Assembly (NCBI GenBank): GCA_949358305.1
Contig: OX442318.1
Span: forward strand, 15,608,517-15,672,516
Length of the DNA stretch: 64,000 nt
Direction of reading: 5' to 3'
From: Strigamia acuminata
Taxonomy: Eukaryota > Arthropoda > Chilopoda > Geophilomorpha > Linotaeniidae
The position numbers and the translations under genes are program-made. The notes beneath the pieces are model-generated. The model ran no database searches. It was not told the DNA's origin and saw only the letters and a list, made by a program, of their open reading frames with translations. Positions 1 to 64,000 of this stretch are shown in pieces. Every line of letters starts with the position of its first letter. The stretch's first letter is position 1.

Positions 1-181
1 TTTGGTGAAAAATCGATGCACAAATCACAAAATTCACAAATTTCGGCGAAAAACACTCGAAAAATTCACCAATTTGATGAAAACACACACTAATATTCAC
101 AATTCCGGTGAATATGCCGTGCAGAGAAGCGAAAACACCCCCAAAAATTGAAGGCGAAACAATCACAAACTTCCCTTTGGG

Positions 182-329
182 CACCTCAATAAGTGAGGTG
201 AAAAACCCGAATCTGGTCGCCCTACTAGCTTCCGACCGACCCACCTGGGGGCCGCGGGACGACTAGTTGGCCACGGACAAGCCCAGACCGGAATGAGACT
301 GCACGTAGGCGACTGCCTAAAGGGTGCAG
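182..329 (-). other. structured leader RNA module of E1
   Basis: On the minus strand this contains, 5' to 3', a long hairpin at 329-299 with a six-base outer stem (CTGCAC/GTGCAG) and an inner TAGGC/GCCTA stem closing an AGTC loop, then the core TCCCGCGGCCCCCAGGTG at 259-242, then the hairpin CACCTCA/TGAGGTG at 200-182 with loop CTTAT. The same order occurs in the leaders of E4, E5, E6, E7 and E8, and in part in E3, with different but still complementary stems. The function is unknown; packaging, dimerisation or translational control are inferences. Confidence 0.6.
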
Positions 330-1136
330 AATAAACAAAAGGACCCCAAAACAAAAACCTTAAGAATTAACAGAGTTTCACGAAAATAGCAACTAAAATA
401 CACTTTTCAGATGTGAAGTTGGCCAATTACGGGATCCTTGCGTCGTAATTGGTTCCCACGTTGCAGTAAACGTCGGCTTCACGTTGTCTTCGCACGGAAC
501 TGGGCTGACGTGCAGACCGCGTACACACTTCCGTGTATCGGCCAAAATCGATGTTGCGTACGTCCACGCCTTCGTACCCGCTTTCCTGGATGCGAAGCAC
601 GGAAATAACCGCCTGCACACACGCTTATCGTGTGCAGGACTTCTCGGTGATCGCCGGATTAAATTCGCGAGTTGAATCTCGTCGTTCTTGACGAAAAATC
701 CAACGAAAATGGCTGCCGGTGCAACAATCGTCGATTCGCGACGATTTCTTCGCAAAATGACGGTTTCCAGACGTTCCCACGCTGGAAAGACACCAAATGC
801 GGCGGCTAATCGACGTATTCGTTCGTCGAAACGTTGGGCGTGCGTGTGTCGTTCCGTACACACTCGTAGACACGCTAACTTCGCAAACAAAAATGGCGCC
901 GCCCGAGAAAAACTCGGTTATATCGGCGAAAAATAAACGAAATGCAATGTTCCTTACACCGTTTTGCTCCAAATTCACTGTAGAATTGTCCGCACACGTC
1001 GTCACGGCTGTCCTTCGCGAAAAATTCCGGTTTTCGGCGATACGTCTCGGCGACGATCTGCGACGAACTTCCAACGTTCGTTTTCGCCCGAAAAACCTCA
1101 CGAACTCGTCAATAACCTGTTGGCCCGATCGTGAGA

Positions 1137-1209
1137 CCTCTGCTACCAGTGGAAGCGTGCTGGGCCCATAACCCAGAGGCCGATGGATCGGAACCATCCT
1201 CTGCTACCA
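1137..1209 (-). other. primer-binding site extended by a captured tRNA-iMet cDNA
   Basis: On the plus strand 1148-1209 reads as initiator tRNA-Met from about nucleotide 14 to the 3' end: the anticodon arm CTGGGCCCATAACCCAG, the T arm, the acceptor strand CCTCTGCTA and a terminal CCA. Just before it, 1137-1148 repeats the 12-nt acceptor end CCTCTGCTACCA. In element sense this is LTR, two bases, 62 nt complementary to the tRNA, then a second ordinary primer-binding site. The first 13 nt of the tRNA are missing and CCA is encoded, which eukaryotic tRNA genes lack, so this is reverse-transcribed primer and not a tRNA gene. Confidence 0.88.
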
Positions 1210-1211
1210 TT

Positions 1212-1644
1212 TGATAAGTCCGTGGAGGCCAGGAAACATCGGAAAGGAGTTGAAACCAGCTTAAAATGTGCGGGGAGCTCGCACTTCGCGCCCGCCATGT
1301 TTTAATCACATGAAAGCATAAAAGCAACTGGGTTTGAGGCTAATTGGTCTCAAACCGTACAAAATATGACAATAGGACAAATCAATAGCAACAAGCATTG
1401 ATTTGTTCTTTACAATATAAGTAATTGTTAACCTAGGCATAATTAACCGATAAACAACACGGAAAACAACATTTATCGCTCTCTCAAGCAGACGACACAA
1501 GAAACATAGAATATGTGTGTTAACACACAAGAGTAGCATTAATATGCGCTACACGGGTATCCAAAGGATGCCAACACACATATCTGCCATGCCTATCCAG
1601 AAATGCATGGGGAAACGGACAAAATAATTAATCGCATACTAATA
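1212..1644 (-). repeat. 5' LTR of E1 (433 bp)
   Basis: The sense strand starts TATTAGTATG at 1644 and ends in TTATCA at 1212, two bases before the primer-binding site. The start resembles the E6 LTR (TATTGATATG) and the E8 LTR (TATTGAG), so this clade starts its LTRs with TATT rather than TG. It contains a YY1-like AACATGGCGGGC. The outer border is set by the first base matching E3 in the adjoining E2 sequence. Confidence 0.75.
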
Positions 1645-3730
1645 AACCAGACGTTGTCGGGTGAGGTGCATGTGGCGCCGGCGGGAATCCGCATGTAAAT
1701 TTCGTGGTCGAGGTCGCCGTAAAGGTAGGCACACTTGACGTCGAGGTGGAGATCCCTCCATCCTAGTAAAACGACTAGGAGGCAGAAAAAGAATCGGATG
1801 AGCACGAAGTTAACCACCGGACTAAAAACTTCATCGAAATCAACGCCCATTGTTTGGCGGAAACCTTGTGCGACAAGTCGAGCACGGTAGCGGTGAATTT
1901 TCCCGGTGGCATCCGATTTCAACCGAAAAATCCATTTACACCCGAGGATTGTCTTGTCCGGGGGTCGTGGAACTTCCTTATAAACTTCGCGTTCCTTGAA
2001 AGTCGTGAGCTCCTCATCGATTGCCTCCGTCCATTTCGGTGCCTCGGGTAGCTTGACTGCTTCGGCGTACGTGGACGGCTCTCGAAAACACATAAGGACG
2101 CGATGAACAGGTTGCTCGTCCTGCAATTGATGTTCGAGGTTGCCGAAAAAGAAAATGTCCTCCTCATACGGAAGTTGGTGAGCGACGCAATATCTTTCGA
2201 TGTCCCCTCTCGACCTTAAGCGGACACCGTGCTCCGGATAGTAATAAACGTCGACCTTGATTTTACCAGGCGCTTGTTCTTTCCGGAGATGCTCTTCCCT
2301 CCTCCATCCGCTGAAGGGCGTATCTCCACCAATAAAACGATAGGGGCAGTGAAGAGCGCGTAACGGAGCGAGGGGCGGTGCAGGCGTTGCAGCGGCCGCT
2401 GGTAAGGCGGCTGCCTTATCGAGGAGATCATCGAGGAGATTATCAAGTGGATCATCTTCGGGGTCGTGCTCGAAATCACGTTCGGGATAGCGTTCGAAAA
2501 ATTGTTCGATATCGTGATCAACGTCGAGTTCACTATCGCTGGCCTCAGGGGTGTGAGGTTGACGAGCCAAAGCATCGGGACGTAATCTCCTCCGAGGACG
2601 GTAAAGCGGAAGTGGTGGGTCAGGCGTGACGTCCAAATCGATGTCCTCCGGTACATCGTCCGCAAACAGAATAGGAGGAGGCAATTCATCAGCAATGTCC
2701 TCTTCGACCTCCTCGAGGACGGAGCGATATGAAGCGACTGATGAAGCGCTTGACGGAGCCCGATGGCGGAATTCATCATCGTCATTAGACGATTCATCGT
2801 CGGAATCACGACGTCGACGTGACCAGGGGACAGATGGGAAAGCGCCATCGTCAAAAGTGACACGAGACGGTGTAGTGACGCGAGAAGGCTCCTCCATGAA
2901 TGGAGCATTTTCGTAGGGATCCGGAACGTAAAACGGCGAGCGTTTGAAATTCTGACGTTCATCGATTTGAACGTGAACGGATTCCGTGACGGTGTTCGTA
3001 GCCGGATTCCAAACCCGATAACCGCGAGTGTTGGAGGCGTAACCTACGAGGAATCCTTCCCACGCCCGTGGATCCATTTTGTTGCGCCCGGGTGCGGTGA
3101 AATGCACCCAGCATTTAGAACCAATTTTTCGGAAATGTTTGACGGAGAGGGCACGCTGGCGCCATAAAACATATGGAACTTCGTCGTTAAGTTTCGAATG
3201 CGGGCTGCGATTTTTAACGTACGAAAATGTCACAGCGAGTTCAGCCCAAAGTGTGTGCGGAAAACCGGTTTCGGAGGTAACGGAGCGAAGATAGTCGCCC
3301 ATCGTCCGGTTTAGGCGTTCGGCGACCCCGTTCATTTGCGGGCTTCCGGGATTGGTCCGTTGTGCGACAATGCCCTTGTCAGCGAGGTAACGGTCAAAAG
3401 TCTTAGAAATAAATTCCCCGCCGCGATCCGTGCGAATTGATTTGACGCGGGAATCCGTAATACGTTCAACGCGAGAGACAAAGTCTTTGAAAGTTGTGAA
3501 GACGTCGGATTTGCGTGCAATCGGAAAAATCCACGAATATCGGGTCGCGTCGTCAACAATGGAGAAGGCATAATCAGCACCGCCAATCGAAATCAGTCTT
3601 GACGGGCCCCAGACGTCCATGTGCAGCAACTCCAACGGTTTGGTCGTCGAAGGTGTGGGAATCGGTTTATGCGAGGCGCGCGTGGACTTGGCAATGCGAC
3701 ATGAGTTGCAGGAAAGTTCTTGTCGAACCG
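1645..3730 (-). pseudogene. E2: inverted copia fragment, integrase to reverse transcriptase
   Basis: This is a 2,086-bp reverse-complement copy of E3 positions 7268-9353 with no length change. The translation runs from the integrase zinc-finger region (SCNSCRIAKSTRASHKP) through the DDE core (HMDVWGP, TDRGGEF, SPQMNGVAERLNR) and the acidic linker into RT, stopping after the motif RIPAGATCTSPDNVW. The one base difference I noticed is at 3236 against 7762, giving Ala here and Pro in E3. E4, E5 and E7 all have Ala, so the E3 copy is mutated. There is no start, protease or RNase H. The right end joins the E3 primer-binding site at 3730/3731 and the left end joins the E1 LTR. Confidence 0.88.
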
Positions 3731-4408
3731 GTAGCAGAGGCCTGGAAAGACACCAGGGCCTCGTTTTTTCCTTAATTTTCCACAATTTTCGCGATTTTTT
3801 CGCGAATTTTGCGGAAATTTTCTATATTTTCAGATTTTTCGCCGATTTACACCGATTTTCGACATGCGACGACGTCTACACGACGTTATCACCGAGAAAC
3901 GGGTGTAACCCGCTGTTTAGCACCCCGGAGTGCGACAGTATCGACGATTTTCGTTCATTTTTCGCGATTTTTCGTTTAAAATCGCACATATCCGTGTTTT
4001 TCACACGAGGATCGCGTGTTGCGACGTGCACCGCGACTGATTCGTCAATTTCGCCTTATTTTGCCTTTCAGAGTCGAATTACCTTTGTTAATTTTAAGTG
4101 GGAATTTTGGTGTGGGACAATTAGAATCCTCGGCGCCCTTCGTCCGAATCCGGGCAAGCGCCGTTGTATTTTTCGGTTGTGCTTGTCGTCGTACAAGTGA
4201 GGTTTCCCGCGGCTCCAGGTAGTCGAACGGACCCTCTCAGACTGGCAACCGAAAGCTATTTAATTCCTTCAGAAGGAATTGCCCATTCTTGGTTTCCGCT
4301 TTGACAGTGCTACGTAAAGTGCTTCGTGATTTGTGCTTCGTTTGTGCGTGAATTGTGCGTCGATTGTGCTTCAATTTCCAGTTCTACGCATTTTTCCTCC
4401 GTACAATC
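3731..4408 (+). other. primer-binding site and leader of E3
   Basis: The site GGTAGCAGAGG (3731-3741) matches the 3' end of initiator tRNA-Met; its first base is lost at the E2 junction. The leader has one T-rich unit ending in CAG (3831-3833), a hairpin with loop CCCCGG (3913-3938), the core TTTCCCGCGGCTCCAGGTAG (4203-4222), an 8-bp hairpin AATTCCTT/AAGGAATT (4262-4280) and then TTTCCGCTTTGACAG (4293-4307), which looks like a 3' splice site and is shared with E5 and E7. No coding region is supported here. Confidence 0.65.
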
Positions 4409-6268
4409 ATGAAAAAGGCCACCGATCAGTCGTCAGGCCACGTGCCGATTCTCGTGACCGGCAATTACGAACACTGGCACCGCGCAATTAAAATGCTATT
4501 GATGTCCGACGGCGTATGGCACCACGTCACCGAAACGGAGGAACTAGTGAAAGCCAACGTCGATGAAGACGTTTGGCGAAAATGGCAACGTCGGAAAGCC
4601 CGAGCGCTGGGGACCATTTATTGCCACGTCTCGCAGGCCAAACAGTCGGCCCTCGACGGTTGCACCACTCCGAAACAGGCGTGGGACATTTTAGCGAAAA
4701 TTTACGCCCCCAGCTCTCTCGCCCGCCAAGCGGCGATGCGCCGTGAGTTCCTGCAGCTCAAGTTGGAGCCCGGCGAAGAAATGGCCGATTTCCTCAGCCG
4801 CGTTGACCTTATGGTCCGCCAACTTAAAGACGTCGGTGAAGACATCCTCCCTCGACATCACGCGTACCAGTATTTAGACTTTCTTCCGGACGAATACGAC
4901 CAGGCGACTTTTGCCATTTATCATTGGCCGCTGGCAGAGTTTACCCCGGCTAAAGTCTCCGAACAGTTGTTGTCGGAATATCTCCGATTAAAGTCGCATT
5001 CAAACCGGAATTCTACGAACTCCTCCGCTTATGCTACTGGGCGACAAGGACGTAACCAGTCGCGACCTCCGCGCCCGCTTGCGCAGGTGCGTTGCTTCAA
5101 TTGCAACGAGCTTGGACACTACGCCAATAAGTGCCAGCATCCTCGCAAGCAAACAACTGGGCAACAGCCGGTAGCTACGTTTCAGACACGATCTCGCAGC
5201 AAGAGTCGACGCCGCAATAAAGGCTCGAATCCGAATGTGAACCCGAATCAACAGCAGCAGGGACAGTTTCGCGAGTCTTCACGCCCGCGCCGAGATGCAG
5301 CATATCTCCTGTCCGCACCACCTGCGATCCAGGTTCCTACCGTTCATTTCGTCCAATCTCACGAATGGATTGTTGACTGCGGCGCCACCGACCACGTTTC
5401 ACACGTTAAATCGTGGTTCTTGGACTTTGTTGAGGTCGTCCCTTTTAATATCGAATTGGGACAAGGAAGCTCCAAAGTTACCGGAAAAGGGAATGTTCCA
5501 GTCAAGTCACTCATCGATGGCTGTGAATGCACCGTACTTCTCCGCGATGTTTTGTACGCACCTGATTTCGGCGCTAATTTAATTTCGGTTTCGCGAGTCG
5601 ATAAATGTGGGCATCACATACACATTTACAATTCGGAGTTGCATACATATGGGACGGATATCAAACAAAGTGTTCTTCGGGCGAAGCAAAAGTCAGGACT
5701 TTACTTCGTAGATGGACTAATTTCGCCATTTGCGTCGCCGACTGTTGTTTCAAGTACACCGCCCATCCCAATGTCACCTCCGACTACTGCGCCGATGACT
5801 CTCATCACGAAGGAGGAAGATTTTCCTGCACTACCGGCAAAGAAGTCCAGACAGAAATCGAACGTCCAGATAACTGACTTCCGCCTGCCTATCTCTCCCA
5901 ACACCTTACTACTGCCTCCTCCTTCCCCGATTATTCCAACTCCTGTTCCCGGATCTAAACCACAACAGATCCGGATGTATTCCAACGTCCTATCATCTCC
6001 TCCGTCTCCCGTTGCCACGACTACGGCAGTCCCACCTCCTAAAAAGGTTATAACGCCGACTGCGAACGTTGCGGATGCCACGGGATTATGGCATGCCAGG
6101 TTGGGCCATCTCCACACCAAAGCCATGCGGACTTTGGCGAACAATTCCCAAGTTTATGGACTCGATCCGGCTGCGGTTCGACAAGAACTTTCCTGCAACT
6201 CATGTCGCATTGCCAAGTCCACGCGCGCCTCGCATAAACCGATGCGAAACCGGGCGACAAGGACGTAA
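4409..6268 (+). pseudogene. E3 gag-protease and integrase N-terminus, truncated by rearrangement
   Basis: The likely start is the ATG at 4409, because MKKATDQSSGHVPIL aligns with the conserved N-termini of E5, E4 and E7; the in-frame ATG at 4355 is probably leader. It encodes the copia gag (capsid-like region with GNYEHWHRAIKM), a CCHC zinc knuckle (CFNCNELGHYANKC), the aspartic protease active site (VDCGATDH) and the integrase zinc-binding region (HARLGHLH to CNSCRIAKSTRASHKP). It then runs into a misplaced copy of the zinc-knuckle region and stops at 6268. Gag and protease could still be made, but not the polymerase part. Confidence 0.85.
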
Positions 6269-7334
6269 CCAGTCGCGACCTCCGCGCCCGCTTGCGCAGG
6301 TGCGTTGCTTCAATTGCAACGAGCTTGGACATCACGCCTGACGTCCTATCATCTCCTCCGTCTCCCGTTGCCACGACTACGGCAGTCCCACCTCCTAAAA
6401 AGGTTATAACGCCGCCTGCGATCCAGGTTCCTACCGTTCATTTCGTCCAATCTCACGAATGGATTGTTGACTGCGGCGCCACCGACCACGTTTCACACGT
6501 TAAATCGTGGTTCTTGGACTTTGTTGAGGTCGTCCCTTTTAATATCGAATTGGGACAAGGAAGCTCCAAAGTTACCGGAAAAGGGAATGTTCCAGTCAAG
6601 TCACTCATCGATGGCTGTGAATGCACCGTACTTCTCCGCGATGTTTTGTACGCACCTGATTTCGGCGCTAATTTAATTTCGGTTTCGCGAGTCGATAAAT
6701 GTGGGCATCACATACACATTTACAATTCGGAGTTGCATACATATGGGACGGATATCAAACAAAGTGTTCTTCGGGCGAAGCAAAAGTCAGGACTTTACTT
6801 CGTAGATGGACTAATTTCGCCATTTGCGTCGCCGACTGTTGTTTCAAGTACACCGCCCATCCCAATGTCACCTCCGACTACTGCGCCGATGACTCTCATC
6901 ACGAAGGAGGAAGATTTTCCTGCACTACCGGCAAAGAAGTCCAGACAGAAATCGAACGTCCAGATAACTGACTTCCGCCTGCCTATCTCTCCCAACACCT
7001 TACTACTGCCTCCTCCTTCCCCGATTATTCCAACTCCTGTTCCCGGATCTAAACCACAACAGATCCGGATGTATTCCAACGTCCTATCATCTCCTCCGTC
7101 TCCCGTTGCCACGACTACGGCAGTCCCACCTCCTAAAAAGGTTATAACGCCGACTGCGAACGTTGCGGATGCCACGGGATTATGGCATGCCAGGTTGGGC
7201 CATCTCCACACCAAAGCCATGCGGACTTTGGCGAACAATTCCCAAGTTTATGGACTCGATCCGGCTGCGGTTCGACAAGAACTTTCCTGCAACTCATGTC
7301 GCATTGCCAAGTCCACGCGCGCCTCGCATAAACC
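5322..7334 (+). repeat. scrambled duplication inside E3
   Basis: Positions 5322-6240 (919 bp, protease to integrase N-terminus) recur at 6416-7334, and I saw no differences. The join holds two more displaced pieces: 6248-6334 copies the zinc-knuckle region 5039-5125, and 6341-6413 copies 5988-6060. Three source blocks out of order, near-identical to their sources, point to template switching during reverse transcription or replication rather than a simple tandem duplication. Confidence 0.88.
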
Positions 7335-10300
7335 GATTCCCACACCTTCGACGACCAAACCGTTGGAGTTGCTGCACATGGACGTCTGGGGCCCGTCAAG
7401 ACTGATTTCGATTGGCGGTGCTGATTATGCCTTCTCCATTGTTGACGACGCGACCCGATATTCGTGGATTTTTCCGATTGCACGCAAATCCGACGTCTTC
7501 ACAACTTTCAAAGACTTTGTCTCTCGCGTTGAACGTATTACGGATTCCCGCGTCAAATCAATTCGCACGGATCGCGGCGGGGAATTTATTTCTAAGACTT
7601 TTGACCGTTACCTCGCTGACAAGGGCATTGTCGCACAACGGACCAATCCCGGAAGCCCGCAAATGAACGGGGTCGCCGAACGCCTAAACCGGACGATGGG
7701 CGACTATCTTCGCTCCGTTACCTCCGAAACCGGTTTTCCGCACACACTTTGGGCTGAACTCCCTGTGACATTTTCGTACGTTAAAAATCGCAGCCCGCAT
7801 TCGAAACTTAACGACGAAGTTCCATATGTTTTATGGCGCCAGCGTGCCCTCTCCGTCAAACATTTCCGAAAAATTGGTTCTAAATGCTGGGTGCATTTCA
7901 CCGCACCCGGGCGCAACAAAATGGATCCACGGGCGTGGGAAGGATTCCTCGTAGGTTACGCCTCCAACACTCGCGGTTATCGGGTTTGGAATCCGGCTAC
8001 GAACACCGTCACGGAATCCGTTCACGTTCAAATCGATGAACGTCAGAATTTCAAACGCTCGCCGTTTTACGTTCCGGATCCCTACGAAAATGCTCCATTC
8101 ATGGAGGAGCCTTCTCGCGTCACTACACCGTCTCGTGTCACTTTTGACGATGGCGCTTTCCCATCTGTCCCCTGGTCACGTCGACGTCGTGATTCCGACG
8201 ATGAATCGTCTAATGACGATGATGAATTCCGCCATCGGGCTCCGTCAAGCGCTTCATCAGTCGCTTCATATCGCTCCGTCCTCGAGGAGGTCGAAGAGGA
8301 CATTGCTGATGAATTGCCTCCTCCTATTCTGTTTGCGGACGATGTACCGGAGGACATCGATTTGGACGTCACGCCTGACCCACCACTTCCGCTTTACCGT
8401 CCTCGGAGGAGATTACGTCCCGATGCTTTGGCTCGTCAACCTCACACCCCTGAGGCCAGCGATAGTGAACTCGACGTTGATCACGATATCGAACAATTTT
8501 TCGAACGCTATCCCGAACGTGATTTCGAGCACGACCCCGAAGATGATCCACTTGATAATCTCCTCGATGATCTCCTCGATAAGGCAGCCGCCTTACCAGC
8601 GGCCGCTGCAACGCCTGCACCGCCCCTCGCTCCGTTACGCGCTCTTCACTGCCCCTATCGTTTTATTGGTGGAGATACGCCCTTCAGCGGATGGAGGAGG
8701 GAAGAGCATCTCCGGAAAGAACAAGCGCCTGGTAAAATCAAGGTCGACGTTTATTACTATCCGGAGCACGGTGTCCGCTTAAGGTCGAGAGGGGACATCG
8801 AAAGATATTGCGTCGCTCACCAACTTCCGTATGAGGAGGACATTTTCTTTTTCGGCAACCTCGAACATCAATTGCAGGACGAGCAACCTGTTCATCGCGT
8901 CCTTATGTGTTTTCGAGAGCCGTCCACGTACGCCGAAGCAGTCAAGCTACCCGAGGCACCGAAATGGACGGAGGCAATCGATGAGGAGCTCACGACTTTC
9001 AAGGAACGCGAAGTTTATAAGGAAGTTCCACGACCCCCGGACAAGACAATCCTCGGGTGTAAATGGATTTTTCGGTTGAAATCGGATGCCACCGGGAAAA
9101 TTCACCGCTACCGTGCTCGACTTGTCGCACAAGGTTTCCGCCAAACAATGGGCGTTGATTTCGATGAAGTTTTTAGTCCGGTGGTTAACTTCGTGCTCAT
9201 CCGATTCTTTTTCTGCCTCCTAGTCGTTTTACTAGGATGGAGGGATCTCCACCTCGACGTCAAGTGTGCCTACCTTTACGGCGACCTCGACCACGAAATT
9301 TACATGCGGATTCCCGCCGGCGCCACATGCACCTCACCCGACAACGTCTGGTTGTTAACCAAGTCACTTTACGGTCTTCACCAGTCGGGGCGCATGTGGT
9401 ACCAGAAGCTCAACGAGACGTTAACCGACCTCGGATTCCAGAAATTTCCCGCTTGTAATTGCGTTTACGCATTTGGACATTCGGCTGTTATGTTAGTCTA
9501 CGTGGACGATATCGTCGTATTTTACGCGTCGGAGAGTATCCGAGACCGTATTTTGGCGCTGATTTCCAGCAAATTCGACATCGTCAACCTCGGCCCAATA
9601 ACCAAATTACTCGGGGTAGAATTCGTGCGTCGCGATGGGAAAGTTTTCATGTCCCAACGCTCCTACATCGACAAACTTCTTAAAAAGTTCAACGTTTCGT
9701 CAGATGCACTCATTAAAGTGCCTGTCACACCGGGGACCACGCTCGTCAAAGGCTCGTTGGATAATCTCCCGGACTTTCCGTACCGATCGCTCATCGGATC
9801 GTTATTATTCCTCGCCTCTCGCACTCGTCCCGACATATTATACTCGGTCATCGCTTTATCGCAGTATAATAACTGCTACGACCACCGCCACATCAAGTGT
9901 TTGCTCCAAGTTCTCAAATACGTGGCGAACACGAGCGATTTCTCGATCGAACTCTCGGGGTGTAATTCCAGTCAGCTGTGGGGATACACAGATGCGTCGT
10001 GGGCGAGTGACATTGCGACATCGAGAAGCTTCGGAGGATACATCATTTATATCGGTTGTGTGCCAATTGGCTGGAGCTGCAAAAAGCAGACCAGCGTCGC
10101 CTGTTCCACCATGGAAGCCGAATTTGTAGCACTAGTCGAAATCGTTAAAGAGTTATACTGGTTGGACAGTATCTATCGAGTCTTTCCACCGTTAAACCGA
10201 TTATCGAAACCGATTATTTTCTCCGATGCCCTCGCCTCGATCCAATTCACGAACAACGACATCGAGAACTCGAAAACCAAACATATTCGAGTGAAGTTCC

Positions 10301-10443
10301 ATTGGCTTCGAGAATGGCATATTGCCGGATGCTTCGAACTCCGCAAAATTCCGGGTGAAATAAATGTTTCGGATATTTTCACGAAATGGCTTAGTTCCGA
10401 ACGCCTCCGAAATTTGTTGTCCCGGATCTTCATCTCGAAATAA
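6292..10443 (+). pseudogene. E3 protease-integrase-RT-RNase H, second ORF
   Basis: An open frame of 1,383 codons that has lost its own initiation context; the first Met lies in duplicated sequence. It carries a second protease copy (VDCGATDH), the integrase zinc region and DDE core (HMDVWGP, TDRGGEF, SPQMNGVAERLNR), the acidic and proline-rich linker, the copia RT (CKWIFRLKSDATGK, LHLDVKCAYLYGDL, YVDDIVVF) and RNase H (YTDASWASD, STMEAEF, SKTKHIRVKFHWLREW, DIFTKWLSSERL). It stops at 10443, 46 bp before the LTR. A Pro replaces a conserved Ala at 7761-7763. The domains are complete, but there is no linked gag in frame. Confidence 0.85.
7268..9353 (+). repeat. right arm of a 2,086-bp inverted repeat (partner 1645-3730)
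   Basis: This arm is the reverse complement of E2 with a 3,537-bp spacer. One substitution was seen between the arms and they are the same length. Read-through transcripts could fold into a very long double-stranded RNA. Confidence 0.9.
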
Positions 10444-10489
10444 TTTCATCGAACTGTTAATATCGACATTGCACATCGAAGGAGGGAAT

Positions 10490-11062
10490 TGTTGGTCCTT
10501 GAAACCACTTCGGACGTTTATTTAACGCTTTTTCGATGCACAATGACGCTACCTGAACTTTTTCACATCATTGGTCGTTATATTTCCTTTCCCCAAATGA
10601 TTTGGTGTTTATTTCCTACTTAACTGGTTGTTACCAGTTTATTTCCGTATATTTACTTTATGTTGTAAGGGAAATGCATGGTGCCTGCATTAACTGTGTC
10701 TTAACACACTGGGCATCATGCATCGCCTATCTGTTTATACCTGTGAGTCGCTCGCTTCTGTCACCAGAGCGCACTCCCTTTTATTCCAAGATGGCGACGC
10801 ACACTGCTAAGTGTGCTCCTGTGCTTTTCAATCCTGTTTTCGTAAGTTTTAGGTTAATAAATCGTTTATTTTGTTTATAAATAATTCGTTTCTTGTGTCT
10901 GCACGTAGATAAGTGCAGACACCACGCAAATTCGACCAGAACCGGCTCGAATTCGCGTACACGACGCGCCGCACGTCTCGTGCGTGCCATATCGTGCGTG
11001 TTGGCTTATTTTTAAGCGTTTCCACTGCCTAGTCTGTGCTGTTTTTGCAGCATACCACCACA
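10490..11062 (+). repeat. 3' LTR of E3 (573 bp)
   Basis: It starts TGTTGGTCC right after the purine tract GGAGGGAAT and ends ACCACCACA, giving imperfect terminal inverted repeats. It contains the YY1-like CCAAGATGGCGAC (10786-10798), a short hairpin (GCACAC/GTGTGC, 10798-10816) and GTAAGT (10842-10847), all at positions matching other copia LTRs in the window. The 3' border is inferred from the terminal repeat and from the point where E4 coding homology resumes. Confidence 0.75.
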
Positions 11063-12995
11063 AGATCAACGACTGAAGACGCTCTGAACTGAGCCATTTG
11101 GTAAAGATGTCCGCGACGTTGTGCTCGCTGGACACTTTGCGGAGATCGAAACAGCCTGCCGTATACCATTCCCTAAGCCAGTGATACTTGACGCGGATAT
11201 GCTTCGTCTTCGAGTTTTCCACGTCGTTAGATGTGAATTGTATGCTGGCTAGGGCATCGGAATAAATGATCGGACGAGACAGACGGTTCAAAATCGGGAA
11301 TTCGGTGAAGATGTTATCGAGCCAAAAGGTTTCCTTCACGCATTCAACTAGGGCGAGGAATTCGGCTTCCATAGTTGAACACGCGACAGTCGATTGTTTT
11401 CGACACGACCAGCCAATTGGCACATTCCCGATATATGTTATGAAGCCGCCGAAACTTAAAGATGTCGCCAGGTCGCTAGCCCACGAGGCATCCACATAAG
11501 CCCATAACTGACTCGAGACACAGTTGGAAAGTTCGATGCAATAGTCCGAAGTATTGGCTACATATTGGAGAACTTGTAGAAGGGCACGAATATGTGAATT
11601 GTCGTAGCACGTGTTGAATTGTGAAAGCGAGATGACTGAAAATAAGATGTCGGGGCGCGTTCGTGATGCCAGAAACAACAGTGACCCGATGAGTGAGCGG
11701 TAGGGAAAATCGATCAGGTCCTCGGTCGATGCTCGAACTAATGTTGTTCCGGGTGTGACTGGCACTTTCACGAGTCGATTGGTCGATGTTCCATATTTTT
11801 GCACGAGTTTAGCGATGTACGCACGTTGAGAAATGTAAGTGCGTCCCATCTCGCGGATAAACTCGACTCCTAGCAGTTTGGTGATTGGACCGAGGTTGAC
11901 GATGTCGAATTTCGAAGTTATGAGTCGAATAATTCGGTCCAAAACACTGTCGGCTGCGTAGAAAAGTACAATATCATCGACGTAGACTAACATGACCGCG
12001 CAATTGCCGTAGATGTACACGCAGTTGCAAGCAGGCATTTTTCGGAATCCAAGAGCTCGAAGTGCTTTGTCCAGTTTCAAATACCATTGTCGACCTGACT
12101 GGTGGAGTCCATAAAGAGATTTGACGAGTAACCAAACGTTGTCGGGGTGATTACAGGTGGCACCTGCCGGGATGCGCATGTAGACCTTGTGCTCGAGGTC
12201 CCCGTACAGGTATGCACATTTGACGTCGAGGTGTGCATCTTTCCATCCTCGTAGCACTACCAAAAGGCAAAAGAATAGACGAATGAGGACGAAATTTACT
12301 ACTGGACTGAAGACTTCGTCGTAGTCGATTCCGAAGGTTTGGCGAAAGCCTTGGGCGACAAGTCGAGCACGATATCGAGTAATCTTGCCGGTCGCATCTG
12401 ATTTGAGTTTAAAAATCCATTTACAACCCAAGATTGTCGTGTTAGGCGGTTTCGGCACTTCGACATAAATTTCCCGCTCCTTAAAAGTTCCTAACTCTTC
12501 ACCGATGGCTTCACGCCACTTTGGAGCGTCGTCGAATTTGGGAATTTCCGCATACGATGACGGTTCGGTGCGACAGAGGTGAGCGGCATGTCGAGCTGGA
12601 GGAATCAACGGTAGCGTATGCTCCATGTTGCCGAAAAAGAATAACTCGGGGTCGTAAGGGAGATTGTTCATAACACAGAACTCTTCGACGTCTCTGCGAG
12701 ATCGAAGTCGGAGGCCGGGTTCGGGAAAGTAATAGACGTCGATATCTATCGAACCTGGCTGTTGATCTTTGCGTAGATGTTCTTCGCGAATCCATCTACG
12801 AAATACTGTGTTTCCGCCGACATAACGCCAATAGAATGATGTCTTGCCGGCAGAAGGAGCTGCAACATGTGTTGCGCCAGGAGGTAATGGAGACATTTGC
12901 CCCTGGTCAAAGATAGGCATTGTGTGCTGTAAAATGTTCGGACCGGCTTGCCTACGTAACGTGATGAAACGATTTGGGGAAGTCGGTGGTGAAAG
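11063..12995 (-). pseudogene. E4 RT-RNase H segment
   Basis: The frame opens in the linker just before RT (APSAGKTSFYWRYVGG) and contains the RT blocks CKWIFKLKSDATGK, AHLDVKCAYLYGDL and YVDDIVLFYA, then RNase H with YVDASWASDL, STMEAEF and SKTKHIRVKYHWLREW. It loses homology after LSSERLQSLI, where the E3 LTR begins, so the last few residues, the stop and the 3' LTR are missing. The other edge is the E5 insertion with TSD GAAAG (12991-12995). It is closely related to E5. Confidence 0.85.
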
Positions 12996-13533
12996 TGTTG
13001 GTCTATAAGACCGTGACATGTCTCGATGTGATATAGAATCACATAATGATCTTTCATTTCGGTGTATATTTATACATTTATAATTATCCAGTCTGTTTTG
13101 TTAATATTCGATATTTATTATCATTGATTGTATTTATGCATGCAGCACCATGCATTCGTTAGACTTTCTATTCAATTCCCAATGTATTATGTTCTTTTAA
13201 TGCCATGCATCGCCACCAGAGTGTGTCCCACTCTCTCTTGTTTTCTTCCAACATGGCCGCACACAGTGCTTTGTGCTGTGTGATTTTCTCAACTCCAGAA
13301 TGGAGCCTATTTGTAAGTTATTTCATTTCCATTAAATGTTTTATTATTTTAGTTGTTAGTGTTCATTATTAGAACACCTTTTAGTCCATCTCCAGCGCAT
13401 ATAAGCGGCCTTAAGCCGCGCGCCCGTCTCGTACGCATTGCCGTTATCGTCGTCGCCTCGTACGTGTGTGAAACACGCCTATCGCTTCCTTTTTCGGTGT
13501 GAAAACCGAACTGCGCCGCTTTCCTCTGCTACA
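12996..13533 (+). repeat. 5' LTR of E5 (538 bp)
   Basis: It starts TGTTGGTCTATAAGACC and ends CCTCTGCTACA. It contains a YY1-like AACATGGCCGC near 13251, a hairpin (CACACAGTG region), GTAAGT at 13313-13318 (a possible 5' splice site) and a TATA-like stretch upstream. Its last 11 bases imitate the tRNA-iMet 3' end and can pair with the primer-binding site two bases downstream. Confidence 0.93.
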
Positions 13534-13535
13534 AG

Positions 13536-13553
13536 TGGTAGCAGAGGATGGTT
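13536..13553 (+). promoter_or_regulatory. primer-binding site of E5 (tRNA-iMet)
   Basis: TGGTAGCAGAGGATGGTT is complementary over 18 nt to the 3' end of initiator tRNA-Met as seen in the captured copy at 1192-1209. It primes minus-strand DNA synthesis. The match to the very 3' end of the tRNA, including CCA, differs from Drosophila copia, which is known to use an internal tRNA fragment. Confidence 0.92.
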
Positions 13554-14619
13554 CCTTGCTAATCCACATTTGTTTTGCTAATTTTTCGACGTAATATTCG
13601 CAAAATTTGCGAATTTTGCGCCGGAATTGTTCATTTGTAGGTTTACGACGATTTTCGCCCCGTGTTTCGTATTGGAGACGTTAGATACGCGTCGCCGTCG
13701 TTCCACGGCTGCCTACAACGTTTTCTACACGATTCGACGCCTAATTTTGTCGAAAATCACGCGGGATTCGCGGATTTCCAGACAAATTCATTTATTTTTG
13801 CAGACGTTTCGTCAATTTTCGCCCAGATTCGTGTCGAGGACGTTTCGAGACGTACTGCCGACATTTATAGACGACCAGTGTTGTCTATTTCATCGTTTTT
13901 CCTGCCTAATATCGTCCGAAATTCCGCGGTCTCGCGAATTTCGAGGCGAATTCTTTTATTTTTTTCAGATTTCGCGTCGATTTGTTTCGACAACGTCCCG
14001 ACGACGATTTATTCCTCGAAACGAGACGATTCTCGCTGTGTTACACCCCGGCGTGTACACAGTATCGCCGAACTCATTAACACGGCGATTTTTCGACGAT
14101 TTTTGCGTATTTTCGTGAAGAGCCTCGATTTATTCGAGAAGAATTTGGATTTTCGAATCCAAATTGCGTTTTTCAAACGGGTTTTTCGAGAAAACCCGCT
14201 CGTGCCTTTATCACGAGCTCGCGTGACGTTACGCGAGAGATTCACCGACCTTTTCGCCTTCCCTGTCGTGAAACTCTGTTAATTATTAAGATAGTTTTAA
14301 GATTTTTGGAGAGGGTCCTTATTAGATTCGCAACAGCTCTTCGGACATTCCGTCCACCGCTGTTGTTGTATTCCAAGGCAAGGCTGAGCCCTGCGCCACC
14401 TAGCATTCCCGCGGCCCCAGGTGGTCACAAAGGACGCTAGGGGGACACTTGCTTTGGGTTATCAACTGATTATAGCATCAGTTCCCCTTTGTCGGATATC
14501 CGCTTTGACAGTGCTTCGTTTCGTGTCACCGAGAGCTTCATTGTGTGCAGTGCTACGACATCGCCGTCGCCATTCTCTGAGCCTTTGCGTTTTGTGCGGT
14601 GAGCTGAGTTTACTCCAGC
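13554..14619 (+). other. leader of E5 with tandem units and structured module
   Basis: The first part contains degenerate units of about 164 bp, each ending in a T-rich tract plus AG (13638-13640, 13801-13803, 13966-13968). Then follow a hairpin with loop CCCCGG (14036-14062), an outer CAACAGC/GCTGTTG stem (14331-14365) with an inner GGAC/GTCC hairpin, the core TTCCCGCGGCCCCAGGTGG (14406-14424) flanked by CCTAGC/GCTAGG (14399-14404 and 14436-14441), the hairpin AACTGAT/ATCAGTT (14464-14483) and ATATCCGCTTTGACAG (14496-14511). Short ORFs overlap here but none is conserved. Confidence 0.65.
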
Positions 14620-17600
14620 ATGCAGAAGTCAGGAGAATCCTCGATGGGAAAAATCCCTATTTTGGGCATTTCGAACTACGAAACGTGGCAGCGCTCGATG
14701 CGCATGCTCCTCAAAGCGGAGGGCCTCTGGAGGCACGTAACAGAAGAGAAAGAGGCTGAACATTTATTAACTTTGACCGACAAAGAAAAAGAACGATTCG
14801 CGACGAAAAAGGATAAAGCACTCGGCATTATCTACGTCCACGTGAGCGAGGCGAAACGTTCTGTGTTGGATGTCTGTAACACCCCCAAAGAGGCTTGGGA
14901 AGCGTTATCCAAAATCTACGCCCCTAGTTCTCTGGCGAGACAGGCAGCCATGCGGTGGCAATTCTTGAGTCTTCACCTCGAGGCGAACGAGGAAATGGTC
15001 GATTTCATCGCACGTGTCGACCACCACGTCCGCCAACTTAAGGACATTCAAGAAGACGTATCCGATAAGCATCATGCATACCAGTATTTAAACCGCATAC
15101 CGCAGGAATACGCCCAAGTGACATTCGCCATCTATCACATGCCTTTGGCGGACTTTACGCCAAGCAAGGTTTCAGAACAGTTGATATCCGAATATTTACG
15201 TCTCAAATCGATGGGTTTGGCCCATAATTCTTCTTCAACATCGGTGCACGCGTCCGCCAAAGACCAATCGCGACCTCGGAATGATTCTCGTCGTCGACGA
15301 CCGCTGTCATCCGTGAAGTGCTTCAACTGCGACCAAATGGGGCACTACGCTAACAAATGTCCCCTTCCTCGGCGCACTGACCCAAATCAGTCTTCGGCTT
15401 CGTTCCAACGCTCTAGAAGTAAGAGCAAGAAGCCTAATAAGAATTCTGCGCCGAAAGTTGATGACACGCGTCCCCGAGGCAACTCGCGTCCTGTGCGGAA
15501 GACGATTTTCTTCGTGAACGCACCGCAAGTGGTTGAGCGCCCGGTTGCTCACTTTATGCAATCCAACGAGTGGATTGTAGATTGTGGCGCTACAGACCAC
15601 GTCTCGCATGTACGATCATGGTTCTCCGACTTTACGAACATTGTACCTTTCGACATTGAATTAGGCCAGGGAAAATCCCAAGTTACTGGCAAAGGAACCG
15701 TACAATTATTGACACGCGTAGACGATTACGACAGTATTGTGGTCTTGACGAACGTTTTATACGCGCCGAGCTTCGAAGCCAATTTGATCTCGGTGTCCAA
15801 GATCGACAAGACCCGTCACCATATCCACATTTATAATGGTGAAGTTAACATCTATGAATCGTCGATTGAGAGTCCCATCCTACGCGCACGGGAGAAGAGT
15901 GGCCTTTATTATGTGGACGGGTTGTGCTCTAATCCGGCTGTCTCGACATTGATTTCTCCAATCACTCAACCTGAGCCTGTACAGACTTTCGTAACGACAG
16001 AGGTTGAATTCGAGAACATCCCGAAGCCTAAAAAGCAACAGTCAAAGCAACGTGACATTTCGGACTTTAGAATTCAAATGCCACCAATGCCAAACCAGAA
16101 GTCAATTCCGGTAGTGACCAATCCATTGCCTATTCCGCAATCCTTACCTCCTATCCACAATGAGCCACCTACCCCATCCTATGCTGATGTAATACAGCAA
16201 ATCCCTTCCACACCTTTGCCAGTGATCTCCAATCCTTGCAATGTCTCTCCGTCACAAAAAGAGATAATCCCGAAACCTTTTCAATCCCCGAAGAAGGTTA
16301 TCGCCAATCCTGCTTCAATCAAAGATGCAACTGGTTTGTGGCATAGTCGTCTTGGCCACTTACACACTAATGCGATGCGATTGTTGGCGAACAACGATCA
16401 TGTGCACGGTCTCGAGCCAGCTGAAGTACGCCAAGAACTGGCTTGCAACCACTGTCGGATTGCAAAATCAACTAGGGCTTCGCACAAACCGGATCCACAT
16501 CCTTGCACGACACAACCACTAGACCTTCTACACATGGACGTGTGGGGGCCGGCTCCTGTGACCTCTTTTGGTGGTGCTCGTTTTGTCTTTACCGTCATCG
16601 ACGATGCGACGAGATACACCTGGATAACGCCCCTTGCACAGAAATCACAAGTTTTTGAATGCTTCAAAGACCTCGTTGCCAGACTCGAACGGGTTGCAAA
16701 TACCCGCATCAAAGCGATTCGGTCTGACAGAGGAGGTGAATTTATGTCCAATGAATTTCTTCAATACCTTAAAGAAAAGGGGATCCAGGGTCAGCGAACA
16801 AATCCGTCATCACCACAGATGAACGGAACTGCCGAGAGAATCAACAGGACGATGGCCGACAACTTTCGATCTATACTCGAAGAAACACAACTTCCAGAGG
16901 GCCTGTGGGCTGAACTAGCGGTTACATTCGCCTACATCAAAAATCGCAGCCCACATTCACGATTAAAGAATGAAGTGCCATACATCCTCTGGCGTCAACG
17001 TGCCCTATCACTTCGACATTTGAGAAAGATCGGATCCAAATGTTGGGTACACTTTACTGCACCAGGCCGAAAGAAACTCGATGCTCGGGCCTGGGAAGGA
17101 TTTTTGGTTGGATATGCAACGGGAACACGAGGATATCGTGTGTGGAACCCCATAGATAACTCGATAACGGAATCCATTCACGTTAAAATAGACGAGTATC
17201 AATCCTACCGAAAATTCCTTAGAAATCGTAATGGTCGCCAAAATCAAACTTTCGACGATCCAGATGCTGACCGACAACAAAGAGTATCATTCGACGACGA
17301 CGTACATTACGTCGATTGGCCCAAACGGACAGATTCGGATGACGGATCGTCAAATGGTGAATCTGATGATGATGATGACGACGATGGAAATGGATCGGTT
17401 TCGAGATCGATATCCATTCCTTGTGTTCACATTCCTCCACTTAATACTCCGGAACGTCAACTTATAGATGCATGTGCATTAGCATTGCCCAGTTCAGCAA
17501 GCGTGGGCCGCTCAGCATCATACCCGATTCTTTATCAAGAGGAAGGACAGGACACGGATGAAGATGTTGGACAGATCGTCGAGGAGGCAATTCAACCGGA

Positions 17601-19623
17601 CGCAGCACAATTGCATCAAGTTCGATCCCCTCACATCTCACCAGAAACGTCTCAAGCAAGTTCTCCCGGACTCTCGCCGCCGGGATCACCACTACGTTTT
17701 GTCACAACACGTAGAAGAGATGGCCGAAACGTTTTGCAGCAAATGATGCCAATTTTCGATCAAGGTGCTTTATCTCCGTTACCTCCTGGTCCAACTCATG
17801 TTGCAGCCCCGTCAGCGGGAAAAACGTCTTTCTTTTGGCGCTATATCGGCGGAGATACAGTCTTTAGACGATGGGTTCGGGAGGAGCATCTTCGGAAAGA
17901 TCAACGACCCGGCTGCATCGATATCGACGTTTATTATTTCCCGGAACCGAATCTTCGACTGCGTTCGAGACGAGACGTTGAAGAATTCTGTGTTATGAAC
18001 GATCTCCCCTACGACCCGGAACTGTTCTTTTTCGGCAATATGGAACACACGCTGCCCACGATTCCTGGTCCTCGTCACGTCGCACATCTATGTCGCACGG
18101 AACCGTCATCGTATGCCGAAATCCCAAAATTTCATGACGCCCCAAAATGGCGCGAAGCCATCGATGAGGAGTTAGGGACATTCAAAGAAAGAGAAATTTA
18201 CGTTGAAGTCCCGAGACCGCCCAAAACCACAGTGTTGGGCTGTAAATGGATTTTCAAGTTAAAATCGGACGCGGCCGGCACCATAACTCGTTATCGCGCA
18301 AGACTCGTGGCCCAGGGCTTTCGACAAACCCTGGGAGTGGACTACGACGAGGTCTTCAGTCCGGTCGTAAACTTTGTGCTCATCCGACTTTTCTTCTGTC
18401 TTCTGGTTGTTTTGAAAGGGTGGAAAGATGCGCACCTCGACGTCAGGTGTGCATACCTGTACGGGGACCTGAAGCACAAGGTGTACATGCGCATCCCGGC
18501 AGGTGCAACCTGTACGAATCCCGACAACGTATGGCTGCTTGTTAAATCCCTCTACGGACTTCACCAATCAGGGAGGCAGTGGTACGAAAAGTTGGACGAG
18601 TCACTTCGAGCCCTCGGTTTCCGGAAAATGCCCGCCTGCAATTGCGTGTATATCTACGGCAATTGTGCAGTCATGCTGGTGTACGTCGATGACATTGTTC
18701 TGTTTTACGCTTCCGACACCGTGTTAAACCGAATTATCCAACTTATCACCTCGAAGTTCGATATCGTCAACCTCGGACCCATCACGAAACTATTAGGAGT
18801 CGAGTTCATCCGAGATATGGGGCGCACCTTTATTTCACAACGCGCCTATATTGCCAAACTGGTCAAGAAGTTTGAAGTATTGACGAATCGACTCGTGAAA
18901 GTCCCAGTTACACCCGGGACGACACTCGTGAGGGGACCCACCGACAACTTGATTGACTTTCCATATCGATCACTGATCGGATCGCTTCTGTTTCTGGCTT
19001 CGAGGACGCGCCCCGACATCTTATTTTCCGTCATTTCGCTGAGTCAATTCAATACGTGCTACGACAAAACCCACATTCGTGCCCTTTTGCAAGTACTCCA
19101 ATACGTGGCAAACACCATGGATTATTGCATCGAACTTTCAGGCTGCACGTCCAGTCAGCTCTGGGCGTATACGGATGCGTCGTGGGCAAGCGACTTGGCT
19201 ACGTCTTTAAGTTTCGGCGGTTTCATAACTTATATCGGAAATGTGCCTATTGGCTGGTCGTGCCGAAAACAATCAACGGTCGCATGTTCAACTATGGAAG
19301 CGGAGTTTATCGCCCTAGTTGAATGTGTGAAAGAAACTTACTGGCTCGATCACATTTTCACCGAATTTCCGATCCTCGACCATATCTCGCGACCGATTAT
19401 TTACTCCGACGCCCTGGCCAGTATTCAATTTACATCGAATGACGTGGAGAATGCTAAAACAAAGCATATCCGCGTCAAATACCATTGGCTCAGGGAGTGG
19501 TTCACGGCAGGATGTTTTGATCTTCGTAAAGTGTCCGGTGAACGGAACGTCGCAGACATATTCACCAAATGGCTCAGCTCTGAACGTCTGCGATCACTAA
19601 TTTCAAACATCTTCCGACTGTGA
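14620..19623 (+). CDS. gag-pol: E5 gag-pol polyprotein (copia), intact
   Basis: A single 1,667-aa ORF, longer than Drosophila copia (about 1,400 aa). In order: copia gag (residues 1-230, ISNYETWQRSMRM), CCHC knuckle CFNCDQMGHYANKC near 234-247, aspartic protease VDCGATDH with Asp 321, a proline-rich spacer, integrase zinc finger from about 574 (HSRLGHLH to CNHCRIAKS), DDE core from about 638 (HMDVWGP, SDRGGEF, SPQMNGTAERINR), an Asp/Ser-rich linker, RT from about 1207 (CKWIFKL) with YVDD near 1355, and RNase H from about 1517 (YTDASWASD). The order PR-IN-RT-RH is diagnostic of Ty1/copia. Met 1 is preferred because MQKSGESSMGKIPIL aligns with E7 and E4. All catalytic motifs are present. Confidence 0.96.
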   Translation: MQKSGESSMGKIPILGISNYETWQRSMRMLLKAEGLWRHVTEEKEAEHLLTLTDKEKERFATKKDKALGIIYVHVSEAKRSVLDVCNTPKEAWEALSKIYAPSSLARQAAMRWQFLSLHLEANEEMVDFIARVDHHVRQLKDIQEDVSDKHHAYQYLNRIPQEYAQVTFAIYHMPLADFTPSKVSEQLISEYLRLKSMGLAHNSSSTSVHASAKDQSRPRNDSRRRRPLSSVKCFNCDQMGHYANKCPLPRRTDPNQSSASFQRSRSKSKKPNKNSAPKVDDTRPRGNSRPVRKTIFFVNAPQVVERPVAHFMQSNEWIVDCGATDHVSHVRSWFSDFTNIVPFDIELGQGKSQVTGKGTVQLLTRVDDYDSIVVLTNVLYAPSFEANLISVSKIDKTRHHIHIYNGEVNIYESSIESPILRAREKSGLYYVDGLCSNPAVSTLISPITQPEPVQTFVTTEVEFENIPKPKKQQSKQRDISDFRIQMPPMPNQKSIPVVTNPLPIPQSLPPIHNEPPTPSYADVIQQIPSTPLPVISNPCNVSPSQKEIIPKPFQSPKKVIANPASIKDATGLWHSRLGHLHTNAMRLLANNDHVHGLEPAEVRQELACNHCRIAKSTRASHKPDPHPCTTQPLDLLHMDVWGPAPVTSFGGARFVFTVIDDATRYTWITPLAQKSQVFECFKDLVARLERVANTRIKAIRSDRGGEFMSNEFLQYLKEKGIQGQRTNPSSPQMNGTAERINRTMADNFRSILEETQLPEGLWAELAVTFAYIKNRSPHSRLKNEVPYILWRQRALSLRHLRKIGSKCWVHFTAPGRKKLDARAWEGFLVGYATGTRGYRVWNPIDNSITESIHVKIDEYQSYRKFLRNRNGRQNQTFDDPDADRQQRVSFDDDVHYVDWPKRTDSDDGSSNGESDDDDDDDGNGSVSRSISIPCVHIPPLNTPERQLIDACALALPSSASVGRSASYPILYQEEGQDTDEDVGQIVEEAIQPDAAQLHQVRSPHISPETSQASSPGLSPPGSPLRFVTTRRRDGRNVLQQMMPIFDQGALSPLPPGPTHVAAPSAGKTSFFWRYIGGDTVFRRWVREEHLRKDQRPGCIDIDVYYFPEPNLRLRSRRDVEEFCVMNDLPYDPELFFFGNMEHTLPTIPGPRHVAHLCRTEPSSYAEIPKFHDAPKWREAIDEELGTFKEREIYVEVPRPPKTTVLGCKWIFKLKSDAAGTITRYRARLVAQGFRQTLGVDYDEVFSPVVNFVLIRLFFCLLVVLKGWKDAHLDVRCAYLYGDLKHKVYMRIPAGATCTNPDNVWLLVKSLYGLHQSGRQWYEKLDESLRALGFRKMPACNCVYIYGNCAVMLVYVDDIVLFYASDTVLNRIIQLITSKFDIVNLGPITKLLGVEFIRDMGRTFISQRAYIAKLVKKFEVLTNRLVKVPVTPGTTLVRGPTDNLIDFPYRSLIGSLLFLASRTRPDILFSVISLSQFNTCYDKTHIRALLQVLQYVANTMDYCIELSGCTSSQLWAYTDASWASDLATSLSFGGFITYIGNVPIGWSCRKQSTVACSTMEAEFIALVECVKETYWLDHIFTEFPILDHISRPIIYSDALASIQFTSNDVENAKTKHIRVKYHWLREWFTAGCFDLRKVSGERNVADIFTKWLSSERLRSLISNIFRL

Positions 19624-19844
19624 ACTCTTACCGAGACCTTATCGTGACATTCTTTATTTCTTATACCGGATTATGAGGATCATCGAGTTTCTGAGGGAAT
19701 ATTCGGGCTTACGTAGTGTTTTTCAATGATAGTACCCGGCTCGATGATTCGACCTTATTATTTATCTTTTCCCGTAAATTATACTGTAATTCCAGTTTTT
19801 GCATAGGCTTTTCCCCTGATTCTATTTCCATCGATAGGGGGAAT

Positions 19845-20382
19845 TGTTGGTCTATAAGACCGTGACATGTCTCGATGTGATATAGAATCACATAATGATC
19901 TTTCATTTCGGTGTATATTTATACATTTATAATTATCCAGTCTGTTTTGTTAATATTCGATATTTATTATCATTGATTGTATTTATGCATGCAGCACCAT
20001 GCATTCGTTAGACTTTCTATTCAATTCCCAATGTATTATGTTCTTTTAATGCCATGCATCGCCACCAGAGTGTGTCCCACTCTCTCTTGTTTTCTTCCAA
20101 CATGGCCGCACACAGTGCTTTGTGCTGTGTGATTTTCTCAACTCCAGAATGGAGCCTATTTGTAAGTTATTTCATTTCCATTAAATGTTTTATTATTTTA
20201 GTTGTTAGTGTTCATTATTAGAACACCTTTTAGTCCATCTCCAGCGCATATAAGCGGCCTTAAGCCGCGCGCCCGTCTCGTACGCATTGCCGTTATCGTC
20301 GTCGCCTCGTACGTGTGTGAAACACGCCTATCGCTTCCTTTTTCGGTGTGAAAACCGAACTGCGCCGCTTTCCTCTGCTACA
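19845..20382 (+). repeat. 3' LTR of E5 (538 bp)
   Basis: It follows the polypurine tract ATAGGGGGAAT (19834-19844), which primes plus-strand DNA. The sequence matches the 5' LTR with no difference seen. It is followed by the TSD GAAAG (20383-20387). Confidence 0.94.
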
Positions 20383-22316
20383 GAAAGGCCGGGGGAACTG
20401 GCATTGGACGTTCCCGGTGACACATGGGCAGACTGATTCAGTCGCAATTCTTCCGCGTCCGGTTGAACCGCAAATTCCTCGATCTGCTCAACGTCATCGT
20501 CGGTGTCGTCCCCAATTGGTCCTGCAGCGGCCTCTTCATTTTCTTCGTTAGTGATCGGATGTGATATGGAATGACGAATTGGAGTTGGCAATGTCGATGC
20601 GCAAAGTTCCAATAATTGTCGTTCCGGTGTAGTTGGCGGGGGAATATGAACGATCTGCATAGGTGGCGTCTTTGATTTAGAAGCCGACTTGGATACAGAT
20701 TTTTCTTCGGATATCGAATGCTCATCATCTGATGCTGGCTTGATCGACCAGTCCGCATATTGGATGGTGTCGTTGAATGACACTCTTTGTTGTTCATTGT
20801 TGGGTTCGTAAAAGGACTCGTTGTTGCCATTTGGTATATTTCGCAGAAATTTGCGGTACGATTGATGTTCGTCTATGCGGACGTGGGCTGATTCGGTGAC
20901 TTTATTGTCGATGGGATTCCAAATCCTGTAGCCACGTGTTGCAACCGCGTAACCAACGAGGTATCCTTCCCACGCGCGAGGTTCAAGCTTTTTACGGCCT
21001 GGCGCTGTGTAGTGAACCCAACATTTAGATCCGATCTTTCGCAAGTGTCTTAAAGATAGTGCCCGTTCACGCCAAAGTACATAGGGAACTTGATTCTTCA
21101 AACGTGAATGAGGGCTTCTGTCCTTGATATAGGCGAAAGTTACTGCGAGTTCTGCCCACAAACCGGCTGGAAGTTTGGTTTCTTCGTGAATTGCGCGGAG
21201 GTTGTCTGCCATCGTCCTGTTGATGCGCTCAGCCGTTCCATTCATTTGTGGGCTTGATGGGTTTGTCCGTTGGAATTGGATCCCCTTGTCCTTTAAATAG
21301 CGTTCAAATTCATTGGACATGAATTCTCCGCCACGGTCTGTGCGAATGGCCTTGATCGTTGTATTCGCGACCCGTTCGACTCTAGCGGCAAAGTCTTTAA
21401 AACATGCGAAGACTTGGGACTTTTGCGCCAATGGGGTAATCCAAGTATATCGTGTAGCGTCATCAATGATCGTTAGAACGAAACGAGCTCCACCGAAAGA
21501 TGTTGCAGGAGCCGGTCCCCACACGTCCATATGCAGGAGGTCGAGTGCTTTGGTGGTACTCGGGTGAAGGTCCGGTTTGTGTGAAATTTTGATTGATTTT
21601 GCAAGACGGCAGTCATTGCAGGCGAGTTCCTGTTTGACTTCTCCAGGTTCCATTCCGTAAACTTGGTCGTTATTCGCCAACAGGCGCATTGCATTTGTGT
21701 GCAAATGCCCTAATCTGCTATGCCATAGACCCGTAGCATCCTTTACGTTTGCAGGGCTAGCAACTGCCTTCTTTGGTGACTTAGAAGGATTGCTCGGAGG
21801 AGGAGGTATGGCAGGAGGAGTATTAGGTAATGGCGTGGTCGGAATGGATTGGAGAACGTTGGAATAGGATTGGACAAGAGGATCAGGTTGGACATTGGTG
21901 GATTTGGGAGCAGTTTGAGACTGGATAGGATTGACGATTTGATTCGGAATTTGCTTCGGAATTGGTGGCATTTCTATGCGAAAATCCGTAATGTCTCCTT
22001 GTCTTGATTTCCCCTTCTTCGGTTTCGGAATGTTCTCAAAATCCACTTCTGTCGTGACATAAGTCAAAACTGGCGGTTGTTGAATTGGTGGCGGAATTGT
22101 CGTCGACACCGGAATTGAAACCGTCGTAGCCACAGAAGGTGTTGAACATAAACCGTCCACATAATATAATCCTGCCTTCTCCTTTGCCCGAAGAATAGAA
22201 CTTCGAATGTCCGATTGATAGATGTTGACTTCACCGTTGTAGAAGTGTATGTGATGACGTGTTTTATCAATTTTGGACACCGAAATCAAATTGGCTTCAA
22301 AATTCGGTGCAAAAAG
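20383..22316 (-). pseudogene. E4 integrase segment
   Basis: The frame runs from just after the protease (PNFEANLISVSKIDK) through a proline-rich spacer, the integrase zinc finger (HSRLGHLHTNAMR, CNDCRLAKS), the DDE core (HMDVWGPAP, TDRGGEFMSNEF, SPQMNGTAERINR) and the GKR-like C-terminal region (GSKCWVHYTAPGRKK, RAWEGYLVGY) into the acidic linker, where E5 interrupts it. It ends at the solo LTR (TSD AAAAG 22312-22316). The first Met in the frame (22289) is internal and not a real start. Frame continuity with the neighbouring E4 segments is preserved across both inserts. Confidence 0.85.
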
Positions 22317-22799
22317 TGTAGCAGAGGAGGAGGCGCAGAACGGTCAATTAGACCGTGTGGAAGCGTGAAACACGCACGAAAATCAAAGTGCGTGGCCGTA
22401 ATGGCGAGCGCACGCGAATACCGCTAATGGCGGGCCAAAAACTAAGCTGCTGCACGCAAAACGTGCTTATATGCAGCAAAAAGACAACTACACAATGTAA
22501 AAATAATAAATGTTTACTCTAAAATAAAACAACTTACAAATTGAGACCATTTTGGTGTAGATAACATGGTTATGCTTGCACAGCCTGCAAGCAGCCATCT
22601 TGGAATGAGGAAAATATACAATGACACCATCTGGTGTTAAGAATTATCAACTTAATACAATTGAGCTGTGGGCAGCATTATACCCAATGATAAATAATTA
22701 TATAAAGACAAAATAAATACAAAAAGCTGCTTAGTGCAGATAAACACTAGGAAATATCCGTAATGAGTACGGAGGACTATTTGGCATTGGAAAACAACA
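22317..22799 (-). repeat. solo copia LTR (483 bp), E7-like family
   Basis: The sense strand starts TGTTGTTTTCCAATGCC at 22799 and ends CCTCTGCTACA at 22317. It is flanked by perfect TSDs AAAAG (22312-22316 and 22800-22804). The start resembles the E7 LTR (shared AGTCCTCCGTACT), so it belongs to a relative of E7. It contains CCAAGATGGCTGC (22591-22603 reversed) and GTAAGT (22532-22537 reversed). A lone LTR with matching TSDs is the usual product of LTR-LTR recombination that removed the interior. Confidence 0.92.
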
Positions 22800-23941
22800 A
22801 AAAGTACATTCGTCAAATTCACAATACAATTGCAGTCGTCTATCCTGGTTAGAAGTCGGACATTTCCTTTTCCAGTCACCTTGGACTTGCCTTGTCCGAG
22901 TTCGATGTCGAATGGCACGATGTCAACAAAATCCGTAAACCAAGCTCGAACATAAGAGACGTGGTCCGTCGCGCCACAGTCGACAATCCATTCATTGGAT
23001 TGCATGAAATGTGCAACTGGGCGCGCTGGGGCTTGCGGGGCACTGGCGAAGAATGTCCCTTCTCGTGTTGGACGAGAACAACCACGCGGACGCGTATTGT
23101 CGGGTTTGGGCGCGGAGTTTTTGTTGCGCTTCTTGCTCTTGCTTCGAGAGCGTTGGAAAGAAGCTGATGCCGTGGGTTGATTGTGATCCTCCCGTCGTGG
23201 ATGGGGACACTTGTTCGCGTAGTGGCCCATCTCATTACAGTTGAAACATTTAATTTCGGATAAAGGTCGACGAGGACGAGAACTCTTCCGGGATTGTTGG
23301 CCTTTTACAGACGAATGCACAGAAGACGAGTGTACATTATGCAGTCCCATCGGCTTTAACCGTAGATATTCAGAAATCAACTGTTCAGCGACTTTGGTCG
23401 GTGTAAAATCCTGATCAGGCCAGTGATATATAGCGAACGTTGCTTGTGCGTATTCGGGCGGTAGTCGGTTGAGGTACTGGTATGCATGGTGATCATCTGT
23501 CGTAACCTCTTTGATGTCGGCTAATTGACGGACAAAATGATCCACTCGATTGATGAAATCCTGCATTTCCTCGTTGGCCTCGAGATGTAAAGTCAAGAAT
23601 TCCGACCGTAATGCTGCCCGTCGCGCCCGCGAACTAGGCGCGTACGCTTTTGCCAGGACGTCCCATGCCTGTTTAGGAGTATCACAATTGTCCAAGGCTG
23701 AACGTTTCGGTTCGCTGACATACATGTAAATGTGTCCGAGAGCTTTGTCCTTTTTAACCATGTAACGTTCTTTCTTTTTGTCCGTTAAAGTCAAAAGATG
23801 ATCGGCCTCCTTCTCTTCCGTCACATGCCTCCAAAGGCCCTCGGACTTCAAAAGCATCCGCATCGCTCTCTGCCAGGGCTCGTAATTCCCAACAGAGAGG
23901 ATGGGAATCCTGCTGACCGTCGTTTCCGTTGTCTTTTGCAT
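22800..23941 (-). pseudogene. E4 gag-protease segment
   Basis: The likely start is the ATG at 23941 (MQKTTETTVSRIPIL), matching E5 and E7; the upstream in-frame Met at 23974 lies in leader. It encodes the copia gag, a CCHC knuckle (CFNCNEMGHYANKC) and the protease active site (VDCGATDH), then stops matching after LTNVLF where the solo LTR is inserted. The ORF then continues into LTR sequence to 22652, which is not native. The rest of the polyprotein lies at 22316-20383 and 12995-11063. Confidence 0.85.
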
Positions 23942-24888
23942 CGTTGCGAAGATTCGGCACACCACGCAAAGCACACGGACTCAGAGAAATGGTATAACGG
24001 CGATCGAAGCACTTCACTAAATCACAAAAGGTGTGTACGAATGTTTGTTCACACAATGTCGTTGCACTTATCACAAATTCACCTCCCTCGTGGTTCAAAG
24101 CGGATATCACCCGAAGGGGAGCCGATGCTACAATCGGCTGAGAACCTAAAGCAAGTGTCCCCCTAGCTTCCTTTATAGCCACCTGGGGCTGCGGGAGTGC
24201 TAGGTGGCGCAGGGCTCAGCCTTGCTCTAGAATACGAACACCGCTTGGACAGACTTGTCCGTAGGGCAGTGTCGATGCTAAAGGATCCCTCTCCAAAATA
24301 CCCACTTAAATTTAACAGAGTTTCACGAAATGAAGGAGAAATAGATGAATCGCTGTGGATTGTCACACAGCCTCGTGCAATCAGATAACACGGCACAGTT
24401 CTCTCGAAGAACTGAGAAAAACGCAATTTGGATTCGAAAATCCAAATTCTTCTCATTAAATGAGGCTCTTCGCATAAAAGCTTTGAAAATCGTCGAAATT
24501 TCGAGTTCGGCGATACTGTGCACACGCCGGGGTGTGACACAGCGAGAATTCGTCTCGTTTCTCGATGGTGAACGTCTACTCGACGTCGTCGAATCGAAAA
24601 TCGTCGCCGTAACGTCGAAAATCTGAAAAACACAAAATCGCCGCAAAATTCGCGAAACCCGCGGAATTTTCGGCGATAATTAATGAAAATAACTGATGCA
24701 CAACGTCGCCAAGGCGTTGTGAGGATGCAGGGGTCGTCTCACAGCGTGAAACGTGAGGAAAATGCCGAAAATCGTCGCGGAAACCTAAAAATACAAAATT
24801 GCCGCGAAATTCGCGAAATTCGCGGAATTTTCGGCAATAGTTAGTGGAAAAATAGCGTGCAAAGGATGAAAACCATCCTCTGCTACCA
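23942..24888 (-). other. leader and primer-binding site of E4
   Basis: The primer site (24888-24871) has an 18-nt match to the tRNA-iMet 3' end. The leader holds T-rich tract plus AG units 161 bp apart (near 24784 and 24623), a hairpin with loop CCCCGG (24516-24542), an inner hairpin GGACA/TGTCC with loop AGTC (24247-24260), the core TCCCGCAGCCCCAGGT (24195-24181 reversed) flanked by CCTAGC/GCTAGG, and the hairpin AGCCGAT/ATCGGCT (24120-24139). The arrangement is as in E5, but the stems are changed in a compensatory way. No gene is supported. Confidence 0.65.
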
Positions 24889-24890
24889 AT

Positions 24891-25229
24891 TGTAGGTCGG
24901 TAGCAGAGGAAAACGACCAAGAATCACTCGAAACGTCGAGTGAAACACGGCGAAAACGTCGCAAAGGCGTCACACTACTCGTGTGAACGTGTGGGCGACG
25001 TCGACGACGGAAAACGAATTGAACGGCCGCGCAAACGCGCTTATATGCCGTGAAATGATAATACTGATGCTTAAAAGCATAAAACAAATTTACTAAAGCA
25101 AAAATACTTACAAATAAAGGGTTTACAGAGTGAAAATGGATGGGCGAGAGCCAAAACGATGGTCGCCGCCATCTTGGAAGGTGATAAGAACACTAACGAC
25201 ACCTGGTGTCGTGAATTGGCGTTATGGAA
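24891..25229 (-). repeat. 5' LTR of E4, 3' part
   Basis: This is the downstream part (sense) of the E4 5' LTR, ending at 24891 with CGACCTACA next to the primer site. It contains CCAAGATGGCGGC (25177-25165 reversed) and GTAAGT (25106-25111 reversed). The rest lies at 38938-39145, displaced by E6; together they make 547 bp, close to the 538-bp LTR of E5. The last five bases (25225-25229, TGGAA) are the E6 TSD. Confidence 0.82.
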
Positions 25230-25710
25230 TGTTGGCCTTTAATCTTAAATAAGGTGAGTTGAAGCAGTTTTCAATGTTTTGTAACACTAGCACAAATTGT
25301 GCCGCCATCTTTAATATCATGGAAAAACATGTGAGAACAAATGATACATGGTTTGAGGTTATTTCACCTCACAAACTATAAGAAGGACAAATCACTATTG
25401 TATTCAATTTGATTTGTCCTGTACAATGTTTAAACATAAACAACTTAAAACAGAACAAGTTCTTAATGCAAAATGCTCATAAGAGCAGACGACAATTAGA
25501 CAAATCATTATATAAAGGTAAATCAGTTGTGGTAACGAAACACGCATTAGATAAAAAGCAATAACAACTGATCTGCAATTCCGGGACATAATACAATGAT
25601 AAACTAATCGCGGGACAATCGTGCTAATCCGGAAACGCACAAAGTAATCTCTCCATCGTAAATCGGAACTGACTGTGACAACACTTGTCCCTAAACTTTA
25701 CATATCAATA
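25230..25710 (-). repeat. 3' LTR of E6 (481 bp)
   Basis: The sense strand starts TATTGATATG at 25710, directly after the purine tract AGAGGGGG, and ends CCAACA at 25230. These borders are the only ones that give a perfect 5-bp TSD, so the 5' end is TATT rather than TG. It contains AAGATGGCGGC (25311-25301 reversed). Confidence 0.85.
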
Positions 25711-25729
25711 CCCCCTCTGGACAACTGTG

Positions 25730-28700
25730 TCACATGTCAAAGATGTGTCCACACAATTCAGTCAAACGTGGTCGGGCTAACCACTTGGTTAATAAATCGG
25801 CCACGTTCAGTCTTCCAGAAACGTGCCGGATGTCGAAGACCTTGCTTTCATACAGATCGCGTAAATAATGAAAGCGAACCTCGATGTGTTTGTTCGCTTT
25901 ATTTTCTACGCGGTTCTTGCTATATTGTATCGCCGCTGTGCTATCAGCCAAGACACAGGGCTGCAAATTCCCAAAGTAGTCGAACATTACCGACATTTTG
26001 AAGAGCCTCTTAAGCCATATCAGTTCCCTGACGCCATCAACGATGGCCACAAACTCTGACTCCATCACGGATAACGTGGTCATCTTCTGCTTTCTACACG
26101 ACCACGAGACCGGAACACCGCCCAGGAAAACCACATGACCTCCGAAACTCCTTCGTTGGTCTACATCCGTAGCGTATGACGCATCGGTAAATACCGTTAG
26201 CAAAGCGCTTTTGCATCTCGAGAGATCAATACAATAATCCTCAGTACTTTTCAGGTACCTGAGTACCTGCAATAACATATTAACATGTCTCTGAGAATGT
26301 CGCTCGTTGTATTGGGAGAGCACAATGGTGGAAAATAGTATGTCTGGTCTGGTTCGCGACGCCAAGAACAGAAGACTACCAACCAGCGATCTATAGGGGA
26401 ACACGGTGTCAAGTTGTTCATCCTTCTTCACCCCCATTATCATAGTACCTACAGCTCCAGGTAACTGAACTTTATGCGACCCATCGATTTTGAAATGGTT
26501 GCATAATCTCTCGATATATTTGCGCTGATGCACTAAGATCTTGCCATTCACACGCGTAAATTCTATGCCTAGTAAATGGGTCACTGGCCCAAGGTTTACC
26601 ATTTGGAAATGGTCTGCTATCCAGGACAGGACATCTTTCTCGATCTTTTCGTTGCGTGAAAAGATGACTAAATCATCGACATACACGACTAAAACTACAT
26701 CTCTGTCCATACAATAAACACAGTTAAAACCAGGGACTGGTTTGAATCCTATGTGCAACAGTCTGTCGTGCAACTTTTCGAACCACATACGGCCCGACTG
26801 ATGCAGGCCGTATAAAGCTTTGTAAAGCTTCCAGCACTTGCCGACATTCTGTGGCGTTTGAAACCCCTTTGGAATTCCCATGTATTGGACCTCGTCCAAA
26901 TCTCCGTAGAGATATGCGGCTTTTATGTCCGCATGTGTGTCTCTCCAATTCATGAGGACGACCAACATGCAAAATAACACCAAGATAACAACAAAATTCA
27001 CCACTGGTGAGAACACCTCGGTGAAATCTATGCCCGGTCGCTGTTTAAAACCTTGGGCGACCAGTCTCGCTCGATGACGTCTTATTTCCCCGGTATTATC
27101 TCTCTTGATCTTATAGATCCATTTGCTGCCTAGCAATTGTTGGTCTTTCTCACATTCAACCTCTTCATATACCTTTCTTTCATTAAATATGTCAATTTCT
27201 TCTTGCATTGCGCCAACCCATTCGGACTTTCGCTCGCCTTTTATAGCCTCCTCGTAGGTGTTGGGCTCAAGCGCACAACAACCCGCAAAACCCGCAAATG
27301 GGTTCGGAAGTTCTACATTTTGAGTTTTCCCTGAGAAATCAAACAGATCTGCCTCAAACTCGTATCCGTTTTCTTGGCACCAATGCAATGCCTCAATTCT
27401 GCTGCGGAGCCTTTTCTTATCTGGCGCTACATAATGCGCATAGGTTTGCCCAGCATCCCTTCCTGTTTGCCTAATATATGGTCTGATATCCCAATCATTC
27501 ATATTCAATTTTAACAAAGGAACACCCCTAACTGCTACAGCCTCTTGGCCCCCTCTTACGTTTGGAGAAGCTAACAGTGCTTCTTGAAAAACCTCTTCAT
27601 CATCACTGACTTCGTCAGTTGGTTCTCCAGTAAATTCAATTAGTTTTGGTTTCTTAAAAACCAGGGGTTTAGGGGTTGTTGGTAATGGGGGCTTACCAAG
27701 TGTCAAATCCACAGCTGGTGGAAGCGGCTTTAAAACAGGTGGCACGGCTTGTTGGACAGGTAAACCCTGAATTGGGGGAACTTGACCTGGCAAAATTTGA
27801 CCTGGTATAGGAACAGGTGCTAACCTCACTGGTGTTGGTGCTTCGTCATCTGACTCAAGTCCCAAGTCACTCACATTAAAGTATTCAAAACTTTGTGTCT
27901 GTTCCTTTCCGTTTTTAGGAATGTGGTTCCCCTTCTCGTGCCAATATTCATTTTCATTAATGGTCACGTGTTTTGACCCAAAAATCTTATTACGTGTTGG
28001 GTCCCATATGCGATATCCCTTTGTATCAGTACAATAACCTACAAGGGCTCCAACCCAAGCTCTTGGTTCCAATTTGCTATGGCGTTGTTGGGCAGGGATA
28101 TGTGTATAACATTTTGATCCAATGCATCTTAAATGCCTAACTGAAGCCCTTTTGTTATAAAATACATTATAGGGGGAACGATTGTTCAATTTCGGATGTG
28201 GGTATAAGTTCTTAACATAAACAAGAGTTACCGCTAACTCTCCCCACAATCTCTTGGGAAGACCCGTTTCGATTAGCATTGCTCTCACCCCCTCTAAGAT
28301 TAGGCGGTTGGCCCGCTCTGCGACAGAATTCATTTCGGGCGAATAGGCATTCGTCCGCTCGCATTTAATTCCTTCTTGTTGAGCATAATCTTCCCATTCC
28401 TTGGATACGAACTCACCCCCTCGGTCAGTTCGTATCGCTTTGACCTTTTTAGACGTTGTGCGTTCAATCTCTCTTTGCCAAATCTTAAAAATCCCTAATA
28501 CATCACTTTTCTTCTTCATGATGTATATCCACATAAAACGTGAAAAATCGTCCACTATAAGTAGGAAATAACTCCCACCCCCAAGGGTTTTAGTTTGGCT
28601 CGCTCCCCAGACGTCCATATGGACAAGGTCTAATATGCCTTTGGTCAAAATCTGTCCTATTGGGGGAAATCCAGCGCGTGTTTTCTTGGCTTTCATGCAC

Positions 28701-30451
28701 GCGTCACACTGGTCCATGTCTCTATTAGACAATTTCACTCCAAAAATATCTGTTGACTTCTCCATGTCAACAATACCCTTTGTGTGTAAATGTGCCATAC
28801 GGCCGTGCCAATAACTAATATCTAACGCTTTATCCGCTTTCCCATTAGGCTGAACCCCATTAATTCCGCTGGCCGGAAGTGCACTCGCGTCTGTCGCGCC
28901 GGAAACTATTTTCCCTGGAGTTTTACTGCCCTTGATGCCTTTTGGTGTTTCTAACACCTCACTATAAGACGGTTTTATAGTATCGCTCGCCTGCGTTACG
29001 CATTCACTCGAATTAGTATTGGATACGCTAGTATTTACAACATTAACACTTTCAGTAACATTCAGTGTATTAGTAATCGGATTACTTATGCTAAGTGCAT
29101 CCGCATGCGTCGGAATTGCACTTGCATTTACAGAAGGAACCGCAATCTGACAAGAACTCTTGTACATTCTGTCCGACTGACGCATGGCTGTCAGTATTGG
29201 TTCCGTAATCCGTTGTTTGAAAATGACCATTTTCCCTTCACCAACTCGGGTTATATACCCAGCCTCATCAGTGCGACCGAGGGAAATCAAATTTTTAGTA
29301 AAATTTGGTGCGTAAAACACATTCTTTAATATGAATGGGTGCCCTTGAGATTTATCCCGTGATTCTAGTTTAATATCTCCCACCCCGTCAATTTTGGATG
29401 AACCCTCACCCAATCGCACTGAATAATTGGAAAGAGGCTTGTAATTCACAAAACCATGTTTAGTGAAGGTAAAGTGGTCGGTGGCGCCAGTGTCCACATA
29501 CCAAGCCATGTCTTGCACCCCCGATGATGTAACAAATGAAGACACGGTTGTCGTTGATTGTCCAATAGTCTGCTGAAGCGATGTGTAGAATCCTTCCAGT
29601 TCCTCAGAAGAGCTCAGATTAGCTTTTCTTCCCCGTGCACGTCCTCGGCCTTTGCCGCGTCCACGAGACTGAGAAATATTCGATGCAGATTTGGTCGGCA
29701 CAATCGTAAAGCCCTGTTTCGATGAAGGGCAATCGCGTGAAAAGTGTCCTTTTCCGCCGCAGTTGTAACAAACAACTCCTTTTTGCTGCGGCTTTTGCGG
29801 ATTCGTCGCATAAGCACCAGATGCAGATGCGTCTCCTGGCGCAGTTCCACCATGAGTTCTGTTGTACTCAGCAAGGAGCCTTTCTTTAACTTTGGCCACT
29901 GTAAAGTCGGCCTTGTCCCAGTGGTACACAATGGATTTTAATGCCTCGTATTCAGGCCCGAGGAAATCCAAATATTGGAACGCGATTTCCTTTTCCGTTA
30001 AAGTAATATCCACGTCCTTTAACTCTATCGCCTTCCTGTCCACCCTAGAAGTGAACACGACCATGTCGTCCCTTGGAAGCATTTGGAGCTGTAAAAACTC
30101 CCGGCGTAGCCTGGCTTGTCGCGCCATCGTGGTCGGCTGGTACGCTGTTTTCAGTGCGTCCCACGCTTCTTTTGCCGTTTTATGTGCGACAGCAACACCT
30201 TTCTGCGCTTCTGTGCAGCCGAGACAAATGGAGGAACGTGCACGGGATTCACGTGCCTGGAAATCACGCTTTTCCTTCGGGGAGGCCGTTACGGCCAACG
30301 CTGGCTCGGTTCCAATTACGTGAGCCCAAACTCCTTGGTGCTCTAAGTAAAGCTGCATGTCGACGGCCCAAGACTCATAATTTGCGCCGTCTAATTTGCG
30401 AATGTTTGCATTAAATGGCTTGGAAAAATCTTCCATCACTTCACTGGCCAT
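25730..30451 (-). CDS. gag-pol: E6 gag-pol polyprotein (copia), intact
   Basis: An uninterrupted ORF of 1,573 aa from the ATG at 30451 (MASEVMEDF), chosen because it aligns with MASKHDD of E8; an in-frame ATG at 30514 lies in leader. In order: gag (KLDGANYESWAV), CCHC knuckle CYNCGGKGHFSRDC, protease YVDTGATDHF near residue 318, integrase zinc finger (HGRMAHLHTKG, CDACMKAKK), DDE core (HMDVWGAS, TDRGGEFVS, SPEMNSVAERANR), proline-rich linker, RT (SKWIYKIKRD, THADIKAAYLYGDL, YVDDLVIFS near 1258) and RNase H (FTDASYATDVD, SVMESEF, NKHIEVRFHYLRD). It ends LLTKWLARPRLTELCGHIF. All key motifs are intact. Protease DTGA, not DCGA, separates E6 and E8 from the other copia clade here. Confidence 0.95.
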   Translation of the reverse strand: MASEVMEDFSKPFNANIRKLDGANYESWAVDMQLYLEHQGVWAHVIGTEPALAVTASPKEKRDFQARESRARSSICLGCTEAQKGVAVAHKTAKEAWDALKTAYQPTTMARQARLRREFLQLQMLPRDDMVVFTSRVDRKAIELKDVDITLTEKEIAFQYLDFLGPEYEALKSIVYHWDKADFTVAKVKERLLAEYNRTHGGTAPGDASASGAYATNPQKPQQKGVVCYNCGGKGHFSRDCPSSKQGFTIVPTKSASNISQSRGRGKGRGRARGRKANLSSSEELEGFYTSLQQTIGQSTTTVSSFVTSSGVQDMAWYVDTGATDHFTFTKHGFVNYKPLSNYSVRLGEGSSKIDGVGDIKLESRDKSQGHPFILKNVFYAPNFTKNLISLGRTDEAGYITRVGEGKMVIFKQRITEPILTAMRQSDRMYKSSCQIAVPSVNASAIPTHADALSISNPITNTLNVTESVNVVNTSVSNTNSSECVTQASDTIKPSYSEVLETPKGIKGSKTPGKIVSGATDASALPASGINGVQPNGKADKALDISYWHGRMAHLHTKGIVDMEKSTDIFGVKLSNRDMDQCDACMKAKKTRAGFPPIGQILTKGILDLVHMDVWGASQTKTLGGGSYFLLIVDDFSRFMWIYIMKKKSDVLGIFKIWQREIERTTSKKVKAIRTDRGGEFVSKEWEDYAQQEGIKCERTNAYSPEMNSVAERANRLILEGVRAMLIETGLPKRLWGELAVTLVYVKNLYPHPKLNNRSPYNVFYNKRASVRHLRCIGSKCYTHIPAQQRHSKLEPRAWVGALVGYCTDTKGYRIWDPTRNKIFGSKHVTINENEYWHEKGNHIPKNGKEQTQSFEYFNVSDLGLESDDEAPTPVRLAPVPIPGQILPGQVPPIQGLPVQQAVPPVLKPLPPAVDLTLGKPPLPTTPKPLVFKKPKLIEFTGEPTDEVSDDEEVFQEALLASPNVRGGQEAVAVRGVPLLKLNMNDWDIRPYIRQTGRDAGQTYAHYVAPDKKRLRSRIEALHWCQENGYEFEADLFDFSGKTQNVELPNPFAGFAGCCALEPNTYEEAIKGERKSEWVGAMQEEIDIFNERKVYEEVECEKDQQLLGSKWIYKIKRDNTGEIRRHRARLVAQGFKQRPGIDFTEVFSPVVNFVVILVLFCMLVVLMNWRDTHADIKAAYLYGDLDEVQYMGIPKGFQTPQNVGKCWKLYKALYGLHQSGRMWFEKLHDRLLHIGFKPVPGFNCVYCMDRDVVLVVYVDDLVIFSRNEKIEKDVLSWIADHFQMVNLGPVTHLLGIEFTRVNGKILVHQRKYIERLCNHFKIDGSHKVQLPGAVGTMIMGVKKDEQLDTVFPYRSLVGSLLFLASRTRPDILFSTIVLSQYNERHSQRHVNMLLQVLRYLKSTEDYCIDLSRCKSALLTVFTDASYATDVDQRRSFGGHVVFLGGVPVSWSCRKQKMTTLSVMESEFVAIVDGVRELIWLKRLFKMSVMFDYFGNLQPCVLADSTAAIQYSKNRVENKANKHIEVRFHYLRDLYESKVFDIRHVSGRLNVADLLTKWLARPRLTELCGHIFDM

Positions 30452-31633
30452 TATGCGATGCGTAGCACAATACACAAAATCACTTAGAATCACAACACTT
30501 GCAAAATATAACACTTAACCCACCAAAAATTAGGCGAAAAATAATACAATTCCACCCGGGGTACAGCTCAATAAGTGAGCACAACTTCTCCGACTAGTCG
30601 CTACAAGGACCTCCGACCGACACACCTGGGGTCGCGGGAAAATCCCCTTGCTTCGAGCAAGCCTAGCCGAAAATAAGACGACACTAGGCGAATGCCTAAA
30701 GGGTGCCGAATATATTAAAGGGCCCAAACAAAACCTTAATAATATTCACAAATAATTTCGAACCCAAATATATACACTTTTAAGATGTTAAGATGGCAAG
30801 TTGATGTGTGAATTGCGGGAGGAATCGTCGCAAGTCCAACGCTGGCTGCTTGGAGCTCCCTCGGAGCACAGGCGCACACCGGGGTGCTAACCTGTGTGTG
30901 TGCGGCAATAATAACCTCGCACACTTCGCGCACGTCCGCGCCTTCGCAATTGCCGTATTGCAAATTGCGGTTCTTCAATGTCGAATGCACGTGCGTATTC
31001 CGTACGCACGGGTTCTCCAACGTCGGTACGTCGTTCGAGACGTACGTGGTGAACGTTGATCGTTCGTGATGCGAAATATTCGCGATGATCGCCGCCGCAC
31101 TCGTATCTGGCAAAAAATGCACAAAATCGACGAACTTCGCCGATAAATTAGTGCTAATGCACGCAAAACACCTCACACTGGTGTAAATAACAAATACAGT
31201 TACTTGAAAACGCTCGTAGAATCCAAAAACCGCTGCAAAACGATGCTGGAAACAGCCAAAACACTTAACACCTGGTCGGCGCCATCTTGGATTTCCGAAA
31301 ATGTGATCCAGGTTGGGAAATACAATTTCGCGTGGTTTTAGCAGTTTCCTTCTGCTAAATGCCGGATATTTTAACGAAAATATCTTGTCCTCACCGCTAG
31401 TGATGAAAACGCTGGCCGCTCCACGCTGAAAACCGCTCAAAATCGTCGAAAAACGAATAATTTCGACTCCGCCGACCCCCGATGTTGGCTGCGCTACTCG
31501 GCGACGTGCGGGAAACGTTCCGTGTCGCCCCGCCTCCGTTTTCCGTGCGTCGTGGCCGTTCGCGACGTGGAAAATCGCCGAAAAATTGCTTTATACAATA
31601 GCAACTCACCAGAAACGTAATCCTCTGCTACCA
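30452..31633 (-). other. leader and primer-binding site of E6
   Basis: The primer site (31633-31619) matches tRNA-iMet over about 14 nt. Within the leader are GGCGCCATCTTGG (31278-31290, YY1-like when reversed), a hairpin with loop CCCCGG (30869-30894), a TAGGC/GCCTA hairpin with loop ATTC (30698-30685), the core TCCCGCGACCCCAGGTG (30639-30623) and the hairpin GCTCA/TGAGC with loop CTTAT (30580-30566). No coding region is supported in these 1.2 kb. Confidence 0.62.
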
Positions 31634-31634
31634 C

Positions 31635-31880
31635 TGTTGGCCTTTAATCTTAAATAAGGTGAGTTGAAGCAGTTTTCAATGTTTTGTAACACTAGCACAA
31701 ATTGTGCCGCCATCTTTAATATCATGGAAAAACATGTGAGAACAAATGATACATGGTTTGAGGTTATTTCACCTCACAAACTATAAGAAGGACAAATCAC
31801 TATTGTATTCAATTTGATTTGTCCTGTACAATGTTTAAACATAAACAACTTAAAACAGAACAAGTTCTTAATGCAAAATG
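31635..31880 (-). repeat. 5' LTR of E6, 3' part
   Basis: This part matches 25230-25475 of the 3' LTR and starts one base after the primer site. It is cut by E7; the last five bases (31876-31880, AAATG) are the E7 TSD. The rest of this LTR is at 38698-38932. Confidence 0.92.
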
Positions 31881-32351
31881 TGTAGCAGAGGAGTGCGCTC
31901 ACAGTATAAAATACTGTGTGTGGAAGCGAGTTTAAATGCCGAAACACGGCTAATATGAGCGCAATGACGTGCGCGCACCTCCAGCACTTGAAAATGGTGG
32001 AAAATAAAGTCACTGCACTCTAAAGTGCTCATGAGTGACAAACACAATGTAAAAATAAACTAAATGTTTAATAAAAACGAAAATGCTTACATAATGTGGT
32101 CCATTTAGATGGAGAAAATACATGAGTGCTTGCTGGCATGCAAGCGGCCATTGTGATTGTGAAAGACATACATGCACACCATCTGGTGTTAATAATAAGT
32201 AATACAAAAGTAAACAGTATAGAGGCAGCATTATGCCCAATGTTAAATAATGAAATAAATCCTAATAAATACACTAGGCTGCATAATGCAGTAATACATT
32301 AAGAAATGCGCAAAACAAGTACGGAGGACTGTTTGGCATCGATAAACAACA
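31881..32351 (-). repeat. 3' LTR of E7 (471 bp)
   Basis: The sense strand starts TGTTGTTTATCGATGCC at 32351, after a purine tract (GAAGGGGGAAAT, 32363-32352), and ends CCTCTGCTACA at 31881. It is the same length and sequence, by eye, as the 5' LTR. Confidence 0.94.
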
Positions 32352-32559
32352 ATTTCCCCCTTCGATGGCAAATAGCCGCAAAAATAAAGAATAAGTTAAG
32401 GGAAAAACTTTAAATGTAACTTTACATAGAATAATAATAATGGAAATAATAATTCGGAACATCGAGCCGGGTACTGTTATATTAATCACTACAGAAGCCC
32501 GAAAATTCCCACTGGAACTCGATGATCCTCAAAATTCGGGTAAAACTAAATTAAGAATG

Positions 32560-35500
32560 TCACGATAGGTTGAAATTGAAAATCCGGGAAATCAGCAGAC
32601 GCAGTTGAGATGAGCTCAACCATTTGGTAAAAATGTCTGCCACGTTCATTGATCCGGGGACTTTGCGCAATTGAAATGCACCTGCTGTGTACCATTCCCG
32701 AATCCAATGAAATTTCACTCGGATATGTTTCGTTTTACTGTTCTCCACGTCATTTGATGTGAATTGGATGGAAGAAAGCGCATCGGAGAACACTAAAGGT
32801 GGTGAAGATCTATTCAGCATCGGGACGGAACTGTAGACGTAATCCAGCCAATAAAGCTCACGGACGCACTCAACGAGGGCGACAAACTCCGCCTCCATCG
32901 TTGAGCACGCCACGCTGGTCTGTTTTCTACAACTCCATCCGATGGGGACGTTTCCAATAAAAGCTATATACCCGCCGAAACTCAAAGAAGTGCTGACTTC
33001 GGTGGCCCAGGACGCGTCAGTATATCCCCATAGTTGTCCATTGGAACAATTTGACAGTTCAATTGCATAATCCAAAGTATTGCCTACATAGCGCACAACC
33101 TGCATGAGTGCCTTGATGTGCGTGTGGTTATAGCAATTGTTAAATTGTGACAACATTATCACTGAGAATAATATATCAGGTCGTGTCCTCGATGCGAGGA
33201 AGAGAAGAGAGCCAATTAACGAACGATAAGGAAATTCTGGCAAGTCCTCTTTCGACCCTTTGACGAGCGTCGTTCCTGGTGTTACTGGGACCTTGATGAG
33301 TTTATCGGCGATAATTTCAAATTTCTTGAGAATCTTCTGTATGTATGCACGTTGAATGATGAAGATTCCCTTGGGAGTACGGATGAACTCTACACCTAAG
33401 AGTTTCGTAATTGGTCCTAAATTCACGACATCGAATTTGGTGCTGATAAGCGCAATTAATTGCGTCAGGATGCCATCCGTCGCGTGAAATAGTACTATAT
33501 CATCGACGTATATTAGCATCACGGCGGAAGTTCCGTATATGTATACACAGTTGCATCCTGGTAATCTGCGAAATCCTAAATCGCGCAATGTTTGATCTAA
33601 TTTCTCAAACCATTGGCGCCCGGACTGGTGGAGACCATAGAGCGACTTTATCAGGAGCCATACATGATTTGGATTTGAACATGTTGCGCCAGCTGGAATG
33701 CGCATATATACTTTGTGCGCAAGATCGCCGTATAGGTACGCGCACTTCACATCTAAATGCGCGTCCTTCCACCCTTTGAGGACTACTAATAGGCAGAAAA
33801 ATAGGCGTATGAGAACAAAGTTGACAACAGGGCTAAAGACTTCATCGTAGTCTACACCTAAAGTTTGGCGAAAGCCCTGTGCCACTAATCTGGCGCGATA
33901 TCTGGCTGGTTTGCCTAGAGCATCTTCCTTCAGTTTGAAGAGCCACTTGCATCCTAATATGGTTGTATTTTCCGGTTTAGGGACCTCTTCATAGACGCCT
34001 CTTTCTGCAAAAGTGTCTAACTCTTCATTAATGGCTTCCTGCCATTTGGTTGCATCCGGAAATCTTACAGCCTCTGCGTAACTTGTGGGATCACGACGAC
34101 AAAGGTGTACTCTGGGAAGTGGTGGCGGAAGATTCTCTAATTCATATTCCATGTTGCCAAAATAAAATAGTTCAGGATCATAAGGAATGTTGTTCATGTG
34201 ACAGAATTCCTCAACGTCACCTCTAGAACGTAATCGGAGTCCTGCTTCTGGGAAATAATAAACATCGACTTTGAGTTTTCCAGGTTCCTGTACTTTGCGC
34301 AAATGTTCCTCCCTTTTCCAGTGTCTACACTCAGTATCTCCAGCAATGTAACGCCATTTATATGCAGTTGCAGCTCCAGTTGGAGGTGGACCATGGTGGG
34401 CTGCTTGATGAGCTTGTGGCGCATTTCCACGAGAGCCTCGACGAGCATTTACAAAACTCGGAGGTGAACCAGGTGGTGTATGACTTGGTGTATTGCCGGG
34501 AGTAATAACTGGACTCGGCACCGGCGTTATTACTGGAGTAATTAGAGGGGCTCGAATAGGAGATCCCGGAGTTGGAGTGGCTGGCGGAGTTCGGAATTGA
34601 GCACCCGCTGGGGTCGAATCGTCAGAGTCATAGTCCGTATCACATTCATCCTCTGAATCCGGAAATTTGGGCCAATCAGTATATTGTAGACCGTCGTCTT
34701 CAAACCTCACTTGCGGTTGTGAAATGCGCAATGGTTGATAAGTTTGCGATGTTTGATGCGATTGGTCCTCCTCTGGTCCCATCCACGGTTGCTGCGGACC
34801 TCGATAATGGTTGGAACGTTTGTAGGATTGCCGTTCGTCAATTTGGACGTGAATGGATTCGATGACTTTGTTATCTGTCGGATTCCAGACGCGATAACCT
34901 CGCGTTGTCGTGGCGTATCCAACCAAATAGCCCTCCCAAGCTCGTGGATCCAATTTGTCCCTGCCAGGAGCCGTGTGATGTACCCAGCATTTGGAGCCTA
35001 ACTTCCGGAGGTGTCGGAGCGAAAGGGCACGTCGTCGCCACAAAATATAGGGCACCTCATTTTTGAGACGAGAATGAGGGCACCGGTTCTTTATATAAGA
35101 GAAAGTCACTGCGAATTCCGCCCAAAGTTCATTAGGTAATCCGGTTTCATCTAAAATGGCACGAGTATAATCCGCCATTGTGCGATTTATTCGTTCTGCT
35201 GTGCCATTCATAGCGGGGCTATGGGGATTGGTCCGCTGGGCTTGAATTCCAGTTTCTTTCAGATATCGTTCGAATTCATTTGATAAGAATTCTCCTCCTC
35301 GGTCAGTTCGGATGGCCTTCACTCGTTTGCCCGTCACTCGTTCGATTCGTGTGACGTAGTCTTTGAACAATCCAAATACTTGGGATTTTTGAGCCATCGG
35401 AAATATCCAGGCATAGCGCGTGGCGTCGTCGATAATCGTTAGCACATAACGCGCGCCTCCGTAGGAAGTCGTTCTTGATGCTTCCCACACGTCCATGTGT

Positions 35501-37368
35501 AGGAGATCTAAAGCCTTTGTAGAAATAGGATGTTCATCAGGTTTATGGGAAATGCGCGTTGATTTCGCAATTCGACAATGATTACACGAAAGTTCCTTGT
35601 TCACTTCTGCCGGTGTCACTCCATAAACTTGTTCATTTCCGGCCAAAAGTTTCATAGCATTGGTATGAAGATGACCCAATCTGCTGTGCCATATCCCAGT
35701 CGTATCCTTTTTGACCGTAGGCGCTGCAACTTTCTTTTGATTCGCCGACTTTAGATTCGGTTTGGAAGTTGGAGGAATTGCCTTTAATGTGTCGGCAAAG
35801 GATGGGACTTGAGGTAATGGATTGGTAGGAACAGGTACAGGAGGTGTCTTGGACTGGGTTACTTTGATTGGTGCAGGTGGAGGAATTTCATTTGGCAAAG
35901 GAGGGAATTCGAGCCGAAAATCAGTAAAAAGTTCAGGATTTTTCGACTTTTTCTTTGCTCTTGGATACTGGATGAAATCCTCTTCTGTCGTGACTAATGT
36001 TCGGGTCGGAGCGATTGACTGCGCAATAGGTACATCCACTGTTGACATCAGTGTTGAAGGTGGGCACAAGCCGTCGACATAATAAAGGCCGCCCTTTTCT
36101 TTGGCCCGAAGCATTGGATGTTTAATGTCGGATTTGTAGACATAGACGTCTCCATTCCAAATATGGATGTGATGTTTAGTTTTGTCCATTTTTGACACTG
36201 AAATCAAATTCGCCTCGAATTTTGGCGCATACAACACATCTTGGAGATTTACGACACATTCTACGTTGTTGATCATGGAGATAATCTGGACTTTGCCCTT
36301 TCCTAGAACTTCGGAATGTCCTTGACCTAATGCTATGTTAAAGGGCACAACTTTAACAAAGTCCTGAAACCAAGCCTGGACGTGGCACACATGATCTGTT
36401 GCCCCACAATCCACGATCCATTCATGTGATTGCATGAAGTGAATTGTGGGCAACTGTTGCGGAGCACTTGCGAAAAAGTTTGTTTCTCGTCTTGCGCTGG
36501 AATTCCCCCTTGGTCTAGAATCATCTCGGTTTGAGTTCTTATTGCGTTTATGGCTTGAACTCCTCGGCTTCCTTTGAAGTGAAGCTGCCGGTTGATTCTT
36601 GTCATCTCGGCGCGATGGCAAAGGACATTTATTTGCGTAATGGCCAAATTCCTGGCAATTAAAACACTGCACCGAAGATAACGGTCGAGAGGGACGAGAA
36701 CGATTTCTCCCACGTTGCTGTTTTTCACCAGCATATGCACGAGAATGTTTTGAATTGTCCACGTCGCGTGAATCCATAGCTTTGAGTCGCATATGTTCCG
36801 CGAGTAACTGTTCGGACACTTTCTTTGGTGTGAATTCACCGTTGGGCAAGTGATATGTTGTGAATGAAATCTGTGAATATTCACGAGGCAATAAGTCCAA
36901 GTATTGGTAAGCGTGGTGATCAGGCGAAGTTATCTCTCCGATATCCTTCATTTGGCGGACATGATAGTCAACGCGTCCTAAGAAGTCGGCCATATCTTCG
37001 CCCTGCTCTAGGCGCAAATTCAAAAATTCGCGGCGCATGGCTGCCTGTCGTGCGCGAGATGATGGCGCATAAATGTTGGCTAAAATGTCCCATGCTTCCT
37101 TCGGGGTTTTACAATCATCTAGCGCAGACTTCTTCGCCTCGCTTACAGAACAGTATATTAAGCCTAATGCCTTGGCTTTACGACGCTTGTATTTCTTCTT
37201 TTCCTTGTCACCCGCGGTTTTAAGGAATTCTGCCTCTTCTTCTTCAGTTACGTGTTCCCATAACTCTTCACTTCTCAGCACCATGCGCATTGAGCGCTGC
37301 CATAGTTCGTAGTTTCCTACGCTGAGAATCGGAAGGCGTCCGGAATTGGCTTCGACGGATTTTGACAT
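32560..37368 (-). CDS. gag-pol: E7 gag-pol polyprotein (copia), intact
   Basis: A single 1,602-aa ORF. Met 1 is supported because MSKSVEANSGRLPIL aligns with E5 and E4. In order: gag (VGNYELWQRSMRM), CCHC knuckle CFNCQEFGHYANKC, protease VDCGATDH near residue 319, integrase zinc finger (HSRLGHLHTNAMK, CNHCRIAKS), DDE core (HMDVWEAS, TDRGGEFLS, SPAMNGTAERINR), a Pro/Thr-rich linker, RT (CKWLFKLKEDA, AHLDVKCAYLYGDL, YVDDIVLFHA near 1285) and RNase H (YTDASWATEV, STMEAEF, SKTKHIRVKFHWIREW). It ends DIFTKWLSSSQLRLLIS. In HMDVWEAS the usual Gly after Trp is Glu, the only unusual residue I noticed next to the catalytic motifs. Confidence 0.95.
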   Translation of the reverse strand: MSKSVEANSGRLPILSVGNYELWQRSMRMVLRSEELWEHVTEEEEAEFLKTAGDKEKKKYKRRKAKALGLIYCSVSEAKKSALDDCKTPKEAWDILANIYAPSSRARQAAMRREFLNLRLEQGEDMADFLGRVDYHVRQMKDIGEITSPDHHAYQYLDLLPREYSQISFTTYHLPNGEFTPKKVSEQLLAEHMRLKAMDSRDVDNSKHSRAYAGEKQQRGRNRSRPSRPLSSVQCFNCQEFGHYANKCPLPSRRDDKNQPAASLQRKPRSSSHKRNKNSNRDDSRPRGNSSARRETNFFASAPQQLPTIHFMQSHEWIVDCGATDHVCHVQAWFQDFVKVVPFNIALGQGHSEVLGKGKVQIISMINNVECVVNLQDVLYAPKFEANLISVSKMDKTKHHIHIWNGDVYVYKSDIKHPMLRAKEKGGLYYVDGLCPPSTLMSTVDVPIAQSIAPTRTLVTTEEDFIQYPRAKKKSKNPELFTDFRLEFPPLPNEIPPPAPIKVTQSKTPPVPVPTNPLPQVPSFADTLKAIPPTSKPNLKSANQKKVAAPTVKKDTTGIWHSRLGHLHTNAMKLLAGNEQVYGVTPAEVNKELSCNHCRIAKSTRISHKPDEHPISTKALDLLHMDVWEASRTTSYGGARYVLTIIDDATRYAWIFPMAQKSQVFGLFKDYVTRIERVTGKRVKAIRTDRGGEFLSNEFERYLKETGIQAQRTNPHSPAMNGTAERINRTMADYTRAILDETGLPNELWAEFAVTFSYIKNRCPHSRLKNEVPYILWRRRALSLRHLRKLGSKCWVHHTAPGRDKLDPRAWEGYLVGYATTTRGYRVWNPTDNKVIESIHVQIDERQSYKRSNHYRGPQQPWMGPEEDQSHQTSQTYQPLRISQPQVRFEDDGLQYTDWPKFPDSEDECDTDYDSDDSTPAGAQFRTPPATPTPGSPIRAPLITPVITPVPSPVITPGNTPSHTPPGSPPSFVNARRGSRGNAPQAHQAAHHGPPPTGAATAYKWRYIAGDTECRHWKREEHLRKVQEPGKLKVDVYYFPEAGLRLRSRGDVEEFCHMNNIPYDPELFYFGNMEYELENLPPPLPRVHLCRRDPTSYAEAVRFPDATKWQEAINEELDTFAERGVYEEVPKPENTTILGCKWLFKLKEDALGKPARYRARLVAQGFRQTLGVDYDEVFSPVVNFVLIRLFFCLLVVLKGWKDAHLDVKCAYLYGDLAHKVYMRIPAGATCSNPNHVWLLIKSLYGLHQSGRQWFEKLDQTLRDLGFRRLPGCNCVYIYGTSAVMLIYVDDIVLFHATDGILTQLIALISTKFDVVNLGPITKLLGVEFIRTPKGIFIIQRAYIQKILKKFEIIADKLIKVPVTPGTTLVKGSKEDLPEFPYRSLIGSLLFLASRTRPDILFSVIMLSQFNNCYNHTHIKALMQVVRYVGNTLDYAIELSNCSNGQLWGYTDASWATEVSTSLSFGGYIAFIGNVPIGWSCRKQTSVACSTMEAEFVALVECVRELYWLDYVYSSVPMLNRSSPPLVFSDALSSIQFTSNDVENSKTKHIRVKFHWIREWYTAGAFQLRKVPGSMNVADIFTKWLSSSQLRLLISRIFNFNLS

Positions 37369-38219
37369 AATGACGTGGAGCTACGAAACAATCCGAAGCG
37401 AAGCACACAGGACGGAAAATGGTACAATTGATGAACTTGACGGTCTCGGAGCACAATATCGCGTTGCACAACACAAATGCGGCGCACTATTCGAAGCACT
37501 GTCAAAGCGGATATCAATCGAATTGGGCAACCACTTCTGAAGTGGTCAGATAACCCTAGCCAGCCAACACACAGGGGTCCGTTCGCCTACCTGGAGGCGC
37601 GGGAGTACCTGCTGGCCGCGGTAAGCACTGGCTAGGAATGAGTTTGTGCGGTGGTTCGACTGAACCGGAGGGCACAAACTATTCTAAGGGACCCACAAAA
37701 ACTTAATACTATCTTAAATACTAACAAGCTAATTACGACTACTGAAAAGCAATTTTTAATTAGTATGATGAGACGTTGCGCCAATCTAGAGATGAAAATG
37801 GCGTAGTTGCGCATTTAAAATGCGAAAATCGTCGAAAAATCGTCGATACAACGACCGTACACGGTGTACTAAGTCGGGAATTAGTCCAAATCGTCGTTCA
37901 CGCTGTGTAAAGCGGGTTTCCAACGTTGATTCTCGTTGGAAAATGGCGAAAATCTGAAAATAAATTGAAATTCGTCTCGAAAATTGCGAAACCCGCAGAA
38001 ATCCGGACGAAATTAAATGAAAAATCGTAGAGCTGGTCGTGCAGACTACGTGAGAACGTCGGCGTGTCGTCTCGAACGTTCTAGAGACGAAAATCGTCGC
38101 GGAAATCGGCGCAATCTGCAAATAGAAAATTTATCGCAAATTCGCGAATTTCGCGAAAATGACGATAAAAATTAGCGGTTTCGGCGTGCTGCAAGGATAG
38201 CAACCACCCTCTGCTACCA
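37369..38219 (-). other. leader and primer-binding site of E7
   Basis: The primer site (38219-38208) matches 12 nt of the tRNA-iMet 3' end. Two T-rich tract plus CAG units lie 162 bp apart (38116-38118 and 37954-37956, reversed). They are followed by a long hairpin AGTTTGTGC/GCACAAACT with an inner GGTTC/GAACC stem and AGTC loop (37680-37641), the core TCCCGCGCCTCCAGGTAGG (37604-37586) flanked by GCCAGC/GCTGGC (37559-37564 and 37611-37616), the hairpin ACCACTT/AAGTGGT (37546-37530) and ATATCCGCTTTGACAG (37514-37499). Confidence 0.65.
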
Positions 38220-38221
38220 CT

Positions 38222-38692
38222 TGTAGCAGAGGAGTGCGCTCACAGTATAAAATACTGTGTGTGGAAGCGAGTTTAAATGCCGAAACACGGCTAATATGAG
38301 CGCAATGACGTGCGCGCACCTCCAGCACTTGAAAATGGTGGAAAATAAAGTCACTGCACTCTAAAGTGCTCATGAGTGACAAACACAATGTAAAAATAAA
38401 CTAAATGTTTAATAAAAACGAAAATGCTTACATAATGTGGTCCATTTAGATGGAGAAAATACATGAGTGCTTGCTGGCATGCAAGCGGCCATTGTGATTG
38501 TGAAAGACATACATGCACACCATCTGGTGTTAATAATAAGTAATACAAAAGTAAACAGTATAGAGGCAGCATTATGCCCAATGTTAAATAATGAAATAAA
38601 TCCTAATAAATACACTAGGCTGCATAATGCAGTAATACATTAAGAAATGCGCAAAACAAGTACGGAGGACTGTTTGGCATCGATAAACAACA
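38222..38692 (-). repeat. 5' LTR of E7 (471 bp)
   Basis: It ends two bases before the primer site; its last 11 bases can pair with that site. It is followed at 38693-38697 by the TSD AAATG. Confidence 0.94.
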
Positions 38693-38932
38693 AAATGCTC
38701 ATAAGAGCAGACGACAATTAGACAAATCATTATATAAAGGTAAATCAGTTGTGGTAACGAAACACGCATTAGATAAAAAGCAATAACAACTGATCTGCAA
38801 TTCCGGGACATAATACAATGATAAACTAATCGCGGGACAATCGTGCTAATCCGGAAACGCACGAAGTAATCTCTCCATCGTAAATCGGAACTGACTGTGA
38901 CAACACTTGTCCCTAAACTTTACATATCAATA
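38693..38932 (-). repeat. 5' LTR of E6, 5' part
   Basis: After the E7 TSD copy (38693-38697) this matches 25476-25710 of the E6 3' LTR with one base difference seen. It ends with TATCAATA at 38932, then the TSD TGGAA (38933-38937). Confidence 0.92.
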
Positions 38933-39145
38933 TGGAATTGGAAATTCCATAAAGCCTAACAAAAGCATTAGGAATAGCATGATACTTCATGCAAAAACAT
39001 AACAAATGCATATAAATGCGGGAAAAAGATAAACAATATCGAATATTGATAAAAATGGGAAAATACATCGAAATAAATGAAATGAGGAGTCGGAATGTGA
39101 TTCTATATCACATCGATATGTATCATTTGGTTTCTTAGACCAACA
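38933..39145 (-). repeat. 5' LTR of E4, 5' part
   Basis: The sense strand starts TGTTGGTCTAAGAAACC at 39145 and resembles the E5 LTR start, including the shared string CGATGTGATATAGAATCACA. It joins the rest of the E4 LTR (25229-24891) across E6. The flanking GTAAT (39146-39150) should be the E4 TSD; its partner is lost because the 3' end of E4 is truncated. Confidence 0.8.
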
Positions 39146-41697
39146 GTAATTTCTAACATCTTTGTAGATTCTTGTCCAGAAGAATCGTGTTCTTATCCGC
39201 TTCCACGTTTTTGCCAATCCCAAGTGAGCTCCTAGTAATCCATCGTGCATTTCATACAATACATCTTTTTGAAGTTGTTTTGGAACTACTAGTAATAAAT
39301 CTTCCATGTTCAGGGAACTGTTAAGTTTTTTCTTCCTGAACAACGTTTTGTTTTGAAGAACAAACTGCTTAAGTGGTCGTCTTCTTTTTCTTGGAAGTTG
39401 CTCTTGGTTTTCTAGCGCTGTTATGAGGTCCAGTAGTTTGGGATCCTTCCTCTGTTCAACAGGGAGGTCCAAGTTTTCTAAGAAAAGCGAAGGTAATTTT
39501 TCTATTTCTTCTTCACTTAATTCTTCCTGGATCCTACTTAAAGCATCGGCATATGTATGTTTCTTGCCGCTTTTATGAAATATTTCAAAATCATACTCAG
39601 CTAGTTGCAGCGCCCACCTGGCTAGACGTCCATTTGGATTTCGGACTCCTCTCAGCCATTGGAGGGCAGAATGGTCGGTGATAATTTGGAATTTCTGTCC
39701 ATACAAGTACGGTCTAAATTTCTCTATTGCAAAAATAATGGCTAACATTTCTCTATCAGTTGCAGTGTAATTCTGTTCAGCTGTGCTCATTAAACGACTT
39801 GCGTACGCGATAACACGCTCTTGGTTGTTAACTTTTTGTTTAAGAATTGCTCCTAAACCATATGCGCTTGCATCAGTTGAAATCATGAAGGGCTGAGCGA
39901 AGTTTGGATGCGCTAACACCGGCACTGTTACTAATGCTGTTCGAAGCGTGTGGAATGCTTTATCATGGGGTGGCCCCCAATCAAACTTTTCATCCTTTTT
40001 GGTTAAATTCACCAGAGGTTTGGAAATGTCCGCAAAACCAGCGATGAACTTCCGGTAATACGAGCATAATCCAAGAAAACCACGTAGTTGTTTAACGTTC
40101 ACAGGAATTGGAAACTTCGCGACTGAATCCAGATTCCTGGGATCCGGTGAAATACCTTCAGCATCAACCACATGTCCGAGATATCGAATGGTGTGTGTCG
40201 CAAACGTACATTTGCTCAGCTTGACTTTGAGATTCGCTGTTCTAAGCTTTTGGAAAACTGCCTCCAAATCGACAAGATGCTGGTCAAAAGTCTTTGAAAA
40301 CACTATCAAATCGTCAAGATATGCAATACATACTTTTCCCAGGAGATTACCAAGTACCTTATTCATCAATTTTTGAAAGGCTGCTGGACTGTTACATAAT
40401 CCCATTCCAAGGACATTAAACTCATAGTGTCCGCTTGAAGTAGTGAACGCTGTTTTCTCACGATCTTGTTCATCTATTTCGACTTGGTGGTATCCCTGAA
40501 TAAGATCCATCATCGAAAAATACTTCGCACCCGCTAGCTGATCTAGGGTGTCATCAATACGCGGTAAGGGATACACCATTTTCTTTGTCACTGCATTCAA
40601 ACGTTTCCAATCTACACAAAATCTCCATTTGCCGTCTCTCTTCTTGATGAGTAGTACTGGTGCACTCCATGGGCTCTCGGATTCTCTAATGACTCCCTGG
40701 TCAAGTAACTTCTTTGTTTCTGCATCCTCGATTTCTTTCTCCTTAATTGATCTTCTATAAGGTTGTAAATGGATTGGAGGAGAATCTCCAGTATCAATTC
40801 GATGTTTAATCGCGTGAGCTCTGCCTAAATCATTGTCAGTTTTCGCAAATCTATCAGAATTTTTCTCTAGCAGTTGTCGCATCAGTTCTTGTTGTGATGG
40901 CGTCATATTATCATTTGCCATGGCCGTGCTAAAGTCAAATTGATCAACTCTATTTTCATCAAGCACGCCAGACTCAATTACATAAAAGGCTTTTGCAATT
41001 GCTGAGTTTTTTCCTAAATAGATTGTCTTTTTAGTTGGATTTGCAACTCGCAGAACTCCTTCACCTTTTCTGAATTTAGTCAATGTTTTGCAACAAATCA
41101 CTCCAAAGCGATCAATTACTCCACTAAGTGGTTCTATGAATAATTCATCATCTACTTTCTTTGCAATTTTTATTGGTACAACACATTCATGTAAAGCTGG
41201 AATTGTTATTGGTTTTAAAACTCGGGCTATGTAATTTAAATCAGTATGATTCTTTGACATTGGGAAAACTTCTTGTTGTTCATCTTTTGGGCCTACAAAG
41301 ATCTTCTGTTGGTCATAGTCGAGTTTACACCTTGCAGATCTTAAGAAATTGTCTCCCAGCAGTAAATGGCGTCCAAATCCATTAACGATTAATACGTCAA
41401 TGGTGTGTTGTTGTTGTTCAACATCAATGGTTATCCTGGTTTTTCCTTCTGGGATTATCAATGAGCCATCCACAACTCTCAATCGAACACCTGGGCAGGG
41501 CTGATATTTGAGCTGCAGAGTTCTCTTCAAATCTTCACTAATGATGTTACGAAAACCTCCAGAATCCAAGACACCAGTGATTTCCATACCATTTAATACT
41601 ACTGGAATTTGCAAAAGTTCATCCATAGCGTGCAACTCAATGATTTCTAATTTCCTCTTTTTGAATTTCTTCTTGTTTTTCCGTCTTTGTGGCCATT
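39146..41697 (-). pseudogene. pol: G1 pol, lacking most of integrase
   Basis: The frame is open upstream of the first Met-like codon and enters from gag by a -1 shift at 41701-41707. It encodes protease (VLDSGGFRNIIS), gypsy RT (WSAPVLLIKKRDGKWRFCVD, YPLPRIDDTLDQLAG, AYLDDLIVFSKTF), RNase H (ISTDASAYGLGAIL, YTATDREMLA, TDHSALQWL, YADALSRIQEEL) and the first half of the integrase zinc-binding region (EMHDGLLGAHLGLAKTW, RIRTRFFW). Homology to G2 ends at RNY, exactly where the E4 LTR begins; the last 50 codons of the open frame are LTR sequence. The integrase core is absent from this window. Confidence 0.88.
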
Positions 41698-41707
41698 CTA
41701 GTTTCCC
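41698..41707 (-). other. -1 ribosomal frameshift site of G1
   Basis: In sense the heptamer GGGAAAC (gag frame G GGA AAC) is followed directly by the gag stop TAG. The pol frame is -1 relative to gag and continues open through this point. GGGAAAC fits the X XXY YYZ slippery rule. A downstream structure was not modelled. Confidence 0.65.
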
Positions 41708-41886
41708 GATGGATTAGGTGGTCCACCACGTGGGGCTCCTCGATTTCCTCGGCCTTGGTAATTTTCAATGAAATTTTTACCTTTATAATTTGGATTTTGT
41801 GGATGACCTTGGTTATTTGGATTCCCCTGTTGTCTTTGACCTTGTGGTGGATTCCATTGCTGTTGTTGCGAGCAAGAACGCAACAA
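41698..41886 (-). pseudogene. gag: G1 gag, C-terminal remnant
   Basis: About 60 codons of a Gln/Pro/Asn- and Arg-Gly-rich tail ending PPNPSGN and a TAG stop at 41700-41698. The composition and position match the end of the G2 gag (RGNPNNRRW region), a basic nucleic-acid-binding tail without a CCHC knuckle. Upstream the frame is lost between 41887 and 42009, so the capsid part is missing. The region up to 42009 has no recognisable gag homology. Confidence 0.6.
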
Positions 41887-42009
41887 AAAGATCTGGAGAT
41901 TTCACGTTGTTTATCTTCTGAAAGAGAGAAAAGGCTTTTTAATTTTGTTGTCAAGTTTGAATAGATTTGTAACACATATCTGACATGTCCAGTTGGTTTG
42001 CTGTCTTGT

Positions 42010-43275
42010 TGTCACGATCCTGGAAGTTCAAGGGGGTTGTCACTTCGCCTGCCACACCTGGAATGTTTGAAAGTTGTGTTTTTAGTCTTTTGGAATTAAT
42101 TTATGTGTCTTTATACCGTTTCCGGTTCACTTGTGAGAGAGATAGGCGTGCATAAGCAAGATGGCCGCCATAGCACAACTGAACTGGGAGGCAGGATTAA
42201 CTGAAATTAATCATTATTGTTATTTTGATGCTTGTTTCATAGATATTTAGATTTGTACTAACCTTTGCTTGATGTTTTAGTGTGCTGATGTTCATCAGAG
42301 ACGTGGGACGGCAAGAAACAAGCGTTTTTGGGCGTCCTTGGCATTTGGATACACATGAGCGCATTGGGATCGTGTCTGGGAGAGAAAGCGACTGGGAAAC
42401 GTCTTGTTTGGCTTCCTAGCAAAGTCCCTACACTGAGTTGAAGGTGCCCTGTGCTGCTGTCATGCCTTGGTCGACCCTGGAAGTCTATTGGGCTCGTTTC
42501 TGCTCTCATTTACGGCAGTTAGCAACTGCTTGGCCGCCATTTTGGAGAGGAGCGGGTCTCTTTGTGTTTGAGCATTGTTGTAGTGAAAGTTACCTAGAAC
42601 ATAGCAAATTGGTTGGCATTAATTAACTTAATGATTTGGGAGTATTTTAGAGACATTTTAGCTGTACATTTGTTAACTTCACTTAACTTTATATACAAGT
42701 GCAGATATGAGTTGTGATTAAGCTGTACTGCCATTGGTTGTTAAGTTTATCTCTGCTTTGTTAATTGTTAAGTCTATTTAGATTAAGTTTTTGCCTTGTT
42801 TTCATTGCTGTATTTTATCTAAATTTTAGTTATGTTTTAAGAGCAAATGTACATAGGATTTAAGCTATTTTTAGTTAAGTTTCAATTACGCCATTGTTTA
42901 TTGTTACTAGGCGCGCTTGTTGCCAAGCGCACTGTTGTGTAGTGGGTTGCTAAAGAAGCAACTCAGTTGTTATCAGTTGTTAAGTATTAAAACCAGTTGA
43001 TATTTTTCCTCCTTTTTTGGATAATTTATTCCTGGGTTTCTTTTACTTCAATAAACATGATGACTTGTGAGTAGAGAGCTTTGCCTGCTCTCCTCCTCCC
43101 TGGGAGCACGGAATTTCTACCCAGCAGCTAAAGAGGTTTTGCCAATCACTTCATCTAAATGCAGTTAGGCCTAGTTTCATGCAGTCAGGCCTAACCCTTC
43201 TTCAAGTTAGGCTTATGCTCAGAGAGAGGATTTCAACTTGTCTCTTCAACCATTATACAGTCTCGGGCGGTTTCC
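42010..43275 (+). repeat. probable BEL/Pao LTR (B1)
   Basis: This contains CAAGATGGCCGCC (42158-42170), GGCCGCCATTTTGG (42532-42545), a polyadenylation signal AATAAA near 43051 and short repeats of the string AGGCCTA around 43167-43190. A possible primer site starts TGGTGACC at 43282. Both ends are uncertain, because no second full LTR is present to compare. Confidence 0.5.
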
Positions 43276-44077
43276 AGAGTTTGGTGACCAATTCGCCAGT
43301 TTTCCCTGTGAGATCCAAGGTTGTTTGCTACAGGGAGCTGTTTTTTGGTACCGTGATACCAGGATTTCATGCGCGTGTGTACAGCGCGCATGAAAAAGAG
43401 GTCATTCGGACGTTCAGCAAGTGATTCAAGTGGTTTGGTGCGTGCCAGTTGGTTCGTTTGTACGGCTGGTTCCGTGAGCGACCGGCATCAAGTGCGCACG
43501 CCAGAGAGTCACGTGAGAGCGGCCATTGACGTCCTGAGTCTGCCAAGTCAAACACAACGCAATGTGCAAGTTGAACAGCTACAGCCTGAAAGAAGAAGAA
43601 CAGTTTTAGTTTTTAAAGTGTTTTTTTGGTGGGCTGTTTTTTGGGTTTTTTTGATGTGTCCCTTCTGGGGGGAGGGGAAGTGTGCATTTTCGTGTTTAAG
43701 TTAAAGTTTAAGTTTTTCTCCACTATAACTGCTTAGGCAGGGGAGATTTAGATAGCCTAGTAGTTAAAAGAGTCTGCTTGACAGCTTAGAGTTTTTGGGT
43801 GTTGCATCACTCAAATCCTTAGGAATTTAGAGAGTTTAGCAGTTAACAGGAATTAGTCTACTATAGGAATTAGAGACTGGGTGTTGCGCCACTCAGATCT
43901 TTAGTAGCATAGAGTTTACAGTGAGTCTGTCTGTATATCATTCAGATCACTAGCGGTTTAGTTGAGCAGTTAGTGTATTTGGTCATTGTTTGTCCAAATA
44001 TCACCTGTGTTTAGAGTTGTGTGTCTTTGGTTTTTGACTGACTGATTGTCTTCACTTTCTGCCATTCCAGGTTTGAC

Positions 44078-44585
44078 ATGGCTACAGGAGGTGGATCAAG
44101 GTCAGGATCAGGGAGAACAACGCCAACAACGGTTGAGCAACAACCGCCGGAAGAAATGGACGTGTTGTCTGGGAGGTTCACGACTTTGGGGATCTCTTTG
44201 GACGCGCTTTTGAGAAGGTCCTTGACACTAAAAGATACCGGCGAGCTGGAAGCTGTAGAAATGGCTGCAGATGAACAGATGATGAGAATGATAAACGACC
44301 TGAACACGATGCAGCCCAACCTGACAAGAGATCAGTACTTGGCAAATCTAAGGGAAATCGAAGAGTTAGAGACACCGATTTCAGTTCTTAAGCACAGAAC
44401 CCGAATGTCAAAGAAGTTCGTGACGCATTGGTCAGCTAATCCAGCAAATGCTTCAGCGTTGATGACCAGTACGTCCCAGAGTTCGATTTTGAACCAGACC
44501 TTGTCGCAATCGACAAGAAGGCATAATAATGCAAAGCTTCCTAAGTTGGAAATGCGGAAATTCAATGGAGATGTGACGACATTTC
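44078..44585 (+). pseudogene. gag: BEL/Pao gag N-terminus, truncated
   Basis: It starts at an ATG (MATGGGSRSGSGRTTP) at the end of the leader and gives 169 codons: a Gly/Ser/Thr-rich start, a helical region resembling the BEL gag N-terminal coiled coil (about residues 30-130), and KLPKLEMRKFNGDVTTF, the hallmark that in BEL/Pao gags precedes the conserved capsid region. E8 sequence begins immediately after it and brings a stop. The identification rests on this hallmark motif. The other part of this gene is not in the window. Confidence 0.78.
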
Positions 44586-45065
44586 TATAAAGCGATTTCC
44601 TGGCCAAAACATCCGTTAGAAAGGAGTTGACAAGTGTCTAAACAGGTGCGCGACACCGACATGCGTGCGCCATGTTTAATGTGACATAAAAGTGTACACG
44701 CTTCGAGGCTAACAACTGCACTCGAGAAAGATAGGATAAATCATTGTTGGATTTCAATGATTTGTCCTTTACATTATAAAATAAAAGCAATGACATTCAT
44801 AATCGATAACTAAGCAATAATAACAATACAGGACTCGTTCTTTTGAGCAGACGATGTTATCAGCGCATGCTGCTAAATGGAAATGTTCAACCGCGGTACA
44901 GAACCAGCATTAATAAAAATCGAGATCGATTGAACGCGACATCGAGACATTAAATAGCAGCACATTCATTACACATATCCGGAAAGTGTGTAATGTAAAT
45001 ATTCACAAACTATACAATATGGCGACAAACAATCGAACACACAATATTTCCACCACAACTCAATA
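44586..45065 (-). repeat. 3' LTR of E8 (480 bp)
   Basis: The sense strand starts TATTGAGTTGTGG at 45065, after the purine tract AAAGGGGGATA, and ends CGCTTTATA at 44586. It matches 60124-60603 with no difference seen. It has an AACATGGCGCACG stretch similar to the YY1-like sites of other LTRs. Its outer flank is the BEL gag (B1). Confidence 0.87.
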
Positions 45066-45082
45066 TATCCCCCTTTGTTTGG

Positions 45083-47341
45083 TTATTTGCGCCTTACAAA
45101 TAAATGCTCACACAAGGTGTTAAGTCTGGGCTTAGGTAACCATTTGGTCATCATATCGGCGACATTCAGGGCCCCTGGAATATGCTTAATAGCAAACGTT
45201 CCGCGCTCAAACCAGTCCCTGAGGAAATGAAGCTTTACGTCGATATGTTTATTTGCCCTATTCTCTATTCGGTTTTTGGCGTATTGTATCGCGGGCATAC
45301 TGTCCGCGTACACGCATGGGGTGTTCCGATTGATGCTGAACATGATGTCGGCATCGTAAAGCCTCTCTAGCCATATAATCTCCTTTACGCCATCGACCAC
45401 GGCCAGAAATTCACTCTCCATGATCGATAACGCAGTCATTGACTGCTTATGGCAGTTCCACATGATCGGAACGCCACCCAAATAGACTATGTGACCCCCA
45501 AAGCTTCTCCTTTTGTCTGCATCGAGGGCAAACGACGCGTCGGTATACACAGTTAGATTATCATTTCGGCAATTAGAAAGATTAATCATATAATCCGACG
45601 TATTTGCCAGATATCGCAAAATTTGCAATAACATACGAATGTGACGCGTCGAATGTTTCTCATTGTATTGTGAGAGGACAATGACCGAGAACAGGATGTC
45701 TGGCCTTGTCCTGCTCGCCAAGAACAAGAGGCTTCCCACTAAGTTGCGATAGGGGAAAGTGGAATCAACCCGCTCCTTTTCCGTCACGCCCTGAATAATC
45801 GTTCCTGGCGTCCCAGGTACTCTAATCCGAAGGCATGAGTCGACCCCATACAACTTACAAAGTTTTTCTATGTATGCCCTTTGATGGATCCTAACTTGGC
45901 CCCCAGACCTATCAAAGGCTATGCCTAACAAAAGGGTCACGGGACCCAAATCAACCGTGTCAAAGGATTCCCTAATCCATCGAACAACGCATTCCTCGAC
46001 ATAGTCATCCTTGGAGAAGAGAACTATGTCGTCCACGTAAAAGATAAGAATCGCGTCGTTGTCTAACGCATAAACACAGTTAAGACCCAACAAAGGCACA
46101 AATCCCAGTTGGAGTAGACGGTCGTGGAGGGCTTGGTACCACATCCGTCCACTCTGATGTAGTCCATATAATGACTTCAACAGCATCCAACACTTATGTT
46201 GGTTTTCGGCTGTTCTGTAGCCCTTGGGAATCTCCATGAATTGGACCTTATCAAGGTCCCCGTACAAGTACGCGGCCTTGATGTCAAGGTGGACATCTCT
46301 CCAACCTTTCAGTATCACCAAGGTACAGAAAAACACTATAACGAGGACGAAATTGACTACGGGGGAAAATACCTCCGTAAAGTCAATGCCCGGCCTCTGT
46401 TTGAAGCCTTGTGCTACCAAGCGAGCCCGGTAGCGCGCGACTGCACCCGACTGGTCCCTTTTCATTTTATAAATCCATTTTGATCCCAAAAGCAACTCTC
46501 CTTCGGGCTTATCAATTTCTTTATAGACAGTTCGATCGTCGAAGATATCTGTCTCTTCTTTCATCGCCTTTTCCCAGTCCCGTTTATTGGTGTGCCTCAT
46601 TGCCTCCTCGTAGGTATCAGGCTCTACGGCAAAAGGGAGTTCGGGTTCTTCACCCTCTAAGGTTTTGAAGTCAAAAAGATCTGGGTCGTAGTGGTAACCC
46701 TCTGCGTCGCACCATCGCGCAACGTCAGTCCGACTTCTAAGTTTGTCTTCATTGGGCGAGAAATAAACCACATCAATTTTCCCAGCCGTTGCCCCGGCTT
46801 TCCGGACAGACTGGACCCGTCTCCACTTAGTCATATCCAGCGGCAGCGACAAAGGATCTTTGACCTTCTTTCCCTTTTTACCCGAACCACGACGAGCTTG
46901 TATCGTAGGAGGAAGATCAACTTCCTCATCGTCGTCAGGATAAACATTGAAGTAATTCTCACCATCGCCGTTATCCCCCTTCGCCCCACCAATCTCTTCA
47001 ACTGGATTATCCCCAGCACCAGCATCCCCAACCAAGTCACCTTCAACAGTTTCTATCGCAGGCTGTTGTATCGCTTGTTTTACAAGCGGCCTCAATTCAG
47101 GTCTGAAAACAGGCTTTGGGGTTGTGGGTAAAGGAGGCTTCTCCTTCGGAACCGGGGGTTCAACAGGGGGCGGAATAGGAGGTGGTAGTGCCTCTCGCAC
47201 TTCCTCAACAATTTCAGGGATAGGGGCAACGGAATCATCATCATCTCCCTCGGTGTCCGAGGAAGAATCCCCAAAATGTTTGAATTGGCCACCCTGCGGT
47301 TGCTTGATGGGCTGTTGTAGCCGTTTGCCAATCTCATACCA
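45083..47341 (-). pseudogene. E8 linker-RT-RNase H segment
   Basis: The open frame enters from the G2 insertion point and runs 753 codons: an acidic/proline-rich linker (PKEKPPLPTTPKPVF), RT (SKWIYKMKRDQSG, VHLDIKAAYLYGDL, YVDDIVLFS), RNase H (YTDASFALDADKRRS, SIMESEF, NKHIDVKLHFLRDW) and the C-terminus MMTKWLPKPRLNTLCEHLF, with the stop at 45083. Compared with E9 it lacks 12 bp (four codons between ELPFA and VEPDTY, after 46630), which keeps the frame. It has no start of its own; the 5' half is at 58923-56351. Confidence 0.9.
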
Positions 47342-47345
47342 ATAT

Positions 47346-47847
47346 TGTTACGTGGCTAAATGGGGATTGATTTAGTCCTACGTGACATGAAGTTAATCAA
47401 GAATGACACAGGGTTTTATATGTAAAATGCCTTTTGGCTTTATTATTCAAAGTCGGACATTTACTAATGTAAATGTTCGGTCAACAGCTCTTATTACATT
47501 TGTTCATTTATTAACCTAAAATATAAATCACTCATTCAAATCAAATAAATAACTAAATAAGGATGATGCTGTTGTCAATTCAATTCAGTTTAGAAAACCT
47601 AGTCCTGCCTGACCGTCAACCGGCTGGCAGTAGTAGGTGAAGGTAACAGGTTGAGACTCAAAAGAGATCTGAGCTCTCTGGCTTAATCAACTCACTAAGT
47701 AAACTCCTATTCCCCCTATCAACTAAGTTGAACGGTCTGTGCATCTTATTAGGTGCACAGCGCCGTCTAGTGAGAATTCATTGTATTAAATGCCTAAACA
47801 GAGCGAGCAGAGCCAGCCGATACACGGTACGGCTCTACCGCGTAACA
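47346..47847 (-). repeat. 3' LTR of G2 (502 bp)
   Basis: Terminal repeat TGTTAC/GTAACA. The sense 5' end (47847) follows a polypurine tract with a run of eight G (reverse of 47848-47856). It matches 55845-56346 with no difference seen. Confidence 0.94.
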
Positions 47848-48256
47848 GCCCCCCCCTTTAATTTTTTCGGTCTCTCGAAAAACAATGAATTGTTCTAACT
47901 AACGCATCTCCTTTCACATTAAAAAATTCAAATCATAAACTCAATTTTACAATTTTGAGAATCTCTTTTCATCATCCTTATTTTTACAAAAATATCATAT
48001 AACTCACTTTTCAATGTTTATAAATGTCATAGTCACTTTTTATTACACTTTTACATTGGAAATAATATTCAAAGTTTAAAATTAAATAAAATTAACACTT
48101 TTCATCAATGATAACACTTTTTGGTTTTTTCTTGTTTTATATTACTTTTTTTCAGTTTTCAATTTTCTATAAAATAAAAAAACACACACACAAAAAAAAA
48201 TGTTCAAAGTTCGTGTTGATTTTACACTTATTCACTTAAAGAAGTTAAAGTTCACT
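47848..48256 (-). other. G2 region between ORF3 and 3' LTR
   Basis: AT-rich 409 bp with the polypurine tract at the LTR end, a short CA-rich run (48181-48193) and A/T homopolymers. No ORF of note is present. It is presumably the 3' untranslated part. Confidence 0.6.
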
Positions 48257-49630
48257 TCACTCTCCTCCTTCCGCTTGATCCTTCTTATCCTCTTCTTTGA
48301 TCAACTCGAATGGGAGAATTTCACGATTTGCAATCTCATACACAAATCGTAAGCGTAACTCACACGGCTCCCCAAACTGCATTAAGTCCCGGTCTTCAAC
48401 GTATCTTGTAACGAAGTAGAGTATGGTTGGGCCACAGCTGTCATTATCCAATTGGTGCATACGTGGCGGGTCCCAACGTATGAATTTGTTTGGAAACTTT
48501 ACTCCTGCATCCATCAACGAGTATCTTAAAGATTCCCACTTTGGATATGTGCGCTCTATTGGTCCGCTTGGGTCATAAAGCACGTATTGGGTTGGCTTTT
48601 TCCGCCAATCCACTATGAAAAGCTGCCAATGCTCTTCAATAGGAACTGGAAACACCCAAATCTTCTTTTGAGCACTTGGAAGTCTCTTCATTAGCCAATA
48701 GATCGCTTCCTTTCGTTTAGCTGGGTCCACCATTTTGAAGACCCACTCAGATTGAATTGGTGCCAATATGGGATATCGCTCTTCTAACAGTTGGAGGTAA
48801 TGATCAACGACGCTGTCATACGTCCAGCTCTGTCGTCCCGGCGTTAGGTCGCCTAATGCTGCCATCTGATAGTTCATGACTTTAATCGGCGGACAACCTA
48901 CGGCGTCGAATGCTAAGTCATATTTTGGCGCATTACTATAGTCTAATGCAAGTCCGAGAGCCTGGACCTGTCGTGCAGCGTCCAACTCCACACGGTATAC
49001 CCGTATAGGAGTAGGAAATACTACACTAGGGTCCTGGAAGGACTCTCTTCTCGCTAAGGCGATGGCTTTTAAAATATTTTTTCTTATCTTCGCCTCCTGG
49101 ATCAGCAAAGCATTCGCCCCTGTTCTCCACAACTGGTAGTCGGGCAATCCCATCACTCCTTTTAATTTCCTGGCTCTAATGGCGTTGACCATATTCCGGT
49201 GCTCCATTCGCAAATCATTTAATCGGCGTTTGTTTCGATCAACGGTGTGACGCATTTCTTCTTCCCGGATTCTTTTCGATTGCTCGTCAAACACTTTCTT
49301 CTTTTGTGCTTTCTTATCTCGTTTCAATTGTCGATTCTTACGACGACGACGCAATAAGCCTTCTTCATCCTTTGTTAATGGTCCTGCATATTTCTTTTTG
49401 TCTTCCTCCGCCTTTTGTTTTCCTTCTGTAAACGGGCGTGGGCAGTTAACCAATTCGTCCAAAGTTTTACTTGTGCTCGGCTTATTTGCTAAATAAATTT
49501 CCAAGTCATCGCCTTTCTTAAGTTGACGTTCCAAAAGATCGCCCACTTGCATCGAGCAAACCGAATCCGCATCGCTGTCACTATCACTACGCACATCCAT
49601 CCGATCAAATTTGCTTGCCATTTCGTCCAT
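48257..49630 (-). CDS. G2 ORF3: Ulp1/C48-like cysteine protease
   Basis: A 457-aa protein. Residues 1-90 are acidic and polar, 90-150 form a very basic Lys/Arg/Glu helical stretch that may be a coiled coil or nuclear-targeting segment, 150-310 are unrecognised, and 325-430 resemble Ulp1/SENP (C48) proteases. The expected catalytic residues are all visible: His 334 (EEHWQLFIVDW), Asp 353 (VLYDPSGP), Gln 393 and Cys 399 (HQLDNDSCGP). The spacing (19, 40, 6) is close to yeast Ulp1. The family cleaves SUMO or related isopeptide bonds; the substrate here is unknown. There is no signal peptide or membrane segment, so it is not an envelope. It starts 424 bp downstream of pol and would need a spliced or internal mRNA; a T-rich tract ending in TTAG lies just upstream of the ATG. 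A second Met is codon 4. Confidence 0.82.
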   Translation of the reverse strand: MDEMASKFDRMDVRSDSDSDADSVCSMQVGDLLERQLKKGDDLEIYLANKPSTSKTLDELVNCPRPFTEGKQKAEEDKKKYAGPLTKDEEGLLRRRRKNRQLKRDKKAQKKKVFDEQSKRIREEEMRHTVDRNKRRLNDLRMEHRNMVNAIRARKLKGVMGLPDYQLWRTGANALLIQEAKIRKNILKAIALARRESFQDPSVVFPTPIRVYRVELDAARQVQALGLALDYSNAPKYDLAFDAVGCPPIKVMNYQMAALGDLTPGRQSWTYDSVVDHYLQLLEERYPILAPIQSEWVFKMVDPAKRKEAIYWLMKRLPSAQKKIWVFPVPIEEHWQLFIVDWRKKPTQYVLYDPSGPIERTYPKWESLRYSLMDAGVKFPNKFIRWDPPRMHQLDNDSCGPTILYFVTRYVEDRDLMQFGEPCELRLRFVYEIANREILPFELIKEEDKKDQAEGGE

Positions 49631-50054
49631 TCGGATTCTAATATATTATTTGAAAAGAAAATAAAATAAATTACTTCATTAATTCAAAATTTTCACAAAA
49701 ATTTTTCAATTTCCATTCGTTATTTCATTTAAAATTTCATGTTGCACTAATTTACACTAAATTTAACAATTTTTTAACTAATTAGTCACTTGATAATGTA
49801 TGCACACACTAAAATTTCATTTTGAAGTTTTAACACAATTATTTAAGCCTAAATTTCCATTTCGCGATGTTATTCGTTTCGTTTTTAAGCTATTTGCTCG
49901 CCAAATTCGTTCTAAATTTCACTCTCTTCACTTACGGAATCACACACAAATCAACTCAGCTGCTGTTATTAATGCTTTAGGTTTCTTTGAGTCACACAGT
50001 AAACCCGGTTCGTCTCAGAAAACCTTAACACAATCCACTGTAGTCACGACGAGC
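49631..50054 (-). other. G2 spacer between pol and ORF3
   Basis: AT-rich 424 bp without a conserved ORF. Just before the ORF3 start (49641-49665 reversed) there is a pyrimidine-rich TTTTCTTTTC followed by TTAG, a candidate 3' splice site for a subgenomic mRNA. Nothing else is recognisable. Confidence 0.5.
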
Positions 50055-53000
50055 CTATTTGCGAAGGCGACGTGACCGGAAACTCTCGATTTCAGGCGGC
50101 GACGCGTCATCGACTGCGTCAGCGACACCTGTCGGCGGTTTTCGCAATTGATTTTCTTTGTTTTTCCGTTCGTCTTCGTTTTGCCATCTTTCCATAATTT
50201 CTTTCGGTCCATAGAGCGCTTTTAATCGCTCTGTTTCGCTTGGAATTGGGAAATTTGACACTTTTGTTGTATTTTCTTCAGGTTCAAAGAGTGTTTTTAA
50301 CGAAATTTGATCGTCATCGCTAATAAATCGTTCTTTAGCGATCGGAATTGGCGAAATTGACGTGTTTTCTTCAATTTCTTGTTGTTTTTCACTTTGTGTT
50401 GCAGTTTCATCAGCAAATGTGACTTTTTTAGCTGTCAATTCTTCTAATATCTCCGCTGGAATTTCTTCTCTGGGTTTATACGGTTTTAATCGTTCAATAT
50501 TAACAATATCTGTTTTCTTTCCATTTGAACTTCTAATTTCGTAGTCATTTGGCGCGGTTCTTCTTACTATTTCGTATGGGCCTGAGAATTGTGGCAGGAG
50601 TTTTTCACTTAACCCAACTTTTCTATTGGGTGTTTTGAGATATACTAATTCTCCTGGGTCAAATTCCACATGAACTCGGCCTTGATCGAATCTTTTTCTG
50701 CTTTTTTCTCCTTGCCATTCCAACCTTTCATTTGCTATTTTCCTAGCTTCTCTGATGAATTTTGAGGTTCGCAAGGTAAATTCTTTTTGAGGTAAGTTGA
50801 GGTTTACGTCCACGTTCAAATCAACTTCATATCCTTTCAAAAGATAATAAGGTGTATATCCTGTTGTCTCGTGCACACCGGTATTATACGAGAAAAGCAA
50901 AAATGGCAAAAAATCATCCCAGTCCCTCTGGTCCTTATCAACATAAATCTGCAACATTTTTGCAAACGTCGCATTGAATCTTTCTGTGAGGCCATTGGTC
51001 CTTGGATGGTACCCTGAAGTGGTTTTATGTAGGGCTTTAAACATATTTGATACTTCTTCCACCATTTTGTTTCTGTATTCTGTGCCTCTATCGCTCAGGA
51101 TTTCTCTCGGACTGCCTTCCTTCAACATTAACTCATAAAGCAGGGTTCTAGCTGCTTCCAACGCTGTTGATGCTGGAGCTGCTCTAGCAATCACTGTCCG
51201 CGACAAATAATCTGTCATTACGAAAACATACTTGTTGCCCTTGTCGGAGGTCGGAAAACTTCCCAGTGTATCGATTCCAATCCTCTCGAAAGGCTTAGAT
51301 ATCGTAGACCACGGCTGCATTAAACCTTTTGGCGCTGTCGTCATTGATTTCGAGCTCGCGCAATGTGGACAAGAAAGTACGTAATTTCTAACGTCTTTAT
51401 ATATCCGGGGCCAGAAGAATCTTGTTCTCATTCTCTTCCATGTTTTGTTTAGGCCCAAGTGAGCACCCGTCAGTCCATCATGCATTTCTTCAAGAACGGC
51501 CGTTTTCAAATGCTGTGGAACGTATAACAGATTTACTTCCGTGTCTAGGGAATTCAGAGAATTTTTCTTCCTAAACAACACGTTATCGAGAAGGACGAAC
51601 TGCTTTAGAGGACGTCTTCTCTTCTTTGGAAGTTGCTCTACTTGATTCATTGCGGTGATCAATTCCAGTAGCTTCTTGTCCTTACGCTGCTCAGCAGGAA
51701 GGTCGAGCTGTTCGAGTAAAAGTGAGGGAACTATTTTGTTTTCTTCCTCGCTTAAATCTTCTGGAATCCTACTCAAGGCGTCGGCATCTTTGTGCGCTTT
51801 TCCGCTCTTGTAGATCACATCGAAATCAAAGTCTACTAGCTGTAGGCTCCATCTAGCCAGTCTGCCATTGGGGTTTTTGACTGATTTTAGCCATTGAAGT
51901 GCCGAATGGTCTGTAATTATCTGGAACTTCTTACCATACAGATAAGGTCGGTACTTTTCAATTCCAAACAGAATAGCCAGACATTCCCTTTCCGTGGCTG
52001 TGTAATTCTGTTCTGCTTGGCTGAGAAGTCTGCTGGCATAAGCTATCACATGTTCTTGTTTGTTTATCTTCTGTTTCAACACTGCTCCAAGACCATATGC
52101 GCTCGCGTCTGTCGATACCATGAAGGGTTCTTCAAAATTAGGGTGCGCAAGCACTGGCACGGTGATAAGGGCGGTCCTCAATGTTTTGAAGGCCTTGTCA
52201 TGAGGTGGGCCCCAATCAAATTTCTCGTCCTTCTTCGTCAAATTGACTAAGGGCTTGGATATGTCCGCAAAACTTGGAATGAACTTCCTGTAATACGAAC
52301 AGAGCCCTATGAATCCTCGAAGAAGTTTGAGGTTAGTAGGAACTGGAAACTTCGCGACGGATTCCAAGTTCCTAGGGTCTGGTGATATACCCTCAGAGTC
52401 CACGACATGTCCCAAATACTTAATGGTGTTTGTCCCAAATGTGCACTTGCTCAACTTCACCTTTAAGTTAGATTGTCTAAGCTTGTCGAAAACGTTGTCT
52501 AGATCTTTCAAATGCTGATCGAATGTTTTAGAGAAAATGATAAGGTCATCAATGTACGCTATACAAACTTTGCCTAGGAGGTTGCCTAAAACTTTATTCA
52601 TTAACTTTTGAAAAGCCGCTGGACTATTGCATAATCCCATTCCTAGGACGTTAAACTCAAAATGTCCGCTTGAAGTGGTAAATGCTGTTTTTTCGCGATC
52701 TTGTTCATCTATTTCGACTTGATAATATCCTTGAATAAGATCCATCATGGAGAAGAATTGTGCACCTGCCAGCTGATCTAAAGTGTCATCTATTCTTGGC
52801 AATGGGTACACCATTTTCTTTGTTATCGCATTCAAACGTCTCCAGTCGACACAAAATCTCCACTTACCATCTCTTTTCTTTATTAGCAATACAGGCGCGC
52901 TCCAGGGACTTTCTGATTCCCTTATCACTCCCATATCAAGCAATTTCTTTGTTTCCTCTGCTTCGACTTCTTTTTCCTTCATAGAACGACGATACGGTTG

Positions 53001-53971
53001 CAAATGTATTGGTTCATGGTCTCCAGTATCGATTTTATGCTTATACACTTGAACTCTTCCCAAATCCTTGTCAGAAACAGCAAATCTGTCTTGATTCTTT
53101 TGAAGAAGTTGTCGCATTTGCTCTTGTTGGTCTTTATTCATTTTGTCTTTTGCTATTGAGGAGTCAAAGTCAAAACAGTGTACCTGTTTTTCGTCAAACA
53201 CCCCAACATCAACCACATAATAAGCTTTTGCGATTGCTGACTTCTCCTTCAGAAAGACTGTCTTCTTGGTTGGGTTAGCCACTCGAATGATGCCTTTTCC
53301 GTTCTTGAAATCTGTTAAAGTTTTACAACCTATCACAGCAAATCTATCAGTGACATTATGTAATGGTTGTACAAACATGTCCAATGTTATTGCTTTATTC
53401 AAATAGATGGGAACAATGCATTCGTGCATTGGTGGAATAGTGATGTTTTTCATTACCCTCGCAACATAATTCTGATCAACAAAAGTTTTATTCATTGGAA
53501 ATGACACTTCCTTTCCACTAGTTCGGCCCACAAAGATTTTTTGTTTATCGTAGTCTAATACGCACTTCGCGAACAGCATGAATGGGTCACTTAGCAGTAG
53601 TTCATAATGAAATCCTTTAACAATCAGGACCTCGATCCTGTATGTTAATTCACCAATTGTAATGTTCATCTTGGTTTTTCCTATTGGAGTCACAAGTTCT
53701 CCGCTTACCCCTTGTAATCGTATATTTGGGCTTGGCGGGTACTTCAACTGTAAAGCTTCAGCAAGCTCTTCGCTGATAACGTTGCGTTTTCCTCCAGTGT
53801 CCATAACTGCCTTGACTTCCATGTTGTTCACTATTACTGGAATTTCCAATAGAGATTCTGAAATGTTCATTTCGACTACGACTATCTTTTCTTTTCTACT
53901 TTTTCTTTTCTTCTTTGGATGGCAACATCTTCCTTGTTGATGGTGACATCTTCTTTGTGGCCGACCCACTA
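50055..53971 (-). CDS. pol: G2 pol polyprotein (Ty3/gypsy), intact
   Basis: About 1,304 codons in the -1 frame relative to gag, without a needed ATG of its own. It begins with a basic stretch, then protease (VMDTGGKRNVIS, Asp near 57), RT (WSAPVLLIKKRDGKWRFCVD, FSMMDLIQGYYQVEID, AYIDDLIIFSKTF near 472), RNase H (VSTDASAYGLGAVL near 616, TDHSALQWL, DADALSRIPEDL), integrase HHCC (EMHDGLTGAHLG, CPHCASSKS), catalytic core (GIDTLGSFP, LSDRGTEYRNK, RTNGLTERFN; about 895-990), and a GPY/F module (PQFSGPYEIVRR near 1129). There is a C-terminal tail of about 120 residues. The order PR-RT-RH-IN is diagnostic of Ty3/gypsy. All catalytic motifs are present. Confidence 0.95.
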
Positions 53972-53978
53972 GTTTTCC
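53969..53978 (-). other. gag-pol frameshift region of G2
   Basis: In sense GGAAAAC is followed directly by the gag stop TAG; the same place in G1 has the canonical GGGAAAC. The pol frame is open through the overlap in -1. Slippage on GAA AAC is plausible but the heptamer is not canonical, so stop readthrough or another mechanism cannot be excluded. Confidence 0.5.
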
Positions 53979-55300
53979 TCTTCTTGTTGACCTTGTTGTG
54001 GGTTCTGCTTAGGATTAGGGTTAGTTTTACCACCCCCTTGTGTCCTTTTCTTCTTAAACCACCTTCTGTTGTTTGGGTTCCCTCTATTTTCTTGAGATTG
54101 TTGCTCCTGTGGCGCTGATGTGTTATGTTCACAACCATAACGATGCCAACATCCACATGAACGCGTTGTTGTCGGACTGCTATTTGACCGCTGTCTACCT
54201 CTGTTGTATCTACCTCTAAAGTTCTGTCCGCGCTGCAATGCTGGAATATACCACTCGCCTTGTATGAATAATGGAACCAATTGTTGTGGCTCTACTGACT
54301 CACTTACGAGCTTTTGCTGTTTTAATTTGATATTTTCAGCTAATAACTCGGCGTAGCTTACTGGGGATCCCCCTGTTCCAGACAGTATACCTGTTGTCGT
54401 AGGGTTCACCTTTTCATCTACAACTTTTTTGAACATTGTGAGCAGTAGATCCGCTGGTTCTTCTGTTTTGTGACTTTCATACAATTTAAGTCTCTGTTCC
54501 ATTTCTTCTAACGTCGATGGAAATACCGTTATCATCATCTTCTGCATTGCAGGCTTCAAACCTTGGTAAACATAATTTATTTTCTGAGTTTCAGTCATTT
54601 CTGGTAGAATAAACGCACATTCGGCCAAGACTTTCTTCATGAAGGCATCTGCTGTACCCTCTTTGTGTTTCATGAAGTGGAGAGTATTGTAAACATTTTC
54701 TTGGCTTCTTCTAAATTTTTTCTCGATCTGTGGTTTCCAATCCGTCCATTTCCATGTCGGATTCTTCTTTAGTTGTTCCACAAACCATGCCAATCCATCA
54801 GTCTTTAAGGCTAATGCTAGATGTTTTACTCTCTCATCATCTGTTCCTATTGTAGCTTCATATGCCACAAGCCATTGGTCGATGTTGCCCTTTTCTGTAT
54901 CATAAGTGACAACAGGTCGCTTCTGCACTACCAAACTCTTCAGTAAGTCGGTCAATACGTCCGTTGGAGTCTGTGATGATGTCATTTTTGGAAAATTTGG
55001 TTCAATTGGTGTTGGAACTGGTTTAGTCTTTACTGGTGTAAATGTCTTTATTATTTCTTCTAAACCTTTTTGTGGAATTAATTTTATTAACGGAGTAGCG
55101 AAATCCAACTTCTGTAGGATTGATTGAGGTTGAGATCGGACTTCTTTATCTTCCTTCTGAGGTTCGGTGTCAGATTCGGATTTAGCGTTTTTACTTTTCC
55201 TAGTGGTGATATTCTTCAAATTTGGCCCAGGTAACTGCAGATCCTGCAGATCCTGAAGGTTATCCAAGTTGAATTGTGACAATTTCACTAGCTTATCCAC
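53969..55300 (-). CDS. gag: G2 gag (Ty3/gypsy), intact
   Basis: A 443-aa protein. The N-terminus (MDKLVKLSQFNLDNLQ) is followed by a charged Pro-rich segment, then a capsid-like helical domain at about residues 110-290 (DQWLVAYEATIG, ALKTDGLAWFVEQL, IEKKFRRSQENVYNTLHFMKH resembling gypsy retrotransposon gag). The C-terminal quarter is rich in Arg, Gly, Asn and Gln and presumably binds RNA; a Cys/His cluster (CGCWHRYGCEH) replaces the usual CCHC knuckle. It ends at a TAG where pol takes over in the -1 frame. It would form the virus-like particle core. Confidence 0.9.
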   Translation of the reverse strand: MDKLVKLSQFNLDNLQDLQDLQLPGPNLKNITTRKSKNAKSESDTEPQKEDKEVRSQPQSILQKLDFATPLIKLIPQKGLEEIIKTFTPVKTKPVPTPIEPNFPKMTSSQTPTDVLTDLLKSLVVQKRPVVTYDTEKGNIDQWLVAYEATIGTDDERVKHLALALKTDGLAWFVEQLKKNPTWKWTDWKPQIEKKFRRSQENVYNTLHFMKHKEGTADAFMKKVLAECAFILPEMTETQKINYVYQGLKPAMQKMMITVFPSTLEEMEQRLKLYESHKTEEPADLLLTMFKKVVDEKVNPTTTGILSGTGGSPVSYAELLAENIKLKQQKLVSESVEPQQLVPLFIQGEWYIPALQRGQNFRGRYNRGRQRSNSSPTTTRSCGCWHRYGCEHNTSAPQEQQSQENRGNPNNRRWFKKKRTQGGGKTNPNPKQNPQQGQQEEEN

Positions 55301-55844
55301 ACTGAAGCCTTATATTGCACTTTTTTTATTCACTTCACTAGCACTAATCTCTCTCTGAACACTGAATACACTAACACGAATTCATTACCTGAAAACTTAA
55401 AGTGTTATTAGCATATAATACATAAATATTACACTCAAAATTATAAAGAAAATAATCCATCAATAACATTTCAAAACAATTTTTTCAATTCCTATAAATT
55501 CACAAAATTTCCTGTAAATAAATATCAAAATTAGTATTTATACACTATATATTTTATTTATTCTAAATATAACAATTGTAAATCAATTTATTAATCCCTA
55601 ATCAACAATTAAACTCTATTTTCATTTCCAAAATGCAAATTATTTCACACAATGACATTAAATATTCAAGCTGTGACTTCACTTGTTTTTACCAACTCTG
55701 AGTCATTCAAGATAATTGCTATAAAATCAGCAATTTTCACTAATTATTTCTAGATTTTTATTAAATTATTTTGGCAATTTTAATCCAATTTTAATGGGAT
55801 TTTAAATCTAAACGGGCTACAATCGAGACCGCATCTCCACCAGT
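55301..55844 (-). other. leader and primer-binding site of G2
   Basis: Very AT-rich, about 540 bp. Two bases from the 5' LTR lies a candidate primer site, TGGTGGAGATGCGGTCTCGA in sense (55842-55823), which starts TGG as expected for complementarity to a tRNA 3' CCA. I could not name the tRNA. No ORF is supported. Confidence 0.6.
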
Positions 55845-56346
55845 TGTTACGTGGCTAAATGGGGATTGATTTAGTCCTACGTGACATGAAGTTAATCAAG
55901 AATGACACAGGGTTTTATATGTAAAATGCCTTTTGGCTTTATTATTCAAAGTCGGACATTTACTAATGTAAATGTTCGGTCAACAGCTCTTATTACATTT
56001 GTTCATTTATTAACCTAAAATATAAATCACTCATTCAAATCAAATAAATAACTAAATAAGGATGATGCTGTTGTCAATTCAATTCAGTTTAGAAAACCTA
56101 GTCCTGCCTGACCGTCAACCGGCTGGCAGTAGTAGGTGAAGGTAACAGGTTGAGACTCAAAAGAGATCTGAGCTCTCTGGCTTAATCAACTCACTAAGTA
56201 AACTCCTATTCCCCCTATCAACTAAGTTGAACGGTCTGTGCATCTTATTAGGTGCACAGCGCCGTCTAGTGAGAATTCATTGTATTAAATGCCTAAACAG
56301 AGCGAGCAGAGCCAGCCGATACACGGTACGGCTCTACCGCGTAACA
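55845..56346 (-). repeat. 5' LTR of G2 (502 bp)
   Basis: It is the same length and, by eye, the same sequence as 47346-47847, ending next to the TSD ATAT (56347-56350). Identity of the pair indicates a very recent insertion. Confidence 0.94.
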
Positions 56347-56350
56347 ATAT

Positions 56351-58923
56351 GAGTCTTCGAAAATTCGGACATGTTTGGACGCAAAAACTTGATTCCGTAC
56401 AGGATCCCAAACCCTGTAGCCCCTAGTTGATATTGCGTATCCAATGAGTGCTCCCGCCCAAGCCCTTCCTTCCAGTTTGCCCTTTCTGACCTGGGACGGG
56501 ATATGTACAAATGTCTTCGACCCAATACACTTGATGTGTCGCAAAGACAATTTCTTGCCGAAAAACACGGTATAGGGCACTTTTCCTCCAAGCCCTTCAT
56601 GGGGGAATCGGTTCTTTAAGTAAACTATGGTCGTCGCTAATTCAGCCCAAATGGGATAGGGGAAATCATTTTCCAACATTAAAGCTCTGACGCCACCGAC
56701 AATGGTACGGTTTGCACGTTCTGCAACAGAATTCATTTCCGGGCTATATGTATTCGTACGAATACATTTCAAACCAATTTTGGATGTATAATCATCCCAA
56801 TTCCGCGAAATAAATTCTCCTCCATTATCAGTTTTAATGCATTTCACTTTCCGTGATGTCGTTCTTTCGACTTCCGTCAACCAACGTTTAAAATGGCCCA
56901 AAACTTCCCCTTTGGTCTTCATCGTTATGATCCACATATAACGTGAATAATCATCAACCAATATAAAGTAAAAATTAGCCCCACCCAAGGAAGTAGCTTG
57001 TGATGCCCCCCAAACATCCATGTGCACTAAATCTAATACTCCCTTAGTGGAAATGGTAATTATCGGGGGAAAACTCGCCCTAGTGCTCTTAGCACGGGCA
57101 CATGCGTCACAAGTGGATAATTCTTTGTTAGACAAATTGATCCCAAAAACGTCCTCGGATTCGGTTAATTTAATAATGCCTTTAGCATTATGGTGGCCCA
57201 TTCTGGAATGCCACGTGTCCATACTCTGGGATGTTTCTTTCTTTCTCATTTTGATCCCAGTATCCCCGCTTTTGTTAACTTTCGCAGTCGCATTAGCTTC
57301 GGGAACAATGGCAGGAGGTGTCTGAACCTCATTCACTGTTTTCTGTAAATTAATCGCCGCAGGCGCATTCGCTTTGGTTGGCTCGCTTACTTGCGTACTC
57401 AAATTAGATGCGGATTTTCCCATATCCGGCTTACATAAACTTTTTAGTAAAACTGACTTAAAATCTAAAATGGTTAGTAGCGGTTGTACAAATTTTTCAT
57501 CCTTCACGGATGATTTGATTAAATCGAGGACAGCAGCTGTATCCTGTTGCGCAGTTAATGCAGCTGTGTTTACAGAATTAACCTCGACCCGGCAGTTGAC
57601 TTTGTACAGCCTGTCGCTAGTCCGAACTGCCGAAATCAAAGGTTCCTCGATTTTATCTTTGAAAATACTCATTTTCCCATCTTTGACAATTGTGCACAAC
57701 CCAGCCTCATCGGTGCGCCCGAGCGAAATAAGGTTTTTCCGAAAATTCGGTGCGAAGAATACATTCGTCAAAGTTATTTTCCTCGTTCTTTGTCCATAAA
57801 GCGAAGTGAGAACGATGTTGCCCACACCTTCAATCTTCGATTTTCCTTCTCCTTGTAGAACGCTGAAGTTAGACAACGGTTTGAAGTTTGAAAACCAATT
57901 CCGGTTGAAGGAAAAGTGATCGGTCGCTCCCGTGTCCACGTACCACTGTGAATCGTAGTTTCCGTGCGACACAAGAGATAAGGGCACTGTGGACTTCTCT
58001 TCCGACACCGCAGAATACAAAGTGTAGGGCTCATCTGTATAGGGGTCCAGTTGTGTGAGATTTGCTCTCTGTGGACCCCCTCTGCCTCGTCCTTTGCCAC
58101 GGGTGCCTCCACGATTCAATTGGGCTGGCGAGCCAGCGCTGGCGGGGAAAGTCCCTTGCTGTTTCGGCGGCGATGGGCACTCCCTGGCGAAGTGTCCCGA
58201 CCCACCGCAAGTAAAACATGTTCCACGCGAAGTTCCGGGGGAATTTGGGGTTTTTCCACGAGGTTTCCATTTCCCTTTAGTATAGAAAGCGGTAGTATTG
58301 TCTGCCAATCCAGGTGGGACGCCAAATTCATTGGTCTGTTCATAAAGGCGATTGTACTCGCCAAGTAAACGTTCTTTAACGTTTTTCGCTGTGAATTCCG
58401 TATCCGACCAGTGATACGCGGTCTGTTTCACAGCCTCGTATTGTGGGGGCAGAAGATCTAAATATTGGAATGCCTGGAATTCATCGGTGACCTCAATTTT
58501 AACGTCCTTCAGTTCGACGATTTTGCGGTCGACCCGCCCGGTGAAAACTAGCATTTCCTCATTATCTCGCAGTTTCATGTTGAGGAATTCACGTCGCAAC
58601 CGAGCACGACGTGCCCTCGTCGTCGGTTGATAAGCGTCCTTTAGGGCTTCCCAAACTTTCGCAGCGGTGGGGCAGGCAACAGCTATCACTTGCTGCGGCT
58701 CGGCGCAACTCATGCAGATAGTGGACATTGCCTTGTCCTCTCGAGCGTTAAACTCTCGCTTCTCTTTTGCAGTGGCTGTTGCAGCCAGTGGTGGCTCAGA
58801 GCCACTAACATGTCCCCAAACGCCGTTGTATTTGAGCAATAACTGGACCTGCACGGACCAGGTGGCATAGTTCGTGCCATCGAGCTTTTTAATATCCTTG
58901 TAATCGTCGTGCTTTGAAGCCAT
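56351..58923 (-). pseudogene. E8 gag-protease-integrase segment
   Basis: The likely start is the ATG at 58923 (MASKHDDYKDI), matching E6; an in-frame ATG at 58947 is probably leader. About 857 codons: gag (KLDGTNYATWSV), CCHC knuckle CFTCGGSGHFAREC, protease YVDTGATDHF, integrase zinc finger (HSRMGHHNAKG, CDACARAKS), DDE core (HMDVWGAS, TDNGGEFIS, SPEMNSVAERANR) and the integrase C-terminal part (IGSKTFVHIPSQVRKGK). G2 interrupts it after KHVRIFEDS. The open frame runs on into the G2 LTR to 56293. The remaining domains are at 47341-45083, in frame if one TSD copy is kept. Confidence 0.9.
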
Positions 58924-60123
58924 CGCGACGACACCAGGAAAGTGCACAATAATAATTGGTTATGCACGGAGAGAACACAATTTCGGAATTTATTCCGCAC
59001 ACACACTTCACAGGAGCACTTAATCACACAATGCACAATTGTCTCTAGTCCCAAAAACCAAAAAGGAAGGCGAAAATACAGTTTCAACCCGGGGAATCTC
59101 AATAAGTGAGATTGGAAAACCTTGACTGGCAATCCACCAACTCTTCCGTCCGACCTCCTGGGGTCGCGGGATGGTTGGGGGCCCTGGATAAGCCCAGCCA
59201 AGAATACAGTGCTACGTGCCCGACTGGACGTAGGGTAGCACCGAATCTAACAAGGGACCAACAACAAAAACTTAAAACTAACAAAGTTTCACGACAATAT
59301 CTAATTAAATACACTTTTTCGTTGTTAAGTTGGGCGAATTGCGGGATCCGATCGTCGCAATCGCTTCCTCGTAGCGGTGAACGTCGGGTTGACGTTATTG
59401 GTGCACGGAACTGGGGCCGACGTGCTACCACTTGCACACTTCCGTGCAAAAGTGGGGAAAAATAATCCAAAATCGTCGTTGCGCACGTCCGCGCCTTCGT
59501 GTAGCACACCGGGGTGCAAGCCACGGCTTTTCCGCTCCAAAATTAGTCGTGTACGTAGGCTTATACGTACACAGACACTCCAAATTGATTCCACCGTCGA
59601 CAACGATGAAAATCCAAACAAAAATGGCCGCTGGTGAGGATTTGTTCTTCACCGGCGATCCCACGATGATTTTCGTCCGTTTCGTGATGAAAAATCGTCG
59701 TTTCGGCGATTGAAGGCGCCGTTTCGCTGAGATACGCGTTGTCTCGTTGAAAATTGACGTTGTCTTGAAGAAACAACGTCGTGCGGGCGTGAATCGACCC
59801 GAAACACGCTCTGGTCGGCTGGCTACGCTGCCTGGGCGATCCAAGATGGCCGCCGCACAAAAATTTTCAAAGTCGACGATTTTGGTGTTTATTTCACACC
59901 GAAAAATTGCAAAAACACACAGCTTACGCTTGTAAATGTCCGAAATAATGTCCGCACACCCTGTCAATCCGTTTCAAGCGCGTTGGCGAGGTGAAACCCG
60001 TCCTGGTCGATCGAGTCGCGTTTGCAGCGATGTCGAGCGACGTCTGGGCTATGTTCGGTCTCCAAAAATGCCGAAAATCCTTTACAAACTGGTTGGGCCG
60101 TCGTCAACCATCCTCTGCTACCA
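58924..60123 (-). other. leader and primer-binding site of E8
   Basis: The primer site (60123-60106) has an 18-nt match to the tRNA-iMet 3' end. The leader includes CCAAGATGGCCGCC (59841-59854), a hairpin with loop CCCCGG (59504-59517), a GTGCTAC/GTAGCAC outer stem with an AGTC loop (59241-59209), the core TCCCGCGACCCCAGGAGG (59171-59154) and the hairpin AATCTCA/TGAGATT with loop CTTAT (59113-59095). Short ORFs are present but none is shared with the E1 or E6 leaders. Confidence 0.65.
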
Positions 60124-60603
60124 TATAAAGCGATTTCCTGGCCAAAACATCCGTTAGAAAGGAGTTGACAAGTGTCTAAACAGGTGCGCGACACCGACAT
60201 GCGTGCGCCATGTTTAATGTGACATAAAAGTGTACACGCTTCGAGGCTAACAACTGCACTCGAGAAAGATAGGATAAATCATTGTTGGATTTCAATGATT
60301 TGTCCTTTACATTATAAAATAAAAGCAATGACATTCATAATCGATAACTAAGCAATAATAACAATACAGGACTCGTTCTTTTGAGCAGACGATGTTATCA
60401 GCGCATGCTGCTAAATGGAAATGTTCAACCGCGGTACAGAACCAGCATTAATAAAAATCGAGATCGATTGAACGCGACATCGAGACATTAAATAGCAGCA
60501 CATTCATTACACATATCCGGAAAGTGTGTAATGTAAATATTCACAAACTATACAATATGGCGACAAACAATCGAACACACAATATTTCCACCACAACTCA
60601 ATA
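60124..60603 (-). repeat. LTR shared by E8 (5') and E9 (3')
   Basis: 480 bp, like 44586-45065. On its low side is the E8 primer site, so it is the E8 5' LTR. On its high side (60604 onward) are a purine tract and the 3' coding end of another copy, so it also serves as the E9 3' LTR. Confidence 0.9.
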
Positions 60604-62232
60604 TATCCCCCTTTGTTTGGTTATTTGCGCCTTACAAATAAATGCTCACACAAGGTGTTAAGTCTGGGCTTAGGTAACCATTTGGTCATCATATCGGCGA
60701 CATTCAGGGCCCCTGGAATATGCTTAATAGCAAACGTTCCGCGCTCAAACCAGTCCCTGAGGAAATGAAGCTTTACGTCGATATGTTTATTTGCCCTATT
60801 CTCTATTCGGTTTTTGGCGTATTGTATCGCGGGCATACTGTCCGCGTACACGCATGGGGTGTTCCGATTGATGCTGAACATGATGTCGGCATCGTAAAGC
60901 CTCTCTAGCCATATAATCTCCTTTACGCCATCGACCACGGCCAGAAATTCACTCTCCATGATCGATAACGCAGTCATTGACTGCTTATGGCAGTTCCACA
61001 TGATCGGAACGCCACCCAAATAGACTATGTGACCCCCAAAGCTTCTCCTTTTGTCTGCATCGAGGGCAAACGACGCGTCGGTATACACAGTTAGATTATC
61101 ATTTCGGCAATTAGAAAGATTAATCATATAATCCGACGTATTTGCCAGATATCGCAAAATTTGCAATAACATACGAATGTGACGCGTCGAATGTTTCTCA
61201 TTGTATTGTGAGAGGACAATGACCGAGAACAGGATGTCTGGCCTTGTCCTGCTCGCCAAGAACAAGAGGCTTCCCACTAAGTTGCGATAGGGGAAAGTGG
61301 AATCAACCCGCTCCTTTTCCGTCACGCCCTGAATAATCGTTCCTGGCGTCCCAGGTACTCTAATCCGAAGGCATGAGTCGACCCCATACAACTTACAAAG
61401 TTTTTCTATGTATGCACTTTGATGGATCCTAACTTGGCCCCCAGACCTATCAAAGGCTATGCCTAACAAAAGGGTCACGGGACCCAAATCAACCGTGTCA
61501 AAGGATTCCCTAATCCATCGAACAACGCATTCCTCGACATAGTCATCCTTGGAGAAGAGAACTATGTCGTCCACGTAAAAGATAAGAATCGCGTCGTTGT
61601 CTAACGCATAAACACAGTTAAGACCCAACAAAGGCACAAATCCCAGTTGGAGTAGACGGTCGTGGAGGGCTTGGTACCACATCCGTCCACTCTGATGTAG
61701 TCCATATAATGACTTCAACAGCATCCAACACTTATGTTGGTTTTCGGCTGTTCTGTAGCCCTTGGGAATCTCCATGAATTGGACCTTATCAAGGTCCCCG
61801 TACAAGTACGCGGCCTTGATGTCAAGGTGGACATCTCTCCAACCTTTCAGTATCACCAAGGTACAGAAAAACACTATAACGAGGACGAAATTGACTACGG
61901 GGGAAAATACCTCCGTAAAGTCAATGCCCGGCCTCTGTTTGAAGCCTTGTGCTACCAAGCGAGCCCGGTAGCGCGCGACTGCACCCGACTGGTCCCTTTT
62001 CATTTTATAAATCCATTTTGATCCCAAAAGCAACTCTCCTTCGGGCTTATCAATTTCTTTATAGACAGTTCGATCGTCGAAGATATCTGTCTCTTCTTTC
62101 ATCGCCTTTTCCCAGTCCCGTTTATTGGTGTGCCTCATTGCCTCCTCGTAGGTATCAGGCTCTACGGCACAGAAACCGGCAAAAGGGAGTTCGGGTTCTT
62201 CACCCTCTAAGGTTTTGAAGTCAAAAAGATCT
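60604..62232 (-). pseudogene. E9: truncated copia copy, RT-RNase H
   Basis: It matches the E8 region 45066-46690. The reading frame ends at 60621 and encodes DLFDFKTLEGEE through RT (SKWIYKMKRDQSG, YVDDIVLFS) and RNase H to LNTLCEHLF. It differs from E8 by having the 12 bp (GFCA codons) that E8 lacks and by one substitution giving Ser for Arg (HQSAYIEK). Homology stops at about 62232 in the linker, where BEL sequence B2 begins after a two- to three-base overlap. The few codons continuing to 62330 are junction read-through. Confidence 0.88.
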
Positions 62233-64000
62233 GCTTGATGTTTTAGTGTGCTGATGTTCATCAGAGACGTGGGACGGCAAGAAACGAGCGTTTTTGGGCG
62301 TCCTTGGCATTTGGATACACATGAGCGCATTGGGATCGTGTCTGGGAGAGAAAGCGACTGGGAAACGTCTTGTTTGGCTTCCTAGCAAAGTCCCTACACT
62401 GAGTTGAAGGTGCCCTGTGCTGCTGTCATGCCTTGGTCGACCCTGGAAGTCTATTGGGCTCGTTTCTGCTCTCATTTACGGCAGTTAGCAACTGCTTGGC
62501 CGCCATTTTGGAGAGGAGCGGGTCTCTTTGTGTTTGAGCATTGTTGTAGTGAAAGTTACCTAGAACATAGCAAATTGGTTGGCATTAATTAACTTAATGA
62601 TTTGGGAGTATTTTAGAGACATTTTAGCTGTACATTTGTTAACTTCACTTAACTTTATATACAAGTGCAGATATGAGTTGTGATTAAGCTGTACTGCCAT
62701 TGGTTGTTAAGTTTATCTCTGCTTTGTTAATTGTTAAGTCTATTTAGATTAAGTTTTTGCCTTGTTTTCATTGCTGTATTTTATCTAAATTTTAGTTATG
62801 TTTTAAGAGCAAATGTACATAGGATTTAAGCTATTTTTAGTTAAGTTTCAATTACGCCATTGTTTATTGTTACTAGGCGCGCTTGTTGCCAAGCGCACTG
62901 TTGTGTAGTGGGTTGCTAAAGAAGCAACTCAGTTGTTATCAGTTGTTAAGTATTAAAACCAGTTGATATTTTTCCTCCTTTTTTGGATAATTTATTCCTG
63001 GGTTTCTTTTACTTCAATAAACATGATGACTTGTGAGTAGAGAGCTTTGCCTGCTCTCCTCCTCCCTGGGAGCACGGAATTTCTACCCAGCAGCTAAAGA
63101 GGTTTTGCCAATCACTTCATCTAAATGCAGTTAGGCCTAGTTTCATGCAGTCAGGCCTAACCCTTCTTCAAGTTAGGCTTATGCTCAGAGAGAGGATTTC
63201 AACTTGTCTCTTCAACCATTATACAGTCTCGGGCGGTTTCCAGAGTTTGGTGACCAATTCGCCAGTTTTCCCTGTGAGATCCAAGGTTGTTTGCTACAGG
63301 GAGCTGTTTTTTGGTACCGTGATACCAGGATTTCATGCGCGTGTGTACAGCGCGCATGAAAAAGAGGTCATTCGGACGTTCAGCAAGTGATTCAAGTGGT
63401 TTGGTGCGTGCCAGTTGGTTCGTTTGTACGGCTGGTTCCGTGAGCGACCGGCATCAAGTGCGCACGCCAGAGAGTCACGTGAGAGCGGCCATTGACGTCC
63501 TGAGTCTGCCAAGTCAAACACAACGCAATGTGCAAGTTGAACAGCTACAGCCTGAAAGAAGAAGAACAGTTTTAGTTTTTAAAGTGTTTTTTTGGTGGGC
63601 TGTTTTTTGGGTTTTTTTGATGTGTCCCTTCTGGGGGGAGGGGAAGTGTGCATTTTCGTGTTTAAGTTAAAGTTTAAGTTTTTCTCCACTATAACTGCTT
63701 AGGCAGGGGAGATTTAGATAGCCTAGTAGTTAAAAGAGTCTGCTTGACAGCTTAGAGTTTTTGGGTGTTGCATCACTCAAATCCTTAGGAATTTAGAGAG
63801 TTTAGCAGTTAACAGGAATTAGTCTACTATAGGAATTAGAGACTGGGTGTTGCGCCACTCAGATCTTTAGTAGCATAGAGTTTACAGTGAGTCTGTCTGT
63901 ATATCATTCAGATCACTAGCGGTTTAGTTGAGCAGTTAGTGTATTTGGTCATTGTTTGTCCAAATATCACCTGCGTTTAGAGTTGTGTGTCTTTGGTTTT
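62233..64000 (+). mobile_element. B2: second copy of the BEL/Pao LTR and leader
   Basis: It matches 42264-44034 with very few substitutions seen (for example G for A at 62287, and C for T near 63974), including AATAAA near 63017, the possible primer site TGGTGACC near 63248 and the leader. The first 254 bp of the B1 LTR are missing. The gag start would lie just right of the window. It abuts E9 on the left, so the blocks occur as B1-E8 on one side and E9-B2 on the other. Confidence 0.8.

Follow-up and report, generated by a model that had tools for sequence, protein, structure and literature searches.

In the available portions of the literature, the retroelements closest to the one analysed here are NeSL and Utopia, nematode non-LTR elements that likewise encode an Ulp1-like cysteine protease (PMC4640811). 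Among other mobile elements, Ginger1 (Hydra and others) combines a gypsy-type integrase with an Ulp1 or OTU domain (PMC2836005), the plant MULE/Vandal elements maintain an Ulp1-domain gene, KIU (Kaonashi), that has been linked to silencing escape (PMC13317346), and the CryptonF and CryptonS elements of oomycetes contain an extra C48 peptidase (PMC3212892). With regard to LTR elements, the bdelloid rotifer elements Vesta, Juno, and TelKA carry varied captured enzymatic ORF3s, including a GDSL esterase and a DEDDy exonuclease; the text on these rotifer ORF3s nowhere uses the words Ulp, C48, or peptidase (PMC5408684). No recognisable report of an Ulp1/C48 ORF in an LTR retrotransposon was found in the literature searched (mostly titles and the beginnings of abstracts, outside Repbase, preprints, and most subscription papers), and one paper treats SENP1 and gypsy separately but, in the portion available, never jointly (PMC6413925). 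The list of precedents in the first-pass annotation of this locus stands in part: it named plant MULE-type DNA transposons, but NeSL and Utopia, the closest retroelement precedents, were missing.

The window (the whole stretch of 64,000 nucleotides analysed here, to which all positions refer) contains a structurally intact Ty3/gypsy element, G2, on the minus strand at 47346–56346. Its 5' LTR (55845–56346, minus strand) and 3' LTR (47346–47847, minus strand; TGTTAC...GTAACA) are both 502 bp with TG...CA ends and are 100% identical, and a target site duplication, ATAT, is read in the left (47342–47345) and right (56347–56350) flanks. Joining the flanks with one ATAT kept restores an uninterrupted Copia frame across the site, which indicates that the element is a clean insertion in an older Copia element. 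Two nucleotides past the 5' LTR lies a putative primer binding site, TGGTGGAGATGCGG (55829–55842, minus strand), that begins with TGG (no tRNA matched), and a purine-rich tract that we presume to be the polypurine tract adjoins the 3' LTR (47848–47866, minus strand). A 446-aa open gag frame (53969–55309, minus strand; start codon uncertain), with a Ty3 capsid match below its Pfam cut-off, overlaps pol in a different frame. pol (50055–54008, minus strand) is a 1317-aa open frame plus stop with Pfam domains in the Ty3/gypsy order PR-RT-RNaseH-integrase, and its named database relatives are of the K02A2.6-like or Ty3-I type. No Rfam match and no tRNA were found in the window.

Elsewhere, the window (1–46000 and 56351–64000) contains several nested Copia-like elements, and two segments (44586–46683 and 42266–44034) recur at 60124–62233 and 62232–64000 with their order swapped. 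A 170-aa ORF at 44078–44590 (plus strand) stops where the Copia repeat begins and presumably resembles the start of a BEL/Pao gag. A truncated gypsy pol, G1, at 38987–41635 groups by RT with a copy of family E (support 0.897; families are defined below); its 3' part is missing in the window, where a Copia LTR lies next to it, and family E carries ORF3 elsewhere.

Downstream of the G2 pol, at 48257–49630 on the minus strand, lies a third frame, ORF3, of 457 aa. Such a length is unlikely by chance, given that open runs in all six frames did not exceed 293 aa in 300 simulations (first-order Markov, ORF3's own composition). The reads of 23 ORF3s from this genome start with MD or ME followed by x-M in 20 cases (two of the other three are cut by read ends), and this recurrence favours initiation at that ATG. 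ORF3 is separated from pol by a 424-bp gap (49631–50054, minus strand) in which a T-rich stretch and an AG 7 nt before the ATG are suggestive of a possible splice acceptor. AG sites are common around the ORF3 start, and a similar acceptor site is present in B copies but absent from D and E copies.

Several comparisons identify the C-terminal part of ORF3 as a C48 (Ulp1/SENP-type) domain. Searched against solved structures with phmmer, ORF3 matched SENP1 at 1.7e-4 (residues 265–439) and the C48 domain alone matched it at 5.2e-5, while the reversed ORF3 protein retrieved no SENP (best E 0.049). A profile built from 13 ORF3s of the same genome matched SENP1 at 1.3e-10 over positions 253–441, and SENP, Ulp1, or XopD made up 17 of the 19 distinct chains among its matches listed at E ≤ 10. 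By this profile the catalytic domain covers approximately residues 253–441 (48308–48874, minus strand). The His, Asp, Gln, and Cys residues of ORF3 are in register with SENP1, with the order and spacing of Ulp1. The predicted catalytic residues are His334 (48629–48631), which is followed by Trp335, Asp353 (48572–48574), and Cys399 (48434–48436, within the motif DSCGP); Gln393 lies at 48452–48454 (all minus strand). From general knowledge of SENP1, we take these four residues to align with its catalytic residues, and Gln393 to be the oxyanion-hole position of Ulp1. H334, W335, D353, Q393, D397, S398, C399, G400, and P401 are invariant in all 23 aligned ORF3s, which belong to seven families and include several near-identical copies. 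The catalytic domain can likewise be aligned with SENP2, SENP5, and yeast Ulp1, although identity to these cellular genes, as to SENP1, is low. The first-pass annotation is thus borne out on the intact element, on the position and length of ORF3 and its residues H334, D353, Q393, and C399, and on the C48 assignment.

The family assignment is nonetheless one of distant relationship. A Pfam scan of the full-length window ORF3 gave no C48 match; its domain scored 13.4 bits against PF02902, under the 20.7 cut-off (E 0.069), and the same model matched 12 of the 13 profile members at E ≤ 1 (best 8.6e-4), with two other Pfam families listed for one member each. Because its domain scores below the cut-off, ORF3 is called C48-type here in the sense of a predicted divergent relative. 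Membership of the poxvirus I7 family, C57, was rejected, since C57 (E 0.2) was not the best profile match but second to C48, and it was absent from the Pfam families listed for the 13 aligned ORF3s. The N-terminal half of ORF3 had no Pfam match, and the sole match of ORF3 in NCBIfam was far under its cut-off. Two single-sequence structure predictions gave no confident domain (mean pLDDT 44.6 and 41.4); the only stretch with a block pLDDT of 74–93 in the single-sequence model was a charged helical one with basic clusters (K/R runs) at approximately residues 81–140 (49211–49390, minus strand). ORF3 is therefore best described, judging from its sequence, as a charged, partly helical N-terminal half followed by a C48 (Ulp1/SENP-type) domain with a predicted complete catalytic set.

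The place of ORF3 after pol is that of an envelope gene, and the "env position" of the first-pass annotation is correct in this positional sense; nothing env-like was found in the protein itself. An envelope-like or cell-entry protein is difficult to reconcile with the C48 homology, with a maximum 19-residue Kyte-Doolittle mean of 0.72 (no strongly hydrophobic segment), and with a single N-glycosylation sequon. We rejected this reading on the hydropathy and the C48 profile match, and its probability appears negligible.

The genome (237.5 Mb, 157 contigs) contains at least 94 ORF3 matches, a lower bound given that 93 of 511 candidates were scored. Among the matches listed, 45 were at ≥90% identity, 46 at 33–46%, and three were pieces between these classes; 79 of the 94 had no stop in the aligned stretch. 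Beyond the window copy, we sampled ORF3 at 25 places, five of them as long stretches and 20 as short ones, and 23 ORF3s including the window copy were alignable, with L057, L076, and L077 left out for broken or short frames and with shortened reads from L068 and L069 (read ends), L072 (usual Met absent), L073, and L075. The 23 sequences fall into seven families, A, B, C1, C2, C3, D, and E, with 30–73% identity between families and rows that can be almost identical inside one family.

In the copies read, a Ty3/gypsy clade has ORF3 as its third gene, invariably located after pol and before the 3' LTR. The best 30 of the 94 matches (L011–L040, the window copy being L011), all of the G2 family (family A) and with 28 distinct flanks, were without exception preceded by the pol end and followed by a 3' LTR of ≥490 bp (30 of 30). 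Upstream of ORF3 in the five long stretches (two B copies, D, E, and one degraded A-like copy) were pol pieces 50–90% identical to the G2 pol. The B copy L054 has an LTR pair of 505 bp (99.6% identical) with GTAT on both sides and an interrupted pol, the other B copy, L053, shows an upstream rearrangement, and the pol of the E copy contains a stop. In C1 and C2, ORF3 comes shortly after a long open frame of pol, and no RT was found in the 4.35 kb read for C3 (L080). Altogether, pol was found upstream of ORF3 in six of the seven open families, and both LTRs in two.

The bases following the 3' LTR in L011–L040 were ATAT in 28 and GTAT in two of the 30 copies (this side only), which suggests a target-site preference for (A/G)TAT. 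Two pairs of these copies, L012 (G000:C6:15547065-15551435) with the window copy and L022 with L023, share their flanks at distances of ~108 and 114 kb on one contig, and represent either segmental duplications or assembly doubling.

To evaluate the constraint on ORF3, we compared copies between and within families. Among 18 Nei-Gojobori pairs, ten had a dS of at most 0.60 and gave dN/dS values of 0.056–0.151; another, at dS 1.94, gave 0.126, and the remaining seven were saturated. L038, 3 nt longer, was left out of the within-family count that accompanied these pairs. Within family A (30 copies, which are the best-ranked ones including the window's own, by a ranking that favours intact copies), the nonsynonymous/synonymous ratio of distinct variants versus the window copy was 0.110 for ORF3 and 0.154 for the pol end, with no stop variants in ORF3 and two in pol. 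Per site, nonsynonymous variants in ORF3 amounted to 0.022, compared with 0.098–0.109 in the flanking noncoding DNA. ORF3 is under strong purifying selection, about as strict as at the pol end. ORF3 is thus almost certainly a selected C48-type protease, and because it has been kept intact by selection in several families, it probably serves the element.

These results leave very little probability to the reading of ORF3 as a passenger, that is, a captured fragment of a host gene without function. Its catalytic set is unbroken in 23 of 23 ORF3s of seven families and most genomic matches are free of stops, and we rejected it because it is contradicted by the dN/dS values. The many copies found mostly refute the one-off passenger that the first-pass annotation had considered, and its proposed dN/dS comparison points the same way; still, some related copies lack ORF3, and such derivatives with open pol in A, B, and C1 are what speaks for a passenger.

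Derivatives of this kind were recognised from the pol side. In a genome search with RT (106 of 3971 candidates scored), ORF3 lay ≤4.5 kb downstream in at least 39 of 54 places at ≥95% identity and in at least 13 of 52 places at 88–90%, the remainder not all being losses. Among the places with no listed ORF3, 54 in number, we read four (L082–L085), and all have open RT frames of 1310–1360 aa. Only about the last 44 ORF3 residues are left in L082 and L085 (C1-like), the last 23 in L084 (A), and none in L083 (B); L083 and L084 keep the 3' noncoding DNA and the LTR. The deletion junctions recur in the genome: the B junction was spanned fully by six of 41 matches on five contigs, the A junction by four of 40 on three contigs, and the C1 junction by eight of 26 (nine more covered it almost completely), spread over eight contigs. 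Families A, B, and C1 therefore contain recurrent derivatives in which pol is open and ORF3 is deleted. Some ORF3-deleted places on contig C9 may be segmental duplicates. With junctions on several contigs, multiplication of elements without their own ORF3 appears likely, and if such lineages multiply, ORF3 would not be required in cis.

In family B, the flanking sides of ORF3 were found ~350 bp apart instead of ~1.5 kb at four places (C12:9607013-9607529, C9:836152-836662, C1:3336596-3337110, and C1:59967872-59968380), which suggests another ORF3 deletion.

The derivatives also bear on what kind of protease ORF3 could be. Adenain is the maturation protease of adenoviruses, and proteases of families C57 and C63 play such a part in large DNA viruses. 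Both families are named in the available portion of PMC10318531. By analogy, ORF3 could be a particle or maturation protease that cuts gag, pol, or itself, which would agree with a gene kept beside gag and pol and with the weak second match to C57. Against this, pol already has an aspartic protease; the pattern [LIVMFTYAR]-x-Gly-Gly occurs once in the window gag and is absent from one B gag, one D gag, and the window pol; and recurrent ORF3-deleted derivatives are incompatible with a maturation protease that is required, unless ORF3 is supplied in trans. The processing of its own gag by ORF3, as put forward in the first-pass annotation, is disfavoured for the first two of these reasons, and taking all three together we rejected a gag protease; a maturation role in the wider sense is unlikely.

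ORF3 and pol have unlike histories. When a D copy was compared with an E copy, DNA identity in 200-bp windows was mostly 84–94% in pol (one 3.85-kb match at 89%) and 60–68% in ORF3, and returned to 86% over 338 bp past ORF3. Silent divergence (pS) between these copies was 0.29–0.36 in four pol regions and 0.83 in ORF3; between a C1 and a C2 copy it was 0.34–0.42 in five pol regions and 0.77 in ORF3. Silent sites of ORF3 were thus saturated, and those of pol were not, in both close family pairs tested (one copy per family), whereas more distant pairs were uninformative, ORF3 and pol both being near saturation. In trees, D and E group together for ORF3 and RT alike, and family A groups with D and E by ORF3 (0.986) but with B by RT (0.639). 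Such a gap in silent divergence along one element implies that ORF3 and pol differ in the age of their common ancestry. The simplest explanations are that related pol backbones have traded ORF3 cassettes or that pol was homogenised recently, and of these an exchange of cassettes seems to us the more likely.

What such a protease would act on can be approached from its relatives. The SENPs are the nearest solved relatives and an invariant Trp stands beside the predicted catalytic His, so removal of a SUMO-like tag would be the likeliest chemistry. C48 enzymes are also able to act on ubiquitin or NEDD8 (PMC10318531, in the portion available). Strict selection, fast divergence between families, apparent swapping, and loss beside complete copies together point to a trans-acting, host-directed factor. 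We propose that the ORF3 protein would strip host proteins of a ubiquitin-like modifier, SUMO being the likeliest, and would act in trans, for instance on pathways that silence or restrict the element by way of SUMO, with deleted copies profiting from protein supplied by complete elements. We judge the chance to be even that ORF3 is such a host-directed enzyme, deconjugating SUMO or a tag like it in trans. The lineages with open pol and without ORF3 count against host-directed action, since ORF3 would be dispensable in some rounds of replication.

Silencing, whose evasion the first-pass annotation had suggested as one possible function, is a plausible target in that SUMO promotes small-RNA silencing in an animal, C. 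elegans (PMC8131105 and PMC8131101, available portions). In plants, Vandal elements carrying KIU escape silencing and their VANC is described as a gene with an Ulp1 domain, whose own function is stated as unknown in the available text (PMC13317346). Deconjugation need not favour an element, considering that the Ulp1 tethered to yeast nuclear pores restricts transcription of Ty1 (PMC8585004, available portion). A more specific and tentative version, which we consider rather doubtful, is that a trans-acting deSUMOylase disables SUMO-dependent germ-line silencing, and that ORF3 is an exchanged "public good" exploited by ORF3-deleted cheater lineages; exchange of cassettes between pol backbones would then track changing host targets. 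If true, ORF3 would be to a retroelement what a silencing suppressor is to a virus.

Alternatively, ORF3 could be a nuclear protein that targets factors of integration or DNA repair rather than silencing. Such a role was proposed for the Ulp1 and OTU domains by the authors of the Ginger paper (PMC2836005, available portion), and the basic clusters of ORF3 could be nuclear signals. ORF3-deleted copies on several contigs speak against it, as integration without an own ORF3 occurs, and we regard this alternative as somewhat unlikely.

Searches of sequence collections recovered relatives of pol and no further relatives of ORF3. In the protein database, no homolog at E ≤ 1 was found with ORF3 among 7997 scored candidates or with its C48 part among 99; these searches relied on exact shared words and a single ORF3 query, and do not imply that ORF3 is absent elsewhere. 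A pol search of the same database scored 7991 candidates and gave 844 relatives at E ≤ 1e-20, of which the 120 listed were 30–52% identical; the named ones include a pseudoscorpion, a spider, ticks, and Daphnia. No relative was found in IMG/VR, whether scanned with ORF3, with pol, or with an alignment of either, or in genome contigs scanned with pol alone. With the pol alignment, which took in 10 of the 120 listed proteins, genome contigs gave ten distant gypsy-like loci, several of which end soon after pol and are thus of little information; in Pfam, no C48 match was found for three frames located later in L001 and L007 (the plus strand was examined at nine of the ten loci, L009 being left out).

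The same genome harbors other mobile-looking C48 genes, at six places with 1075-aa frames (L046–L051) and at L043. L046 has a 745-aa frame with a C48 core and, by eye, what we take to be zinc motifs (SWIM-like and PHD-like) such as MULE transposons have. A genome search with PF02902 gave 29 matches, and the gypsy ORF3s were not among them by coordinate comparison. Aligning the ORF3 alignment with a host C48 transposon-like protein in HHalign gave a probability of 0.5 of 100 (E 0.11), which leaves kinship unsupported, with the His-Trp and Cys-Gly positions lining up.

When compared with the known systems, the window element is distinct in its architecture. In the sources available, the protease of NeSL and Utopia is an N-terminal domain of the RT protein in elements without LTRs, whereas ORF3 is a separate gene after a gypsy pol, with LTRs present. 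Ginger1 is a cut-and-paste element with terminal inverted repeats and Ulp1 at the transposase C-terminus, unlike the window element with its LTRs, RT, and separate ORF3; MULE/Vandal elements are plant DNA transposons and Cryptons are tyrosine-recombinase elements, both likewise unlike a gypsy element. To our knowledge, neither Ginger1 nor MULE/Vandal elements have an RT, and the latter have no LTR. What seems new here is that a known protease domain was captured by a gypsy clade as a separate, conserved, and apparently exchangeable gene. A separate selected protease gene in a multi-copy LTR family, a young insertion with identical LTRs, and natural ORF3-minus derivatives in one genome make the question of its role testable, and the uptake of Ulp1-type domains by several unrelated mobile elements suggests a shared advantage.
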